Assembly: GCF_000519045.1 (NCBI RefSeq)
Contig: NZ_KI912532.1
Coordinates: 992,001 to 1,056,000 of the forward strand
Reading direction: 5' to 3'
Origin: Dechloromonas agitata is5
GTDB lineage: Bacteria; Pseudomonadota; Gammaproteobacteria; Burkholderiales; Rhodocyclaceae
Length of the DNA: 64,000 bases
In this document: one piece after another, positions 1 through 64,000 of the stretch
How the letters are laid out: every line of letters starts with the position of its first letter
Position numbering within the stretch: position 1 is the first letter of the stretch
The notes under the pieces: generated by a model
Database searches by the model: none
What the model was told of the DNA's origin: nothing
Seen by the model: the letters and a program-made list of their open reading frames with translations, nothing else
Made by a program: the position numbers and the translations under genes

Positions 1-1243
1 CCATGTGGCGGACATGGTTCTTGGCCATTTCGTCTTCGGTCAGGTCGAGCGTCGGGTAGCCGTGCTTTTGCAGGCTTTCCACCAGCTTGAGCGATTCCTT
101 GCGGTCGGCAACCTGTACGCCGACGTAGACGTGCGCCTCGCTGGCCGTGTGGTAGCGGTAGTTGAACTCGGTGACGTTGCGGTTGCCGATCAGGGCCAGG
201 AATTTCTTGTAGGCGCCGGGCTTCTCAGGCAGCGTGACGGCGAAGACGGCCTCGCGGCGCTCGCCGAATTCGGCACGCTCGGAGACGAAGCGCAGGCGGT
301 CGAAATTCATGTTGGCGCCGGAGGTGATGGCGACCAGGTTCTTGTCCTTGAGCTTGTGCTGCCGGGCGTATTCCTTGGCGCCGGCGACGGCCAGCGCGCC
401 GGACGGTTCGAGGATGGAGCGGGTATCCTCGAAGACATCCTTGATGGCGGCGCAGATGGCGTCGGTGTCGACCAGGATCACGTCGTCGAGGTATTCCTTG
501 CACAGGCGGAAGGTTTCCTCGCCGACGAACTTGACGGCGGTACCGTCGGCGAACAGGCCGACCTGATTGAGGCGGACGCGCTTGCCGGCAGCCAGCGATT
601 GCTTCATCGCATCGGCATCGAAGGTTTCGACGCCGATGACCTTGACCTCCGGCCGCAAGCGCTTGATGTAAGCGGCCACTCCCGCCGCCAGGCCGCCGCC
701 GCCGATGGCGCAGAACACGGCGTGGATCGGCCCGTTGTGGCGCGAATGCTGGCGCAGGATCTCCAGACCGATGGTGCCCTGGCCGGCGATCACGTCGGGG
801 TCGTCGAAGGGGTGCACGAAGGTCAGCTTCTCGGCTTTTTCCAGTTCCAGCGCCTTGGCGTAGGCGTCGTCGTAGGAGGAACCGGCGAGCACCACCTCGC
901 CGCCGCGCCGCTTGACGGCATCGACCTTGATGCCCGGCGTCGATTCCGGCATGACGATGACCGCCCGGCAGCCAAGCTTGGCTGCCGACATCGCCACCCC
1001 CTGCGCGTGGTTGCCGGCCGAGGCGCAGATCACGCCGCGCTTGAGTTTCTCCGGCGACAGGCTGGCGATCTTGTTGTAGGCACCGCGCAGCTTGAAGGAA
1101 AACACCGGCTGCATGTCCTCGCGCTTGAGCAGAATCTTGTTGCCGGCCCGGGACGACAGGTTGGTGGCCAGTTCAAGCGGGGTTTCGACAGCGATGTCGT
1201 AAACCTGAGCGTTGAGGACTTTTTCGAGATAATCCGGGTGCAT
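1..1243 (-). CDS. ilvA: Threonine dehydratase, biosynthetic (partial, C-terminus outside window)
   Basis: PLP enzyme that deaminates threonine to 2-oxobutanoate, the first committed step of isoleucine synthesis in the cytoplasm. The reverse strand reads MHPDYLEKVLNAQVYDI from the ATG at 1243. The PLP lysine lies in SFKLRGAYN (K51), and the phosphate-binding glycine loop reads AIGGGGLAAG. After the catalytic domain comes an ACT-type regulatory region (FAVTLPEKPGAYKKF). 414 codons are visible. The biosynthetic family is about 500 residues, so roughly 90 residues, the last ACT repeat, lie beyond position 1. The regulatory domain argues for the biosynthetic IlvA and against the short catabolic TdcB. 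The large opposite-strand frame here is a shadow of this gene. Confidence 0.93.
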   Translation of the reverse strand, partial: MHPDYLEKVLNAQVYDIAVETPLELATNLSSRAGNKILLKREDMQPVFSFKLRGAYNKIASLSPEKLKRGVICASAGNHAQGVAMSAAKLGCRAVIVMPESTPGIKVDAVKRRGGEVVLAGSSYDDAYAKALELEKAEKLTFVHPFDDPDVIAGQGTIGLEILRQHSRHNGPIHAVFCAIGGGGLAAGVAAYIKRLRPEVKVIGVETFDADAMKQSLAAGKRVRLNQVGLFADGTAVKFVGEETFRLCKEYLDDVILVDTDAICAAIKDVFEDTRSILEPSGALAVAGAKEYARQHKLKDKNLVAITSGANMNFDRLRFVSERAEFGERREAVFAVTLPEKPGAYKKFLALIGNRNVTEFNYRYHTASEAHVYVGVQVADRKESLKLVESLQKHGYPTLDLTEDEMAKNHVRHM

Positions 1244-1281
1244 TGGGCGCAACTCATTCAAGCAAAAGGGAGATTCTACGG

Positions 1282-1707
1282 GTGGAGTGGCTAAACGTCA
1301 CGGCGGAAAGCGGCTTGTGGGGGCTGCTGGCGGCCAGTTTCCTGTCGGCGACGGTGCTGCCCGGCGGCTCGGAAGCCCTGCTTTGGGGCTTTCTCAAACT
1401 GCATCCCGGCGAATCGTGGCCGGCCCTGCTGCTGGCGACGCTCGGCAACACGGCCGGCGGCATGACCTCGTGGTGGTGCGGCCGCTTCCTGCCGCGCTGG
1501 CAACGGCTGGCAAGCCTGCCGCACAAGGACAAGCTCGAACGCTGGGGCAGCCCGGTCCTGCTTCTCGCCTGGGCGCCGCTGATCGGCGATGCGCTGTGCG
1601 TCGCCGCCGGCTGGCTGCGTTTGCACTGGCTGCCGTGTTGCCTGTTCATGGCGGTCGGCAAGTGCGTCCGTTACTGGCTGGTGGCGCAGACGGCATTGGC
1701 GGGGTAA
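1282..1707 (+). CDS. YqaA/DedA-like small inner-membrane protein
   Basis: Small integral membrane protein of about 141 residues. It has hydrophobic segments near both ends (GLWGLLAASFLSATVLPGG, then VLLLAWAPLIGDALCVAAGWL) and the pattern SATVLPGGSEALL typical of YqaA/SNARE-associated DedA-like proteins. The family is linked to membrane lipid or proton-motive-force homeostasis, but its substrate is not established. I chose the GTG at 1282 because AAAAGGGAGA lies 8-9 bases upstream; a longer frame starting at 1243 has no such site and would overlap the ilvA start. It is divergent from ilvA across a gap of under 40 bases and convergent with the next gene. Confidence 0.75.
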   Translation: MEWLNVTAESGLWGLLAASFLSATVLPGGSEALLWGFLKLHPGESWPALLLATLGNTAGGMTSWWCGRFLPRWQRLASLPHKDKLERWGSPVLLLAWAPLIGDALCVAAGWLRLHWLPCCLFMAVGKCVRYWLVAQTALAG

Positions 1708-1731
1708 GCCGGAACGACCGGATCAGCGTGC

Positions 1732-2658
1732 TCAGGTCAGCACGTAATCGCGCACGACGGGCGCTTCGCCCAGCACCGGCAGCCCGGCCAGTTCGCAGGT
1801 TGCGCACTCGATGGTGTGGCAAATGGCGTCCAGCGCCAGGTCGTTGGCTTCGGTGCCGAAGGGTTCTTCGAGTTGCTCACCAACCATCTCCAGCGCCAGG
1901 AAGGTGTATGCGACGAAGGTGGCGATCAGCGGCGTCAGCCAGCCCAGGGTTGTCGTGATGCCAATGGGCAGCAACAGGCAATAGATGACTACGGTCCGGT
2001 TCATCAGGACCCAGTAGGTGTAGGGGATGGGCGTATTGGCAATCCGCTCGCAGGCACCTGATGCTTCGCCCAAGCGGTCCAGGTTGCGGCTCATGGCCAG
2101 CCATTCCATGTCGGCCAGGCGGCCAGCCTGTCGTTCGGCGACCAATGTCCGGCTGATGTCGAGCAGGATCAGTTGGGTAGGGAAGCGCTTGCCGACGACT
2201 TCGGCTTGCATCTCCGGGGTGAGCCACCGTTTCAGGTCGGCGGTGGCGTCGGTGTCGCGCAATTGGTGCTTCAACGCGTAGACAAAGGCGGACAGGGCGC
2301 GCGTCGTCCGTTCATGGAGGGCGGCGTGCGCTTCGCCAGGCAAGCTGCTGAGCAGCTTGCTGACCAGCCCCCGGGTTTCGATGAGTAGGATGCCCCACTG
2401 CCGGCGCGCCTCCCAGAAGCGCTCATAGCTCGCCGAATTACGGAAGCCGAGGAAGATGGCGAGTGCCACGCCCATCAGCGTAAATGGGGGAATGCTCAGG
2501 GCCGAATCGGGAAAATGCTGCAACCACCAGTTGCTGCACAGCACACTGAGCAGGGAAACAGTGAAGATGAGCGTCAACCGCCCGAAAATCTGCGGCAGGA
2601 CCGAGCCATACCAGACAAAGAGCAGACGGAACCAGTGATGGCGGGGGCGGACAATCAT
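1732..2658 (-). CDS. Bestrophin-family (UPF0187) membrane channel protein
   Basis: 308-residue membrane protein of the bacterial bestrophin-like family. It begins MIVRPRHHWFRLLFVWYGS and contains the family-type stretch FLGFRNSASYERFWEARRQWG near residues 90-110, followed by C-terminal hydrophobic helices and GTEANDLALDAICHTIE. Bacterial bestrophins form pentameric ion channels; those studied conduct cations, unlike the animal chloride channels. It is convergent with the YqaA-like gene and divergent from the FAD oxidase. Length fits the family (about 290-310). The physiological role is unknown. Confidence 0.85.
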   Translation of the reverse strand: MIVRPRHHWFRLLFVWYGSVLPQIFGRLTLIFTVSLLSVLCSNWWLQHFPDSALSIPPFTLMGVALAIFLGFRNSASYERFWEARRQWGILLIETRGLVSKLLSSLPGEAHAALHERTTRALSAFVYALKHQLRDTDATADLKRWLTPEMQAEVVGKRFPTQLILLDISRTLVAERQAGRLADMEWLAMSRNLDRLGEASGACERIANTPIPYTYWVLMNRTVVIYCLLLPIGITTTLGWLTPLIATFVAYTFLALEMVGEQLEEPFGTEANDLALDAICHTIECATCELAGLPVLGEAPVVRDYVLT

Positions 2659-2829
2659 GATCGGGCGGGGAAGGTGGGAATCGGCGGGGGGAGCAGATTA
2701 AGGCAGTTGATACGTTTGCTCAAATCGTTGGCGCGAACTGAACCGAAGGGCGCTTTTCCGGTCTACCGTGGCCGCCCGTTGCAACGCAATACGGTAAAAT
2801 CCACTTTTTGATAGACCCTGGCTGCTTCC

Positions 2830-5800
2830 ATGACTGCCCGCCTGCGCGAAATCCCCTACAACTACACCTCGTTTTCCGACCGCGAAATCGTCATCCGTCT
2901 GCTCGGCGCCGACAACTGGGCGGTGCTCGACGAACTGCGCAGCGAGCGCGTCACCGGCCGCTCGGCGCGCATGCTCTACGAGGTGTTGGGCGATATCTGG
3001 GTCGTGCAGCGCAACCCCTACCTGGAAGACGATCTGCTCGACAACCAGGAGCGCCGCAATGCGCTGGTCAACGCCCTGCATCATCGCCTGAAGGAAGTCG
3101 AAAAGCGCCGCGCCGAGAGCGAGAGTGAAGACCCGGAACGGTCGGCCAAGGTCAAGCGTCTGGTCGAGGCGGCTCAGGCAGCCGTCGACCGCTTCGCCGC
3201 CCGTTTCTCCGAGACCTATGACCTGCGCCGCAAGGTACAGAAGATTCTTGGCAAGCACACGCGTAAGGACAACATCGCCTTCGACGGTTTGGCCCGTGTC
3301 TCGCACGTCACCGACGCCACCGACTGGCGCGTCGAATACCCCTTCGTCGTCCTCTACCCGGACACCGAGGAGGAAATCGGCCACCTCGTGCGCGGCTGCT
3401 TCGAAGCCGGCCTGACCATCATCCCGCGCGGCGGCGGTACCGGCTACACCGGCGGCGCCGTGCCGTTGACGCCGTATTCGGCGGTGATCAACACCGAAAA
3501 ACTGATCGACATGAGCCCGGTCGAGGAAATCGTCCTGCCCGGCCATAGCGAACCCTATGCCACCATCCGCACCGGTGCCGGCGTCGTTACCGACCGCGTT
3601 TCCGAAGCCGCTTCGCTGGCCGGCCGCGTCTTCGCTGTCGACCCGACCTCGGCTTCGGCTTCCTGCATCGGCGGCAACATCGCCATGAACGCCGGCGGCA
3701 AGAAGGCCGTGCTGTGGGGCACCGCGCTCGACAACCTGGCCTGGTGGAAGATGGTCGATCCGGACGGCAACTGGCTGGAAGTCGAGCGCCTGAACCACAA
3801 TTTCGGCAAGATCCACGAGCAGGAACTGGTCGAATTCCGCCTCAAGCACTTCGACCCGAGTGGCAAGAAGCTGCTCAAGGAAGAAATCCTGAGCATGCCG
3901 GGCGCCGCCTGCCGCAAGGTCGGCCTGGGCAAGGACGTCACCGACAAGTTCCTCGGCGGCGTGCCGGGCGTGCAGAAGGAAGGCACCGACGGCATCATCG
4001 TCGCGGCGCGCTGGGTGCTGCACAAGATGCCGCCGATCTCGCGCACCGTCTGCCTCGAATTCTTCGGTCAGGTCCGTGAAGCCGTGCCGGCCATCGTCGA
4101 GATCACCGACTATTTCAAGCCGGGCGGTGCCGGTCACGCAGCTGGTGTTCAGCTGGCGGGTCTGGAGCACCTCGACGAGCGTTATGTGAAGGCCGTCGGC
4201 TACGCCACCAAGGCCAAGCGCCACGGTCGTCCGAAGATGGTGCTGATCGGCGATATCGTCGGTCACGACGAAAAGGCCGTGATGGCTGCTGCCTCGGAAG
4301 TGGTCCGCATGTGCAACCTGCGCGCCGCCGAAGGCTTCATCGCCGTTGACGCCGAGACGCGCAAGAAATTCTGGCTCGATCGCTCCCGCACCGCCGCCAT
4401 CTCGCGCCACACCAACGCCTTCAAGGTGAACGAAGACGTCGTCATCCCGCTGCCGCGCATGGGCGAGTACTGCGACGGCATCGAGCGCATCAACATCGAG
4501 CTGTCCACGCAGAACAAGCTGGCCCTGTGCGATGCCTTGAGCGAATTCCTGCAGGGCGAGCTGCCGCTGCACGCCGGCGACGCCAATGTCGACAAGGATG
4601 TGCTGATCGGCGACCGCCGGCAGGCCGCCCTTGACTACGTGGCCTCCGTTCGCCGTCGCTGGGCCTGGCTGCTGGCCAATCTGGACATGCCGCTGGCCGA
4701 GGCCGAGGCGCAGTTCGCCGAATACGGCGTGGTGGCCGGCGAGTTGACCAACAAGGCGGCTAACCCGGTGCTCTTCCACCGCCTGCAGGACTATTCGGTC
4801 CGCACCTCGTGGAAGCAGGAACTGAAGGCCCGCCTGACCAAGATTTTCGACGGCACGGTGTATCGCCCGATCATCGAGCGCATCGAGGGCATCCACAAGG
4901 AAACCCTGCGCGGCCGCGTTTTCGTCGCGCTGCACATGCACGCCGGCGACGGCAACGTGCATACCAACATCCCGGTCAACTCCGACAATTACGAGATGCT
5001 GCAAACGGCGCACAAGGCCGTCGAGCGCATCATGCACATCGCGCGTGGCCTGGATGGCGTCATTTCCGGCGAGCACGGCATCGGCATTACCAAACTGGAA
5101 TTCCTGTCCGACGAGGAAATCGGCCCCTTCCGCGCTTACAAGCAGAAGGTCGACCCGGAAGGCCGCTTCAACAAGGGCAAGCTGATGCCGGGCGGCGACA
5201 TGGGCAATGCCTATACGCCGTCGTTCAGCCTGCTCGGCACCGAATCGCTGATCATGGAGCAGTCCGAGATCGGCAAGATTTCGGACATGATCAAGAACTG
5301 CCTGCGTTGCGGCAAGTGCAAGCCGGTGTGCTCGACCCACGTGCCGCGCGCCAACCTGCTGTATAGCCCGCGCAACAAGATTCTCGGCACCTCGCTGCTG
5401 GTTGAGGCCTTCCTGTATGAAGAGCAGACCCGGCGCGGCATTTCGCTCGACCATTTCGCCGAGTTCAACGACATCGCCGACCATTGCACGGTCTGCCACC
5501 GTTGCCTGAAGCCCTGCCCGGTCGATATCGATTTCGGCGACGTCTCCGTCGCCATGCGCAACTTCCTGCGCAAGCAGGACAAGAAGCGTTTCAGCCCCGG
5601 CACGGCGGCGTCGATGGCCTTCCTGAGCCTGAAGGATCCGTCCACCGTCAAGCTGATGCGCAGCGTGATGATGGACTTCGGCTTCAAGGCACAGCGCCTG
5701 GCGCACAAGGCGGTGAAGGCGGTCGGCCTGATCAAGGATACCCGCGCCCACCCGCCCGCTTCGGTCGGCGCGCCGTCGGTCAAGACGCAGATCATCCACT

Positions 5801-6705
5801 TCATGAACCGGCCGATGCCGGGCAACCTGCCCAAGCGTACCTCGCGTGCCTTGCTGGATATCGAGGACGACAAGGTCATCCCGGTCATCCGCAACCCGCA
5901 GAAAACGACCGAGGATTCCGACGCCGTCTTCTACTTCCCGGGCTGCGGTTCCGAACGCCTGTTCTCGCAGGTTGGCCTGGCCACCCAAGCCATGCTCTAC
6001 GAAATCGGCGCCACCACCGTGCTGCCGCCGGGCTACCTGTGCTGCGGTTATCCGCAGACCGCCTCCGGCGACGACGACAAGGGGCAGCAGATCACCACCG
6101 ACAACCGGGTGCTCTTCCATCGTGTCGCCAATACGCTGAACTATCTCGACATCAAGACGGTGATCGTCTCTTGTGGCACCTGCATGGATCAGCTGCAGAA
6201 ATACCAGTTCGAGAAGATCTTCCCGGGCTGCCGCCTGCTCGACATCCACGAATACCTGATGGAAAAGGGCGTCAAGCTGGAAGGCGTCGAGGGGACGCGC
6301 TACATGTACCACGACCCCTGCCACACGCCGATGAAGGCCTACAACCCGCTGGCGGTGACCAACAAGCTGATGGGCCAGAACGTACCGCTGACCGACCGCT
6401 GCTGCGGCGACTCGGGCTCCTTCGCCTACTCGCGGCCGGACATCGCCACCCAGGTGAAATTCCGCAAACAGCAGGACATCGAGCAGCAGGCCGAGAAACT
6501 ACGTGCTGACGGCTTCAAGGGTGACGTGAAGATCCTTACTTCCTGCCCGGCCTGTCTGCAGGGCCTGTCGCGCTACGACGACGATGCCGACACCCAGGCC
6601 GACTACATCGTGGTCGAGATGGCCAAGCACCTGCTCGGCGACAACTGGATGGCCGATTATGTCGGCAAGGCCAATAGCGGCGGCATCGAGCGGGTCCTGC
6701 TCTAA
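2830..6705 (+). CDS. Giant FAD-linked oxidase fused to Fe-S/CCG reductase (DUF3683 type)
   Basis: 1291-residue protein that fuses functions often split between GlcD and GlcF. The N-terminal ~150 residues correspond to the DUF3683 region. An FAD_binding_4 (PCMH) domain follows, with [11 protein letters not shown] near residue 199, then the FAD-oxidase C domain with [16 protein letters not shown] near 700. Two 4Fe-4S motifs ([11 protein letters not shown] near 825, [12 protein letters not shown] near 886) come next. Cys-rich CCG repeats close the protein (CCGYPQ ~1071, SCGTC ~1114, CCGDSG ~1191, SCPAC ~1237). The family oxidises 2-hydroxy acids (lactate, glycolate, 2-hydroxyglutarate) and passes electrons to quinone or another carrier; the substrate here cannot be read from sequence. 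The length is normal for betaproteobacterial members. Confidence 0.9.
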
Positions 6706-6820
6706 GCGCTGATTCCTGCGGCCACCGGCCGCCAACCGTGAAATAGTTCTTTTGTTTGCGGTGGCGGCGGGTGGTATTTACACTCTGGTGTATTCCTTTT
6801 GCTCACCGGAGCGCGAGAAC

Positions 6821-7246
6821 GTGGAAATCGGCAGTCCAAGTTGCGAACTGTGCGCCCAGCCGGGCGGAACCCTCCTCTGGCAATCCGCTGCCTGTCGCGT
6901 CATTCGGGTCACTGACCCGCATTACCCCGGTTTTTGCCGCGTAATCTGGAACGATCACGTTCGCGAAATGACTGATCTCGATCCCGCCGCCAGAAACCAC
7001 CTGATGCAGGTCGTTTTTGCCGTCGAAGCGGTCGTTCGCCAGCTTTTCTCCCCCCACAAGATCAACCTGGCCAGCTTTGGCAACATGGTGCCCCATGTGC
7101 ATTGGCACATCATTCCGCGCTGGCAGGATGACCGGCACTTTCCTGAGCCGGTCTGGGGGAAGGTTCAACGCGAAGGGGGCGGGTCGCGCCCGCAGGTCAG
7201 CGATAGCGAACTGGCACAGGCCCTGCGCCTTGCCCTTGGGGACTAA
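6821..7246 (+). CDS. HIT-family nucleotide hydrolase/transferase
   Basis: About 141 residues. The histidine triad reads HVHWHII (H92, H94, H96 from the chosen start), the catalytic loop of HIT hydrolases that act on nucleoside phosphoramidates or dinucleoside polyphosphates. A CELC pair near the N-terminus could bind metal or be structural. The start is taken as GTG 6821, with GGAG at 6808-6811. An in-frame TTG at 6752 would extend it with residues that do not look like the family. It lies between the oxidase and the PilZ-like gene on the same strand; the 18-base gap to the next gene suggests co-transcription with it. The exact substrate is unknown. Confidence 0.85.
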   Translation: MEIGSPSCELCAQPGGTLLWQSAACRVIRVTDPHYPGFCRVIWNDHVREMTDLDPAARNHLMQVVFAVEAVVRQLFSPHKINLASFGNMVPHVHWHIIPRWQDDRHFPEPVWGKVQREGGGSRPQVSDSELAQALRLALGD

Positions 7247-7264
7247 CGAACGAGGCCAACAACA

Positions 7265-8872
7265 ATGAACTCGACCGACATGGACTGCCCGCTGCAGATC
7301 GCCGACCTGCGAAGCGGAATGGATTATCTCGCCCAGCTGTCGCTGGCCAATCCGGTGACCGCCGAACGGCAGTTGATGCGCTTCCTGGATGCCCTGCTCG
7401 GGGAACCGCCTGAACCCGGCCCCCTGTATGCCCTGCTCGAACAGGCGCGTACGCCGCTCTGCTTCGTCGAGGAGGAAATGGCCCGCCGCTACCACAATCG
7501 GGCCCTGCCGCTCGCCGATGAGGAGGAGAGCTACTTCCAGATGGTGGTTGCCGCCTGGCGCAAGATGGCCAAGGCCTACGCCCTGTGCGCCCGCCTGGAG
7601 CAGCCGGACACGGAAAATCCGCAGTATGTGGCCCTGATGGCGACCATCCTGCATCGCTGCCTGTACTACACGGGGATGATCATCCTCGAACACTACCGCG
7701 CGCGTCGCGAACTGCCGCCCGGGATCTGGCTGGAATTTCACGGTTACTACGAAACCGCCGAGGAATGGGGCATCGCCTACACACCGGTCGAGGATGTCCT
7801 GGAGAGCAGTCTCCAGGCAACGCACTGCGCGGCGGCCTATGTCACCCTGTTGCTGATCGAGATTGCCAGTCCGTACAGCAACAGCGTGCGCAACCTGAAT
7901 CTGATCCGTCGTTGGGCCGGCGCCTGGGCACCGCTCGTCTCGATCCACCGGCTGACCGACGAGCTGGAGGTGCCACCGTACATCATCGAACTGATGAAGG
8001 ACCTGCCGCTCCATCCGTCGGCCTATACCGACGAACCGACCAAGGATTCCCGGCGCCTCGACACGTCGCGCCTGGCCTTGCAGATCAGCCACATGCTCAG
8101 TCAGTTACGCCAGCGCATCACGCCGTCACAGCTGGGGCTGGGTGAGGAAACCTCGGGCCATGTCATTGGCCTGCTGGAACACCTGATGCGGCCATGGAGT
8201 CAGGCCGCCTCGCCGCGCCGCTTCCGGCGGTTTGCCAGCGAAGGGATAGCCCTCGTTGCGGTTGGTTTTGAAGCCATGCATCACTGCATCACTGGCCAGG
8301 AATTCACCCAGCCCGATACGGCAGCCACTTATTCGCGCGGTGAGTTCGACGAACTGTTCACTTTCCGCGACCGGGCCGAGCCCGGCCAGGCCTTGAGCAT
8401 CAAGCCGCAGGCCAACTTTCCGGTGGATGAGTGGAGCGTCATCAATCACTCGGCCAACGGCTTCCGCCTGGCGCGCAGTTGTGCTGGCCAGCGCATCCAG
8501 CACGGGCAGCTGATGGTCGTCCGGCCGCATGACGGCGAGCATTTCCTGCTTACCCAGGCAAGCTGGCTGATGCAGGAGGAAAACGGCGGGCTGGTCGTCG
8601 GTGTCGCTACCCTGCCCGGCATGCCGACGGGCATCGGCATCCGGATGGCAACCGAGGGGGCGGGCAACAACGAACGCTACATCCGTGCCTTTATGCTGCC
8701 GCCGGTTCCGGCCATCGGCGAGGAGGCCTCGGTCGTCATCCCCTCCGGCCTGTACCAGGCCAGCCGCATCCTGGAGTTTTTCCGGGCCGGCGAGGCGCCA
8801 GGCAAGCTGCGCATGAATCATATCCTGCAGCGCGGTACCGACTTCGATCGTATCAGCTACCAGCGACTTTGA
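7265..8872 (+). CDS. Large protein with C-terminal PilZ-like domain
   Basis: 535 residues, acidic and soluble, with no signal peptide. The N-terminal ~370 residues are a mostly helical region I cannot assign. The C-terminal part contains INHSANGFRLAR (N394 onward), which fits the (D/N)xSxxG half of a PilZ c-di-GMP site, followed by a beta-rich stretch. I see no clear RxxxR partner directly upstream, so nucleotide binding is an inference and could be lost. ATG 7265 lies 18 bases after the HIT gene stop. Betaproteobacteria have large atypical PilZ-like proteins of this sort with no settled function. Confidence 0.55.
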   Translation: MNSTDMDCPLQIADLRSGMDYLAQLSLANPVTAERQLMRFLDALLGEPPEPGPLYALLEQARTPLCFVEEEMARRYHNRALPLADEEESYFQMVVAAWRKMAKAYALCARLEQPDTENPQYVALMATILHRCLYYTGMIILEHYRARRELPPGIWLEFHGYYETAEEWGIAYTPVEDVLESSLQATHCAAAYVTLLLIEIASPYSNSVRNLNLIRRWAGAWAPLVSIHRLTDELEVPPYIIELMKDLPLHPSAYTDEPTKDSRRLDTSRLALQISHMLSQLRQRITPSQLGLGEETSGHVIGLLEHLMRPWSQAASPRRFRRFASEGIALVAVGFEAMHHCITGQEFTQPDTAATYSRGEFDELFTFRDRAEPGQALSIKPQANFPVDEWSVINHSANGFRLARSCAGQRIQHGQLMVVRPHDGEHFLLTQASWLMQEENGGLVVGVATLPGMPTGIGIRMATEGAGNNERYIRAFMLPPVPAIGEEASVVIPSGLYQASRILEFFRAGEAPGKLRMNHILQRGTDFDRISYQRL

Positions 8873-8935
8873 CCTATCTTGGCGCCCTTCCGGGGCGAGT
8901 GCGCTAAACTAACGCCCTCAACTCCGGAGGACACC

Positions 8936-9358
8936 ATGGCGGGCATAGATCGCGATACGCCGATACCGAGCGAAATCAAGCTGCACCAGAAATCCCGGCG
9001 CCTGGAACTGATTTACGAAGGGGGCGAGGCCTATACCCTCGACTTCGAGTACCTGCGCGTCTACACCCCGTCCGCCGAGGCCCGTGGCCACGGGCCGGGT
9101 CAGGAAACGCTGCAGACCGGCAAGCGTAATGTCGTGATCGAGCGTATCGAGCCGGTTGGCACCTACGCGCTACGTCTGGTTTTTTCGGACGGTCACGACA
9201 GCGGCCTGTACTCCTGGGACATGCTATACAACCTCGGCAAGCACCACGACCAGCTCTGGGCCGAGTATCTTGAACAAATCGAGAAGCAAGGCCTGTCCCG
9301 CGATATCGATACCACTTCACGCCCGGCGACCGGTGGCAGTTGCGGCGCCCACCATTGA
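8936..9358 (+). CDS. DUF971 (GBBH-like N-terminal domain) protein
   Basis: 140-residue protein starting [17 protein letters not shown]. It covers a single DUF971 domain ([27 protein letters not shown], then [23 protein letters not shown]). The domain resembles the N-terminal domain of gamma-butyrobetaine hydroxylase, and the YSWDYL-like motif is diagnostic. ATG 8936 has GGAGG at 8926-8930. It sits just before ubiE, an arrangement common in betaproteobacteria. Related small proteins have been tied to Fe-S or ubiquinone metabolism only by neighbourhood. No biochemical role is shown by the sequence. Confidence 0.85.
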
Positions 9359-9362
9359 AATC

Positions 9363-10100
9363 ATGAGCAACGAAAAAACACATTTCGGCTACGAGACCGT
9401 CGCCGAGCAGGAAAAGGCCCGGCGGGTCGCCGACGTTTTCGATTCGGTGGCCAGCCGTTACGACTTGATGAACGACCTGATGTCGGGCGGCCTGCACCGC
9501 CTTTGGAAGGCGTTCACCATCCAGCGCAGCGGCGTCCGCGAAGGTTCGCGCGTCCTTGACGTGGCTGGCGGCACCGGCGACCTGTCGCTGGCGTTCGCCA
9601 AGAAGGTCGGCAAGAGTGGTCAGGTGTGGCTGACCGACATCAACAACTCGATGCTCGCGCATGGTCGTGATCGTCTGCTGAACAAGGGCTACATCCTGCC
9701 GGTCGCCCAGTGCGATGCCGAAAAACTGCCGTTCCCCGACGACTGGTTTGATTGCGTTACCGTTGCCTTCGGCCTGCGCAACATGACGCACAAGGATGCC
9801 GCACTGGCCGAAATGCGCCGCGTGCTGCGGCCGGGCGGCCGACTGCTGGTCCTCGAATTCTCGCAAATCTGGAAGCCGCTGGCTCCCGTCTACGACTTCT
9901 ATTCCTTCCAGGTCATTCCGCGCATCGGCAAGCTGGTCACCAACGATTCCGACAGCTATCGCTATCTTTCCGAATCGATCCGGGTTCACCCGGGTCAGGA
10001 GGAACTGAAGGCGATGATGGAACAGGCGGGCCTCGAGAAGGTCGAGTACTTCAACCTCGCCTTGGGCGTCGTGGCGCTGCATCGGGGTTACAAGTTCTAG
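9363..10100 (+). CDS. ubiE: Ubiquinone/menaquinone C-methyltransferase UbiE
   Basis: SAM-dependent C-methyltransferase of ubiquinone (and menaquinone where present) synthesis. 245 residues from ATG 9363, four bases after the DUF971 stop. The N-terminal [28 protein letters not shown] is the UbiE signature, followed by SAM motif I ([18 protein letters not shown]), then [13 protein letters not shown] and [28 protein letters not shown]. Length and motifs are complete. It is read into ubiJ, and the pair forms a ubiquinone operon. The usual third gene, ubiB, is not here. Confidence 0.96.
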
Positions 10101-10111
10101 GGCGCAACGGC

Positions 10112-10687
10112 GTGATCGACAGCGTCAAGAAACTCGGCATTCGTGGCCTGAACCACCTCGTTCGCAGCGAATCCTGGGCGCAGCAACGTCTGCTGCGCCA
10201 TGCCGGCGCACAACTCCGGGTTGAAGTCGGTCCGTTCACGATACGCCTCGCGATCGATTCGCATGGCTTGTTCCAGTTGACGTCCGACAGCGCCTCTCAG
10301 CCGGATGTCACCTTGACCTGTCCGCCGGAGGTGTTGCCGCTGGCCTTGATGGACAACAGCAAGTTGTTCGCTGCCGTAAAACTTGGCGGCTCGGTGGATG
10401 TCGCAGAGAGCCTGGGTTTTGTCTTCCGCAATCTTCGCTGGGATGCCGAAGGCGACCTCGCCGGGGTGATCGGTGACATTCCGGCACATCGCCTGGCGAT
10501 CATCGGCCAGGCCCTGGCGCGCAGTCTGCGCAGCGGCGTACACAATGTCGTGGAGAACGCCCGCGAATACGCCGTCGATGAGGCGGCTATGCTGATCGGG
10601 CCCGGCGAATTCGCGAGTTTTGCAGAATCGGTCAATCGCCTGCGGGACGACGTGGCCCGTCTGGAAAAGCGCTTGGCGAGGCTATGA
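10112..10687 (+). CDS. ubiJ: UbiJ-like SCP2-domain accessory factor of ubiquinone synthesis
   Basis: 191 residues from GTG 10112, 11 bases after ubiE. The SCP2 (sterol-carrier-like) fold occupies the first ~110 residues (VGPFTIRLAIDSHGLFQLTSDSASQ, then VKLGGSVDVAESLGFVFRNLRWDAEGDL). A helical C-terminus ends in a short coiled coil (FAESVNRLRDDVARLEKRLARL). UbiJ binds ubiquinone intermediates in the Ubi metabolon of proteobacteria. ubiB normally follows ubiE-ubiJ but is absent; a terminator comes directly after. No upstream ATG fits, so the GTG start is preferred. Confidence 0.88.
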   Translation: MIDSVKKLGIRGLNHLVRSESWAQQRLLRHAGAQLRVEVGPFTIRLAIDSHGLFQLTSDSASQPDVTLTCPPEVLPLALMDNSKLFAAVKLGGSVDVAESLGFVFRNLRWDAEGDLAGVIGDIPAHRLAIIGQALARSLRSGVHNVVENAREYAVDEAAMLIGPGEFASFAESVNRLRDDVARLEKRLARL

Positions 10688-10729
10688 CCAGCTCTGCTGA
10701 GGCGGTGGCCCGGGGCGGGCCCAGAAAGT

Positions 10730-10757
10730 GAAAAAGGCAGCCGAGGCTGCCTTTTTT
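10730..10757. terminator. Bidirectional intrinsic terminator between ubiJ and atpC
   Basis: A perfect hairpin (GGCAGCC, a 2-base loop, GGCTGCC) is flanked by AAAAAA on the left and TTTTTT on the right, so it can end transcription in both directions. It lies between the convergent ubiJ and atpC ends. Confidence 0.9.
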
Positions 10758-10774
10758 GTATCGGAAGGTTCCGA

Positions 10775-11200
10775 TCAGTGCGTATGCTTGCGCAGACGCT
10801 GAATTGCTTGCAGCTGGGCGATGGCTTGCGCCAGTTCGACCTCGGCAGCGGCGTAATCCATTTCGGCTTGCCGGTTAGCGAGAGCTTCCTCGGCGCGCTT
10901 CTTGGCTTCCAGTGCCTTGGCTTCGTCCAGATCATGGGCGCGAATCGCGGTATCAGCCAACACGGTGATCATGTCAGGCTGAACTTCGAGCATGCCACCG
11001 GACACATAGACCAGCTCGAACTCGGCTTGGTCGGGCACCTTCAAACGAATGGTGCCCGGCTTGATGCGAGTCAGCAGCGGGGTGTGCTTCGGCAGGATGC
11101 CCAGTTCCCCGGCTTCGCCGGGGAACACCGCGATCTCGACCAGGCCGGAGAAGATCGATTCTTCGGCGCTGACGACATCACAATGAACGGTCATAACCAT
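10775..11200 (-). CDS. atpC: ATP synthase epsilon subunit
   Basis: F1 epsilon subunit of the central stalk, 141 residues. It couples rotation to catalysis and inhibits reverse ATP hydrolysis. An N-terminal beta-sandwich ([40 protein letters not shown]) is followed by two C-terminal helices ([31 protein letters not shown]). ATG 11200 has AGGAG six bases upstream. It is last in the atp operon, followed by the 10730 terminator. Confidence 0.97.
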
Positions 11201-11225
11201 TACGGGCTCCTATGCAGACTCTGCA

Positions 11226-12665
<1,440 letters not shown>

Positions 12666-13529
12666 TCAGACAGCGGCGGCGCCGCTCACGATTTCCGAAA
12701 GTTCCTTCGTAATCGCAGCCTGACGGGCCTTGTTATAGACCAGCTTGAGTTCGCCGATGACGTTCTTGGCGTTGTCGGAAGCGGACTTCATGGCGACCAT
12801 ACGAGCCGACTGCTCGGAAGCCATGTTTTCAGCCACTGCTTGGTAGATCAACGCTTCGACGTAGCGAATCAGCAGATCGTCGATAACGGCCTTGGCATCC
12901 GGTTCATAAACATAATCCCAGCCAGCCTGGTGAGACGATTTGACGGTCTCGTCGGCGAGCGGCAGGAGTTGTTCGAAAACCGGCTCCTGCTTCATCGTGT
13001 TGATGAAGCGGGTATAGCCAATATAAAGCGCGTCGATTTCGCCCTTCATGTAGGCGTCGAGTTGAACCTTGACCGGACCGATCAGCTTTTCCAGGTGCGG
13101 GGTGTCGCCGAGACCGACGACATGCGAAACGATCTTCGCACCTGAACGTTGCATGAAGCCGAAGCCCTTGTTGCCAATACAGGTCGCCTGGAGTTTCTTG
13201 CCTTGGCCTTCCAGTTCCTTCATCTTGCTGACGACAAGACGCAGGACGTTGGAGTTGAGGCCGCCGCACAGACCCTTGTCCGAGGTGACCAGTACCAGAC
13301 CAACCGACTTCGGCTCACGCTTGTCGAGGAACGGATGCTTGTACTCGGTCAGAGCGTTGGAGAGATTTGCTGCGACGCGCCGGATCTTTTCGCCATAGGG
13401 ACGGGCAGCCCGCATCCGGTCCTGCGCCTTGCGCATTTTGGATGCGGCCACCATCTCCATGGCCTTGGTGATCTTGCGCGTATTCTCTACGCTCTTGATC
13501 TTGTTGCGAATTTCCTTGCCGCTAGGCAT
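12666..13529 (-). CDS. atpG: ATP synthase F1 gamma subunit
   Basis: Rotor shaft of F1, 287 residues. N-terminal coiled-coil helix [36 protein letters not shown], the central GLCGGLN segment and the C-terminal helix [35 protein letters not shown] are all diagnostic. Intact, between atpA and atpD in the operon. Confidence 0.98.
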
Positions 13530-13544
13530 GGCGTTCTCCTAAGA

Positions 13545-15083
13545 TCAGGCCCAGGTGTTCTTGAAAGCCTGGATGCCGGCGGCCAATGCCTTTTCGGTGT
13601 CAGCGCTCAGGTCGGCGGTCGATTCCATGGTGTTCATGACATCGGCGCAGTTGGCCTTGAGGTAGCTGATCATCGCCTTTTCGCATTCCAGCGCGCGCTT
13701 GACCTCGACGTCGTCGAAGTAGCCCTTGTCGGCTGCGTAAAGGGTGACGGCCATTTCGGAGATGCTCATCGGAGCGTACTGGGGCTGCTTCATCAGCTCG
13801 GTCACCAGACGGCCACGTTCCAGCTGCTTGCGGGTCGCTTCGTCGAGATCGGAAGCAAACTGGGCGAAGGCAGCAAGTTCGCGATACTGGGCCAGGGCCA
13901 GACGGACACCGCCACCGAGCTTCTTGATCAGCTTGGTCTGGGCGGCGCCACCCACGCGGGACACCGAGATACCGGCGTTGATCGCGGGGCGGATACCCGC
14001 GTTGAAGAGGTCGGTTTCCAGGAAGATCTGGCCGTCGGTGATGGAGATCACGTTGGTCGGAACGAAGGCGGAAACGTCACCGGCCTGAGTTTCGATAACC
14101 GGCAGAGCGGTCAGCGAGCCAGTCTTACCCTTGATTTCCCCGTTGGTCAGCTTCTCAACCCAGGCAGAGGAAACGCGAGCGGCGCGCTCCAGCAGGCGGG
14201 AGTGGAGATAGAACACGTCACCCGGATAGGCTTCGCGGCCCGGCGGACGGCGCAGCAGCAGGGAAACCTGACGATAGCCCCAAGCTTGCTTGGTCAAATC
14301 GTCGTAAATGATCAGGGCGTCTTCGCCACGGTCACGGAAGTACTCACCCATCGTGCAGCCGGCGTACGGAGCCAGGTACTGCAGCGCAGCGGATTCGGAA
14401 GCGGAAGCGGCGACGACGATGGTGTATTCCATCGCGCCATGCTCTTCGAGCTTGCGAACGACGTTGGCGATGGTGGAAGCCTTCTGGCCGACCGCAACGT
14501 AGATACAGAAGAGGTTCTTGCCCTTCTGGTTGATGATGGCGTCGACAGCGACGGCGGTCTTACCGGTCTGACGGTCACCAATGATCAGTTCGCGCTGGCC
14601 ACGACCGACCGGAACCATGGAGTCAACGCACTTCAGACCGGTCTGGACCGGCTGGGATACGGACTGGCGCCAAATAACGCCCGGGGCAACCTTTTCGATC
14701 TTGTCGGTCAGCTTGGCGTTGATCGGACCCTTGCCGTCGATCGGCTGGCCCAGGGAGTTGACGACGCGGCCGAGCAGTTCCGGGCCGACCGGCACTTCGA
14801 GAATGCGGCCGGTGGTCTTGACGGTGTCGCCTTCGGAGATGTGCTCGTATTCACCGAGAACCACAGCGCCGACGGAATCGCGTTCGAGGTTGAGCGCCAT
14901 GCCGAAGGTGTTGCCCGGGAATTCGAGCATTTCGCCTTGCATGACGTCCTGCAAGCCATGCACGCGGCAGATACCGTCGGTGACGGAAACCACGGTGCCC
15001 TGCGTGCGCACTTCCGACGCGCCCTGCAGGTTCTGGATCTTGCTCTTGATCAGTTCAGAAATTTCGGAAGGATTCAACTGCAT
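13545..15083 (-). CDS. atpA: ATP synthase F1 alpha subunit
   Basis: Regulatory nucleotide-binding subunit of F1, 512 residues, starting [16 protein letters not shown]. The P-loop GDRQTGKT lies at residues 169-176, followed by the ATP-synthase alpha/beta signature region ([14 protein letters not shown]). Normal length (about 513). It lies between atpH (10 bases) and atpG (15 bases). The 663-codon open frame on the opposite strand is an artefact of high-GC codon use. Confidence 0.98.
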
Positions 15084-15092
15084 GAAATTCTC

Positions 15093-15626
15093 CTAGTTGT
15101 TCAGTGCCACGGCCATGGCATCGAGTTTGCCGCGGACTGAAGCATCCAGCACCTGGTCACCGATGGCGATACGCACACCGCCGATCAGGCTCGGGTCGAC
15201 TTCGACGCGAGCGGTCAGGCGGGTACCGAAGTGGGTTTGCAGCTCATTGAGCAGGGCTGCTACTTGGGTATCGTCAATGGGAAATGCGGAATGCACCACC
15301 GCCTCCTTGACCCCTTCTTCCTGGCTCTTGGCCAGTTCGAAAAGCCGGGAAATCTCCGGCAGGAGTGCGAGACGCCGGTTTTCTGCGAGGGTACGAACGA
15401 AGTTGCCGAGTACGGCATCGTTGTCTTCGCACAGCGAGATAACGAGTGCGGCAACCTGCTCAGCGGAGAGCTGGGGATTGCCCATGACCGAAGCCATGTC
15501 CCCATTCTGGGCGATCAACGCCAGCTTTTGCAGGCGCTGCGACCAGATGCCCTGCGCCCCGGATTCCTGGGCCACACGATAGATGGCTTCGGCGTAGGGG
15601 CGAGCGATGGTGACGGATTCAGCCAT
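15093..15626 (-). CDS. atpH: ATP synthase delta subunit
   Basis: Peripheral-stalk subunit that joins F1 alpha to the b subunits, 177 residues. N-terminal MAESVTIARPYAEAIYRVA and C-terminal VEVDPSLIGGVRIAIGDQVLDASVRGKLDAM are family signatures. It starts 5 bases after the atpF stop. Confidence 0.97.
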   Translation of the reverse strand: MAESVTIARPYAEAIYRVAQESGAQGIWSQRLQKLALIAQNGDMASVMGNPQLSAEQVAALVISLCEDNDAVLGNFVRTLAENRRLALLPEISRLFELAKSQEEGVKEAVVHSAFPIDDTQVAALLNELQTHFGTRLTARVEVDPSLIGGVRIAIGDQVLDASVRGKLDAMAVALNN

Positions 15627-15631
15627 AAGCT

Positions 15632-16102
15632 TTACAGATCCTGTTTGATCGTAGCCAGAATGTCGGCATGTGCCTGGGCATTGATCTCGCGACGCAGAAT
15701 CTTTTCTGCACCGGAAACGACCAGAGTCGCCACTTGTTCGCGCAGTTGCTCCTTGGCGCGGACGGCTTCCTGTTCGATTTCAGCCTTGGCACCGGCAACG
15801 ATGCGGTCGGCTTCGGCCTTGGCGTTAACCTTGGCTTCTTCGATCAGTTGAGCAGCGCGCTTTTCAGCATTGCCGATCAGTTCGGCGGCCTTTTCCTTGC
15901 CTTCACGGAGAGCTTCCGTGGAGCGCTTGGTGGCCAGTTCGAGATCCTGCTTGCCACGCTCGGCAGCAGCCAGACCATCCGCGATCTTCTTCGCACGCTC
16001 GTCGAGCGCCTTCACAATGGGCGGCCACACGAATTGCATCGTGAACCACGCCAGAATGAAGAACACAACCAGCTGTGCGAACAGCGTTGCGTTCAGATTC
16101 AC
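15632..16102 (-). CDS. atpF: ATP synthase F0 subunit b
   Basis: Peripheral stalk, 156 residues. One N-terminal membrane helix ([26 protein letters not shown]) is followed by a long charged helix that dimerises ([26 protein letters not shown]). Standard length. The gap of 41 bases to atpE leaves room for a translational signal, which fits the high c-subunit demand. Confidence 0.97.
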
Positions 16103-16143
16103 GGTCTATTCCTCTTCTAAAAGGTTGATGGGAAGAGGATCGA

Positions 16144-16404
<261 letters not shown>

Positions 16405-16459
16405 CTAAGGTTAAAGTAGGTAAAACAAAAAGAAACTACAAAAAGAAACCGGGTACTGC

Positions 16460-17326
16460 TTAGTGTGCTTCGTGGGCCTGGCCGATATATACCAGCGTCA
16501 GCATCATGAAGATGAAAGCTTGCAGGGCAACGATCAGGATGTGGAAGATCGCCCAGATCGAGCCGGCAATGACGTGGCCGGCAAACAGGAAGACGCCGGT
16601 GGCGGTGCCGGCCCAGGCGGCGCCCATCAGCGCGATCAGCATGAACACCAATTCACCAGCGTACATATTGCCGAACAGTCGCATGCCGTGGGAAACGGTC
16701 TTGGCTAGGAATTCGATCATCTGCATGGCGAAGTTGATCGGATAAAGCAGCGGATGGCTACCGAACGGGGCGGTGAACAGTTCATGCATCCAGCCGCCGA
16801 AGCCCTTGATCTTGACGTTGTAGTAAAGACAGACGAGCAGAACGCCAACGGACATGCCGAGGGTGCCATTCAGGTCGGCGGTGGGCACGACGCGCAGGTA
16901 GGCATGGTGGTCGCCGGTGACGGCTTGCCAGAGATTCGGCAGAACGTCGAGCGGCAGGAAATCCATCGAGTTCATCAGGAAGATCCAGATGAAGACGGTC
17001 AGGGCCAGCGGGCCGACGGCCTTGCGGGATTCGGCGCTATGCACGATGCCCTTGGCTTGTTCATTGACCATTTCGAGAACGATTTCAACGGCAGCCTGCA
17101 TGCGGCCCGGCACGCCGGAAGTGACGCTCTTGGCGACGCGCCACATGACGAACAGACCGAGAACGCCCATGAGGATCGAGAAGAACAGGGTGTCGACGTT
17201 CAGGACGCTGAAGTCGATGATGTCCTTCTGGGCATGGCCGGTGGTGTTGAAATGGGTGAGGTGGTGAACGATATATTCGCCGGCGGTCGGCGCGTTCGCT
17301 GCTGCTTCGTGGCCTGCTGTAGACAT
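16460..17326 (-). CDS. atpB: ATP synthase F0 subunit a
   Basis: Stator of the proton channel, 288 residues, with several membrane helices. The essential arginine is R216 in KTVSHGMRLFGNMYAGELVF. ATG 17326 is chosen, with the Shine-Dalgarno GGAAG inside the end of atpI and two bases between the atpI stop and this start. An in-frame TTG six codons upstream would overlap atpI and lacks its own site. Confidence 0.96.
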   Translation of the reverse strand: MSTAGHEAAANAPTAGEYIVHHLTHFNTTGHAQKDIIDFSVLNVDTLFFSILMGVLGLFVMWRVAKSVTSGVPGRMQAAVEIVLEMVNEQAKGIVHSAESRKAVGPLALTVFIWIFLMNSMDFLPLDVLPNLWQAVTGDHHAYLRVVPTADLNGTLGMSVGVLLVCLYYNVKIKGFGGWMHELFTAPFGSHPLLYPINFAMQMIEFLAKTVSHGMRLFGNMYAGELVFMLIALMGAAWAGTATGVFLFAGHVIAGSIWAIFHILIVALQAFIFMMLTLVYIGQAHEAH

Positions 17327-17328
17327 GG

Positions 17329-17670
17329 TCAGGATTTCTTCCAAAACGCTAAAAAACCAGCATGTAACACAACCGCAAGCCCAATCAGCAAGCTGGGCCA
17401 GTGCATCTCGGGGTACCCCTTGATGGCGATTGCCAAAATTCCTATCGTGGCCGCGATCTTGAGGAACTCGCCGATGAAGAAGTTCGCCGCGTACGATGCG
17501 CCTGGGCGACTATTTACCATCGACAAACGGATGGCAAAGAAAAGGTTGGGAAGTATGGCGGCCATTGCCGCGAACCCAACCGAAACGAGCCCCCGCGTTC
17601 CTATGACTGCACCTGCCCCGAGCGCTGTTATCACAGCTGCACCAAATTGCAGAAGAATTGCCTTGTACAT
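17329..17670 (-). CDS. atpI: ATP synthase protein I (c-ring assembly helper)
   Basis: About 113 residues with four hydrophobic segments (ILLQFGAAVITALGAGAVIG, LVSVGFAAMAAILPNLFFAIRL, FLKIAATIGILAIAIKG, LLIGLAVVLHAGFLAFW). AtpI is the first gene of many atp operons and helps c-ring assembly. ATG 17670 is favoured, because the GTG at 17706 would sit about at the transcription start of the promoter just upstream. AAGG lies six bases before ATG 17670. Confidence 0.88.
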   Translation of the reverse strand: MYKAILLQFGAAVITALGAGAVIGTRGLVSVGFAAMAAILPNLFFAIRLSMVNSRPGASYAANFFIGEFLKIAATIGILAIAIKGYPEMHWPSLLIGLAVVLHAGFLAFWKKS

Positions 17671-17714
17671 TTGGTGCCTTGCGCTCGTTGACCGGCTTTG
17701 CCACACAGACTTAA

Positions 17715-17744
17715 ATTATAGAAGACTAATCGGCGCTACGTCAA
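17715..17744 (-). promoter_or_regulatory. Sigma-70-type promoter of the atp operon
   Basis: On the minus strand, TTGACG (17744-17739) and TATAAT (17720-17715) are separated by 18 bases. It is placed about 45 bases upstream of the atpI ATG, in the gap after parB. The match to consensus is strong. The predicted start is near 17708. Confidence 0.75.
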
Positions 17745-17789
17745 TGAATACTAGGGGTTTTCCCGTAGATGTCCAAAGCGGTCAACGAC

Positions 17790-18641
17790 TTAGCGCAGTT
17801 TCCCGAGAATTCCCTCCAATTGGTCGAGGCCGGAGAATTCGATGGTGATCTTGCCGGCCCCCTTCCGGTTGCTGCGGATGGCGACGGCAGCGCCGAGCGT
17901 GTCGGAAAGCTCTTCCTGAAGACGCAGCAAATCGCGGTCGACCGGTTTTTCGGTCGTTTTGGCGGGTGGGTTGAGGATTTGCTGGACGAGTTGCTCGGCT
18001 TCGCGCACCGAGAGTCCCTTCTGCACGATGCGCTGGGCGACGGCGATTTGCTGGGTGGCCGCCAGCGGCAGCAGAGCGCGGGCATGGCCCATGTCGAGCT
18101 TGCCGGACATCAGCAAGGTCTGTACCGGTGTCGACAGTTGCAGCAGGCGCAGCAGGTTGGAGGCGGCCGGCCGTGAGCGGCCGACGGCGTCGGCTGCCTG
18201 CTGGTGGGTCAGGCCGAATTCGTCGATCAGCCGTTGCAGCCCCTGGGCTTCTTCCAGCGGATTGAGGTTTTCGCGCTGGATGTTCTCGATCAGCGCCATG
18301 GCCAGCGCCTGCTCATCCGGAATGTCGCGGACGAGAACCGGTACTTCGGCCAGGTTGGCCTGTTGGGCGGCCCGCCAACGGCGTTCGCCGGCGACGATCT
18401 CGTAGCGTTCGGCGCCAGGTGTCTTGTCGATGGCGCGCACCAGGATGGGTTGCATGATGCCCTGGGCCTTGATCGAAGCCGTCAGTTCGGCCAGTGACTC
18501 CGGGTCCATCTGGGTGCGCGGCTGGTATTTGCCAGGTTTCAGGCGTTCGATGGGCAGGTTGCGCTGCTCGTCGTTCCGCTTCTCGTCGCCACTGGCGAGC
18601 AGGGCGTCAAGGCCGCGGCCGAGTCCTTTCATCTTGATCAT
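17790..18641 (-). CDS. parB: Chromosome partitioning protein ParB
   Basis: 283-residue CTP-dependent DNA clamp that binds parS near the origin and works with ParA in chromosome segregation. It starts [15 protein letters not shown]. The ParB N domain contains the CTPase motif region EIVAGERRWRAAQ, the HTH is LTHQQAADAVGRSRPAASNLLRLL, and a C-terminal dimerisation domain follows. ATG 18641 overlaps the parA stop by four bases (ATGA), with AAGGA upstream. The longer open frame reaching 18959 is only read-through in the parA region. I did not find a convincing parS 16-mer in the window. Confidence 0.95.
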   Translation of the reverse strand: MIKMKGLGRGLDALLASGDEKRNDEQRNLPIERLKPGKYQPRTQMDPESLAELTASIKAQGIMQPILVRAIDKTPGAERYEIVAGERRWRAAQQANLAEVPVLVRDIPDEQALAMALIENIQRENLNPLEEAQGLQRLIDEFGLTHQQAADAVGRSRPAASNLLRLLQLSTPVQTLLMSGKLDMGHARALLPLAATQQIAVAQRIVQKGLSVREAEQLVQQILNPPAKTTEKPVDRDLLRLQEELSDTLGAAVAIRSNRKGAGKITIEFSGLDQLEGILGKLR

Positions 18642-19399
18642 GCTGGAGTCCTTTCGAGGATTTCCCTGGCTAGCGCCGTGTAGGCCTGGGCGCCCTTCGA
18701 GTTCCTGTCGAAGGCAATGACCGGTTTGCCGTAGGACGGCGCCTCGGCCAGGCGGACGTTGCGCGGCACGATGGTCTGGTAGACCTTGCTGCCGAAGTGG
18801 GTTTCCAGTTCGTTCGATACCTGCTGGGTCAGCGTGCTCTGGCCGTTGTACATGGTGCGCAGCAGGCCTTCGATTTCCAGCCGGGAGTTCAGGCCATGGC
18901 GTACCTTGCGCAGAGTTTCGACGAGGTCGGAGAGGCCTTCCAGCGCGTAATACTCGCACTGCATCGGGATCAGCACCGAATCGGCGGCAACCAGGGCATT
19001 GACCGTCAGCATGTTGAGGGCGGGCGGGCAGTCGATCAGTACGAAATCGTAGTCGCTCTGGTTCTGTTGCAGGGCCTGCTTGAGGCGGAATTCGCGCCGC
19101 TCCAGTTCGATCAGCTCGACCTCGGCGCCGGCCAGTTCGCGGTTGGCGGGCAGGATGTCGAAAGCGAAGTCGGTCTTGATGCAGACCTCGACCAGGCTGG
19201 CGGCGCCGATCAGCAACTGATACACCGTCGGCAGGGCTTCTTTCTTGGTGATGCCGGCGCCGGTCGTGGCATTGCCCTGTGGATCCATGTCGATGAGCAG
19301 GACGCGCTTGCCCTCGGCGCCGAGCGAGGCGGCGAGGTTGACGGCGGTGGTGGTCTTGCCGACGCCACCCTTCTGGTTGGTGATGGCGAGTACTTTCAT
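18638..19399 (-). CDS. parA: Chromosome partitioning ATPase ParA (Soj)
   Basis: 253-residue deviant Walker ATPase. KGGVGKTTT lies at residues 10-18, followed by the Walker A' aspartate region ([13 protein letters not shown]) and [19 protein letters not shown]. It forms nucleoid-bound gradients that move ParB-parS. It overlaps both rsmG and parB by four bases, so rsmG-parA-parB is translationally coupled. Chromosomal type: short, with no N-terminal HTH as in plasmid ParA. Confidence 0.96.
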
Positions 19400-20013
19400 G
19401 AGCCCGCTTTCAGGATGATGAGGTGGCGTTCGGCGTCGAGGCCGGGAACGTGCAGCGGAATGATCTGGTCGACGACGATATCGGCCGGCAGGGTAGCGAT
19501 TTCGTCATCCGGACGGATGCCTTTCATGGCTAGCCAGCGGCCGCCGGGGGCCAGCAGATGGCGGGTCAGGCTGGTGAACAGGCCGATTTCGGCAAAGGCG
19601 CGCGAACTGATCTGGGCATATTGACCAGCCAGTTGTTCGACGCGGGCGTGATGCACCGTGACATTCTTCAGCCCGAGCTGGATGGCTGCTTGTTGCAGGA
19701 AGGTGGCCTTCTTCTGCACGGTATCGACCATGCTGACCGAGAGTTCGGGGCGGGCGATGGCCAGCGGGATGCCGGGCAGGCCACCGCCGGAGCCGACGTC
19801 GAGCAGGGGGCCATTGCCAACATGCGGCAGGATGGCCAGCGAGTCGAGCAAGTGGTGCGAGATCGCCTGTTCCGGGTCGCGCAGGGCGGTCAGGTTGTAA
19901 GTCTTGTTCCACTTGAGCAGCAGGTCGCGGAAGGCGAGCAACTTCTCGTTCTGCTCGGTGGTGAGTTCGATGCCGAGCCGGGTCAGGCCTGCGGCGAGGC
20001 GGGTCGCGCTCAT
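19396..20013 (-). CDS. rsmG: 16S rRNA (guanine527-N7)-methyltransferase
   Basis: 205-residue SAM methyltransferase (GidB) that makes m7G527 in 16S rRNA. The motif I region [20 protein letters not shown] is diagnostic, followed by [22 protein letters not shown]. It is coupled by four-base overlaps to mnmG upstream and parA downstream. Loss of this enzyme elsewhere gives low-level streptomycin resistance; the gene here is intact. Confidence 0.96.
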
Positions 20014-21896
20014 GCGGCTTCCGACAGCTTGTGCCGCTTGAGGTGGATGAGCAGCAGCGAAATGGCGGCCGGCGTGATGCCCTGGATGCGCGAGGCCTGG
20101 CCGATGGTCTGCGGTTTGTGCAGGTTGAGCTTCTGCTTGACCTCGTTGGACAGGCCGGGGACCGTGGCGTAATCGAGATCGGCCGGGAGCACGGTGTTTT
20201 CGTAGCTGGCCGACTTGGCGACCTCCTCGGCCTGGCGGTCGATGTAGCCCTGGTACTTGGCTGAAATCTCGAGTTGCTCGACGACCAGCGGGTCGGTCTG
20301 GGCCTCGCCGGCGCCGGGCAGGGTCAGCAGGCTGGTGTAGCTGACTTCGGGGCGGCGCAGCAGTTCGAACAGGTTGTATTCGTGGTCGATGGCCTTGCCG
20401 AGGACACGTATGCAGTCTTCGGCCGGGGTGATCTTCGGATTGACCCAGGTGGTCTTCAGGCGTTCCTGCTCGGCGGCGATGGCGTCGCGTTTGCGGCAGA
20501 AGGCCTCCCAGCGGGCGTCGTCGACCAGGCCGAGTTCGCGCCCCTGCTCGGTCAGGCGCAGGTCAGCATTGTCCTCGCGCAGGCTCAGGCGGTATTCGGC
20601 GCGGCTGGTGAACATCCGGTAGGGATCGGAAACGCCGCGCGTGATGAGGTCGTCGACCAGCACGCCGAGATAGGCCTCGTTGCGCTTCGGGCACCAGCCC
20701 GGCTCGCCTCTGATATAGCGCACGGCGTTGATGCCGGCCAACAGGCCTTGGGCGGCAGCTTCTTCGTAGCCGGTCGTGCCGTTGATCTGGCCGGCGAAAA
20801 AGAGGCCGTGGATGGCCTTGGTTTCCAGCGTGTCCTTCAGGCCGCGCGGGTCGTAGAAGTCGTATTCGATGGCGTAGCCGGGGCGCAGGATGTGCACGTT
20901 TTCCATGCCGCGGATCGAGCGCACCAGCGCCAGCTGGATGTCGAAGGGCAGGCTAGTGGACACGCCGTTCGGGTAGATCTCGTGGGTGGTCAGGCCTTCC
21001 GGTTCAAGGAAGACGTTGTGGCGGTCCTTGTCGGCGAAGCGGTGGATCTTGTCCTCGATCGACGGGCAGTAGCGCGGTCCGACGCCTTCGATGACGCCGG
21101 TGTACATCGGCGAACGGTCCAGGCCACTGCGGATGATGTCGTGCGTGCGTTCGTTGGTCTCGGTGATCCAGCACGGCAGCTGTCTCGGGTGCTGGCCGGC
21201 GTTGCCGAGAAAGGAGAAGACCGGCAGCGGATCGTCCGAGTGCTGCTCCTCCATGACCGAGAAGTCGATGGTCTTGCCGTCCAGGCGCGGCGGCGTGCCG
21301 GTCTTCAGGCGACCTTGTGGCAGGTTCAGTTCCTTCAGGCGGGCGGCGAGCGAGACCGAGGGCGGATCGCCCATGCGTCCGCCGGTATAGTTCTCGAGGC
21401 CGACGTGGATCTTGCCGTTGAGGAAGGTACCGGCGGTCAGTACGACCGCGTCGGCCAGGAAACGGATGCCGAGCTGGGTGATCGCGCCGCCGACCTTGTC
21501 GCCGTCGACGATCAGGTCGTCACAGGCCTGGGCAAAGATGGTCAGGTTGGGCTGGTTTTCCAGCCGGGAGCGGATCGCCTGCTTGTACAGCACCCGGTCG
21601 GCCTGGGCGCGGGTGGCGCGTACGGCCGGGCCTTTTGAGGCATTGAGGATGCGGAACTGGATGCCGGATTCGTCGGTCGCCGCCGCCATCGCCCCGCCCA
21701 GCGCATCGACCTCGCGGACCAGGTGGCCCTTGCCGATGCCGCCGATCGACGGGTTGCAGCTCATCGCCCCGAGCGTATCGAGGTTGTGGGTCAGCAGCAG
21801 CGTGTTCGCACCCGCCCGCGCCGCGGCAAGCGCGGCCTCGGTGCCGGCGTGACCGCCGCCGACGACGATGACATCGAAACGGGTGGGATAGAGCAT
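20010..21896 (-). CDS. mnmG: tRNA uridine-5-carboxymethylaminomethyl enzyme MnmG
   Basis: 628-residue FAD enzyme (GidA) that works with MnmE to modify the wobble uridine of tRNAs. The N-terminal FAD loop [44 protein letters not shown] and the tail [18 protein letters not shown] are family hallmarks. It is the first gene of the mnmG-rsmG-parA-parB unit, which is characteristically placed near oriC. The next ~130 bases upstream hold the divergent start of the response-regulator gene. Confidence 0.97.
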
Positions 21897-22025
21897 CGGA
21901 ATGGGCTTGCTGCAGTGCGGTATCGGGCTGCCGATTTTACTTCAGGTCGCTGAAAACTCGAAGGTTTCTGCCCTGACTCTGCCGCTTTCTTGCCGGCCCG
22001 GACGAAGTGCAGTAAGTTTCCGACG

Positions 22026-23738
22026 ATGAATGCGTCCCCAGCCAAGGCCACCAGTCCGCTCGACAACGACGAGATGCTGCTCGTTCTGCAGCAATCCTTG
22101 TCCAAGAAGCGCGTCCTGATCGTCGACCGACATCCACCGGCCCGTGATTCCCTGCGCCTGATGCTCGGGGCACTGGGGGTGACGGCGGTGCATGGCGCAG
22201 GCAATTCGGCCGAGGTGATCCGCCAGGTCAAGGGCAACCGTTTCGACATCATCCTGTCCGATTTCGTGCTTGATGATGGGCGCGACGGCCAGCAGTTGCT
22301 GGAAGAGCTGCGCCATGCCCACCTGATCCCGCTCGCCACGGTGTACATGATCATCACCAGCGAGCGCAGCTACACCAACGTCGTGGCGCTGGCCGAGCTG
22401 GCGCCGGACGACTACCTGATCAAGCCGTTTACCGCCGAGCAATTGCAAAGCCGCTTGGTCCGGGTGATCTACAAGAAGCATGTGCTGCGCCATATCTACG
22501 AGCAGATCGAGCGGGGCGCCCTGGACGAGGCGATTGCCGCCTGCGACCGGGTGATCCAGCAGCAGCCGGCCTACATGTACGATGCGCTGCGCTTCAAGGG
22601 CGAGTTGCTGCATCAGTTGGGTCGCACAGCCGAGGCGGAAGCGGTGTTCCGGCGGGTGCTCGAGGGGCGGGTGGTGCCTTGGGCCAGGATGGGCCTGGCC
22701 ATGGCACTGCGTGACCGCGGGGCACTCGACGAAGCCGAGCAGCTGGCGGAGCAGGTGACGCAGGAAGCGCCCGATTTCCTGGCCGCCTATGATTTCCTGG
22801 CCTCGGTGCATGAGGCGCAGGGACGGCTGGAAGAGGCCCAGCAGGCGCTGCAGCGGGCCGCCGACGCATCGCCGCACAACACGGTGCGCCAGCGCCTGGT
22901 GGGTGACGTGGCAGCCCGCAACCACGACCTGCTGGTGGCCGAGAAGGCCTACGGCAAGGTCATCGAGCGCAGCAGGGGGTCCAGCCTGCGGACGGTGGAT
23001 GATTTCGCCAACCTGTCGCGCGTGCTGGTCGAGCGGGGGCAGGTCGACGCCTCGCGCAAGATCGTGGCCGACATGAAGCGCGAGTGGCGCGGCGACAAAC
23101 AGGCCGAGCTGGCGGCCCTGGTGAACGAGAGTTTGTGCCTGCATGCCGAGGGAGCCGGGGACAAGGCGAAGGCCCTGATCGACAAGGCGCTGGAAATGCA
23201 GCGCCAGGTACGCGATGAAGCGGCGGAAAAAGGCCGGCCTGTTTCACAGCGCCTGGCCGTCGATCTGGCCCATGCCTGCTACGCGGCCGGTCAGGCCGAC
23301 GAAGGCGCCCGGCTGATGCGCCAGGTGGCTGCCGAAAACCATGAGGACCAGCACCTGATCGGCCAGATCACGCGTGTTTTCCAGCGCACCGGACAGGCCG
23401 ATGCTGGTCAGGCCATCCTCGATCAGGTCGGCCGCGAAATCGTCGAACTCAACAACCGCGGTGTCATCGCGGCGCGCAACGGCGATCTCGAAGGAGCGGT
23501 GCGGTTGCTGATCCAGGCTGCCGAGCAGGTGCCCAACCTGCAATTCCTGGTCAATGCTGCGAAGGCCATCTTCACCCTGCTCGACCAGAAGGGTTGGGAC
23601 GCCGAACTGGCCGGGCGGGCGGTGGATTACCTGCAGCGGGCGCAGCGCAAGGATCGCAAGAGCCCCAAGGTGGCCTCGGCGCGCCAGCTTTACGTCACGG
23701 TTGCCCGGAAATACGGCATCGCCACTGAGGACAACTGA
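22026..23738 (+). CDS. Response regulator receiver domain fused to TPR repeats
   Basis: 570 residues. A CheY-like receiver domain spans about residues 28-150: phosphoacceptor D79 in IILSDFVLDDG, T111 in MIITSERS, K133 in YLIKPF. It is followed by repeated helical TPR-type units to the end (ALDEAIAACDRVIQQQPAYMYDALRFKGELL, RTAEAEAVFRRVL, GRLEEAQQALQRAADASP). It has no DNA-binding or enzymatic output domain, so output is probably protein-protein contact. ATG 22026 is chosen; an earlier ATG at 21990 would lie closer to the mnmG start. No partner kinase is nearby. Confidence 0.85.
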   Translation: MNASPAKATSPLDNDEMLLVLQQSLSKKRVLIVDRHPPARDSLRLMLGALGVTAVHGAGNSAEVIRQVKGNRFDIILSDFVLDDGRDGQQLLEELRHAHLIPLATVYMIITSERSYTNVVALAELAPDDYLIKPFTAEQLQSRLVRVIYKKHVLRHIYEQIERGALDEAIAACDRVIQQQPAYMYDALRFKGELLHQLGRTAEAEAVFRRVLEGRVVPWARMGLAMALRDRGALDEAEQLAEQVTQEAPDFLAAYDFLASVHEAQGRLEEAQQALQRAADASPHNTVRQRLVGDVAARNHDLLVAEKAYGKVIERSRGSSLRTVDDFANLSRVLVERGQVDASRKIVADMKREWRGDKQAELAALVNESLCLHAEGAGDKAKALIDKALEMQRQVRDEAAEKGRPVSQRLAVDLAHACYAAGQADEGARLMRQVAAENHEDQHLIGQITRVFQRTGQADAGQAILDQVGREIVELNNRGVIAARNGDLEGAVRLLIQAAEQVPNLQFLVNAAKAIFTLLDQKGWDAELAGRAVDYLQRAQRKDRKSPKVASARQLYVTVARKYGIATEDN

Positions 23739-23840
23739 AGGCTTTGCCCTCACGGTGCGGCGAGGATGCGAGCCGCGTTGAACCCCGTTTGTTCATCAGG
23801 TAGCCCGGTTCCGGGCCTCTGGTCGATCCGGCGGGGCGGC

Positions 23841-24596
23841 TCAGTGCTTGTGGCCGAGGCCGAGGTAGGCTTCGATGACGCGCGGGTCGGCAGCCAGTTC
23901 GGCGCTCGGCCCGCTCAGCTTGATCTCGCCGGTTTCCAGCACGTAGCCGTAATCGGAAATCTGCAGCGCAGCGCGGGCATTCTGCTCGACGAGCAGGATG
24001 GCGACGCCGGTTTCCTTCAATGCCGAGATGGTGCGGAAGATTTCCTTGATGATCAGCGGCGCCAGGCCAAGGCTGGGCTCGTCGAGCATCAGCAGCTTGG
24101 GCTTGGCCATCAGGGCACGGCCCATGGCCAGCATCTGCCGCTCGCCGCCGGACAAGGTGCCGGCCAGTTGGGCGCGGCGCTCTTCGAGGCGAGGGAAGAG
24201 CTCGAAGACTTCGTCCATCGTTTCCATCTCGTCGCGATGGCCGGTGCGGTAGCGGTCGAAGGCGCCAAGCAGCAGGTTGTCCTCGACGCTCATTTCGGCG
24301 AACAGTTCGCGCTTCTCCGGGACCAGCGTCATGCCATGGCGGACCAGGTGCTCCACCGAGCGTTCGTGCTTCTGCAACTGGCCCATGTAGACGATGTCGC
24401 CATTTGACGGCAGCAGGCCCATCAGGGCCGAGAGCAGCGTGGTCTTGCCGGCACCGTTGGGGCCGATGACGGTAACGATTTCGCCACGGCGAATGGTCAG
24501 GCTGACCTCGTGCAAGGCCTCGACCTTGCCATAGGCGACGCGCAGGTTCTTGACGTCGAGGATGACCTCGTTGTCGTGCAGGTGGGTCATGCTCAT
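23841..24596 (-). CDS. livF: Branched-chain amino acid ABC transporter ATPase LivF
   Basis: 251-residue ABC ATPase of the LivF type. Walker A GPNGAGKTT, signature TLSGGERQML, Walker B LLMLDEPSLGLAP, plus VPEKRELFAEMSVEDNLLLG typical of LivF. It energises uptake with the LivHMG fusion protein encoded immediately upstream; the stop of that gene and this start overlap (TAATG). All three nucleotide motifs are intact. Confidence 0.95.
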   Translation of the reverse strand: MSMTHLHDNEVILDVKNLRVAYGKVEALHEVSLTIRRGEIVTVIGPNGAGKTTLLSALMGLLPSNGDIVYMGQLQKHERSVEHLVRHGMTLVPEKRELFAEMSVEDNLLLGAFDRYRTGHRDEMETMDEVFELFPRLEERRAQLAGTLSGGERQMLAMGRALMAKPKLLMLDEPSLGLAPLIIKEIFRTISALKETGVAILLVEQNARAALQISDYGYVLETGEIKLSGPSAELAADPRVIEAYLGLGHKH

Positions 24597-27451
24597 TATT
24601 CGACCCCTCCCAGGTAGGCTTCGAGCACTTTCGGATTTTTCTGGACTTCTTCCGGCAGGCCTTCGGCGATCTTCTCGCCGAATTCCATGACCACGATACG
24701 GTCGGCCAGGCCCATCACGAAATCCATGTCGTGCTCGACGAGCAGGATGCCCATGCCTTCGGCGCGCAGTTTGGTCAGCAGTTCGGCCAGCGCCTGTTTT
24801 TCCTTGTAGCGCAGGCCGGCGGCCGGTTCGTCGAGGAGCAGCAGGCAGGGGTCGGAAGCCAGGGCGCGGGCAATTTCGACGATACGCTGCTGGCCTAGGG
24901 CCAGGCTGCCGGCCGGCTCGAACATGTGCTCGGCCAGGCCGACCCGCTCGATCTGGCGGGCGGCTTCGGCGAGCAGGCGGTTTTCCTCGGCGCGGTCGAG
25001 GCGCAGCGCGGCGGAAACCACGCCCTTGTTGCCGCGCAGATGGGCACCGATGGCGACGTTTTCCAGCACGCTCATGTTGCCGAGCAGGCGGACATGCTGG
25101 AAGGTGCGGCTCATGCCGCGCCGGGCGATGTCGCGAGCCTGCAGGCTGGCCGTTGATTCGCCGAGGAAGGCGATCTTGCCCTCGGTGGCCGGATTGACCG
25201 CCGAAATGCAGTTGAACATGGTGCTCTTGCCGGCCCCGTTCGGGCCGATCAGGGCCATGACCTCGCCCGCCTTCACGTTGAGCGACATATTGTTGTTGGC
25301 GACCAGGCCGCCGAAACGCTTGGTCACTTCACTGGCTTCGAGCAGTACGCTGCCACTCGTCGTCGGCTGGCGGCGCGGCAGCGGTTCGGCCTGCGGTACC
25401 GCGCGCACCACGGTGCGGGCCGGCAGCAGGCGCAGGATGACCGGCCACAGGCCGGCGCGTGCTTTCTGCAGCACCAGCACCATGGCCAGGCCGAAGAAGA
25501 TGATCTCGAAATTGCCGCTTTGGCCGAGCAGCTGCGGCAACCAGTCCTGCAGCCACTGCTTCAGGATGGTGATCACCCCGGCACCGAGTACGGCGCCCCA
25601 GACGTGGCCGATGCCGCCGACCACCGCCATGAACAGGTATTCGATACCCTGATTCAGTGCGAACGGCGTCGGGTTCACGAAGCGCTGCAGGTGGGCGTAC
25701 AGCCAGCCGGAAACGCTGGCCAGCAGGGCGGCGATCAGGAAGATGACGATCTTTTCGCGCGCCGTGTTGACGCCCATCGCCTCGGCCATCACGGTACCGC
25801 CCTTGAGTGCCCGGATGGCGCGGCCGACGCGGGAGTCGAGGAGGTTGCGGATGCTGACGATGGCGAGCAGGACGACCAGCCAGATCAGGTAGAAGAATTC
25901 CCGTCCCGACTTCAGTTCCCAGCCGGCCAGCGACACGGCCGGGATACCGGTGATGCCGGTATGGCCGCCGAGGAATTCGACGTTACCGAAGAGGAAATAC
26001 AGGCTGATGCCCCAGGCGATGGTGCCCAGCGGCAGGTAGTGGCCGCCCATGCGCAGCGTGATGAAGCCAAGCGACAGCGCGACGGCGGCGGTCAGCGCCA
26101 TGCCGATGAACAGCGTGATCCATGGCGACATGCCGTACACGGTGGTCAGCCAGGCCGTGGTGTAGGCGCCGAGGCCGACGAAGGCCGCCTGGCCGAAGGA
26201 AGTCAGGCCACCAACGCCGGTCAATAGCACGAGGCCGACCGCGACGATGGCGTAGAGGCCGATGTAGTTGAGCAGGGTGACCGAAAACTCGGGCAACAAC
26301 TGCGGTGCAACGGCAAGCACGCCGATGAAGGCGAGCAACGGCAGGTGGCGGCGTAGCGGATTCTGTCTGGCGGTCTTGCCGGGTGTCCCGCTGCTGGCGA
26401 CGTCATCACTCTTCTCCTCTTCCTCCTCGATGTGGTGCGAGGTCAGCGAGCGCCAGAGCAGGACGGGAATGATCAGGGTGAAGACGATCACTTCCTTGAA
26501 GGCGCTGGCGTAGAACGACGAATAGGATTCGAGCAGGCCGACCAGGATGGCGCCCAGGGCAGCCAACGGGTAGGACGCGAGACCGCCGATGATGGCCCCA
26601 ACGAAGCCCTTGAGGCCGATCAGGAAACCGGAGTCGTAGTAGATCGTGGTGATCGGCGCGATCAGGATGCCGGAGAAGGCGCCGATGGCGGCAGCCAGCG
26701 TAAAGCACAACTTGCCGGCGAGGATGGGGGGAATGCCCATCAGGCGGGCGCCGGTGCGGTTCATCGCGGTGGCGCGCAGGGCCTTGCCGTAGATGGTCCG
26801 TTCAAAGAAGAAATAGAGGCCGATGATGAGCAGGGCCGAGGCGACGACGACCAGGATGGTCTGCCCCTGCAGCGGCGCACCGGCCAGTTCGAAGCTGATG
26901 TCGGTGAAGGCCGGTGTGCGCCATCCCTCGGCACCGAAGAAGAGCAGGCCGAGGCCGATCAGCGCCAGGTGCACGGCGACCGAGACAATGAGCAGGACGA
27001 GGACCGGTGCGCTGGCCAGCGGCTGGAAGGCAATCCGGTAGATCATCGGGCCGAGCGGCACGACGAGCAACATGGCGAGGACGACCTGGGCCCACAGCGG
27101 CAACTGGCTGGGCGGCATGGCGAACAGCCCGGCAGCGGCGATCAACGGTACGCCGACGTGGGTGATGAGCAGGGTCGGCAGCTTGGCGTAGCGCCCTTCG
27201 CGCACCAGCCGGTAGCCGTCGAGCAGCGCGACGGTGGTACCCAGGCCGAGCAGCAGCCAGACCGTGCCGGGCACTTTGCCGGCCTGCAGCGAGGCCAGGG
27301 TCAGCGCCCCGAAGGCGACGAATTCGCCTTGCGGAATGAAGATGACGCGTGTGACGGCGAAGACGAGAACCAGCGCGAGGGCGAGCAGCGCGTAAATGGC
27401 GCCGTTGGTGATGCCGTCCTGGCCGAGAAGGAGAAGAATCTGGAGGTCCAT
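24596..27451 (-). CDS. LivH-LivM-LivG fused permease/ATPase of branched-chain amino acid ABC transporter
   Basis: A single 951-residue frame covers three normally separate transporter subunits. LivH-type permease: ~1-340 (starts [31 protein letters not shown]). A charged linker with EEEEE follows at ~345-365. LivM-type permease: ~366-690 ([31 protein letters not shown]). LivG-type ATPase: ~699-951, with Walker [10 protein letters not shown] (736-744), signature LALGQQR (850-856, A in place of the usual S) and Walker B LLLLDEP (870-876). No stop or frameshift interrupts it. It should act with LivF and a periplasmic LivK, importing branched-chain or related amino acids. Confidence 0.93.
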
Positions 27452-27473
27452 GTGACCTTGGGGCGGTAATGGC

Positions 27474-27503
27474 TAAAAAAGGCACTCCCGCCGCAGCGGG
27501 AGT
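27474..27503 (-). terminator. Intrinsic terminator between livK and the livHMG fusion gene
   Basis: Read on the minus strand, an 8-bp GC-rich stem (ACTCCCGC/GCGGGAGT, 4-base loop) is followed by a run of T residues. It lies between the upstream livK stop (27547) and the livHMG start (27451), so it can reduce read-through from the abundant binding-protein genes into the membrane components. Confidence 0.85.
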
Positions 27504-27546
27504 CCAGGGTCGGTAGCGCCGGATGAGCGGCGCCCGTAACACCGTG

Positions 27547-28686
27547 TTACTTGAGCAATTTCCAGGTGTTGTTTTCGATAGTTACCATGACGCGGGCGCG
27601 CTGGTCGAAACCCTGGTGGTCGTTGGGCGTCAGGTTGAAGATGCCGTGGGCGCCGGCGACGTTCTTGGTGTTTTCCAGCGCATCGCGCAGGGCACGGCGG
27701 AACTCGACAGTGCCCGGTTTGCCCTTCTTCAGCGCGACCGGGATGGCGTTCTGGAGCAGTACGCCGGCATCCCAGGCGTGGCCGCCGAAGGAGCTGACGC
27801 TGCCCTTGCCGTGGGCGGCTTCGTACTTGGTGACGTATTCCAGGGCCGACTTGCGCACCGGGTTGTCGGCCGGCAGCTGGGCGGCGACGACCATCGGGCC
27901 AACCGGCAGGAAAGCGCCTTCGACATCCTTGCCGCCGACGCGCAGGAAGTCGTTGTTGGCGACGCCGTGGGTCTGGTAGATCAGGCCCTTGTAGCCCTTT
28001 TCCTTCAACGCCTTCTGCGGCAGGGCAGCCGGGGTGCCGGCGCCACCGACCAGCACGGCATCCGGCTTGGCGGCCATGATCTTCAGGATCTGGCCGGTCA
28101 CCGAGGTGTCGTTGCGCTGATAGCGCTCGCTGGCGACGATCTTCAGCTTGCGGGCCTCGGCGATTTTGGCAAATTCCTTGTACCAGCCTTCACCGTAGGC
28201 ATCGGCAAAACCGATGAAGGCGACGGTCTGGACGTTCTTGTCCGTCATGTGCTGGACCAGCGCAGTCGCCATGTGGGCGTCGTTCTGGGCCGTCTTGAAC
28301 ACCCACTTGCGCTTGTCGTCCATCGGTTCGACGACGATGGCAGAGCCGGCCATCGAGATCAGCGGCGTTTCGTTCTCGACGGCGACGTCCATCATGGCCA
28401 GCGAACTCGGCGTGGTCGAGGAGCCGACGACGACGTCGACCTTGTTCTCGCTGATCAGCTTCTTGATGTTCTTGGTCGCCGCGGTCGGGTCGGTGGCATC
28501 GTCGAGCACGATGTAGTTCACCTTCTCGCCGCCGATGGTGGTCGGCAGCAACGCGAAGGTGTTCTTTTCCGGAATGCCGAGCGAGGCGGCCGGGCCGGTG
28601 GCGGCAACCGAGACGCCGACGTTGATGTCGGCCAGCGCAGCAGTGGACAGGGTGGCCAGAACGGCAAGGGTCAGTTTTTTGATCAT
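27547..28686 (-). CDS. livK: Periplasmic branched-chain amino-acid-binding protein, copy 1
   Basis: About 379 residues. The N-terminal signal peptide MIKKLTLAVLATLSTAALA is followed by mature DINVGVSVAATGPAASLGIPEKN, a type I periplasmic binding fold (ANF_receptor/Peripla_BP_6). It captures ligand for the LivHMG-LivF transporter. ATG 28686 or 28689 gives a proper signal peptide; the longer frame to 28764 does not. It resembles the next copy over its full length. Ligand could be leucine/isoleucine/valine, but relatives also bind amides, urea or aromatic acids. Confidence 0.9.
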   Translation of the reverse strand: MIKKLTLAVLATLSTAALADINVGVSVAATGPAASLGIPEKNTFALLPTTIGGEKVNYIVLDDATDPTAATKNIKKLISENKVDVVVGSSTTPSSLAMMDVAVENETPLISMAGSAIVVEPMDDKRKWVFKTAQNDAHMATALVQHMTDKNVQTVAFIGFADAYGEGWYKEFAKIAEARKLKIVASERYQRNDTSVTGQILKIMAAKPDAVLVGGAGTPAALPQKALKEKGYKGLIYQTHGVANNDFLRVGGKDVEGAFLPVGPMVVAAQLPADNPVRKSALEYVTKYEAAHGKGSVSSFGGHAWDAGVLLQNAIPVALKKGKPGTVEFRRALRDALENTKNVAGAHGIFNLTPNDHQGFDQRARVMVTIENNTWKLLK

Positions 28687-28767
28687 CATTTCATTCCGGA
28701 AAAGGAAAAGGTTAAGTTTACCACGCAGGGTCCGCCCGTTTCCGGACCGGACCCGTCGGTTCAAGCC

Positions 28768-29907
28768 TTACTTGGCCAGCTTCCAGGTGCCGTCCTTGAT
28801 GGTGACCATGACGCGGGCGCGTTGGTCGAGGCCGAGGTGGTCGTTGGCGCTCATGTTGTACACACCGTGGGCGCCGGCCACATTCTTCGTCGCTTCCAGC
28901 GCATCGCGCAGCGCGGCACGGAATTCCTTGCTGCCCGGCTGCGCTTTCTTCAATGCGACAGGCGTAGCATGAGCGAGCAGGGTGCCGGCATCCCAGGCAT
29001 AGCCGCCAAAGGCATTGACACTGCCCTTGCCGTGCACGCCTTCATATTTCTCGACGTATTCCATGGCCGACTTCTTGACCGGATTGTCGGTCGGCAACTG
29101 GGCGGCAACCAGGACCGGGCCGGTGGGCAGCACGGTGTCCTCGCAATCCTTGCCGCAGACGCGCAGGAAGTCGTTGTTGGCGACGCCGTGCGTCTGGTAA
29201 ATGATGCCCTTGTAGCCCTTCTCCTTCAGCGACTTCTGCGGCAGGGCGGCCGGCGTGCCAGCGCCGCCGATCAGGATGGCGTCCGGCTTGGCGGCCATCA
29301 CCTTGAGCACCTGGCCGGTGACCGAGGTATCGACGCGATTGAAGCGCTCGTTGGCGACGACCTTGATCTTGCGCACCTCGGCCAGCTTGGAAAATTCATT
29401 CCACCAGCCTTCGCCATAGGCATCCGAGAAGCCGATATAGGCCACCGTCTTCACGTTGTTGTTGGTCATGTGCTCGACGATGGCGGTCGACATCTGGGCA
29501 TCGTTCTGCGGTGTCTTGAACACCCACTTGCGCTTGGCGTCCATCGGCTCGACGATGCGCGCCGAGGCGGCCATGGCGATCATCGGGGTTTCGGCCTCGG
29601 CCGCAACGTCGACCATGGCCAGCGAATTGGGGGTCGTGGTCGAGCCGATGATCAGGTCGACGTTGCTTTCGCTGATCAGCTTCTTCGCATTCTTGACAGC
29701 AGTGGTCGTGTCCGAGGCGTCGTCGAGCACGATGTAATTCACCTTCTGGCCGGCGATGGTCTTCGGCAGCAGGTCGATGGTGTTCTTTTCCGGAATGCCG
29801 AGCGAGGCGGCCGGGCCGGTGGCGGACAGGGTCACCCCGACGTTGATGTCCGCCATGGCCGTCGTGGCAAGGGTTGCCAGCAAGGCGGCAAGCACGGTCT
29901 TTTTCAT
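28768..29907 (-). CDS. livK: Periplasmic branched-chain amino-acid-binding protein, copy 2
   Basis: 379 residues from ATG 29907 (AGGAG upstream). Signal peptide MKKTVLAALLATLATTAMA, mature DINVGVTLSATGPAASLGIPEKN. It is closely similar to copy 1. A notable difference is a cysteine pair in RVCGKDCED where copy 1 has RVGGKDVEG, which could form a disulfide near the ligand cleft. The tandem arrangement suggests duplication and ligand diversification with one shared set of membrane subunits. Confidence 0.9.
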   Translation of the reverse strand: MKKTVLAALLATLATTAMADINVGVTLSATGPAASLGIPEKNTIDLLPKTIAGQKVNYIVLDDASDTTTAVKNAKKLISESNVDLIIGSTTTPNSLAMVDVAAEAETPMIAMAASARIVEPMDAKRKWVFKTPQNDAQMSTAIVEHMTNNNVKTVAYIGFSDAYGEGWWNEFSKLAEVRKIKVVANERFNRVDTSVTGQVLKVMAAKPDAILIGGAGTPAALPQKSLKEKGYKGIIYQTHGVANNDFLRVCGKDCEDTVLPTGPVLVAAQLPTDNPVKKSAMEYVEKYEGVHGKGSVNAFGGYAWDAGTLLAHATPVALKKAQPGSKEFRAALRDALEATKNVAGAHGVYNMSANDHLGLDQRARVMVTIKDGTWKLAK

Positions 29908-30035
29908 TGTTTTGTCTCCTCTGGGTAAATCAGTTACGCAAAGGTGAAAAGCTAGGGCCAAACGCCCTTTCGTGCAAGCCAGGCGGTCAACCGGGCGTGA
30001 TAAAGTTCATTTCTTTGCTTTCGACAGGTTTTGCC

Positions 30036-30629
30036 ATGTTCTCTGGAATCATCGCGGCAGTCGGCCGCATAACCGAAATCACCCCGCGCGAAGTCGGCTG
30101 CCGCCTGCATGTCGATGCCGGGAAACTGGATATCTCGGAGGTCGCACTCGGTGACTCCATCGCCCACAACGGCGTCTGCCTGACGGTCGTCGCCAAGGAA
30201 GGCAACAGCTTCGCTGTCGACGTTTCGCCAGAAACCCTTTCCTGCACGGTCGGCCTCTCCGAGCCGGGGCCGGTCAACCTGGAAAAGGCCTTGCGCCTCA
30301 ACGACGTGATCGGCGGCCACCTAGTGTCCGGCCACGTCGATGGTGTCGGCGAGGTGTTGCGCTTTGACGCAGTCGGCGACAACCGCCTGCTCGAAATCCG
30401 GGCTCCGCAGGACATCGCCAAGTTCATCGCGCGCAAGGGCTCAATCGTCGTCGATGGCACCAGCCTGACGACCAACGAGGTCAAGGGCCGCGATTTCACC
30501 ATCAACCTGATTCCCCATACCTTGGAAAACACCACGCTGAACCGCCTCAAGCCGGGTAGCAAGGTCAATCTCGAAGTGGATCTGATCGCCCGCTACTGTG
30601 AGCGTTTGCTGAGTGCCGAGCGGGCCTAA
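30036..30629 (+). CDS. ribE: Riboflavin synthase alpha chain
   Basis: Converts two 6,7-dimethyl-8-ribityllumazines to riboflavin plus the pyrimidinedione. 197 residues from ATG 30036. The start MFSGIIAAVGRI is the family N-terminus (usually MFTGI). Two lumazine-binding repeats follow, with GHLVSGHVDGVG and VVDGTSLTTNEVKGRDFTINLIPHTLENTTL. No FMN riboswitch is visible in the ~125-base gap upstream. It stands apart from other rib genes in this window. Confidence 0.95.
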   Translation: MFSGIIAAVGRITEITPREVGCRLHVDAGKLDISEVALGDSIAHNGVCLTVVAKEGNSFAVDVSPETLSCTVGLSEPGPVNLEKALRLNDVIGGHLVSGHVDGVGEVLRFDAVGDNRLLEIRAPQDIAKFIARKGSIVVDGTSLTTNEVKGRDFTINLIPHTLENTTLNRLKPGSKVNLEVDLIARYCERLLSAERA

Positions 30630-30638
30630 GAGCGAACC

Positions 30639-31163
30639 ATGGTCCGTCGCTTCCCCGTCATTCTGCTGATCGTCAGCCTGCTCGCCGGTTGTGCTGCCTA
30701 CGACGGCTTCGGACTGCAGCCGGGCAGCCGGATCGAGGATGTCGAGCAGTTGATGGGCGTCCCCGCCATGCGCTGGACGGAGGCCGATGGTGGGCAGACG
30801 CTGGTCTATCCGCGCGGCCCGATGGGCTATCACACCTTCTTCGTGCGCGGCGACGCGATGGGCTACCTCGTTAGCCGGGAAAATGTGCTGGACATGCGTC
30901 ACTTCGCCCGCATCCAGGCCGGCATGACGACCGACGACGTACTGCGTACGCTGGGGCCGCCGGTTCCGGCGTGGACCGTCTATTTCAAGGCGCGTGACGA
31001 ACTGGTCTGGGAATGGCGCTATTGCGACGACTGGAACGAGCCGGCCCGTTTCAATGTGCTGTTCGATGCCACCGCGATGCGCGTCCGCTCGACGCTGACG
31101 GCGACCGAGCGTTCGAGAAACGTTTTCGGCGGTGGCGACCGTCGCATGTGGTGCAGCCACTGA
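30639..31163 (+). CDS. Predicted outer-membrane lipoprotein (SmpA/OmlA-like)
   Basis: 174 residues. Lipobox LLAGC at ~14-18 after a short hydrophobic leader (MVRRFPVILLIVSLLAGC). The mature part has two similar beta-rich units (GSRIEDVEQLMGVPAMRWTEADGGQTLVYPRG and GMTTDDVLRTLGPPVPAWTVYFKARDELVWEW), recalling the SmpA/BamE fold. Function is not clear. It lies 9 bases after ribE and is the last intact chromosomal gene before the split tmRNA and the island. Confidence 0.8.
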   Translation: MVRRFPVILLIVSLLAGCAAYDGFGLQPGSRIEDVEQLMGVPAMRWTEADGGQTLVYPRGPMGYHTFFVRGDAMGYLVSRENVLDMRHFARIQAGMTTDDVLRTLGPPVPAWTVYFKARDELVWEWRYCDDWNEPARFNVLFDATAMRVRSTLTATERSRNVFGGGDRRMWCSH

Positions 31164-31204
31164 CGAGTGCGGGCGGTTACAAAACCACCCTTGAAAATCC
31201 CCCA

Positions 31205-31271
31205 CCCCACCCCCATAATCCGGAGCATGGTTGTAATTCCGGCAATCTGGAGGCGTTCTGGACAGGGGTTC
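31205..31271 (+). pseudogene. ssrA: Host ssrA: 5' part of the tmRNA acceptor piece, cut off by the island
   Basis: This stretch matches the acceptor piece of the intact island tmRNA on the other strand: CATAATC, then GTAATTCCGG against GTTATTCCGG, ending CTGGACAGGGGTTC in both. It stops after the 5' T-stem AGGGG and the first three T-loop bases TTC; island sequence follows. In the undisturbed permuted gene it would continue as GATTCCCCT, the acceptor stem and then the coding piece, which are now at 44231-44475. The true 5' end of the piece is not known; 31205 is approximate. Confidence 0.85.
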
Positions 31272-31281
31272 TTATCTAAGG
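31264..31281 (+). repeat. attL junction of the island
   Basis: Host T-stem AGGGG (31264-31268) and TTC are followed by the left element arm TCTTATCTAAGG (31270-31281), which is the exact inverse complement of the right arm at 44219-44230. The shared crossover sequence is GTTC (31268-31271). Confidence 0.88.
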
Positions 31282-31357
31282 GTGTGTTTTGTGCACTTTT
31301 AATCCGACCGAAGGGCGGATAACTACCTAGATTTTGCTAAGTTTTTAAGGCGCTTGC

Positions 31358-31396
31358 CTTGTGCATCTTTATCTGCGTAAGATAACGGTGCACAAG
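31358..31396. promoter_or_regulatory. 39-base inverted repeat upstream of the recombinase operon
   Basis: Two 17-base arms match at 15 positions around a 5-base loop (GCGTA). The outer parts are CTTGTGCA and TGCACAAG; the inner parts are TTATCT and AGATAA. It ends 9 bases before the first recombinase ATG (31406), and its right arm runs into the Shine-Dalgarno AAGGGAG. It could be an operator or an RNA hairpin limiting translation. The inner hexamer AGATAA/TTATCT also occurs in the att arms, so a recombinase or HTH protein may bind both. Confidence 0.75.
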
Positions 31397-31405
31397 GGAG
31401 CGTTT

Positions 31406-32887
31406 ATGTCTTTAAAGAATGTAAAAAGGGAAGAGGTTGTCGTCGTCGGCAAAGTAAGCTGGCGCCTCACGGATTGTGATGGGTTTCCTGTTCCCGTCTT
31501 TGACGAGTTTTGTCGCTCGATAGCAGGCGATGCCTTTGCAACAAGACGGCGTTATGCCATTGTTGTCTCCAGGTTTATAGACTACCTCTACGAGGTTGAA
31601 ATTCTCGGCAAGGGGCCTGTGACGCGAAGTGCAGTCAACCAGGCCATCGACTACTACCTTCTGCTCCTTTCGCATGGAGAGAACATCTCTCTGGGGGCCA
31701 CTGCTATCGAGCGGGATGTAACGGGCGTGGCAGACGAGCTTAGGCAACGAGAAGCCGCACTGAAGCGAGTCGCTAATCGATTGGAGATTCGTGCGCTCCA
31801 GCCCGGCAGTTGGGACAACACCTTGGCTGCCCTTAATCGCTTCTTGCGGTTATGTGCCATGCTGGAAAACGAAGCCCGCGAAATCGCGATGCTGCGCGGT
31901 GGTGTGACCAAAGAGCTGGTCGAGGCCAGCACACTCGATTACACCCCCTTGCTTGAAGCCATTGACGGCGCATCAATGCTGTCTCGAGCCGAGGTTCAAC
32001 ACATCAAGCAATCGTCAATGTTAGGCGGTGTAATTCGTTTTAGAGGAAGTGAATTGTCGCGCCCAAGAGGATTGTCGGGCGGGCGCAAGCGGAAAAAGCA
32101 GGCGGACCTCGAGCTGCTTGAGTTTCCGATGGCGCAGTTTCCTAAGCTTCTGGAGGCGACCTTCTCTTGGCGAGATAAGGCCTTGTGGACGTTGTTGGCC
32201 GCTAGCGGCATACGTCGCTCGGAGGCACTCAATCTCGAGTGGGAGCACATCGATTTTGAGAACGAAACGGTTTACGTGCTCGACCCAGATTACACGCGAT
32301 ATGGCCGAGATTTGCCTGAAGACGAGAGATTCTCAAGGTTCAAGGGCCGCGTAGTTTCTTGGACCTACCTTCGGCAGCCCTATCGTAGTTGGTTCTTCGA
32401 GTTTTTGCTGCAATACCGACAGCAAGAATATGTGTTGCCAGTGGATGGGAATAATTTTGTGTTCCAGTATCTTCGTGGCCAGCATGCGGGAAAGCCGTTG
32501 CGCGAGGCGGCTGATTCAACTCTGAATGAAGCTTTTACGGCGGCAGTTATTCGTGCCGGAATCAAGGGGCCTCCATTTGCCCCTGAACATGTCATGACAG
32601 TGCACTCCCTTCGACATGCCTACGGGATGCATATGCTGAACGATTTCAATGTACCTGGTCAGCTTATGCCTGGCTTGACTGAGGCTGAAGTGCAACTTTT
32701 GATGGGCCATGAAGACATCAATTCAACAAGAAAATACGCTCGTCCAAGACCAGCTAAGCTCATGGAAAAGCTTGTTCGACATGACCAAGCAATGATGGCG
32801 CATCAAGATTCGATGACAGGGTTGCCGCCGGCAATCGCATCCCGGTTGCTTACGGATGGTCAAATCACATCGAGAGCGCGCCGGTGA
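31406..32887 (+). CDS. Tyrosine recombinase 1 of the island (GmtY/TnpA-like)
   Basis: 493 residues. An N-terminal SAM-like core-binding region (~30-170) is followed by a catalytic domain with the full set R270 (SGIRRSEAL), H400 and R403 (VHSLRHAYG), H435 (LLMGHED) and Y444 (STRKYARPR). It is expected to cut and rejoin the att sites at the tmRNA T-loop. ATG 31406 has AAGGGAG upstream; an earlier in-frame GTG (31361) lies within the palindrome. It is first in a five-gene coupled operon; its stop overlaps the next start (GTGA). It resembles the first recombinase of Tn554-type and gamma-mobile-trio systems by layout only. Confidence 0.88.
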   Translation: MSLKNVKREEVVVVGKVSWRLTDCDGFPVPVFDEFCRSIAGDAFATRRRYAIVVSRFIDYLYEVEILGKGPVTRSAVNQAIDYYLLLLSHGENISLGATAIERDVTGVADELRQREAALKRVANRLEIRALQPGSWDNTLAALNRFLRLCAMLENEAREIAMLRGGVTKELVEASTLDYTPLLEAIDGASMLSRAEVQHIKQSSMLGGVIRFRGSELSRPRGLSGGRKRKKQADLELLEFPMAQFPKLLEATFSWRDKALWTLLAASGIRRSEALNLEWEHIDFENETVYVLDPDYTRYGRDLPEDERFSRFKGRVVSWTYLRQPYRSWFFEFLLQYRQQEYVLPVDGNNFVFQYLRGQHAGKPLREAADSTLNEAFTAAVIRAGIKGPPFAPEHVMTVHSLRHAYGMHMLNDFNVPGQLMPGLTEAEVQLLMGHEDINSTRKYARPRPAKLMEKLVRHDQAMMAHQDSMTGLPPAIASRLLTDGQITSRARR

Positions 32888-35800
32888 TAAACGAATCGAG
32901 TGAAATTCAACTAGCTATTAAGCCCGAGAAGTTTTTTCCATTGGCTACGTCTGCATTACGCGCAGCAGCCTCTGAAATGGCCCTCTCGGCATATCCATCA
33001 TGGCCGCAGCCACAACCGCTGTGCTCCTTGGAAAGCCAGTTAATAGATGTACAGGGGTTGGTTTGGGGTAAGGTTAAGAAGGCCATATTTAACCCCTCTG
33101 AGGACTTGTTCGCGCTGGCAGCAACTCTTGGGTTCCCGCATACAACAAATTATCGAGAATGGGCACGGATACGCGAAGCAGTTAATCTTGCGTTACTAGA
33201 TTTGTCCTACAACGCAGCAATATTGCTGCCGGCACATCAAGACTATTCCAAAGAAGAGTTTCCTGAATTCCAGGCAGTTCGAGTGCGGCCCCTAGTCTTG
33301 CAAGCATACAAGGCTCTTCGCGACGACCCAGATTTACCGGAACGAGGCTCCCGGCGAATCGCCTCCTTGGTTTCTGCTACGGATTGGAGGGATGTGAGCG
33401 ATGTTTCCATTGATGACTTGGCGCGAGTAACCCAATCAGTTGTCCGGCATGCCCCGGAACTCGCTGCAACGGGAAGTGCGTTGGCTGTGTTGCCATTCCT
33501 ATATGCTCTTGAGTCATTGGCACCGAACCTTCTGTCCCGGGAGCTACGGCATCAGTTCATGATGTGGCAAGCTTCTTCGCAGTTTTTACTGATGCCGTTT
33601 GATGAATTTAGGCGTGACCCGAAAAACTTTGCCGGGATGCGAGTACATGGACATAAACGGGAGCGAGTTGAGACTCCGGAACTGATTGCGATACGGCGGC
33701 AAAAGAACAATCAGATGGCCCAAAATCGAAGAGCAAACCGGGGTGAGCCGCCGTTCATCTTGAATTTGCGGGAAATCGCAGCTAGCGGAGACTCTGATGC
33801 TCCGGAGCGCTACTTTGAGTCATTGGCGGGGAGTCGTACCACCGATTTTCGTAAAGAAAATTGGCTACAAACTCCAACTACCTACCCAGGCCGTGAGCAC
33901 ATCCGAATTCAAGAAATGGGCCGGTTATGGTTTGCGGCCATGAATGCTTGGATTGCGCACCGAGAAGCCAATTACGAGACCGATAAAGAGGTCCGAATGA
34001 GTCTGCACATGTTGGTTGATTATGTGCTGATGTATTTGCCTTGGTGGAATGAAACTCACATAGAAAATTCCGTTGAGTTGCCATCGGCGCCTAAGCAATT
34101 TGCTCGATACCTTTTCGTGTCGCGAACGGTTTTTCACAGTGAGCAAGGCGGCCTTGATGCGGTGCTGCCCAAAACCCTGGTTGAGTTACTGCATTTACGT
34201 CGGCCACTGCCTGATGGGAAAAACATCATGCTTGGGCATTGGCAGCGCTTCTTTCAGTTTGTTATCACCGCATTTGAGGATAACGACCTGATTGCTGGAA
34301 AGAAGATGGTGAACCCAATTCGCCTCGACTTTGACCGTGTTAAGTCCTCAGCAAGAACCAAAACCAATAAAACTCCTTTTGCAGAGGATGTGTTCCCGCT
34401 CTTGGTGTTCTATTGCCAAGCCCTAGAAGCTTTTGGTGAATACCTGCAACAAAGTGCCTATAGCACCGATAGATTTAAGAATTTGCCCTTTGGGGAGGTG
34501 TATGGCTATAACACTGCTGCCTGGGGGTATGTTCCGTACGTGCGCTACCGAGGGGAGGTGCTACCAGTTCGTTGGATTCCGAGCATTTATCCGGTAGCCA
34601 GACGCTCAATTCGGGCGAATCCAAAAGGGCTTGCCGGTATCTATGTGAAGGGATGCCGGCTGAATTATGGCGAAAATCGGGTGATGGTGCTGAATATGCC
34701 ACATCTCACCATCGTTCGGATGCTTCTCACCATGGTGGAGACAGGGCTCCGCGGACAGAATGTACAGTGGCTAGATAGGTTTGCCTGGGATTCAGTAAGT
34801 AGAGTGGATACGCGAATAGGTCTTTTACATACATGGGAGCCGCCTGAGAGCTTCACCCTTCTTCTGGTCAATACCGACAAATCTCGTGATGAACCTTGGA
34901 CAACGTATGTCTCGTGGCGGGTGCGGCGTAGCCTTCTCGCTGAATCCTATTTTCAGGCAGGAGTTGCCGATTTGGATGTAGATGAGGCGGTTCTGTATGA
35001 AGGTAGGAAAAACTCCAGATTCGACCCGATTGTACCGTTGTTTCGCTCATATAAAGGCATGATGCCATTTGGCGACAACACCTACAGCGCGAGGTGGCTA
35101 CAGTTACTGACAGGGTTTGAGGATTTCTATAACAATGCTTTCCAGGGCGTAGATGGTTACCGGGAGAAGCTTGGTTTGGTTACGATTGAGCCCGCTGTTG
35201 ATGCAAGCGGCTCATTTTTGGATACCACTCGCGACAAGGATGCACTTCAATTCTGTAAGGTAAAGTTTGTCACGGTACATACGCCGCATGCGACGCGGTC
35301 CACCTATGCAACCTTGAAGGACGGAGACCTCGAGGTTTCCGAAATCGCCGAACAGTTAGGGCATACCCAAACGGTAACCACCAACCACTACCAAGTTCCC
35401 TCTAAAGCCAGGATTGTCGGTAAGTTGGAGAGAATTGAGGCTAGGCTGAAAGATGTAGCCTATGACGTCGACGGTAGTGGTGCGGGGTACATCGATAACG
35501 AAGGCGCGGATAGCTCTGTACGCACGGCATTTTCAATTGACCGTGATAAGGCGATTCAGGAATTCGGCTTTATGCCCGGGGTCGCACTGTGGTCCTTAAA
35601 TGACCTAACCTCCGATGAAGAAAGCAGCATTGAATTGCTGCGCCGGAGTCCATCCAGTGTTATTCGTTGGCACCCGACCCATGTCTGCCCGGTGGGCAAT
35701 CAGTGTCCCTCGGAAATAATAGTTAGGACAGGGGGATTGCAACGCTGTGGCCTGTGCCCCCTCGCGGTTAAGTGTATCGACCATTTGCCGGCCATCGCAG

Positions 35801-36372
35801 CCAAGAAAAATGAGTTAAAGGAGCGTATTCGGATGACTGCTCTTCAAATCCAAGCCTTGGCAACCCGAAAAGGTGCGACGCAAAGTCAGAAAGATGCATT
35901 GCACCGCACCCAAAGTCTGGATGCAAAAGAGCTTATAGGCTGGCAACTATCTTCCCAGATTTTGCATGACAAGATGCAAAGTATGGGGCCCCATCATGAG
36001 GGCTATCATGCAGACCAACCAGAAATGGTGAAACGCCACCTTCAACTTATAACTCGAGACTCGACTACGGCAGAGTTCTTCCTTCAGCGGATTGCGGACT
36101 CGAACGCCTACCCATCGCTGGAATCTCCCGAGGTCAGAGCTCGCGCAACCAAGTATGTGCAAATCATCATGGCCCGCGCCGGCCGCGAAGATGATGCCGC
36201 GCTTCTTGACCTCGAGCCCTACAGCGAATTGGCAGCTTTTGCGAGCCTCATCAAGCCAATGGCCGATGCCAAGGGGGTCGGAATTCCTGCTGTTGCCGAA
36301 ATGCTGTCAGGCGGCAAACGAAACGAACTTGGGGTCGTATCCGGACCTAGTCTGCTCGGGAGAATCCGTTAA
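32884..36372 (+). CDS. Tyrosine recombinase 2, large, with C-terminal Cys-rich module (GmtZ/TnpB-like)
   Basis: 1162 residues from GTG 32884. The first ~550 residues are unassigned. A catalytic domain carries R623 (ETGLRGQNVQWL), H802 and R805 (PHATRSTYA), H827 (EQLGHTQ) and Y836 (NHYQVPS), so all five canonical residues are present. A C-terminal extension has C935-x5-C941, C955-xx-C958, C964 and H967, a possible zinc or Fe-S site, followed by charged helices. It starts within the stop of recombinase 1 and ends TAATG into the next gene. It is much longer than ordinary integrases (~400). It probably acts as the partner recombinase for the other half-site. Confidence 0.85.
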   Translation: MINESSEIQLAIKPEKFFPLATSALRAAASEMALSAYPSWPQPQPLCSLESQLIDVQGLVWGKVKKAIFNPSEDLFALAATLGFPHTTNYREWARIREAVNLALLDLSYNAAILLPAHQDYSKEEFPEFQAVRVRPLVLQAYKALRDDPDLPERGSRRIASLVSATDWRDVSDVSIDDLARVTQSVVRHAPELAATGSALAVLPFLYALESLAPNLLSRELRHQFMMWQASSQFLLMPFDEFRRDPKNFAGMRVHGHKRERVETPELIAIRRQKNNQMAQNRRANRGEPPFILNLREIAASGDSDAPERYFESLAGSRTTDFRKENWLQTPTTYPGREHIRIQEMGRLWFAAMNAWIAHREANYETDKEVRMSLHMLVDYVLMYLPWWNETHIENSVELPSAPKQFARYLFVSRTVFHSEQGGLDAVLPKTLVELLHLRRPLPDGKNIMLGHWQRFFQFVITAFEDNDLIAGKKMVNPIRLDFDRVKSSARTKTNKTPFAEDVFPLLVFYCQALEAFGEYLQQSAYSTDRFKNLPFGEVYGYNTAAWGYVPYVRYRGEVLPVRWIPSIYPVARRSIRANPKGLAGIYVKGCRLNYGENRVMVLNMPHLTIVRMLLTMVETGLRGQNVQWLDRFAWDSVSRVDTRIGLLHTWEPPESFTLLLVNTDKSRDEPWTTYVSWRVRRSLLAESYFQAGVADLDVDEAVLYEGRKNSRFDPIVPLFRSYKGMMPFGDNTYSARWLQLLTGFEDFYNNAFQGVDGYREKLGLVTIEPAVDASGSFLDTTRDKDALQFCKVKFVTVHTPHATRSTYATLKDGDLEVSEIAEQLGHTQTVTTNHYQVPSKARIVGKLERIEARLKDVAYDVDGSGAGYIDNEGADSSVRTAFSIDRDKAIQEFGFMPGVALWSLNDLTSDEESSIELLRRSPSSVIRWHPTHVCPVGNQCPSEIIVRTGGLQRCGLCPLAVKCIDHLPAIAAKKNELKERIRMTALQIQALATRKGATQSQKDALHRTQSLDAKELIGWQLSSQILHDKMQSMGPHHEGYHADQPEMVKRHLQLITRDSTTAEFFLQRIADSNAYPSLESPEVRARATKYVQIIMARAGREDDAALLDLEPYSELAAFASLIKPMADAKGVGIPAVAEMLSGGKRNELGVVSGPSLLGRIR

Positions 36373-37013
36373 TGGGGGCCCCGAAAGGAACTGATAATTT
36401 CTCCGGGTATCGAGAAGCCCAGCTAAGTAGCAATTTGCGACTCATTGAAGATGCTCTGAGTATTCTACGGAAGCGAAAGCTGCGATTTGAGGGGTTGCAG
36501 CCTCTGGCTGCCGAGGTGGCCGAGCGGACAGGTGTCCATCGAACTACTTTGTGTCGCAATTCCGCTTACAAGCGCCTTATGCTGAACCATCTAGCCTCTC
36601 AGCCCGGCGCAAGCGCCTTGGTTGGTGATGATGACGCGACGCCTGAGTTGCTGAAGGCAAAGCTCTTCGATGCACGACTAGAAGCAAAAACTCTCAGGGG
36701 CCGCGTTGCCGCCTTGGAAAATAGGCTATCGGCATCAACGGTAGCGTTGACTGAAGAAGAGCATGCGGTTTCTTCAGGGGGGGCAAGCCCGCATGTCGAC
36801 TTCAGTAATACAGTCATGGCTCTCAAGCTGATACTGGAAAGAATCAATGCTGAATTTGAGGTTATCCAGGTCGATTTTGAAAAAGAGGAAATACGTGACC
36901 TAGCGGCTCCAGTTGGTCGCCAAGTCATCGTGAGTGGGCAACGTGCTCGGGCATTTTTGCAGGCATATCGCACCCTTCTTGAGCAGGAAGGAAAGCTTGG
37001 GAGGAAGGCATGA
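36372..37013 (+). CDS. HTH/coiled-coil accessory protein of the island (TnpC/GmtX-like)
   Basis: 213 residues. A probable helix-turn-helix lies at ~42-75 (LQPLAAEVAERTGVHRTTLCRNSAYKRLML), followed by a coiled coil at ~92-120 (LLKAKLFDARLEAKTLRGRVAALENRL) and an alpha/beta C-terminus. Small HTH-coiled-coil proteins (for example Tn554 TnpC) accompany paired tyrosine recombinases and influence orientation or efficiency. It overlaps the preceding stop by one base and the next start by four. The specific function is inferred from context. Confidence 0.7.
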   Translation: MGAPKGTDNFSGYREAQLSSNLRLIEDALSILRKRKLRFEGLQPLAAEVAERTGVHRTTLCRNSAYKRLMLNHLASQPGASALVGDDDATPELLKAKLFDARLEAKTLRGRVAALENRLSASTVALTEEEHAVSSGGASPHVDFSNTVMALKLILERINAEFEVIQVDFEKEEIRDLAAPVGRQVIVSGQRARAFLQAYRTLLEQEGKLGRKA

Positions 37014-37456
37014 AAAGCGGGAAGGTGGTTGGTGCCGAGTACGTACAGACGTTTCGGACCTATCTGGAATCTGTTGATGTGCTGCCTCGCAACGAAGATG
37101 GGGCGCTCAGCATCAGTGCCATTGCAGAGGCCTCTGGAATACCACGACAGTCGTTTTACAAGAATCCTCAACTGAAAGCGCTTCTGGCTGACGTCAAGGT
37201 TGACTCGCCAGTTAAGGCATTTCAAGAGGGCGCTACATCGGATAGTCGCCGTGTGCGTAGCGAGGGTGGGCTTGACGCAAAAGCGAAGGTTCTGGAAAGA
37301 CGCGTTCATCAACTAGAACAGCAAAATGCTGCCTTGGTGGCCGAAAATGCGGAGCTACGCCGTCAGCTGAAAGCGCTGAGGCTACAAACTGCTCGTGAGG
37401 ACATGATGATTGAAACGGGGCGGCGAATTCCAGCGCCTCCGGAGCGCCATGCCTGA
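37010..37456 (+). CDS. Second small HTH/coiled-coil protein of the island
   Basis: 148 residues. The HTH-like stretch at ~34-58 (ISAIAEASGIPRQSFYKNPQLKALL) parallels the HTH of the preceding protein (GVHRTTLCRNSAYKRLML), so the two are probably diverged copies of one module. A leucine-zipper-like coiled coil lies at ~92-128 (VLERRVHQLEQQNAALVAENAELRRQLKAL). The ATGA overlap with the previous gene shows coupling. It may be an accessory DNA-binding factor or a regulator of the 31358 palindrome. Confidence 0.7.
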   Translation: MKSGKVVGAEYVQTFRTYLESVDVLPRNEDGALSISAIAEASGIPRQSFYKNPQLKALLADVKVDSPVKAFQEGATSDSRRVRSEGGLDAKAKVLERRVHQLEQQNAALVAENAELRRQLKALRLQTAREDMMIETGRRIPAPPERHA

Positions 37457-39548
37457 AACAATCACCATCACGGTCGGGGTCCTCACGCACCTTGCCAGCA
37501 ATGGTTCGGCAATCTTCTCGGGGCTCAATGCCGAAGGCACCCGTATACGAGTTGTAGCGGGACCGCGCTGCCTGCCTCGCCACCCCGCGATTGGCGAGGC
37601 TTGGGAGGTTACGGGTGACTTCCGCGAGCACCCGAAATATGGACGGCAGCTGTACGCCAAACAGTGCAGCTACGCTGTCCCTAAAGGGCGCCTCGTCATC
37701 AATTACCTGGCCAGCCATCCAGATTTCGCTGGCATTGGTGAAGGCAAGGCAGCTGCCCTCTATGCCACTTTCGGTGATGGGCTGGTCTCACTCCTGGATG
37801 CCGGCGATGCGGAAGCGTTGTGGAGCGTTCTGACGACTTCAATGGCCGACCGGCTCGTCGAAGTCTGGGCAGAAAAGCGTGCCGAGGGCGCAGTAGTCGC
37901 CTTCCTGGATAAGTATGGCTTTGATGTCCGGATTGCCAACAAACTACGCCGGGTCTGGGGTGGCGATGCTATCGAGATGCTCGAGCTGAATCCCTACTAC
38001 ATGCTGGCTTTTGCTAGCTGGAAGGTGACGGATTCTGCGGCGGGGAAGCTCGGTGTCGTCAAGGGTGATGCGCGCCGCCTCGTTGGTGCGGTGGAAGCTG
38101 CGCTGTATGAACGTCTACAGGACGCCCACACGCTGACGCCGGCGGGGAGGCTTGTGGAGCGGGTTGCCAAACTTCTCTCCCTGGATGCCCACCATGCCAG
38201 GTCGGCCATCGACCTGGCATGGCAAGAAGGCGCCATCGTTGGAAATGCAGTTGAGGGTTATCAGCCCCTGGGTGCTGCTGCCCTGGAATCTGGTATCGCA
38301 GAGCGTATCCGGGCGATGGTGGCTGGGGAGGCACCAAGGCAATCGATGCTGTTTAACGCCGAGGTGGGCATGGATTGGCTGGCAGGCGCCATTGCCGAAA
38401 ATGAAGCTGCTCAAGGCTTTGAATTGAATGCCCAGCAGCGCGAGGCGGTACTGCTTGCGGCTACGGAGCCGTTCTCGGTGCTGACCGGTGGTGCAGGTGT
38501 GGGAAAAACCACCGTGTTGCGTATCGTCATCGACATCGCCAAGCGGCTCAATCTGAAGGTGCTGCAAATGGCCTTGGCCGGGCGCGCAGCTAAGCGGATG
38601 AGCGAGGCAACTGACCACGAGGCGATGACCATTGCGCGCTTCCTGCATCAAGTCAAGGAAGGGATGCTTGAAGTCACGCCGGATACGCTGGTCATCGTCG
38701 ATGAGGCCTCGATGCTCGATTTGCCGACGGCTTTCCGGCTCCTGCGATTTTTACCCGAAGGCGCGCGACTACTGCTGGTCGGCGACCCGGCACAACTGCC
38801 ACCCATCGGCTTCGGCCTGGTATTCCACCGCTTGGTTCAAAGCCCCTTGGTTCCGCTGGTGGAATTGACGGAGGTGCATCGCCAGGCTGCTGCAACCGGC
38901 ATCCCGGGAATTGCGGCGAGCATTCGCGACCACGAGGTGCCTGACCTTGACGCCTACCGTGGCCGGGCGCCTGGGGTCAGCTTCATCGAGTGCGTGCCGG
39001 AGGAAGTGCAGGGCCATTTGCAGCGGTTAGCCGCCGATTGGTCTGGCGACGACTTCCAGATGCTTGGTGCCATCAAAGATGGTCCCTGCGGCATCGAAGC
39101 CATCAATTTCCAGTTTCACGAGGCATGCAGCACCGAATGCCTGACTGGGTTTCAGTTTGGTGTCGGCGAGCCGGTTATCCATCTAGTCAATGACTATGAC
39201 CGAGGGCTGATGAATGGAACACTGGGCCGTATTACCGCGGTGACCAACGAGTGCACAGTAGGGCTGCATATTGATTTCGAGGGTGTGACGCACTTCATTC
39301 CTGTTGCAGAAGTGGCCGACCGACTTACGCTGGCACATGCGATTTCGGTGCATAAAGCACAGGGTAGCCAGTTCCGGCGCGTAGCCGCCGTGGTGTCGAA
39401 GTCCCGCATTCTAGACCATTCGTTGATTTACACGGGGCTCACTCGTGGCATTGAGCAAGTTGTGTTTCTGGGAAGCAAGCCAACTTTTGAGGAAGCCGTT
39501 CGCAAGCCGGCTTTAGCCCACCAAAGAGAAGTGGCATTCGTCCTCTAA
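37449..39548 (+). CDS. RecD2-like superfamily 1 DNA helicase
   Basis: 699 residues from ATG 37449 (GGAG just upstream; it overlaps the previous gene by 8 bases). The N-terminal region (~1-300) includes a helix-hairpin-helix-like stretch (SHPDFAGIGEGKAAALYATFG) as in RecD2. The helicase core has Walker A GGAGVGKT (347-354), Walker B VIVDEAS (D418, E419), VGDPAQLPP and the C-terminal motif LAHAISVHKAQGSQF. RecD2 helicases unwind DNA 5' to 3'. Being part of the recombinase operon suggests a role in processing or mobilising the island. RecB/RecC partners are absent. Confidence 0.88.
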   Translation: MPETITITVGVLTHLASNGSAIFSGLNAEGTRIRVVAGPRCLPRHPAIGEAWEVTGDFREHPKYGRQLYAKQCSYAVPKGRLVINYLASHPDFAGIGEGKAAALYATFGDGLVSLLDAGDAEALWSVLTTSMADRLVEVWAEKRAEGAVVAFLDKYGFDVRIANKLRRVWGGDAIEMLELNPYYMLAFASWKVTDSAAGKLGVVKGDARRLVGAVEAALYERLQDAHTLTPAGRLVERVAKLLSLDAHHARSAIDLAWQEGAIVGNAVEGYQPLGAAALESGIAERIRAMVAGEAPRQSMLFNAEVGMDWLAGAIAENEAAQGFELNAQQREAVLLAATEPFSVLTGGAGVGKTTVLRIVIDIAKRLNLKVLQMALAGRAAKRMSEATDHEAMTIARFLHQVKEGMLEVTPDTLVIVDEASMLDLPTAFRLLRFLPEGARLLLVGDPAQLPPIGFGLVFHRLVQSPLVPLVELTEVHRQAAATGIPGIAASIRDHEVPDLDAYRGRAPGVSFIECVPEEVQGHLQRLAADWSGDDFQMLGAIKDGPCGIEAINFQFHEACSTECLTGFQFGVGEPVIHLVNDYDRGLMNGTLGRITAVTNECTVGLHIDFEGVTHFIPVAEVADRLTLAHAISVHKAQGSQFRRVAAVVSKSRILDHSLIYTGLTRGIEQVVFLGSKPTFEEAVRKPALAHQREVAFVL

Positions 39549-40117
39549 TGTGTATTCTCGGTAAAACTACCAGCTAAAACTCAATGGTTTGCTCATTCGA
39601 AATTTTGATAAATCGGGTTTCCAATAGAGAGCAACCTGGGCTTGGCTCGGCGTAGCCGAACGAGCCAGGAGGCAAGCGAGCGCAGCGGAGTGCGGCAGGT
39701 GAGGGCCATTATGCAAACAGCTTTCTCATTACGGTGGCGCCGACCAGATAATTGCATTGTCGTGAACTAAGTATTGAGGCAGCAACCGGCCATTACCTGC
39801 CGTTGCCTGTTACGTTTGAATTGGTCGCGTCGAGCGGAGCCGAACGGCCGGTTTTCGGCGAGCAATTTGAAGGTAGGAATTTCGCAAACCGGCCATGAGC
39901 CGTCGCTCGCGGTTTTTGCCCATAGCAGCCATTCAAGGCGCGTTGGTTTATGCTAACGTATTGAAGCGCCGCTTTTCTCGATTTTTTAGCAGCCATAATC
40001 TTCAAGCAATATCTTTGGAAAGCCTTTAACTGCAATGCTTTACAGGGATATGCCATTACACAATTAGGGAGCAGCCGCCGGAGTTATGCAGCAAAACTGT
40101 CTCCGGTTAACAAAGTT
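39549..40117. other. Non-coding island stretch before the cassettes
   Basis: No convincing gene in ~570 bases. Seen: an imperfect hairpin with GGCTCG/CGAGCC arms (about 39637-39660), several CCGGCC/GGCCGG repeats (39789-39890), and a CCGGAG/CTCCGG pair near 40075-40104 just before the first cassette gene. This could be a decayed cassette or an attI-like region, but no integron integrase is present. Confidence 0.4.
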
Positions 40118-40396
40118 ATGCATAAAGGTCTGCGCGTACTTCTGGCATCAACTGCTGCTTTTGTCAGCTTGCCTGCTTTTGCATGGCTTGCGGCTGAGCT
40201 TGCTGCCTACTACGAAATGCTCTCGACGGGCATGAACTCTCGGGCCGAGTTGGGTGACGACCTGGGGTTTGGCATTCTCCTATTCATGGTCGTGCCGCCA
40301 TTTGCATTGGCCGGTGCAGTGTTTGTCTGGTGGCTTGTTTGGTCTCGCACTGGGCGCTCGAAAACCACCCTCTCGAATGGGGACACCAATGCATAA
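40118..40396 (+). CDS. Cassette gene 1: small membrane protein
   Basis: 92 residues, MHKGLRVLLASTAAFVSLPAFAW. There are two hydrophobic segments (N-terminal ~6-30 and ILLFMVVPPFALAGAVFVWWLVW at ~52-75) and a short polar tail. No family recognised. Its stop lies inside the R'' end of the attC-like site that follows, which is the layout of an integron cassette gene. Cassettes typically lack their own promoters, and none is obvious. Confidence 0.55.
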   Translation: MHKGLRVLLASTAAFVSLPAFAWLAAELAAYYEMLSTGMNSRAELGDDLGFGILLFMVVPPFALAGAVFVWWLVWSRTGRSKTTLSNGDTNA

Positions 40397-40477
40397 CCCG
40401 GCGGTCGCCCCCGTTCCCTTCGGTCACTGGACGCTGCGCGATAAAACCGCGCAGCGCCGGTCACCTCTACGTTAGCG
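40391..40477 (+). repeat. attC-like recombination site 1
   Basis: 87 bases from GCATAAC to GTTAGCG. Outer arms CCCGGCG/CGCCGG enclose a central GCTGCGCG/CGCGCAGC hairpin. It closely matches the second site at 40840, which has the same length and the same internal order. The R' end departs from GTTRRRY at one or two positions, so activity could be reduced. Confidence 0.75.
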
Positions 40478-40484
40478 CCGCACC

Positions 40485-40823
40485 GTGGACATAGTGAATG
40501 CATCGGTAAAAATAATATGGGCTGCTTGTGCCCTAGTGGTGGGGTTAGTTCTTTTTCTATTGGTTGTGCCCAAGCAACTGGATGCTTCAGCAAAACAAAA
40601 CGCCGAAACTTTCTGCAACTCAATTATCGTGGGCGAATCGATTCAATCTCTCTCAGTCAAGGCAGAGACCGCGAAGGCCAGTCTCGCGTCCTGGGAGCCT
40701 AAGAATGGTTTGGTGCATCACCAGGCTTGGTTTTCCGGGTTTCTGGCGAATGCTTTCTCCTGCGAGATATATTCCCAGAACGGAAAAGTTATTTCAAATC
40801 ACACCGATGAACACACATGGTAA
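40485..40823 (+). CDS. Cassette gene 2: single-pass membrane protein
   Basis: 112 residues starting GTG-GAC directly after attC site 1. One N-terminal membrane helix (VKIIWAACALVVGLVLFLLVVP) is followed by a soluble periplasmic or cytoplasmic domain with two cysteines (AETFCNSIIVG, NAFSCEIYS). No recognised family. The length, and the position between two attC-like sites, fit a gene cassette. Confidence 0.6.
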   Translation: MDIVNASVKIIWAACALVVGLVLFLLVVPKQLDASAKQNAETFCNSIIVGESIQSLSVKAETAKASLASWEPKNGLVHHQAWFSGFLANAFSCEIYSQNGKVISNHTDEHTW

Positions 40824-40839
40824 CAACCAATCTACACAG

Positions 40840-40926
40840 CGCTAACCCGGCGCTCAACCCCGTTCGCTTCGCTCTCTGGACGCTGCGCGATAAAGCCGCG
40901 CAGCGCCGGCCACCTCTACGTTAGGT
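40840..40926 (+). repeat. attC-like recombination site 2
   Basis: 87 bases from CGCTAAC to GTTAGGT. The R' end GTTAGGT fits the GTTRRRY rule. Arms CCCGGCG/CGCCGG and the central GCTGCGCG/CGCGCAGC hairpin are as in site 1. Together the two sites bracket cassette 2 precisely. Confidence 0.8.
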
Positions 40927-40931
40927 GCTTC

Positions 40932-41249
40932 GTGGACTATACACACCAGCCGGTTATCGCACTCCTTCGTGGGCCACTTGTTTACACACCACAGGGCTTG
41001 GTCGTTCTGGCATCAGCTGTCGTCTATTTCGCCATCGCCGCGGCATATCTCGTGTTTGGCATTACGCCACCACTCGGTAAAGACATTGAGGTCGTAGTTG
41101 CACTTTGTCTCTTTTGGCCGTTCATTGTTTTTTTGTTTTTCATCAAGAACGGCATGCCATCCTTCGCGCCGTCGCGTCGCGGGGCATTATTTCTGTCAGT
41201 AGTCGCCGGCATGCCTGTGCTTCACGTTTTGTGGCGCACCTATACCTAA
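40932..41249 (+). CDS. Cassette gene 3: small polytopic membrane protein
   Basis: 105 residues, again GTG-GAC just after an attC-like end. Three hydrophobic segments are seen (LVVLASAVVYFAIAAAYLVFG, VVALCLFWPFIVFLFFI, ALFLSVVAGMPVLHVLW). No recognised family. Downstream the third attC appears degenerate (about 41325-41390, ending in TCACCTTCACGTTC instead of TCACCTCTACGTTAG), so this may be the last cassette. Confidence 0.55.
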   Translation: MDYTHQPVIALLRGPLVYTPQGLVVLASAVVYFAIAAAYLVFGITPPLGKDIEVVVALCLFWPFIVFLFFIKNGMPSFAPSRRGALFLSVVAGMPVLHVLWRTYT

Positions 41250-41669
41250 TTTCCTGCTCGCTATCTCAATCGGCAGTCACCCCGGACTTCCACGCCAGTC
41301 CGCACCAAACACTACGGTCGATGCGCGGCTTTGCCGCTGGGACACCGTGCCGGCGGGGCCGGCCCGGCGCCCCTCACCTTCACGTTCCTGAGTGTCCGCT
41401 TTTTCAACCGGCCTATGTCCGTTTTGGGTCGTCTGCACTCAGTGACCAAGGGCTACTACCGGGAAGCGAAACTCCAACGGCAGCTTTACGGCGACGAACC
41501 TGAAGAGATGTAGTTCGCGTCCCGACCCACAGCCGACGCTCGGTGAGCAAACATCCGTGATGTCAGGTAACGGTGCGGAGCCGTCACCCGCCAATGCCAA
41601 TAGCGCGCAACAATAGCTTTCAGAAAGCCCCGCATAGTTCCTGCGAGGCTTTCTGTACCTGCTCAAGTG
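41250..41669. other. Intergenic stretch with decayed attC and a hairpin
   Basis: Contains the degenerate attC-like remnant mentioned for cassette 3 and a possible 32-residue frame (ATG 41415, ending GDEPEEM) that I do not trust as a gene. A 9-bp stem (CAGAAAGCC/GGCTTTCTG, 41621-41655) lies just past the stop of the acuI-like gene and may end its transcript. Confidence 0.4.
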
Positions 41670-42653
41670 TTAGCGATTCACATCGACAACAACACGCCCT
41701 TTAACTTCACCATTCAGCAATTTGGTGGCAAATGGCATGACCTCGCTAAGACCGATTTCGCGGCTGATAACGCCCAGCTTCTCGATGTCCAGGTCACAGC
41801 CCAAACGTCGCCATGCCTCAAGCCGGTCAGGTGTCGGACACATGACGCTGTCGATACCAACCAAGGTCACGCCACGTAGAATGAAAGGTGCGACTGACGA
41901 CGGAAAATCCATGCCGCCGGCCAGCCCGCAGGCGGTTACGACACCACGGTATTTGGTCGTGGCGCAGACATTGGCCAAGGTATGGCTACCCACGACATCG
42001 ACCGCACCGGCCCATCGCTCTTTACCCAAGGGCTTGCCAGGCGACGAGAATTGCGCACGGTCGAGCACTTCTTTGGCGCCCAAGCCTTTCAGATAGTCTG
42101 CTTCCGCTGGCCGACCGCTCACAGCAACCACCGTGTAGCCAAGTTTGGTCAGCACGGCCGTGGCGACACTGCCGACGCCACCTGCCGCACCGGTCACCAG
42201 AATTTCACCATCTGACGGCTTTACACCGTGGCGTTCGAGCGCCAGCACACAGAGCATGGCGGTATAGCCCGCCGTACCGATAGACATGGCCTGCTGCGGC
42301 GTAAAACTGGCCGGCAGGGGTACCAGCCAATTTCCGTTTAACCGCGCTTTTTGCGCCAAGCCACCCCAATGACCTTCGCCGACGCCCCAGCCATTGAGCA
42401 GCACCGCATCACCGGGCTTGTATCCGTGATGCGAAGACGCTTCAACGGTACCGACCAGGTCAATGCCGGGGACCATCGGGAATTTGCGGACAACGGGGCC
42501 TTTGCCGGTAATTGCCAGGCCATCCTTGTAATTCAGTGTCGAATGGCTGACGCGAACGGTCACGTCGCCATCAGGCAATTGTGATTCGTCGATGTCTTTC
42601 AGTCCGGCGCGGTAACCGGATTCGTCCTTCTCAATCAAAATCCCTTTGAACAT
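41670..42653 (-). CDS. acuI: AcuI/YhdH-family NADPH-dependent acryloyl-CoA/quinone reductase
   Basis: 327-residue medium-chain zinc-independent oxidoreductase. Start [22 protein letters not shown], then [32 protein letters not shown] and the nucleotide-binding [14 protein letters not shown]. This sub-family reduces acryloyl-CoA to propionyl-CoA and so detoxifies acrylate; other members act on small electrophilic enones or quinones. Length (~325-330) is complete. It is divergently controlled by no neighbour but sits directly downstream of a TetR gene on the same strand, with an operator between them. Confidence 0.85.
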
Positions 42654-42672
42654 ATGAGTCTCCTTGGTAATT

Positions 42673-42687
42673 TAGACCGAACGTCTA
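42673..42687. promoter_or_regulatory. TetR-type operator upstream of acuI
   Basis: The palindrome TAGAC-CGAAC-GTCTA lies 19 bases upstream of the acuI-like start. It nearly matches the box in front of the tetR gene, so one regulator probably controls both. Confidence 0.75.
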
Positions 42688-42703
42688 GTAAAAGGCAAAA
42701 AAA

Positions 42704-43342
42704 TTAGCCGGGGGGTAACCCAGCAAAAAAACCTCGTGCAAAAACTTCAAGCGGCTCTGCGCTTTGTTCCAACTTCGCCCTCAGCACCGCACCCTCCCAG
42801 CCAATCCAGAAAAAAGCAGCCAGTTGTTCACAATCGGCTTGCCGTGAAAGCTCGCCTGCTTCTTGAGCTGCCATCAGGCAACGCGCAAATCTTGCCTGCC
42901 AATCGTCGAAAACCGCTTGCAACTGCCTGCGGAAGCTTTCTGGAAGGGAGCCCATTTCCTGCCCAAGATTTCCGATGAGGCAGCCCCGCCGAAAATCGTG
43001 GCGTGCCATGCCAGCTTGGGCGCCGGTGACGAAAGCGCGTAAACGCGTGAGCGGAGAGAGTGTTTTGTCGCTGAGATAACGGTCAATTTTGCGAGCATAA
43101 AAATGAGCGTATTGCGCAATTAACGCTGCACCGAAGGCCTCTTTGCTTTCAAAGTAATGATAGAAAGACCCTTTCGGAACGCTGACACGGTGCAAGATTT
43201 CGTCAATGCCAGTGGCCGAGAAACCTTTCTCGGTCAGAACTTCCAAGCCGGCGCGCAGCAGCAAATCACGTGTTTCAACCAAAGACTCTCTGGGTTTGGG
43301 GGGGCGGCCACGCCTACGGGGAGTTGAAAGCTGAGTTTCCAT
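42704..43342 (-). CDS. TetR-family repressor of the acuI-like gene
   Basis: 212 residues. A basic lead (RRRGRPPKP) is followed by the TetR HTH at ~28-75 (LLLRAGLEVLTEKGFSATGIDEILHRVSVPKGSFYHYFESKEAF) and a helical ligand domain with cysteine in RRGCLIGNLGQEMG, a feature of NemR/AcuR-like sensors of electrophiles. It lies just upstream of acuI on the same strand; matching operators occur before both genes. This indicates autoregulated derepression by a reactive substrate (inference). Confidence 0.85.
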   Translation of the reverse strand: METQLSTPRRRGRPPKPRESLVETRDLLLRAGLEVLTEKGFSATGIDEILHRVSVPKGSFYHYFESKEAFGAALIAQYAHFYARKIDRYLSDKTLSPLTRLRAFVTGAQAGMARHDFRRGCLIGNLGQEMGSLPESFRRQLQAVFDDWQARFARCLMAAQEAGELSRQADCEQLAAFFWIGWEGAVLRAKLEQSAEPLEVFARGFFAGLPPG

Positions 43343-43353
43343 GCTTTTTATAT

Positions 43354-43368
43354 TAGACCGACCGTCTC
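43354..43368. promoter_or_regulatory. TetR-type operator upstream of tetR
   Basis: TAGAC-CGACC-GTCTC, 12 bases upstream of the tetR start. It shares TAGACCGA-CGTCT with the acuI operator at 42673. Position over the promoter suggests autorepression. Confidence 0.7.
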
Positions 43369-43741
43369 TTTAAATCAAGTGGCTTTTAAGTAGACCAGTC
43401 CTTGGCGTTGGAGCCGTTAGCTCACTTTGCCGCAGAAACCGAACTCTATTCCCCGATTGACGAGGCTTTCCGAGCGTTTAAGTAAGTCATCAGGCAGGTT
43501 TTGGAACGGAGACGACACATGAATGTCCGCTGTGGCGAAAAGATGGGCGGCGGGTTGTGGCCGGTAGGGTGAAGCTGCCAGCGGCCGCTTTGTAGCCCCC
43601 CAGTTCAAAGAGACTGCCTTTGGCCGAATGGCTGCTTAGGAGAAAGCCGACAGGCCGAAATGGGTCGGTGGCTGTCCTTTAATACGTCAGCCAGGTGGCA
43701 TCAGGCAACCGTTAAATACGCTCGTGGAAGCGCATAACTTA
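43369..43741. other. Non-coding stretch between tetR and the island tmRNA
   Basis: About 370 bases with no gene I can support. A 63-residue frame on the minus strand (43417-43608) has no recognisable family or ribosome-binding site. The stretch nearest 43741 is the 3' flank of the island tmRNA and contains an imperfect ATGCGC/GCGTAT hairpin but no T-run terminator. Confidence 0.4.
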
Positions 43742-44085
43742 GACGTGACGACGGGGACCGAAGTCCCCGCCGGCTATCTTTGGTAACAAGGCTCTAGCAG
43801 CCCCGGCTAGCCGTTTTTAGGCGGCAATAGCGAATTGCTCATCGTTGGCAATTATGGATTTGCGCGGATTACGTCCGTCGCCTCTCGAGCTGCCTGCTTC
43901 TCTTCTTCCACCCTGTCGAAACCAGTACACCCCCACCTAAGCCAACAGCTTGGTATGTTCCCAGCCTGTACCCCTATGGGCTTAGGTGGAGGTGAGGGGA
44001 ATCGAACCCCTGTCCAGAGCGTTTCCGAGTCACCGGAATAACAGCCATAACCTGATTATGGGGTCGGTCACCCCAAAAAACAACT
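43742..44085 (-). ncRNA. ssrA: Intact two-piece (permuted) tmRNA carried by the island
   Basis: Acceptor piece upstream (to 43985): GTGACTCGG..GCTCTGGAC, a perfect T-arm AGGGG-TTCGATT-CCCCT (44011-43995), acceptor strand CACCTCC, discriminator A and CC. The terminal A of CCA is not encoded. After ~50 bases comes the coding piece: GGGGGTG (from 43934, pairing with CACCTCC and including the G-U identity pair), TACTGG..TTCGAC, and the tag frame at 43849-43817 reading ANDEQFAIAA then stop. A GGGGAC-TTCG-GTCCCC hairpin follows near the end. The acceptor 5' end and coding 3' end are approximate. It rescues stalled ribosomes, and appears to replace the split host copy. Confidence 0.9.
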
Positions 44086-44218
44086 GCTCACCACTGTCAG
44101 GTTGTCACTAAGTGTAACAACGACTGCTTTTTGCAATAGTGCACGGTGGTGCATGATTTAGTATAGACTATTCTGCGGGGCATTGTACTAACACACACAG
44201 TCAAAATTCAAACTTTTT

Positions 44219-44243
44219 CCTTAGATAAGAGTTCGATTCCCCT
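44219..44243 (+). repeat. attR junction of the island
   Basis: The right element arm CCTTAGATAAGA (44219-44230) is followed by GTTC (44231-44234) and the rest of the host T-arm (GATTCCCCT). The A-A-G-A bases now stand where the 5' T-stem should be, giving two A-C mismatches in the would-be stem. Confidence 0.88.
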
Positions 44244-44475
44244 CACCTCCACCCAAGGGCATTCGGCTGAGTGTGTTTGGTTGGGGGTGTACTGGCTTCG
44301 ACAGGGCGGGCAAAGGTGCGCAGGCAACCCGAGAGGTGACGGACGTAATCCGCACAAATCCATAATTGCCAATGATGAGCAATTCGCTATCGCCGCCTAA
44401 AAACGGCTAGCTGGGGCCGCTGAAGCCTTATTACCCAAGACAGCCGGCGGGGACTTCGGTCCCCGTCGTCACGTC
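44231..44475 (+). pseudogene. ssrA: Host ssrA: acceptor 3' part and complete coding piece, right of the island
   Basis: Retains TTCGATTCCCCT, acceptor strand CACCTCC (44244-44250), discriminator A, then after ~28 bases the coding piece from GGGGGTG (44283). The tag frame 44368-44400 reads ANDEQFAIAA and stop, identical in protein to the island copy but with two synonymous third-base changes. By eye the ~193-base coding pieces differ at about 22 positions. The 5' part of the acceptor piece is 13 kb away at 31205-31271, so a normal acceptor RNA cannot form. The coding piece itself looks intact and might still be used if transcribed from the island side. Confidence 0.85.
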
Positions 44476-44488
44476 CACCTTTCCGGTT

Positions 44489-45175
44489 TCAATCGTCCAG
44501 GCGAAATACGATCGGCACGATGACCGCTGCCTCGATCGCCTCGTCCCCCCGTTTGGCCGGAACGAAGCGCCAGCGGGCGACCGTGTCCCGGGCAGCTGCA
44601 TCCAGGCGCTCGAAGCCGCTGGTCTTTTCCAGATCCACCGTGGCCGCCGTGCCGTCCGCCGTGACCCGCACCTTGAGCAGTACTTTGCCTTCTTCACCGA
44701 GCCGGCGGGAAATGGGGGGATAGGTCGGCCGTGGATTTTGCAGATAGGCGGCATCGAACCGCGCCGCACTGACGGTGATCGGCGCATGACCTGCAACGCT
44801 GGCTGGCGCTCCGGATGTCACGGCCGGGGGTGGGGCGGGAGGCGGTGCCGGGACGCTGAAGGTCGCCGGGGCGGGGGCCGATTCGGCGGGGATGGCGATG
44901 ACCGGGCGCGGTGTCGGCGCCGGAGTTGGCCGGGGGGCGCTGGGCTGTGGCTTGGCGGGCGGACTGGGCGAGGGGGGGGGCGGAGCGACCGGCCGTGCTT
45001 GCACCGGCTGTTCGGCAAGCCTGACGAAAACCGGGCCGGGTTCCGGGATGTCGAGCTGGCGGCTGGCCCGGCTGAGCGGGTAGAACAGCATGCTGACATG
45101 GAGCAGGATGGCAAGCAGCAGATAGGGGCCGCTGTGTTGCCACTCGGGCTGGCGCGGCGGCTGCGGGGCGGGCAT
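44489..45175 (-). CDS. tonB: TonB-family energy transducer 1
   Basis: About 228 residues. An N-terminal membrane anchor (PYLLLAILLHVSMLFYPL) is followed by a long Pro/Ala-rich periplasm-spanning segment and a C-terminal TonB domain (NPRPTYPPISRRLGEEGKVLLKVRVTADGTA..VDLEKTSGFERLDAAARDTVARWRFVPAKRG). It transmits the proton-motive force to outer-membrane receptors. ATG 45175 is chosen, with GAGG ten bases upstream; longer frames reach back into the divergent tonB promoter. It is divergent from the second tonB gene. Confidence 0.9.
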   Translation of the reverse strand: MPAPQPPRQPEWQHSGPYLLLAILLHVSMLFYPLSRASRQLDIPEPGPVFVRLAEQPVQARPVAPPPPSPSPPAKPQPSAPRPTPAPTPRPVIAIPAESAPAPATFSVPAPPPAPPPAVTSGAPASVAGHAPITVSAARFDAAYLQNPRPTYPPISRRLGEEGKVLLKVRVTADGTAATVDLEKTSGFERLDAAARDTVARWRFVPAKRGDEAIEAAVIVPIVFRLDD

Positions 45176-45213
45176 GGCGCACATGCCTCGCATTATAGGC
45201 GCCCGGGAGGTGC

Positions 45214-45224
45214 GGCAATTTGCC
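45214..45224. promoter_or_regulatory. Palindrome GGCAATTTGCC between the two tonB genes
   Basis: A perfect 11-base palindrome in the 109-base gap between the divergent tonB starts. Near-identical copies lie upstream of the copper-receptor gene (55491, 55532). It may be an operator of a shared metal-responsive regulator. Confidence 0.5.
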
Positions 45225-45284
45225 ACATCGGCAATCCCCCCGCCTTTTCCTACAATCCGCACTCTTCCAAGTCGGTGTCGAAAC

Positions 45285-45989
45285 ATGAGTTTTCAAATGG
45301 GGCAAACAGATGGGGCCTGCCTGGCCGGGTTGCCGCCGCTCGATACCGGGGAGAACCCTCGTTCGCGCCGCGAGCAAGTGGTCAATCTGCTCGTCGTCTG
45401 CCTGCTCCATTTCGCCCTGATCTATGCCCTGCTCGTGGTTTCGGTCAGGAATGACCTGATCTCCCTGCCGTCCAGTATTAGCGTCCGTCTTTTGCCCATG
45501 GTCGAGGCGCCTGTCGTCGAGGCCAAACCGGTTCCGCCGCCGCCAAGCAAGGCACCGGTGCGCAAGCAACCTGTTGTTCAGCCGCAGCCGGTGCTCGCCG
45601 CGACCAATTCGGCTGCCCCGAGCAGCTTTGTCGTGGCGCCGCAGCCGCCTGCGCCCCCCCCGTCTCCGATAGCAGCGGCCCCGGACCCGGCACCTGCTCC
45701 GGTGGCGATCGTAGCGGCCCGCTTCGATGCCGATTACCTGCATAACCCCAAACCCGTCTATCCCGCCTTGTCCCGCCGCTTGAACGAAGAGGGCAAGGTG
45801 CTGCTGAAGGTCCGTGTCAGCGCCCAGGGAACAGCCCTGGATGTCGCCGTTTCGAAATCGAGCGGCTTTCCGCGGCTCGATGCCGCAGCGACCGACGCAG
45901 TCAGCCGCTGGCGCTTCGTTCCTGCCCGGCGGGGCGAGGAAGCGGTCGATTCGTCGGTGGTCGTTCCGATCACCTTTGCCCTTGATTGA
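45285..45989 (+). CDS. tonB: TonB-family energy transducer 2
   Basis: 234 residues from ATG 45285. Membrane anchor LLVVCLLHFALIYALLVVSV, Pro-rich linker (VPPPPSKAPVRKQPVVQPQP), C-terminal TonB domain (NPKPVYPALSRRLNEEGKVLLKVRVSAQGTALDVAVSKSSGFPRLDAAATDAVSRWRF). It closely resembles TonB 1 in the C-terminal domain. It heads tonB-exbB-exbD and the receptor gene on the same strand. The start is supported by family length; an upstream frame from 45174 overlaps the divergent gene. Confidence 0.9.
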   Translation: MSFQMGQTDGACLAGLPPLDTGENPRSRREQVVNLLVVCLLHFALIYALLVVSVRNDLISLPSSISVRLLPMVEAPVVEAKPVPPPPSKAPVRKQPVVQPQPVLAATNSAAPSSFVVAPQPPAPPPSPIAAAPDPAPAPVAIVAARFDADYLHNPKPVYPALSRRLNEEGKVLLKVRVSAQGTALDVAVSKSSGFPRLDAAATDAVSRWRFVPARRGEEAVDSSVVVPITFALD

Positions 45990-46007
45990 TTTCCGGAGGA
46001 AGCAAGC

Positions 46008-46742
46008 ATGCAATCGCAACTGGGCCTCGCCCATTTCTGGAGCCAGGGCGACCTGGTCACTCACACGACAGCGGCCATCCTAGCCCTGCTTTCCCTTGCC
46101 TCCTGGTCGGTGATCATCAGCAAGCTGTTGTCCACCTGGCGGGCTTCGCGTTCGCAGGACCGCGCGCTGACTGGCTTCTGGCATGCCAATTCGCTGCCCG
46201 AAGCGCTCGAAGGCCTGCGCAAGGATGACCCGTCCGGCATTTTCTCCGGTCTCGCGCTGACCGGTGCCCACGCTGCCCAGTCGCACCAGCAGAATGCGAC
46301 GCGCGGCATCGGGGCGGGGGTCAATGCCAGCGAGTTCATCACGCGTTCGATGCGTTCGCACATCGTCAATACCCAGGCCCGCAATGAGCGCGGCCTGACC
46401 CTGCTCGCCTCGGTCGGCTCGACGGCGCCTTTCATCGGCCTGTTCGGGACGGTGTGGGGCATCTATCACGCCCTAGTCGGCTTGTCCGGTGCGACGCAGG
46501 TCGTGCTCGACAAGGTGGCCGGCCCGGTCGGCGAGGCACTGATCATGACGGCAGCCGGCCTTTTCGTCGCCATCCCGGCCGTCCTCGCCTACAACGCCTT
46601 CACCCGGGCCAATCGCCTGGTTTCCGTCCAGCTCGACGGCTTTGCCCATGACCTGCATGCCTACCTGACGACGGGGGCAAGGGTCGGCAGCAATCCCAAC
46701 CTGGTCGAGCTCGGTGCCGTCCGGGCCAGCCGGCAGGCCTGA
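46008..46742 (+). CDS. exbB: ExbB proton-channel component
   Basis: 244-residue MotA/TolQ/ExbB proton channel protein. Three membrane helices (AAILALLSLASWSVIISKLL; LLASVGSTAPFIGLFGTVWGIYHAL; AGLFVAIPAVLAYNAF). GSTAPFIGLFGTVWGI is the family signature. It forms the energising complex with ExbD and TonB. GGAGGAAG precedes ATG 46008; it overlaps closely with tonB 2 and exbD. Confidence 0.96.
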   Translation: MQSQLGLAHFWSQGDLVTHTTAAILALLSLASWSVIISKLLSTWRASRSQDRALTGFWHANSLPEALEGLRKDDPSGIFSGLALTGAHAAQSHQQNATRGIGAGVNASEFITRSMRSHIVNTQARNERGLTLLASVGSTAPFIGLFGTVWGIYHALVGLSGATQVVLDKVAGPVGEALIMTAAGLFVAIPAVLAYNAFTRANRLVSVQLDGFAHDLHAYLTTGARVGSNPNLVELGAVRASRQA

Positions 46743-46744
46743 TC

Positions 46745-47155
46745 ATGGCATTCGGCAGCTTTGACGAAGGGGGCTCCGGCCAGCCGATGGCCGAGATCAA
46801 CACCACGCCGTTGGTCGACGTGATGCTCGTCCTGTTGGTCATTTTCATCATCACCGCCCCGCTCTTCCAGCAGGCGGTGCCGATCGACCTGCCGCAGGTA
46901 TCGGCGACCAAGCTTGATGACAAGCCCGAGGTGATCCAGCTGGCCGTCGATGGCGATGGCCTGCTTTTCTGGAATGGCGAAGCCATCCATCGCGATGCGC
47001 TGGATAACCGCTTCGCCGCGGCCAGCCCCCGCCAGCCAGAACTACACCTGCGCGCTGACCGCAAGGTGGCTTATGAAAAAGTGGCTGACGTGATGGCGGC
47101 CGCCCAGCGGGCGGGGGTCGTGAAGATTGCTTTCGTGACGGAACCGGCGCGGTAG
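46745..47155 (+). CDS. exbD: ExbD proton-channel component
   Basis: 136 residues. One membrane helix with the conserved aspartate region INTTPLVDVMLVLLVIFIITAP, then a periplasmic domain. Partner of ExbB. It starts 2 bases after the exbB stop and is followed by a terminator. Confidence 0.96.
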   Translation: MAFGSFDEGGSGQPMAEINTTPLVDVMLVLLVIFIITAPLFQQAVPIDLPQVSATKLDDKPEVIQLAVDGDGLLFWNGEAIHRDALDNRFAAASPRQPELHLRADRKVAYEKVADVMAAAQRAGVVKIAFVTEPAR

Positions 47156-47165
47156 CCGCGATTTC

Positions 47166-47191
47166 CGCTCCTTCAGGGGGAGCGCTTTTTT
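47166..47191 (+). terminator. Intrinsic terminator after exbD
   Basis: CGCTCC/GGAGCG stem with a 7-base loop, then C and six T residues. It lies between exbD and the receptor start (47198), so the receptor is either read through at low level or has a promoter overlapping exbD. Confidence 0.75.
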
Positions 47192-47197
47192 GAGGGG

Positions 47198-49004
47198 GTG
47201 GCGTTGGACAAGCATATTTTCGGAGTGAAGGCGATTGCGCTCGCCGTTGCAGCGGCGTTTCTGCCAGGTCAAGGGGCTTTGGCAGCAGACCAGAGCGAAG
47301 ACAAGCATCTCGGTGAGATGGTCGTCAAAAGCGACAAAAGCGCACTGCCAGCCAACGTGCCGGCCAGTACGGAAAGCGTGACAGCCAAGCAGATCGCCGA
47401 GAGCGTCAACTCCGTTTCATCATCCGGAGCGTTGATGTATCTGCCCAGCGTTCATGTGCGCGAACGTTTTATCGGCGACGTCAACGGGGGTTTGGCCATG
47501 CGGATGTATGGTGTCAATTCCAGCGCCCAGACCATCGTCTATGCCGACGGCCTGCTGCTGTCGAACTTTCTGACCAATAGCTGTTGTCCCGGGCCACGCT
47601 GGGGGCTGGTGTCTCAGCATTCGATCGACCGGGTTGACGTCATCTACGGTCCCTTCTCTGCGCTCTATCCGGGTAACTCGGTCGGTGGCGTGGTGTTGAT
47701 GAGCACACACATGCCGAGCAAGTTCGAGGCGCATGCCCAACTGGATGTCTTCACTCAGAATTTCAAGCTGTACGGCACCGACGACAATTTCAACGGCCAA
47801 CACGCTGCAGCCACGCTGGGCAACAAGATCGGTGACTGGTCATTCTGGTTGAGCGTGGATCGGCTGGACAATCGCAGTCATCCGACGGATTTCAGCTCGG
47901 CGACGGCCAAATCTGGGGGGCCGGCAGTCGCGGGACAATACACCGTGGTCAACGGTGCAGTATTCGACCGTGACATTGCCAACAACCAGCGGGTCATCAC
48001 AGCGGCGACCAGTATTGACCACACCGTGAAGGATGATGCGACCATCAAGGTTGCGTATGACTTCACGCCCTCCGTGCGAGCAACCTACACGTTCAACATC
48101 TGGCAGAACACGTCAGACAAGACGGTCGATAGCTATTTGCGTGATGCGGCCGGGAACACGATTTATGGCACCAAGTCGGGGGTCAATCCCTATCGTTATG
48201 TACGCATCAACGGCCAAGACTATACGGTCACTGCACCGAGTGCCAGCTATACGGAGAGTGAGTACCTGATGCACGGGCTATCGCTCAAGTCGGATAGTGG
48301 CGGAACCTGGGCCTGGGAGCTGGTGGCCAGCTATTTCAACCAGAACAAGGATGTCGTTCGTGCGTCGTCCGGCAACTACGGCACAACGCCGAGTTCAGCC
48401 GCAACGGCCGGTTCAATTACTTTTGGCGACGGAACCGGCTGGCACAATGTCGACCTGCGCGGTATCTGGCGTCCGGATGGCGGCATCAGCAGCGAGCATC
48501 AGGTCAGCTTTGGTTTCCATAGTGACACCTATACGACGAAGTCCGACAAATACGACCTTGCTGCCGGAAGCTGGCAATCGAGCGCGCCTGCGACCTTGAA
48601 CGCCAATTCGCGCGGCGAGACCTCGACGAATGCGCTCTATATTCAGGATGCTTGGCAGTTCTCGCCGAAATGGAAACTGGTTATGGGCGGCCGTCAGGAG
48701 TACTGGGAGGCATCAAAGGGCAGCAACTACGCTAACGGCACCAATGTCACCTACCAGGACAAGCGCGTGAGCGCGTTTTCACCGAAGGCTTCGCTCTCCT
48801 ACCAGGCGTCCGATGACTGGATGTTGCGAGGTTCGTACGGTCGTGGCGTCCGCTTTCCGACCGTGGGGGAGTTGTTCAAGAACGTCGGCATCAAGACGGT
48901 TGGCGGTGCGACCCCGACACCCGCTGAAATTGCGGCCTTTCCAGCACCCTACAATGTAGCGCTGACCAACAACCCGAATCTGAAGCCCGAGACGGCTGAT
49001 TCAT
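47198..49004 (+). pseudogene. TonB-dependent receptor, 5' part, broken by an IS element
   Basis: 602 residues before the break. Signal-peptide-like start (GVKAIALAVAAAFLPGQGALA), plug domain (LMYLPSVHVRERFIGDVNGGLAMRMYG, DVIYGPFSALYPGNSVGGVVLMST), then beta-barrel strands. An unusual CCPGPRW lies in the plug. The natural frame continues at 50658 after removal of one target copy: ADS-WEFTVERF, giving 804 residues, a normal receptor length. Read as is, translation stops (TAA) three codons into the IS. GTG 47198 has GAGGG upstream. Ligand unknown. Confidence 0.9.
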
Positions 49005-50652
49005 CCTAAAAACCTCAGTTACCCCACCCGGTTTGCATGATCGGTCAGCAAACGAAGGGGTGCCGGTGGCCCGATGGCCGCGATGGTGCGCTTGAGATGG
49101 TCGCAACAGCGCAGCCAGACCGATGGGGCGGTGAACTGCTCCGCAGCTTCGCTCATCCAGGCTTGAAGCTGGCTGGACACGCGCACGAGCACCTGCCGGG
49201 CCTTGTCGAAGTAGGCATGCTGGCCAGTGAGCGTGATCGTGGTCTGGCCGGCATGCTCGGTGCGCCGACCGACCGAGGACATCAACCAGGGCCGGCTGGT
49301 GATGGCCTCGAGTCGGGCTTCGGGGTTGGCCAGGCGCACGAACAGACTCCACCAGTTGTAGATCAGCGCCACGGCACGCGCGGACAGTTGGCAGCGATGC
49401 AGATCGTGCGTGGTGAAGCCACCCCAGCCCCACTGGTTCTTGAGCTCGTCGAAGGCGTTCTCCGCGTCGGCCCGGTCACGGTAGAGCTGGCCGAGCGAGA
49501 GGATTTCGTGGTCCAGATTCGTGACCAGCACGGCGTACTCGTAGCCGGTGATGCGCTTTGCGCCCTTGCGGTCGGCCTCGATGAAGCCCAGCAATTGCTG
49601 ACCGTTGTCCTCCTGGGCGACGAGCATCTCGCCCTTCAAGGCGCGACGCAGCACGACCACGCGGCGCTTGTCCTCCCAGCCGGTGAGTGCCAGCGTGCTG
49701 TCGATCCCTTCCCAGCCCTGACCGGCATCGCACCAGCCCGAGACCCGGAACAGACGCTCGATGTGGCGCTTGACGTTCTTCGACAGGCGCAGCTTGAACA
49801 GATAGGGCTGCGCGCGCGCTTCGAGCTCGCGCATGATGCCGTCCGACCCGAAACCGCAATCGCCGCGCACGATTTTGGGCCGCTGATGGGCGGGCAGTTC
49901 ATCGAGGATCCTGAGCAGACCGGGCAAGGTGTGACTGCCCGAGTGCTCGTTGCCCGCCTTGACCTCGACCCCCATCACCAGGCGCAGCCCGGCCATCAGG
50001 TAGGTGTGGTAACTGTGCGAAGGCCGCCCCGGCTTCTTCGGGTTGTACGACACGACCGCCCCCTCCTGCTTGCCGTACAGCGGCTTGATCGTTGTGTCGA
50101 TGTCCAGAATCCAGGGCACATCGAGCAAGGGCGCGGTGCTCTCGCGCAGGTGGTCGTCGAGCCAGCTCACCCCTTTGTCTTCGGGAATCGCCACCAGCGC
50201 CCGGCGCAGCGCATCCTCGCTGATCACCTTGTTCATCCCCAGCAGCCCCGGATTGACCCCGTCACAGCGAATCGTCGTGACGTGCGAGTAGCGCCGGTGC
50301 CCCGACAGAATCGACAGCATCCAGGTGCCGAGCACATCGGCCCTGGTCGGTGCGTTCGGGCTCGAGTACGACAGCGGGCAGCGATCCTGCCAGCCCGACC
50401 ACAGCCCCGTCAGGGTCAGGAACTCGATGAAGTACGCCAGTTGCCCCATCGGCGTGGCCGCGCCATCTGCTTCCCAGCGAACACGCACGCGACCGCCCGC
50501 CGTCTGCACCCCCGCACACGACAAAAGCATTTCCTCGGCGTCCAGACGCTTCAATTTCGACTCACCCATCGGGTGACTCCCTCGATCAACAGCAAACCCA
50601 TAGCCTGCCAGCGGTTCGAGCAAGCTGCACATCACCAACTGAGATTTTTAGG
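49005..50652. mobile_element. IS1380-type insertion sequence
   Basis: 1648 bp with terminal inverted repeats CCTAAAAACCTCAGTT at the left and its complement with one mismatch at the right. It is flanked by the 5-bp direct repeat TTCAT (49000-49004 and 50653-50657). It carries one transposase gene reading leftward, opposite to the receptor. The clean target duplication and near-perfect inverted repeats suggest a recent event. Confidence 0.93.
49019..50569 (-). CDS. IS1380-family DDE transposase
   Basis: 516 residues from ATG 50569 (GGGAG upstream; an in-frame start at 50638 would add 23 residues). DDE residues lie in WILDIDTTIKPLYG, VRGDCGFGS and the E of YRDRADAENAFDELKNQWG, the YREXXK-type signature of this IS group. 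It fills the element almost end to end and has no frameshift, so it is probably active. Confidence 0.9.
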   Translation of the reverse strand: MGESKLKRLDAEEMLLSCAGVQTAGGRVRVRWEADGAATPMGQLAYFIEFLTLTGLWSGWQDRCPLSYSSPNAPTRADVLGTWMLSILSGHRRYSHVTTIRCDGVNPGLLGMNKVISEDALRRALVAIPEDKGVSWLDDHLRESTAPLLDVPWILDIDTTIKPLYGKQEGAVVSYNPKKPGRPSHSYHTYLMAGLRLVMGVEVKAGNEHSGSHTLPGLLRILDELPAHQRPKIVRGDCGFGSDGIMRELEARAQPYLFKLRLSKNVKRHIERLFRVSGWCDAGQGWEGIDSTLALTGWEDKRRVVVLRRALKGEMLVAQEDNGQQLLGFIEADRKGAKRITGYEYAVLVTNLDHEILSLGQLYRDRADAENAFDELKNQWGWGGFTTHDLHRCQLSARAVALIYNWWSLFVRLANPEARLEAITSRPWLMSSVGRRTEHAGQTTITLTGQHAYFDKARQVLVRVSSQLQAWMSEAAEQFTAPSVWLRCCDHLKRTIAAIGPPAPLRLLTDHANRVG

Positions 50653-50657
50653 TTCAT

Positions 50658-51265
50658 GGGAGTTCACGGTTGAGCGTTTCCTGGCGCAGGGCGTCTGGCG
50701 TACCTCGCTGTTCGGCGAAGAAAAACGCGATGCCCTGATTTCCCAAACAGACTTGACGACCATTCCGGGCTACAGCATCAGCAGTGTCCAGAACGTCGAT
50801 AAGGTTCGCACCTATGGTATCGAGACCTCGCTGCAGGCGAACGATTTCCTGATTTCTGGCCTCGATATCTCGGGTAGCGTTGGCTACATTCATGCACGCA
50901 TCACGGAAGACCGGGCCAATCGCGGCCTGGAGGGTACTGAAATCCCGTTGGTGCCGGCCTGGCGCGCTTCATTACTCGGCGTGTACCATGCTTCCGATGC
51001 GCTGTCGTACAGCCTGGGCTGGCGTTATAGCGCTAGCCAGCACAGCGCACTCTACGATACGACCGCCCAGCGATACACCGATCCGAATCCTGGTGTCTAT
51101 GGCGGGCGCAGCAGTTTCAGCGTGTTCGATGCAAAGGTGGTTTACCGGTTGGCCAGGCAGTGGTCGGCTTCGCTGGGGATCGACAACATCACCAACGCCA
51201 AGTACTACACACTTTATCCCTATGCCCAGCGCACCTTCTTTGCTGGCATAAAGTTTGACCTTTGA
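50658..51265 (+). pseudogene. TonB-dependent receptor, 3' part, after the IS
   Basis: About 202 codons resuming the same reading frame (WEFTVERFLAQGVWRTSLFGEEKRDALISQ). They end in the barrel C-terminus, whose last strand is YAQRTFFAGIKFDL with the terminal phenylalanine-type outer-membrane signature. No start site of its own is seen. Precise excision of the IS with one target copy would restore the full receptor. Confidence 0.88.
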
Positions 51266-51284
51266 TGCATAGCGGGGCGTCACG

Positions 51285-52535
51285 ATGAACAACCATAGGC
51301 TGGCAGCAGGGCTATTGCGGATGATTGATGTCGTCAGGCAGTGCCTGCCCCGAGCAGGCTCCCTGGTATCTGTCATGGTGCTGGCATCGGTGGTGCCCGT
51401 CGGGCAGGCGGCCGATGTCATGCCCGCCATGCGGGTAGCCAAGGCGACACGTCCGGAGTTGGGCAGCTCGGCTATCTTCGCTCCCGATGGCAGCCTGCTG
51501 GCGGTTGCCAAACAGGGCGAGCATGTGATGATTTACCGTAGCTCCGACGAGGGGCGGACATGGTCGCCTCCCGCTGTTGTCAACGCCCAGCCGGAAGCAA
51601 TTTCTGCCGATGGTGAGAATCGCCCGAAGATCGCATTTGCTGCCGATGGTGGGTTACTGGTGTCATGGACGCATCCCTTTCCGAAGCCGAATACGGGCGC
51701 CATCCGCTTGGCCAGAGCGGACGACGGCCAGAATTTCTCGGCACCGCAAACCGTCCATCGGGATCCTGCCGAAATTACCCACCGCTTCGAATCCCTGCTA
51801 CCCCTGCCCGACAACCGGGTAATTCTGGCCTGGATCGACAAACGGGACCTGGAAGCAGCCAAGGCCAACAAAAATGCTTGGCGGGGTGCCGGAATCTATG
51901 CGGCCGTGTCGACCGACGGCGGCCGCAGCTTTCAGCCCGAATACAAGCTGGCAGACCATTCCTGTGAATGCTGCCGGGTGACCAGCGCGCGTGATCGCGA
52001 CGGCGCACCACTCTTCATGTGGCGCCACGTCTTCGAACCGAACGAGCGCGACCACGCCTTGGCCCGCCTGAAGTCGGATGGCAGCGTGGATAGCATTCAG
52101 CGCGCTACTTTCGAGCGCTGGAAGGTCGATGGCTGCCCGCACCACGGTCCGTCCCTGGCAGTCGATGAGCACGGGGTGCGTCACGCTGTTTGGTTCAACC
52201 AGAAGGACGGCGAGGGCCGTGTCCACTACGGTCGCTGGCTACCGGGGGATGAAATACGGATTGAAGGGCAGCGCACCGTGGGCGGCTCTCGTGCAGCACA
52301 TGCCGATCTGGCGGTGGCTGCGGACAAGGTATTGATTGCCTGGAAGGAGTTCGATGGCGAGGGTACCCAGTTGCGGACACTGTTCTCCGGGGATGGCGGC
52401 AAGAGCTTTGTCGAAAGGACGCTGGCAGCGACGGATGGCGCTTCCGATCAACCCCGGGTCATTCGGCACCAGGCCAGGCTCTTCGTCTTCTGGCGCACCG
52501 CTGCCGAAAGCTTTCGCGTCTTCGCCCAGCCATGA
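51285..52535 (+). CDS. Secreted sialidase-fold (BNR repeat) protein
   Basis: 416 residues. Signal peptide (SLVSVMVLASVVPVGQA), then BNR/Asp-box-like repeats (SSDEGRTWSPP, STDGGRSFQPEYK, SGDGGKSFVE) giving a six-bladed propeller. An unusual CECCR motif lies near residue 226, possibly metal or disulfide. Real sialidase activity is not indicated, since the catalytic Arg triad is not clear. It lies 19 bases after the receptor gene and overlaps the next start by four bases, so it belongs to the same operon; a role tied to that receptor or to metal uptake is inferred. Confidence 0.75.
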   Translation: MNNHRLAAGLLRMIDVVRQCLPRAGSLVSVMVLASVVPVGQAADVMPAMRVAKATRPELGSSAIFAPDGSLLAVAKQGEHVMIYRSSDEGRTWSPPAVVNAQPEAISADGENRPKIAFAADGGLLVSWTHPFPKPNTGAIRLARADDGQNFSAPQTVHRDPAEITHRFESLLPLPDNRVILAWIDKRDLEAAKANKNAWRGAGIYAAVSTDGGRSFQPEYKLADHSCECCRVTSARDRDGAPLFMWRHVFEPNERDHALARLKSDGSVDSIQRATFERWKVDGCPHHGPSLAVDEHGVRHAVWFNQKDGEGRVHYGRWLPGDEIRIEGQRTVGGSRAAHADLAVAADKVLIAWKEFDGEGTQLRTLFSGDGGKSFVERTLAATDGASDQPRVIRHQARLFVFWRTAAESFRVFAQP

Positions 52536-52993
52536 AGCCAGCACTGCTCGCCTTGCCGGCACTAATTTTTGCGGCTGTCGTTCAGGCTGCCGAGCCCACG
52601 CCCCTGGATCGTTCGATGGCGAGTCAATTGGCGGACCCTGCCCGGCATCGGCAACCAACCGTTGTTGCGCTGTGGTCCCTCGACTGCAGCCATTGCAAGA
52701 AGAATCTGCAAATACTGTCTGACCTGGCGAAAAAGCACCGGCGTTTGCGTGTGCTGACGGTTGCCGCTGAAGTGGCAACCGCCGAACATCAGCCGCTACT
52801 GACGCGTTTTGCGTTGTCCGGCCCTGCCTACGCCTATGGCAACGACAGCCCGGAGTCCCTGGCCTATGCCCTCGACTCTGGCTGGGCGGGGGAGCTGCCG
52901 CGAACCTTTTTGTACGATGGCAAAGGGGGGCAGCGCAAGGTTTCGGGCGTACTCAGCGCCATCGACATCGAGCGGGCAACCGGTTTGCGCTGA
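52532..52993 (+). CDS. Periplasmic thioredoxin-like protein
   Basis: 153 residues. Signal peptide MKPALLALPALIFAAVVQAA, thioredoxin-fold active site in ALWSLDCSHCKKNLQIL (CxxC = CSHC), cis-Pro-like ELPRTFLYDGKGG. Probably a membrane-proximal disulfide or reductase factor. It starts within the preceding stop (ATGA) and ends the receptor/sialidase/thioredoxin operon. It may act on the CECC protein next to it (inference). Confidence 0.8.
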   Translation: MKPALLALPALIFAAVVQAAEPTPLDRSMASQLADPARHRQPTVVALWSLDCSHCKKNLQILSDLAKKHRRLRVLTVAAEVATAEHQPLLTRFALSGPAYAYGNDSPESLAYALDSGWAGELPRTFLYDGKGGQRKVSGVLSAIDIERATGLR

Positions 52994-53057
52994 AGCGCTT
53001 GTGCCGGGCGAATCGGCTTTCTCCGGTATGGCAGCGCAGATGCCTCACTGCCTGAAA

Positions 53058-53082
53058 GAAAAACCCCGGCTTGCGCCGGGGT
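53058..53082 (-). terminator. Intrinsic terminator of the copper-receptor gene
   Basis: On the minus strand an ACCCCGGC/GCCGGGGT stem with a 4-base loop is followed by TTTTTCTTTC, 27 bases past the receptor stop. Confidence 0.85.
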
Positions 53083-53108
53083 CGGAAGATTGTTGAAAGA
53101 GGGCTGGT

Positions 53109-55421
53109 TCAGAACTTCACATTCACCCCGGCGTAGATCGAGCGGCCCATGCCCGGAACGGCGATGCCGTAGGCTGGCGAATAGGTGCCGGTGGCGCTCA
53201 TCGTCGTCCCCTGGCCGGTGTAAGCACCGCCCAGCGGCAGGTAGTAGAAGCGGTCGAACAGGTTTTCAACGCCGAAGTCCACACGAACATTCTTCCAGGT
53301 GTAGCTGGTACGCAGATGCGTCAGGCTGTAGCCTGCCGTGTGCACTTCGTTACGTACCGAGGAGGTGTCGTTCTTGCCGGCTACGCCAACCAGTTCGACG
53401 GCATTGCTCCAGCTACCGTACTGATGAGTCAGTGCTACTTTGCCGTTGAGCGGCATGATGTTGTAAAGATTGCCACCCGTATCGCGGTTCTCACCCTTGG
53501 TATAGTTCATCAAGCCGCGCAGGCCGAATTCGCCCAGGCCCGTCTTGGCCAGCGGCATGCGGCCAGAGAGGTCGAGGCCGTAGAGACGGGCCGACTGGTT
53601 GGCGTACTGCAGGGTGACAAAGCGATTGTTGGCCGTTGCGTTGGGCGATGCACAGGTCGTCGAATTGTTGCAACGAACAGCATCGATGTAGTCATCAACA
53701 TGGGTGTAATAGGGGGTTGCCTTCAACTCCCAGCTACGGTCAGTGGCATGCCAGTCGAAGGTAAAGGAAGCGGTGTAGGCCTTCTCCGGCTTCAGATCCA
53801 TGTTGCCGACGTAGCCGTTGCCATCGCCGACGAAGTTGTTCATCAGCGCTGCCATGCCCCAGGTCGACCACGTGTAGCGTTCGTAGAGGTTCGGCGAGCG
53901 CACCTTGCGGGCCAGGCCGAATTCGACGTCGGTCATGTTGTTCGGGGTGTAGCGGGCGAGGGCCGTCAGGTCAATGTTGTTGTCGACACGGTTGCGGTCG
54001 CGAGTGTTGTAGGCGGCGGCATCGATTTGTTGGTTATTCCACATCGGTGCGCTGCCGTTAGTCGAGGGGTTGTATCCACGAACTATTCCGGCATCTGTTT
54101 CAACGCGCTCGTAGCGGGCGCCGACCAACGTCGTCCATTGCTTGCCGATACGTCGCTCCCATTCGGCAAAGGCACCCAGACGGTCGCGCTTGCCGTCATT
54201 GATGTTCTCGAAGGTTCCCGGCATCATCCCGCCGCCCGAGGCCGGCCACCAGTCGTGCAGGGTGTAATGCTGATAGAGCGCCCCGACGCGCAGCAGATCG
54301 TTGGCACCCAGATCGACATCCGCTTTCAAGTTGACACCGGTTGTCTTGCTGGCCGAATACATGGGCATGCCAGCTGCACAGGTGGATGTTCCAACCGGCG
54401 AACAAGGGAAGCCATTTTCCGCGTTGCTGCCACCGGACCCGGTCGGAGGTGCGCCGTTCCCATACCAAAACCGCTTGTCAGCCCCAAAATCCATGAAGTG
54501 ATCAACTTGTTCATGGTAGGCGCGTGCCTCGAACATGCCCCAGTCGTACTGGCCGAGATAGCGCAGGTTGATGCGCTTTTGCTCGTTGTCGAGCATGTCC
54601 ATGCGCTGGTTGGGGTAGAGCTGGTAAGGCACGTCCTGATAGCCGAACTTGGCCTCGACCAGATGGTTGCCGCCGCGCACGGCGAAGCCGAGGGTATGGG
54701 TGCGGCTTTCATAGGCCGTGGAGCCGACTTCATCGAGGGCCATCGTATGACCGATACGGCCGGTTGATGTCCACCGTTTGAAATCGCCACCGGCCTTGTA
54801 GTTGTCCGCCTTGGCCAGGGCGCCGGTGTAGGTGACGCTGATGTTCTCGGTGGCCAGCGTGGCCGACAGGTTGCCGCCCCGGGCATTGTTGTTGCTGTGG
54901 AAGAAGGCGCCGATTTCGCCCTTGGCCAGTGTGCCCTGGCCCGGCGCGGCGAACTGCGGCGCGGCGGTTTCGGCAACGATGGTGCCACCGATGCTGTCAC
55001 CGCCGACGCTGACCGGGGTGATGCCGGCGAAGACCTTGATCTTGGCGACGTTGGTCGGGTCAAGATAGGACATCGGCGGATTCATGTGGTTGGGGCAGGA
55101 GGCGATGAAATCCATGCCATCCACCGTGATGCGCAGGCGATCATCGGCCAGGCCGTGGATCACCGGCAGGCTGGAGACGCCGCCGGCACCATAGAGGCTG
55201 ACGCCGGGTACGTCGCGCAGCAGCGCGGCGGCGTCTCGGGTGATGGCGTGCTGGGCGGCGATCTCGGCCGCACCGATTTGCTGCGGCGTAGCGGCGTCAC
55301 GGATCTTGCCGGCATTGACCACGACCTCGTTCAAGGTCGTTTGAGCCGTGGCCTGTTGGCAGGCCAGTGACGAAAAGGCGACAGCCATTGCTGCCACCAA
55401 GGGGTGGATACGGTATCCCAT
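53109..55421 (-). CDS. OprC/NosA-like TonB-dependent copper receptor
   Basis: 770-residue outer-membrane receptor. A signal peptide is followed by the plug with DGMDFIASCPNHMNPPMSYLDP, which contains CxxxM (C109, M113), and the barrel with DHFMDF (H308, M310). These match the CxxxM/HxM copper site known for OprC and NosA-type receptors. The barrel ends SIYAGVNVKF. It imports copper across the outer membrane using the tonB-exbBD genes nearby. No stop or frameshift. Upstream are two GGCAAWTTGTC boxes. Confidence 0.88.
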   Translation of the reverse strand: MGYRIHPLVAAMAVAFSSLACQQATAQTTLNEVVVNAGKIRDAATPQQIGAAEIAAQHAITRDAAALLRDVPGVSLYGAGGVSSLPVIHGLADDRLRITVDGMDFIASCPNHMNPPMSYLDPTNVAKIKVFAGITPVSVGGDSIGGTIVAETAAPQFAAPGQGTLAKGEIGAFFHSNNNARGGNLSATLATENISVTYTGALAKADNYKAGGDFKRWTSTGRIGHTMALDEVGSTAYESRTHTLGFAVRGGNHLVEAKFGYQDVPYQLYPNQRMDMLDNEQKRINLRYLGQYDWGMFEARAYHEQVDHFMDFGADKRFWYGNGAPPTGSGGSNAENGFPCSPVGTSTCAAGMPMYSASKTTGVNLKADVDLGANDLLRVGALYQHYTLHDWWPASGGGMMPGTFENINDGKRDRLGAFAEWERRIGKQWTTLVGARYERVETDAGIVRGYNPSTNGSAPMWNNQQIDAAAYNTRDRNRVDNNIDLTALARYTPNNMTDVEFGLARKVRSPNLYERYTWSTWGMAALMNNFVGDGNGYVGNMDLKPEKAYTASFTFDWHATDRSWELKATPYYTHVDDYIDAVRCNNSTTCASPNATANNRFVTLQYANQSARLYGLDLSGRMPLAKTGLGEFGLRGLMNYTKGENRDTGGNLYNIMPLNGKVALTHQYGSWSNAVELVGVAGKNDTSSVRNEVHTAGYSLTHLRTSYTWKNVRVDFGVENLFDRFYYLPLGGAYTGQGTTMSATGTYSPAYGIAVPGMGRSIYAGVNVKF

Positions 55422-55490
55422 GCGTTCTCCCTGATTAAAAGTATATTAGTGCGCGCGAATTTTCCTTCTCCCGGGGTGGCTGAGGAATGC

Positions 55491-55501
55491 GGCAAATTGT
55501 C
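55491..55501. promoter_or_regulatory. GGCAAATTGTC box upstream of the copper receptor (1)
   Basis: Imperfect copy of the tonB palindrome GGCAATTTGCC (one half reads TTGTC), 70 bases upstream of the receptor start. Confidence 0.4.
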
Positions 55502-55531
55502 GCAGGGCGGTGGTGCGGCGTTTTGCCGCGC

Positions 55532-55542
55532 GGCAATTTGTC
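55532..55542. promoter_or_regulatory. GGCAATTTGTC box upstream of the copper receptor (2)
   Basis: Second copy, 30 bases beyond the first and in the same orientation. It differs from the tonB box at one position. Confidence 0.4.
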
Positions 55543-55657
55543 CGATTCCCAAGGTACGAAAATGCCAATAGGATGTGCCCGTTCCCGTGCCGCCCACCTC
55601 CCATGATGCTTTTCCCAAATGCATTCCGGCACGGGAGCCCTGTATGGAGGATTCACC

Positions 55658-56137
55658 ATGTCATTCTCGATTCATCGCGGTGTCGTTGGTTTGGCTCTTG
55701 TCTTCTCCTGCTCGTTGGTCACGGCAGCGGGCGTGGACGACGATTTGCGCGAGGCTGCCAAGCTCCACCGCAAGGGTGAAACGGCCCGGGCCGTGGCGAT
55801 CTGGCAGTTCTGGGCGGCGAAGGGCGAGGTGGATGCGGCATATAACCTGGCCGTCATTCACCAGCACGGCGATGGCGTGGCGGTCGATTACGCCAGGGCG
55901 TTGCATTGGTATCGGCAGGCTGCGGAGCGCGGGGACAAAGCCTCACAATTCCAGATCGGCCTGATGTACCAGACAGGACAGGGGGTGGCAGTCGATGCGG
56001 CAGCAGCGCACCGCTGGTTCACGATGCATCGCCGCGAGCATCTGCATCATCATGGCCACGAGTTGCAGATGGCGGCCCGGCGTGACCAGATGCCGACCCT
56101 GGCGGCTGTTGTGCCGGCACCGGGCGCGACCCGCTGA
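55658..56137 (+). CDS. Secreted Sel1-repeat (TPR-like) protein
   Basis: 159 residues. A signal peptide (VVGLALVFSCSLVTAAG) is followed by two to three Sel1 repeats (AAYNLAVIHQHGDGVAVDYARALHWYRQAAERGD; QFQIGLMYQTGQGVAVDAAAAHRWFTM) and a His-rich tail (REHLHHHGHE) that could bind metal. ATG 55658 with GGAGG. It is divergent from the copper receptor, which makes a metal-related role plausible but unproven. Confidence 0.8.
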   Translation: MSFSIHRGVVGLALVFSCSLVTAAGVDDDLREAAKLHRKGETARAVAIWQFWAAKGEVDAAYNLAVIHQHGDGVAVDYARALHWYRQAAERGDKASQFQIGLMYQTGQGVAVDAAAAHRWFTMHRREHLHHHGHELQMAARRDQMPTLAAVVPAPGATR

Positions 56138-56229
56138 GGGGCGGGGCGCGGACCCGGTTCATTCCTGCTTGACGCGCTGCTCCGCTCGCCGCACGTTCGA
56201 CTGCCCGGCAAGCGGAGCGGGCGAATCGC

Positions 56230-57972
56230 TCAGCCGTTCAGTTTTTCCAAGGCCTCGCGCAGCTTGCCCGGTTCGTCCAGGCGCAGCATCTTGCGCACGG
56301 TGGGGGCCAGCTCGGCGATGTCCGATTTCAGCACCTTCTGCTTGACCTTGAGAATCTGCGCCGGGTGCATCGAGAAGATGCGCAGGCCCATGCCGAGGAG
56401 TAGGCGGGTCAGTGCCGGGTCGCCGGCCATTTCACCGCACACCGAGACCGGCACCCCGACCTTTTCAGCGCTGGCCAGGGTATGGGCGATCAGCATCAGC
56501 ACCGCTGGGTGCAGCGGATCGTAGAGTGCGGCGACCTGTTCGTCGGCGCGGTCGATGGCCAGGGTGTACTGGATCAGGTCGTTGGTGCCGATCGACAGGA
56601 AATCGAGCCGGCGCAGGAAGAGGCCAACGGCCAGCGCGGCGGCGGGGATCTCGATCATGCCGCCGACGGCGATGTTCTCGTCGAAGGCCACCTTCTCGCC
56701 ACGCAGGCTCGACTTGGCTTGCTCGATGGCGGCCAGCGTCAGGTCAATTTCGTGGGCGTGCGCCAGCATCGGGATGAGCAGCTTGACCGGCCCGTGCTTC
56801 GAGGCGCGCAGGATGGCCCGGAGCTGGGTGTGGAACATCTTGGGCTCGGCCAGTGACAGGCGGATGGCCCGCCGCCCGAGAGCCGGGTTGGTCTTGACGC
56901 GGTCGCCGGCGCTGGCCTGCGGATTGAGATCCTTGTCGGCCCCCAGATCGAAGGTGCGGATGGTGACCGGGCGCCCGGCCATGCCCTTGACCACCTTTTT
57001 GTAGGCCTCGTACTGCTCCTGCTCGTCCGGCATGTCGCCGCGGTCGAGGAAGAGGAATTCGGTACGGAACAGGCCGACGCCTTCGGCGCCGCACTCCAGG
57101 GCCGTCGGTACGTCGCCGGGCAGCTCGATGTTGGCGAACAATTGCACCTCGATGCCGTCGATCGTTTCCGATTTGGCAGTTTTCAGGTGCTTGAGCTTGG
57201 ATTTCTCCAGCTCGATCTTTTCCTTGCGCAACTGGTACTCGTCCAGGATGCGCTGGTCGGGATTGACGATGACCACGCCGCGCATGCCGTCGACGATCAG
57301 CAACTCGCCATCGCGGATCAGGCCGCGCGCGTTTTCCAGGCCGAGCACGGCCGGAATGGCCATGCCGCGGGCGAGGATGGCGGTGTGCGAGGTGGCGCCG
57401 CCGACATCGGTGATGAAGGAAGCGAAGCGGTGTTCCTTGAAGGCGATGGTGTCGGCCGGCGACAAGTCGTGGGCGACGACGATCAGGCTTTCTTCCTTCG
57501 ATTTCTTGGCATTCTTCAGCGCCGCCCGGCCGGGGTGGCCGAGCAGTTCCTTGACGACGCGTTCGACCACCTGCACGACGTCGAACTTGCGTTCGCGCAG
57601 ATAGGCATCGTCGAACTGCTCGAACTGTTCGACCAGGTGTTCCATCTGCTGAACCAGCGCCCATTCCGCGTTGCAGCGCCGCTCACGGATGATTTCCCGC
57701 GGCTTCTCGGCCAGTTCCGGGTCTTCCAGAAACATGGTGTGGATGTCGATGAAGGCATTGAGCTCGGCCGGCGCGTGCTCGGTGTTCTCCTTCATCAGGA
57801 TCAGTTCTTCCTTGACCGCTTTGACGGCTGCGTCGAAACGCTCGATTTCCTTGTCCACCATGCGCGGCGCGATGGTCAGGTGCGATACCTCCAGCGTCGC
57901 ATGCGACATCAGCATCGCCCGTCCGATGGCGATGCCGCCGGAAACCCCCAGGCCGTGCAGCGTGAAACTCAT
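56230..57972 (-). CDS. ptsI: PTS phosphoenolpyruvate-protein phosphotransferase (enzyme I)
   Basis: 580 residues from ATG 57972 (MSFTLHGLGVSGGIAIGRA). Phospho-histidine in GGATSHTAILARG; PEP-binding C-terminal domain with GLFRTEFLFLDR and the catalytic cysteine region VPVSVCGEMAGDP. It passes phosphate from PEP to HPr. A longer open frame (to 58158) overlaps ptsH in another frame and is not the start. It lies 5 bases after ptsH. Confidence 0.96.
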   Translation of the reverse strand: MSFTLHGLGVSGGIAIGRAMLMSHATLEVSHLTIAPRMVDKEIERFDAAVKAVKEELILMKENTEHAPAELNAFIDIHTMFLEDPELAEKPREIIRERRCNAEWALVQQMEHLVEQFEQFDDAYLRERKFDVVQVVERVVKELLGHPGRAALKNAKKSKEESLIVVAHDLSPADTIAFKEHRFASFITDVGGATSHTAILARGMAIPAVLGLENARGLIRDGELLIVDGMRGVVIVNPDQRILDEYQLRKEKIELEKSKLKHLKTAKSETIDGIEVQLFANIELPGDVPTALECGAEGVGLFRTEFLFLDRGDMPDEQEQYEAYKKVVKGMAGRPVTIRTFDLGADKDLNPQASAGDRVKTNPALGRRAIRLSLAEPKMFHTQLRAILRASKHGPVKLLIPMLAHAHEIDLTLAAIEQAKSSLRGEKVAFDENIAVGGMIEIPAAALAVGLFLRRLDFLSIGTNDLIQYTLAIDRADEQVAALYDPLHPAVLMLIAHTLASAEKVGVPVSVCGEMAGDPALTRLLLGMGLRIFSMHPAQILKVKQKVLKSDIAELAPTVRKMLRLDEPGKLREALEKLNG

Positions 57973-57977
57973 CTGGC

Positions 57978-58247
57978 TTATTCCCCTTCGCCGAAGTAAT
58001 CGCCGATCAGGGCGAGTAGCGCAGCCATCGCCTCGGCTTCGTCCGGGCCGTTGGTTTCCAGCTTGACCCGGGAGCCCTTGCCGGCAGCGAGCATCATGAC
58101 ACCCATGATGCTCTTGGCGTTGATGCGGCGTTCGCCCTTGCTCATCCACACCTCGCACTGGAACTTGCCGGCCGTCTGGGTGAGTTTGGCGGAAGCGCGG
58201 GCGTGCAGGCCGAGCTTGTTGATGATTTCGGTTTCCTGGGTCAGCAT
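57978..58247 (-). CDS. ptsH: PTS phosphocarrier protein HPr
   Basis: 89 residues. Phospho-acceptor H15 in KLGLHARASAKL, plus KSIMGVMMLAAGKG with the serine corresponding to the HPr kinase site. Typical of betaproteobacterial PTS, where HPr mainly serves regulation rather than sugar import. Third gene from the left in ptsI-ptsH-ptsA order (transcribed ptsA, ptsH, ptsI). Confidence 0.95.
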   Translation of the reverse strand: MLTQETEIINKLGLHARASAKLTQTAGKFQCEVWMSKGERRINAKSIMGVMMLAAGKGSRVKLETNGPDEAEAMAALLALIGDYFGEGE

Positions 58248-58250
58248 GAT

Positions 58251-58640
58251 TTAACGGTCCAACATGTTGAGAATGCCGTCACGGCCGCCATCGCGGGCGC
58301 GGACGAGAAGAGTGGCCATGCCCTTGTCGCGATAGTTCAGGGCGCGCAGCAGCATGGGGAGATTGACACCGGTCAGGCCCTCGACGCGGCCGGGCTCGAG
58401 CAGCTTGAGCGCCAGGTTGGCGGGCGTCGCGCCGAAGAGATCCGTCATGATCAGCGCCCCTTCGCCCGCGTCGACAAGGCCCAGCAGCTGGTGGGCAAGC
58501 GGCAACAGGTCCAGTGGGTCGTCCTGGGCCGAGAGGCCGAGCTGGTTGAGTTGCGGCGGCCGCTTGTTCAGCACATGGCAGGCGTTCTGGACGAGCGCCT
58601 CACCGTAGCTTCCATGCGTGATGAGAAGGATGCCGATCAT
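58251..58640 (-). CDS. PTS EIIA component, mannose family
   Basis: 129 residues. H9 in ILLITHGSYGEAL is the phosphorylation site; MTDLFGATPANLALKLL is the fold core. The EIIA-Man type with no cognate IIB, IIC or IID nearby suggests a regulatory phosphorelay rather than transport. First gene of the operon. An imperfect GCTCAG/CTGAGC hairpin lies just upstream of the start. Confidence 0.9.
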   Translation of the reverse strand: MIGILLITHGSYGEALVQNACHVLNKRPPQLNQLGLSAQDDPLDLLPLAHQLLGLVDAGEGALIMTDLFGATPANLALKLLEPGRVEGLTGVNLPMLLRALNYRDKGMATLLVRARDGGRDGILNMLDR

Positions 58641-58662
58641 GCTCAGGATTCTAACTGAGCTT

Positions 58663-59544
58663 TTACCGGCGGCTGACGATCAATATCCCCACAACGACAA
58701 AGATGGCCCCGATGCTTTGCTCGGCTGAAATCGGCTCGCCGAGCAGCCACCAGCCGAAGCCGATGGTCAGGATCGGCCCGACCATGCCGAACAGCGAAGC
58801 CTGCCCGGCACCGATGCGGCGAATGGCGGCCGATAGCGCAAAAACCGGAATTACCGTGGCGAACAGCGCCATGGCCAGCGCCCAGCCATAGACCGGCAAG
58901 GGCTGAATGAAGGCCGTGAAGGGCTGGGCCGCCATGAAGTGCCCCAGCGTCACCGCCGTCGAAAAGAGCATGGCCAGGGCTGCGAAGCGCATGGCGCCCA
59001 AGCGGCCGATCATCGGTGCGCTGCCCGCCAGGTAGAGCGCATACGACACGCTGGACGCGAAGACCAGCGCCCCGCCGATCAGCACGCTGCGGGGCTCGCC
59101 GAGGTTGAGGTCATGCAGGAAGGCGAAGCCGATGCCGGTGTAGCACAGTACGATGGCGATGCCCTCGCGACGCGTGAAGGGCTTGCCCTGGAACAGCACG
59201 CCGATCAGGATGGTCAGCGTCGGATAGGTGAACAGGATCAGCCGCTCCAGGCCGGCCGAGATGTACTCCAGCCCCCAGAAGTCGAGAATGCTGGCGCCGT
59301 AATAGCCCAGGCAGCCGAGGGCGAGCAGCTTGCCCCAGTCCTGCCGGCTCAGGGCGGCACCGGCCTTGTGTTCGGCCAGGCCAACCCACAGGAAGACCGG
59401 CAGCGCGAAGCCCATGCGCAGGGCGAGCAGCGTGATGGCGTCGACGCCATACGGGTAGGCCAGCTTGATGAAGATGGCCTTCAGCGAGAAGCCGAAAGCG
59501 GCCAGCAAGGCGAGCAGGAGGCCCCAGGAGGCGGGTTTCGGCAT
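58663..59544 (-). CDS. EamA/DMT-superfamily metabolite exporter
   Basis: 293 residues from ATG 59544 (MPKPASWGLLLALLAAFGFSLKAIFIKLAYPYGVDAITLLALRM). Ten predicted membrane helices in two EamA repeats (second repeat: SVSYALYLAGSAPMIGRLGAMRFAALAMLFS onward). Proteins of this type export amino acids or nucleotides; substrate unknown. A longer open frame extends far upstream, but only as read-through against the next gene. Confidence 0.88.
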   Translation of the reverse strand: MPKPASWGLLLALLAAFGFSLKAIFIKLAYPYGVDAITLLALRMGFALPVFLWVGLAEHKAGAALSRQDWGKLLALGCLGYYGASILDFWGLEYISAGLERLILFTYPTLTILIGVLFQGKPFTRREGIAIVLCYTGIGFAFLHDLNLGEPRSVLIGGALVFASSVSYALYLAGSAPMIGRLGAMRFAALAMLFSTAVTLGHFMAAQPFTAFIQPLPVYGWALAMALFATVIPVFALSAAIRRIGAGQASLFGMVGPILTIGFGWWLLGEPISAEQSIGAIFVVVGILIVSRR

Positions 59545-59549
59545 GCGGC

Positions 59550-60830
59550 TCAATCCCCGGCCAGCCGCCGCAGGCGCAGCGCGATGCCGATCACCAGCCC
59601 GGCACAGGCGAGCAGCGCCGCCAGCACCCCCGGCCAGCCGCCGTGGCTCCAGGCCCAGCCGGCTGCGGTGCCGAGCAGGCTGCCGCCGAGGTAGTAGCTC
59701 GACAGATAGAGCGCCGAAACCAGCCCGCGTCGTGGCCCGGCGCGATGGCCGACCCAGGCGCTGGCCACCGAATGCACGGCGAAGAAGCCGAAGGTGAAAA
59801 TGCCCAGCCCAGCGACGATCAGCCACAGCGCATCGGCCAGCGTCGCGCCGATGCCGAGTGCCGCGAGCAGCGCCATGCCAAACAGGATGCGTTGCCGACC
59901 GTGGCGGGCAACCTGGCGTCCCGCCCAGGCCGAGGAATAGCTGCCGACGGCATAGAGCAGGAAGATGCTGCCGATCGCTGCCGGCCCGAAACCGTAAGGC
60001 GGTTGCACCAGCCGGAAGGGCAGGTAGTTGTAGAGCCCGACGAAGGCGCCCATGCTCAGGAAGGCGGTGGTGAACAGCCAGGGCAGGCCGGGGTCGGCGT
60101 AGATGCGGCGGATGTCGGCCATCAGCAGGCCGGGTTGCAGCGAGCGCGGCTCGAAATGGCGGGCCGGCGGTAGCAGGCGCCAGAAGACGATGGCGACCAG
60201 CAGGCCGATACTGCCCAGCGCGGCCAGGCCGATCTGCCATGAACCGGAAAAGTCGGTCACCACGGCCGAGAGCAAGCGGCCGGCCATGCCCCCCAGGGCG
60301 TTGGCCGCGATGTAGAGCCCCATGACGCGGGCTCGCACGTGGCCCGGCAGTTCTTCGCCCAGGTGGGCCATGGCAGCGGCCGGCACGCCGGCGATACAGG
60401 CGCCGAGCAACGCCCGGGCCAGGACGAGCAGTGCAAAGCCCGGCGCCCAGGCCGAGGCCAGGGCGCAGAGTGCCGCGCCGAGCAAACCGAAGCGCATCAG
60501 GCGCTCGCGGCCCCAGCGGTCGGCCACCAGGCTGAAGGGAATCAACAGCAGCGCCATCGTGCCGGTGCCGGCCGTCACGCTCAGGCTGACCGTGCCCGCC
60601 GAAATCCCGAAAGTCTCGCTCAGTTGCGGCAGCAGCGGCTGCGTGCCGTAGAGCAGCAGGAAGCAGGAAAATCCGGCCAGGCACAGGGCCAGCGTGATAC
60701 GCCGGGTATCGTCGTGGGCAGCAGGAGGGGGGGCGGCTGGCGTGGGCAAGGGGGCTAAAGTGGTGGTGGTGGGATGCGATTGAAACCCCGGCCGGCGCCG
60801 CTGGCAATTGGTATTATCCCAAGCAAGCAT
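59550..60830 (-). CDS. MFS transporter of the YnfM type
   Basis: Up to 426 residues with twelve predicted membrane helices: ITLALCLAGFSCFLLLYGTQPLLPQLSETFG, then LVADRWGRERLMRFGL (the MFS loop motif), ending in LGGSLLGTAAGWAWSH. YnfM-like members export drugs or arabinose-like compounds; substrate unknown. ATG 60830 is the upper bound. It lies only 17 bases from the divergent LysR start, so a later start (for instance a TTG near residue 28) is possible. It is divergent from a LysR-type regulator that probably controls it. Confidence 0.85.
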   Translation of the reverse strand: MLAWDNTNCQRRRPGFQSHPTTTTLAPLPTPAAPPPAAHDDTRRITLALCLAGFSCFLLLYGTQPLLPQLSETFGISAGTVSLSVTAGTGTMALLLIPFSLVADRWGRERLMRFGLLGAALCALASAWAPGFALLVLARALLGACIAGVPAAAMAHLGEELPGHVRARVMGLYIAANALGGMAGRLLSAVVTDFSGSWQIGLAALGSIGLLVAIVFWRLLPPARHFEPRSLQPGLLMADIRRIYADPGLPWLFTTAFLSMGAFVGLYNYLPFRLVQPPYGFGPAAIGSIFLLYAVGSYSSAWAGRQVARHGRQRILFGMALLAALGIGATLADALWLIVAGLGIFTFGFFAVHSVASAWVGHRAGPRRGLVSALYLSSYYLGGSLLGTAAGWAWSHGGWPGVLAALLACAGLVIGIALRLRRLAGD

Positions 60831-60847
60831 TCGAAACAGACGAAACC

Positions 60848-61732
60848 ATGCATTACGACCTACCCGACCTGCGGCTCGTCGCCGCGATTGCCGACTGCGG
60901 CAGCTTGACCCGTGCGGCAGAGCGAATCCATCTCGCACCCTCCTCCGCCAGCCATCGCCTGACACAGCTGGAAGCAGCGCTCGGTATGGCGCTTTTCGAA
61001 CGCCGATCACGTGGCCTGACCCCCACGCCGGCCGGCGAATCGCTGCTCCGCCACGCCCGCCAGGTTTTTGCCCAGCTCGAACAGATGCACGCCGACCTGG
61101 CGCCCTACGCCAGCGGCCTGCACAGCCAGGTCACTGTCTTCGCCAATACCAACGCGATCAACTGCTTCCTGCCGGAAGACCTGGGCGATTTCCTGCGCGA
61201 CCATCCACAGGTGCGGGTCAGTCTGGAAGAGCAGCCCAGCCCGGCCATCGTCCGCGCCGTCGCCGCCGGGCAGGTCGAGATTGGTGTGGTTGCCGACGAA
61301 GGCAACCTGGCCGGCCTGGAAACCTTGCCCTACCGGCGCGACCGGCTGGTCCTGATCGTGCCGCCTGCCCACCCGCTGGCCGGCGAACCCGCCGTCGCCT
61401 TCGCCCGCGTTCTGGCCGAACCCTTCGTCTGCCTGCACGCCGGCAGCGCCATCCACACCTTCATGATGAACCACGCTGCGCAACTCGGCGGTCGGCTCGA
61501 CGTGCGCATCCAGGTCCGCAGCTTCAACGCCGTCTGCCGCATGGTGGCCGCCGGCGTCGGTATCGGCATGGTGCCGCGTTCGGCGGTGGGGGCGGCCGAT
61601 GCCGTCAGGCTCATCGAGATCACCGACCCCTGGGCCCCGCGCGATTTACAACTCTGTGTCCGTTCGCGCCCCGCCCTGCCGGCCGCCGCGTTGGCCTTGC
61701 TGGAACATCTGGCGGGTATGGGAAGCGCTTAG
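60848..61732 (+). CDS. LysR-type regulator, divergent from the MFS gene
   Basis: 294 residues. N-terminal winged HTH (LRLVAAIADCGSLTRAAERIHLAPSSASHRLTQLEAALGMALFERRSRGLTPTPAG) and a ligand-binding domain. The shared upstream region contains a TATTAT -10-like box on this strand. Activates or represses the adjacent MFS gene by analogy. Confidence 0.92.
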   Translation: MHYDLPDLRLVAAIADCGSLTRAAERIHLAPSSASHRLTQLEAALGMALFERRSRGLTPTPAGESLLRHARQVFAQLEQMHADLAPYASGLHSQVTVFANTNAINCFLPEDLGDFLRDHPQVRVSLEEQPSPAIVRAVAAGQVEIGVVADEGNLAGLETLPYRRDRLVLIVPPAHPLAGEPAVAFARVLAEPFVCLHAGSAIHTFMMNHAAQLGGRLDVRIQVRSFNAVCRMVAAGVGIGMVPRSAVGAADAVRLIEITDPWAPRDLQLCVRSRPALPAAALALLEHLAGMGSA

Positions 61733-61959
61733 GCGGGGTGGGTGCGGCCGCCTGTTTCCTGGGGCTTGGCCTTGATCAGTTCCGGCGCCTCTTCCTTGCA
61801 TACCGGAATCGCCCCGGCCGCGCCCTTCTCGGTGACGGCTTCCTGCAGGGCGCTGACTACCTTGGGCACGACCGGCAGTACGGCCTTCTTCGATTCTGCG
61901 GTCAGCGAACCGAGGTCTTGGGCAAAAGTCGGCAGGGCGGTGGTGAGCAGGGGTTTCAT
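61729..61959 (-). pseudogene. Fragment of a DUF3365-like gene
   Basis: 76 codons. The stretch ALQEAVTEKGAAGAIPVCKEEAPELI resembles the N-terminal region of DUF3365/Tll0287-like proteins, which continue for over 100 more residues with haem or redox motifs. Here the frame ends against the LysR stop, so the C-terminal part is missing. I see no signal peptide or further domain. Probably a remnant left by rearrangement; a real short protein is possible. Confidence 0.5.
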
Positions 61960-62011
61960 GGCGGTTTCGGTAAATCAGAAAACGCTAATGCCGCCCCTGT
62001 TTTTCCGTACG

Positions 62012-62929
62012 TCATGTTGCCGGTGTCAGCCAGTCGTCATGTCGTTCATCCTCGCCGCGCACGGCCGCGAAATAGGCCTGTTGCAAGCGGCGGGTGATCG
62101 GGCCGGGCTGGCCGTTGCCGATGCGCCGGGCGTCCACTTCCACCACTGGCGTGATTTCCGCCGCCGTGCCGGTGAAGAAGACTTCGTCGGCGCAATAGAC
62201 CTCGTCGCGCGTCAGCCGCTTGGCGCGCACGCTCAGGCCGGCCTCGCGGGCCAGCGTGGAGGCGGTGCGGCGGGTGATGCCGTCGAGCGCCGAGGTTGTT
62301 TCTGGCTCCAGCAGCTCACCGTCGCGCACGATAAAGAGATTTTCGCTAGAGCCTTCCGCCACGTAGCCCTCGGTGTCGAGCAGGATTGCTTCGTCGTAGC
62401 CGTCGCGCCGTGCCTCGCGCACCGAAAGGATGGAATTGGCGTAGGCCGAGATGGCCTTGGCCCGGCACATCTGAACGTTCGGGTGATGGCGGGCGTAGGA
62501 CGACACGCGGACGCGGATGCCGGTCTGTAGCGCTGCGCCGCCGAGGTAGGTGCCCCAAGGCCAGGCGGCGACCATCACATGCGTCTTGGCGCCGGCCGGG
62601 TCGACACCCAGTTTCTCGTCGCCAAGAAAAACCAGCGGCCGTACGTAGGCGCTGTTCAGCCCATTGCGCGCCACGACTTCGCGGCAGGCCTCGGTCAGCG
62701 TGCTCCGATCGAACGGCATATCGATGGCTAGGATGCGCGCCGAATCCTCTAACCGACGCAGATGCTCGGGCAGGCGAAAGAGCGCCGGGCCAGCCGCCGT
62801 CTCGTAGGCGCGGATGCCCTCGAAGCAGCCGTAGCCGTAATGCAGCGTGTGGGTGAGCACGGAAACCTTGGCCTCGGACGCCGGCAGCCATTGCCCGTCC
62901 AGCCAGATGAGACTGTTGCGGTCTTGCAT
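62012..62929 (-). CDS. ilvE: Branched-chain amino acid aminotransferase
   Basis: 305 residues. Fold-type IV PLP transaminase. Start MQDRNSLIWLDGQWLPASEAKVSVLTHTLHYGYGCFEGIRAY; PLP lysine K158 in NVQMCRAKAISAYANS; VAEGSSENLF and GITRRTAS follow. It converts 2-oxo acids to leucine, isoleucine and valine, linking it in pathway to ilvA at the other end of the window. ATG 62929. Downstream of a LysR gene on the same strand, with a palindrome between. Confidence 0.95.
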   Translation of the reverse strand: MQDRNSLIWLDGQWLPASEAKVSVLTHTLHYGYGCFEGIRAYETAAGPALFRLPEHLRRLEDSARILAIDMPFDRSTLTEACREVVARNGLNSAYVRPLVFLGDEKLGVDPAGAKTHVMVAAWPWGTYLGGAALQTGIRVRVSSYARHHPNVQMCRAKAISAYANSILSVREARRDGYDEAILLDTEGYVAEGSSENLFIVRDGELLEPETTSALDGITRRTASTLAREAGLSVRAKRLTRDEVYCADEVFFTGTAAEITPVVEVDARRIGNGQPGPITRRLQQAYFAAVRGEDERHDDWLTPAT

Positions 62930-63079
62930 GGGGTTCTCCTCGAAAAATGGCGATGCGCTGCATGGGCAGCGAACGAAGCCGCGAGGGGTGAGCGGCGGGT
63001 GCGTCGGACGGCCGATGCCGGGTAGGTGGGCCGGGTAACGCCAAGGCGCGGTGAGGAGAGAATGCCGCGCCCAATGAAT

Positions 63080-63100
63080 GCGCTCAAACGAATTGAGCGC
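63080..63100. promoter_or_regulatory. Palindrome upstream of ilvE
   Basis: GCGCTCAA-ACGAA-TTGAGCGC, perfect 8-base arms containing a TCAA-N5-TTGA core that fits the T-N11-A form of a LysR site. It lies between the LysR stop (63151) and the ilvE start (62929). There is no T-run, so an operator is more likely than a terminator. Confidence 0.55.
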
Positions 63101-63150
63101 GATTCAGATGAACTAAATTAATGTGAGCGGTCCGGTGAAGGGCTGGGCAG

Positions 63151-64000
63151 CTAACTCGGTTTTTGCCCGTTTTGCCGTGTGCACCGTAGCAGCCAGCGGA
63201 TGAAGTCCATGATCGCCGGCTTTTCCTGCACGGCCGGCGGCGCGACGATGTAGAAGCTGCGATCCGGGCAATCTTCGGCGAAGGGACGAACCAGCCGGCC
63301 CTCGTCGAGGTAAGGCTGGGCCAGCGTCGCCGCCATCAGCGCCACGCCGTGCCCCGCGACGGCGGCTTCGAGCATCAGCAAGGCATCCTCGTAAGTCGGC
63401 CCGCTCGCTGGTTCCGGTCGACGCAGCCCAGCGGCGGCAAACCAGCGCGACCACGAGAGCAAGGGATGGCGCAGCAAACGCACGCCGTCGAGATCGGTCG
63501 GCGTCTGCAAGTTCGCCGCCAGCGTCGGCGAACAGACCGGGAAGACGCGCTCCTCAAAGAGCTTCCAGGCCAGCAGCCCCGGCCATTCCTCCTCGCCGTA
63601 ACGCAGGCCGATGTCGGCTTCGCCGTTGAGCAGCGGCCGGAGACCGGTCGCTGTGCCAAGGGTGAATTCGAGATCGGGATGGCCCTGCTGGTATTCAGCC
63701 ACCTGCGCCACCAGCCACTTGCTGCCCAAGGCCGGCGCGGCCGAAATGCGCAGCCGCTCGCGCCTCGGCGCACGCAGCACCGCGCTCGCCTCATCCAGCC
63801 GCAACAGCGCCTCGCGCACTACCGCCAGATAACGCCGCCCCGCCGCCGTCAGCACCACCGCCCGATGCCGCCGCTCGAACAGCGGCTGGCCGAGGTGTTC
63901 CTCCAGTTGCTTGATGCGATGACTGATCGCCGACGGCGTCAGATGCAAGGCCTCCGCCGCCGCCAGAAAGCTGCCGAGACGAGCAGCGGCTTCGAAGGCG
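63151..64000 (-). CDS. LysR-type (GcvA-like) regulator, partial at the window end
   Basis: The visible part is about 283 residues. The HTH begins outside the window; the first readable residues are AFEAAARLGSFLAAAEALHLTPSAISHRIKQLEEHLGQPLFERRHRAVVLTAAG. The ligand-binding domain follows, with LRPLLNGEADIGLRYGEEEWPG. The SHRIKQLE helix is typical of GcvA-like regulators. The stop is at 63151. It is upstream of ilvE on the same strand. Confidence 0.9.
   Translation of the reverse strand, partial: AFEAAARLGSFLAAAEALHLTPSAISHRIKQLEEHLGQPLFERRHRAVVLTAAGRRYLAVVREALLRLDEASAVLRAPRRERLRISAAPALGSKWLVAQVAEYQQGHPDLEFTLGTATGLRPLLNGEADIGLRYGEEEWPGLLAWKLFEERVFPVCSPTLAANLQTPTDLDGVRLLRHPLLSWSRWFAAAGLRRPEPASGPTYEDALLMLEAAVAGHGVALMAATLAQPYLDEGRLVRPFAEDCPDRSFYIVAPPAVQEKPAIMDFIRWLLRCTRQNGQKPS

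Follow-up and report, generated by a model that had tools for sequence, protein, structure and literature searches.

A two-recombinase island that splits the permuted tmRNA gene of Dechloromonas agitata is5 and carries a predicted replacement

Bacteria free stuck ribosomes with an RNA known as tmRNA. In Dechloromonas agitata is5, a 12,960-bp element interrupts the resident two-piece (permuted) tmRNA gene, ssrA, at a GTTC within its T-loop. We conclude, with a probability of about 0.85, that this two-recombinase island splits the resident ssrA, restores neither junction and carries a complete ssrA predicted to supply the cell's only tmRNA. The sequence shows a target that is split and unrestored, an intact spare gene that moves with the element, and relatives at tRNA-Ser(UGA) that share this layout. 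Positions refer to the window, the whole 64,000-nt stretch of DNA that was analysed (NZ_KI912532.1, 992,001 to 1,056,000).

The split resident gene and the island-borne copy

The 5' part of the resident acceptor piece occupies 31229..31271 on the plus strand, where it is cut after GTTC in the T-loop and terminates in ...ACAGGGGTTC. The right half begins with GTTCGATTCCCCTCACCTCCACC at 44231 and opens a remnant (44231..44471, plus strand) that holds the 3' half of the T-arm, the acceptor end, the intervening segment and the coding piece, without the 5' part. In congeners these two stretches are continuous, and when joined by script they form one permuted ssrA that aligns along its full length with intact relatives. 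This bears out the initial annotation, in which the island edges were described as two halves of one acceptor piece that could be rejoined at GTTC to restore a perfect T-arm. A promoter-like sequence of the resident gene (31191..31219, plus strand; TTGAAA, 17-bp spacer, CATAAT), a putative promoter by its consensus, is now oriented toward the recombinase operon. Both junctions were read, and neither forms an intact gene.

The genus search covered 76 genomes, 59 of them above the cut-off of RF01850, the two-piece tmRNA profile. Excluding the window genome and the second host described below (G468), 49 of the 57 scoring genomes were examined for an empty site, and all 49 have an uninterrupted T-arm there, as had been predicted for sister genomes lacking the island. 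Chance is excluded because of these empty sites. Draft contig ends in G003, G449, G450 and G459 were considered as island cases and rejected, the break in each lying within conserved ssrA without an island junction.

The element is bounded at its start and end by an 11-nt inverted repeat that was absent from the initial annotation. On the plus strand, the left end (attL) carries CTTATCTAAGG at 31271..31281 with the shared core GTTC at 31268-31271, and the right end (attR) carries CCTTAGATAAG at 44219..44229, followed by A and then the core GTTC at 44231-44234. The right end (44086..44218) is AT-rich: G+C content is 0.407 across 44086-44230, whereas the island has 0.539 and its two flanks 0.626 and 0.638.

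Close to this end, a complete permuted ssrA occupies 43746..44046 on the minus strand, with its acceptor piece at 44046-43985, an intervening segment and a coding piece from 43934. The claim that such a gene with the tag ANDEQFAIAA lies inside the island was confirmed by ARAGORN, which calls this copy alone and leaves the resident gene uncalled. The tag lies at 43849-43817, and the tags of the two genes are identical. Two RF01850 matches in the window exceed the gathering cut-off of 84 bits. The island copy scores 249 bits (43746-44134, minus strand), with T-arm, acceptor and tag intact, and the other match, of 224.4 bits (44155-44471, plus strand), combines the resident coding half with unrelated island sequence. 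Despite 45 substitutions relative to the resident gene, the island copy keeps 79 of 81 consensus pairs and breaks two, and 17 of its 19 changed pairs remain standard. Its score is below most ssrA matches in the genus, and none of the genus ssrA sequences compared with it exceeds 86.6% identity, which makes it foreign to both hosts of the element. It is accompanied by a promoter-like sequence of its own (44055..44083, minus strand; TTGTTT, 17-bp spacer, CATAAT), which may function as a promoter, and itself holds an intact T-loop target.

An uninterrupted ssrA elsewhere, the counter-evidence named by the initial annotation, was sought with RF01850 and rejected: the 3,627,226-bp single-contig genome yielded no third match above the cut-off, only weak matches of 21.6 and 19.9 bits. 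A one-piece tmRNA (RF00023) of the host would probably have shown in this search, since in seven congeners RF01850 scored one-piece genes at 36-45 bits. The other refuting outcome named there, a sister genome with the same 13 kb but an unsplit acceptor piece, was not encountered either. The host genome also has smpB.

The operon at the left end, on the plus strand, begins with a 493-aa tyrosine recombinase (recombinase 1, 31406..32887; PF00589, E=3.5e-18), whose ORF is also readable from 31361 as 508 aa. It continues with a large, 1162-aa tyrosine recombinase (recombinase 2, 32884..36372) with weak integrase-family matches (PF00589 at residues 798-839, E=0.059; phrog_1 at 797-863, E=0.00046). 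In an 11-row alignment of recombinase 2, R623, K666, H802, R805 and Y836 are invariant and H827 nearly so; by our own assignment, these are the predicted catalytic residues. Next come a 213-aa accessory protein (36372..37013) without a convincing family match, for which family searches including Pfam and PHROGs found no recombinase match, and a 148-aa accessory protein (37010..37456), DUF6262 and VPA1267-like (PF19776, E=1.6e-8, above its cut-off). A 712-aa RecD2-like helicase (37410..39548; TIGR01448 at 398 bits, below its cut-off of 500; start codon uncertain) is about 50% conserved in related elements of G034 and G729. The cargo consists of three small ORFs separated by attC-like repeats (40118..41249, plus strand), and of acuI (acrylyl-CoA reductase) and acuR (TetR regulator) at 41670..43342 on the minus strand, with scores exceeding both cut-offs (NF051456, 575.8 bits; NF051457, 325.1 bits). 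None of the ten island ORFs scanned matched a phage structural family at E<=0.001 in Pfam, NCBIfam or PHROGs, and searches of viral contigs and of plasmids did not find recombinase 2 in either.

A second host and related elements at tRNA genes

The initial annotation had called for a search for other islands with the same ends and an internal ssrA, and one was found, bringing the ssrA hosts known here to two. In the uncultured Dechloromonas G468, the element (locus L077) lies at the same base with the same ends; the contig search returned only this one locus. Between the two copies, the recombinase 1 gene is identical at 1480/1482 positions and the island ssrA (43742-44060) at 318/319, compared with 222/241 for the resident remnant. 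Host flanks are 81-91% identical (left 3289/3631 and 3201/3735, right 1454/1800), and two flanking genes compared between the hosts are 73-85% identical. Similarity between the two copies is uneven along the element, as identity in recD2 (2025/2139) is not far above that of the best flank (90.6%). The cargo differs from about 39793 to about 43646, with both cargo blocks of the window absent from L077. The near-identity of ssrA and recombinase 1, alongside the more divergent remnant and swapped cargo, indicates that ssrA travels with the element. When rejoined, the resident gene of G468 is identical to the intact ssrA of G445 across 279 compared positions.

Related elements were also identified at tRNA-Ser(UGA). 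In G734, such an element splits this gene with the same end motif, its recombinase 1 being 40% identical; attL lies on contig C31, and attR and the whole tRNA on C22. In G559, a decayed relative splits tRNA-Ser(UGA) with the same motif and both ends on one 693-kb contig. It has shrunk to 2.5 kb, with an 85-residue match as the trace of recombinase 1, and has kept the whole tRNA. Both elements carry a complete intron-bearing tRNA-Ser(UGA) about 80 bp from attR, and the spliced exons of these spares are identical (90 nt; introns, 197/213). Unlike the tRNA-Ser spares, the island ssrA is inverted relative to the recombinase operon. Searches of G734 (91% complete) and G559 (84% complete) found no further tRNA-Ser(UGA), although at these levels of completeness another could be missing. 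The end motif YTTAGATAAGAGTTCGA recurs exactly at both sites, where the left end reads TTATCTAAACC or TTATCTTAACC. A reversed-pattern control also gave single matches in four genomes, and one-mismatch matches in G743, G563 and G704 were rejected, as no RNA gene adjoins them.

The central claim of the initial annotation, that the island destroys its target and brings a whole second ssrA close to its right end, is supported, and it is strengthened by L077 and by the elements in G734 and G559. It is probable that this branch of islands breaks an indispensable tRNA-like gene at the T-loop and installs its own complete copy, which would make it hard to lose: tmRNA in two hosts of one lineage, and tRNA-Ser(UGA) in two hosts of another. 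In G559 the recombinases have rotted away and the installed tRNA is the only one found.

Other islands in the genus behave differently. Those in G253 and G453 rebuild the 5' part of ssrA in the ordinary way; weak second RF01850 matches there were considered as spare tmRNAs and rejected, being displaced 5' fragments of ordinary islands. As these islands rebuild a permuted ssrA, the permuted layout does not by itself impose whole-gene replacement, which is a property of the present element. Elements whose recombinases are more distant adjoin an intact tRNA-Gly, indicating that not every member of the wider family replaces a whole gene. No right end was found for the elements beside tRNA-Gly in G397 and G729. 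Related elements are also present in G647 and G258.

Proposed mechanism and alternative explanations

The likely mechanism, judged from attL, attR and the empty sites, is recombination between the T-loop of a tRNA-like gene and the TTAGATAAG/CTTATCTAA junction of the circular element, carried out by recombinases that are presumably catalytic; the element may also be able to excise. Integration would inactivate the target. The gene that the element brings has a putative promoter of its own and would be active as soon as it arrives, so that recipients are proposed to keep trans-translation through a functional spare. Because ssrA is dispensable in some bacteria, the spare need not be under selection.

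Other histories must be weighed. It is very improbable that ssrA is ordinary cargo acquired by chance, with the loss of the resident gene coincidental. Cargo is indeed swapped between copies, and the spare is inverted and foreign to both hosts. However, ssrA stayed almost unchanged while the cargo changed, the spare corresponds to the disrupted gene in both known hosts, and the related elements at tRNA-Ser carry tRNA-Ser; it is unlikely that target and cargo would match by chance in two gene families. An ordinary island that once restored its target and then lost the end responsible, with a foreign ssrA recruited afterwards as a repair in one lineage, would fit the restoring islands of G253 and G453 and the more distant elements of the same type beside intact tRNA-Gly. 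This is likewise very improbable because both ssrA hosts have one and the same 11-nt motif at the left end, with counterparts at tRNA-Ser, making the missing restoring segment a shared trait of the branch and not damage in one host. Nevertheless, loss of the restoring end followed by recruitment of ssrA may be the route by which the branch itself arose.

A permuted tmRNA normally matures as two pieces, and the promoter-like sequence and coding piece of the resident gene are both present. The split gene might thus still yield a functional RNA from its halves, with the spare as a minor or specialised tmRNA, but the cut lies within the acceptor-piece T-loop, the halves are 13 kb apart and the identical tags suggest no special role for the spare; the chance of this is negligible. 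Equally remote is an assembly artefact joining two strains. Head-to-head related copies can confuse assemblers and several congeneric draft contigs terminate inside ssrA, yet the genome is a single contig and identical junctions occur in another assembly, NZ_CAMFKO010000007.1.

Relation to known systems and implications

The closest known mechanism is tRNA-dependent lysogeny in actinobacteriophages, demonstrated functionally by experiment (Guerrero-Bustamante and Hatfull 2024, PMC10865867). The accessible text of that paper describes a tyrosine recombinase, a short core in a tRNA-like gene, a target that is not reconstructed and a whole carried gene of the same type, all of which are common to the island. 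It also allows for both restoration and replacement of the target among related phages of a single group, and mentions tmRNA as an attB (attB-9). Compensation by the carried gene is shown there and would be expected here. The island differs in having no recognised phage structural genes, two recombinases, a betaproteobacterial host and tmRNA as its target, its relatives having tRNA-Ser with an intron-bearing spare. Without phage structural matches, it can be described as working like tRNA-dependent lysogeny, but is not filed as a member. The initial annotation knew of no described case, and our literature searches found no tmRNA or island case of whole-gene replacement; the principle, however, is not without precedent given the actinobacteriophage parallel.

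GInts (ginABCD; Bardaji et al. 2017, PMC5385486) share, as far as their available description goes, a multi-recombinase operon at one end and a short AT-rich opposite end, variable cargo that differs between related copies, and short repeats with strand exchange over a few nucleotides. However, GInts have three tyrosine recombinases and GinD, compared with two recognisable recombinases here, and the island falls outside their operon definition. In the same description, the targets named either lie in protein genes (ABC transporter, ssb, ribonucleotide reductase) or are intergenic sites, and a search of the paper's text found no mention of tRNA, tmRNA or ssrA. Weak family-model matches also recall Gamma-mobile-trio (GMT) islands (Mahata et al. 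2024, as described in part via PMC12039261). Recombinase 1 matches GmtY at 35.5 bits and the 148-aa protein the VPA1267 family (NF040697) at 36.9 bits, far below curated cut-offs of 340 and 90 and outside GMT membership, and family-model searches including NCBIfam gave no match to GmtX or GmtZ.

Ordinary tDNA and tmRNA islands, as outlined in the accessible text on Islander (PMC4383910), carry a fragment that rebuilds the target; those at ssrA in Dehalococcoides are described as T-loop insertions bordered by ssrA and by a 20-bp repeat of the ssrA 3' end (PMC3146451). The present island shares the crossover in an RNA gene as attB, the favoured target ssrA and, with Dehalococcoides, the T-loop insertion, but rebuilds neither junction and supplies a whole gene. 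Phage Melnitz also carries a whole two-piece tmRNA gene, although its authors report no integrase and the text available describes no disrupted target (PMC9004378).

Island finders that seek a target and its displaced fragment, as Islander is described to do (PMC4383910), could overlook such elements or set their boundaries wrongly. Whole-gene replacement would also be a testable way for foreign tmRNA genes and intron-bearing tRNA genes to become permanent in chromosomes. Retention or loss of the spare would, in addition, provide a natural measure of how far tmRNA is needed.

A split resident ssrA and a complete copy within the island

The resident permuted ssrA of the window, a two-piece tmRNA gene, is divided on the plus strand. 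Its 5' part, from 31229 (GGTTGTAATTCC...), breaks off behind GTTC at 31271, and the remainder runs from 44231 (GTTCGATTCC) to about 44471, leaving 12,960 bp between the halves. In BLAST comparisons with congeners, positions 31271 and 44231 meet with a four-base overlap, GTTC. A genus search with RF01850, the Rfam model of permuted betaproteobacterial tmRNA, placed 59 of 76 genomes above cut-off, including the window's own and that of a second host, G468. With these two set aside, the acceptor-piece T-arm is unbroken in 49/49 genomes examined out of the remaining 57. The two-piece model gives no third match above cut-off in the window's single-contig genome (3,627,226 bp), so no uninterrupted ssrA was detected elsewhere in this chromosome; one smpB is present. 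The split-ssrA island is therefore real and its target unrestored, as the initial annotation had proposed. Seven genomes placed in the genus carry a one-piece tmRNA (RF00023; G030, G032, G020, G011, G439, G465 and G461, loci L078-L084). A match to int-alpA RNA in G020 (L080 8953-9020), some 1.8 kb downstream of its one-piece gene, hints at another island there.

The island is bounded by 11-nt inverted repeats, CTTATCTAAGG at 31271-31281 and CCTTAGATAAG at 44219-44229, and its G+C content is 0.539 against 0.626 and 0.638 on its two sides in the window. Five genes come first: tyrosine recombinase 1 (493 aa; PF00589, E=3.5e-18), recombinase 2 (1162 aa, weak integrase matches), a 213-aa protein without convincing match, a 148-aa DUF6262 protein and a RecD2-like helicase. 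In an 11-row alignment of recombinase 2, R623, K666, H802, R805 and Y836 are invariant and H827 nearly so; we assign all six as putative catalytic residues. Recombinase 2, used as a protein query, had 18 listed matches at 48-99% identity among 7,995 candidates scored; separate searches of viral contigs and of plasmids found none. Cargo past the helicase comprises small ORFs with attC-like repeats, acuI and acuR, followed by ssrA and an AT-rich right end. At 40118-41249, the attC-like repeats separate three small ORFs and are about 90% identical to the blaOXA-2 cassette attC region in plasmid records; no integron integrase scored above cut-off among the island ORFs scanned.

The complete permuted ssrA claimed within the island is borne out: it lies at 44046-43746 on the minus strand, scores 249 bits with RF01850 against a gathering score of 84, and encodes the tag ANDEQFAIAA. 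A promoter-like TTGTTT-17-CATAAT (44083-44055, minus strand) stands 8 nt ahead of its acceptor piece. The resident gene has a comparable TTGAAA-17-CATAAT (31191-31219, plus strand), 9 nt ahead of its own acceptor piece, and the recombinase operon now lies downstream of it, across attL, the left element end. Within 31191-31405 this promoter-like sequence faces recombinase 1, and it may drive the operon.

To assess constraint, 47 ssrA sequences were aligned: two island copies, two rejoined residents and 43 loci (G027, G253 and G453 twice each). After five short rows (229-254 nt; L028, L055-L058) were dropped, the island ssrA retains 79 of 81 RNAalifold consensus pairs across 42 rows. Compared with the rejoined resident, 45 of its aligned positions are different, and 17 of the 19 pairs affected are still standard, four through two-sided changes. 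With two pairs broken and the consensus structure itself a prediction, this pattern supports function of the island ssrA but does not prove it. A FastTree tree of all 47 sequences, read without regard to branch support, places the island copies with L058 (from G446), far from both residents, and the best identity to any of the compared genus ssrA is 86.6%. Tree position and identity together mark the island ssrA as foreign to both hosts.

A second host for the same element

A search of genome contigs returned one further copy, L077, on NZ_CAMFKO010000007.1, which belongs to the MAG of an uncultured Dechloromonas and is evidently the contig otherwise labelled G468:C7. Its ends are as in the window, at the same ssrA base, and its complete ssrA is likewise inverted. 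Identities between window and L077 are 1480/1482 for recombinase 1, 3405/3489 for recombinase 2, 639/642 for the 213-aa gene, 439/447 for the 148-aa gene, 2025/2139 for recD2, 318/319 for the island ssrA and 126/131 for the right end. Those for host DNA are 3289/3631 in the left flank (3201/3735 nearer attL), 1454/1800 in the right flank, 379/522 for the lipoprotein gene adjoining attL and 222/241 for the resident ssrA remnant. On these figures, most of the element is clearly closer between the two than host DNA is. Cargo at about 39793-43646 is unrelated, with a 201-aa ORF there in L077; the ssrA thus behaves as part of the element, and the cargo does not. The rejoined resident ssrA of G468 is identical to the intact ssrA of G445 across 279 compared positions, and insertion in G468 looks recent.

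The surroundings hold other features. An ORF at 18359-20641 of L077, sensor-kinase-like to judge by its translation, separates the split ssrA from a tonB-like gene and is absent from the window. In the window, two adjacent related ORFs at 27547-29961 (minus strand) resemble branched-chain amino-acid binding proteins by eye, perhaps a tandem duplication; their cross-matches in L077 are about 80% identical.

Related elements and ordinary islands

At family level, a recombinase-2 alignment search found matches in 6 of 395 genomes (the window's own, G034, G397, G647, G729 and G734), a listing from which G468 is absent. The G734 recombinases are 40% (recombinase 1) and 33% (recombinase 2) identical to those of the window. 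At its left junction, a tRNA-Ser(UGA) gene breaks off at GTTC after its 5' part and gives way to TTATCTAAACC; the 3' part that fits it, GTTCGAATCTCACCGCTTCC, stands behind TTTAGATAAGA at 5128 of contig C22. Just ahead of it lies a complete tRNA-Ser(UGA) (C22, L128, 4740-5046) with a 217-nt group I-like intron in its anticodon loop. The end motif YTTAGATAAGRGTTCGA, scanned with at most one mismatch in the 395 family genomes, matched six, exactly in the window, G734 and G559. The three one-mismatch genomes were rejected as further cases, no RNA gene adjoining the matches.

In G559, both junctions lie on one 693-kb contig, with the tRNA-Ser(UGA) 5' half from 38541 cut at GTTC and the 3' half from 41140. 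Of the element, a relic of 2,535 bp is left, matching recombinase 1 over 85 residues and recombinase 2 nowhere. It retains a complete tRNA-Ser(UGA) (40755-41058; L224 2356-2659) with a 214-nt anticodon-loop intron, which matches group I RF00028 at 39.7 bits (E=5.9e-8), under the gathering score of 50. Between the spare genes of G734 and G559 the exons (90 nt) are the same throughout and the introns agree at 197/213 positions, whereas the rejoined host genes differ. Other serine tRNAs identified carry GCT, GGA and CGA (the anticodons of three long non-leucine candidates per genome); a tRNA-Ser(UGA) may have been missed, since the genomes are 91% (G734) and 84% (G559) complete. That the spare outlived the recombinases suggests that it is needed in G559.

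Ordinary islands also occur. For instance, G253 and G453 (L085, L086) carry islands at the same ssrA, roughly 9 kb and 7 kb long, with a 602-aa integrase in that of G253. These displace the resident 5' part and bring a new one, together with a promoter-like sequence, and ssrA stays intact; the permuted layout alone therefore does not require a whole spare gene. In G034, G397 and G729 (L075, L074, L071, L119), an intact tRNA-Gly(CCC) adjoins the start of two-recombinase elements that are more distant, with 30-32% identity to the window in recombinase 1. At the far end of the G034 element, which is spread over two contigs, CCTAATATAAA is followed by a tRNA-Gly-like 3' fragment, GGTTCGATTCCCATCGCCCGCTCC, whose pairing with the left-end 5' half is imperfect. 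We read this as probable ordinary 3' repair, the far end coming from G034 alone of the three. Upstream of the present element, G729 also holds remnants of recombinase and tRNA-like sequence. Bacteria of this group thus show both partial repair and whole replacement.

Proposed mechanism and relation to known systems

The circular element would join at GGTT(C) of the target T-loop. At attR (the right end), GTTC is preceded by A in the window and by G in L077; in host ssrA this position is G, in the split tRNA-Ser genes A. This pattern fits a strand exchange spanning a few nucleotides, as reported for GInts in the consulted portion of PMC5385486, and the A in the window might be a trace of a former tRNA-Ser-type site. 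Insertion would cost the cell the target gene, and the incoming copy would be expressed from the promoter that it brings along. If the element excised precisely, the resident gene would be whole again; once the recombinases decayed, as they have in G559, the spare would be there to stay.

The machinery of the element resembles that of GInt and GMT islands, but defining features checked for each type are lacking. No whole replacement tmRNA is described in the consulted portions of work on Islander (PMC4383910), the 2025 tmRNA database (PMC11915505), Dehalococcoides ssrA islands (PMC3146451), GInts (PMC5385486) or Sinorhizobium prophages (PMC12429752); the last, in the same portion, reports no tRNA-dependent lysogeny. 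In phage Melnitz a complete permuted ssrA is present and, according to the text seen, no integrase was found (PMC9004378). The initial annotation knew of no described case, and for an island that brings a complete replacement tmRNA this stands in the PMC literature as sampled. It does not extend to the mechanism: the closest known parallel, from the part of PMC10865867 consulted, is tRNA-dependent lysogeny, and by analogy the element appears to work like it. The mechanism of tRNA-dependent lysogeny was thus known already, and what appears to be new is an island variant that supplies a whole tmRNA gene.
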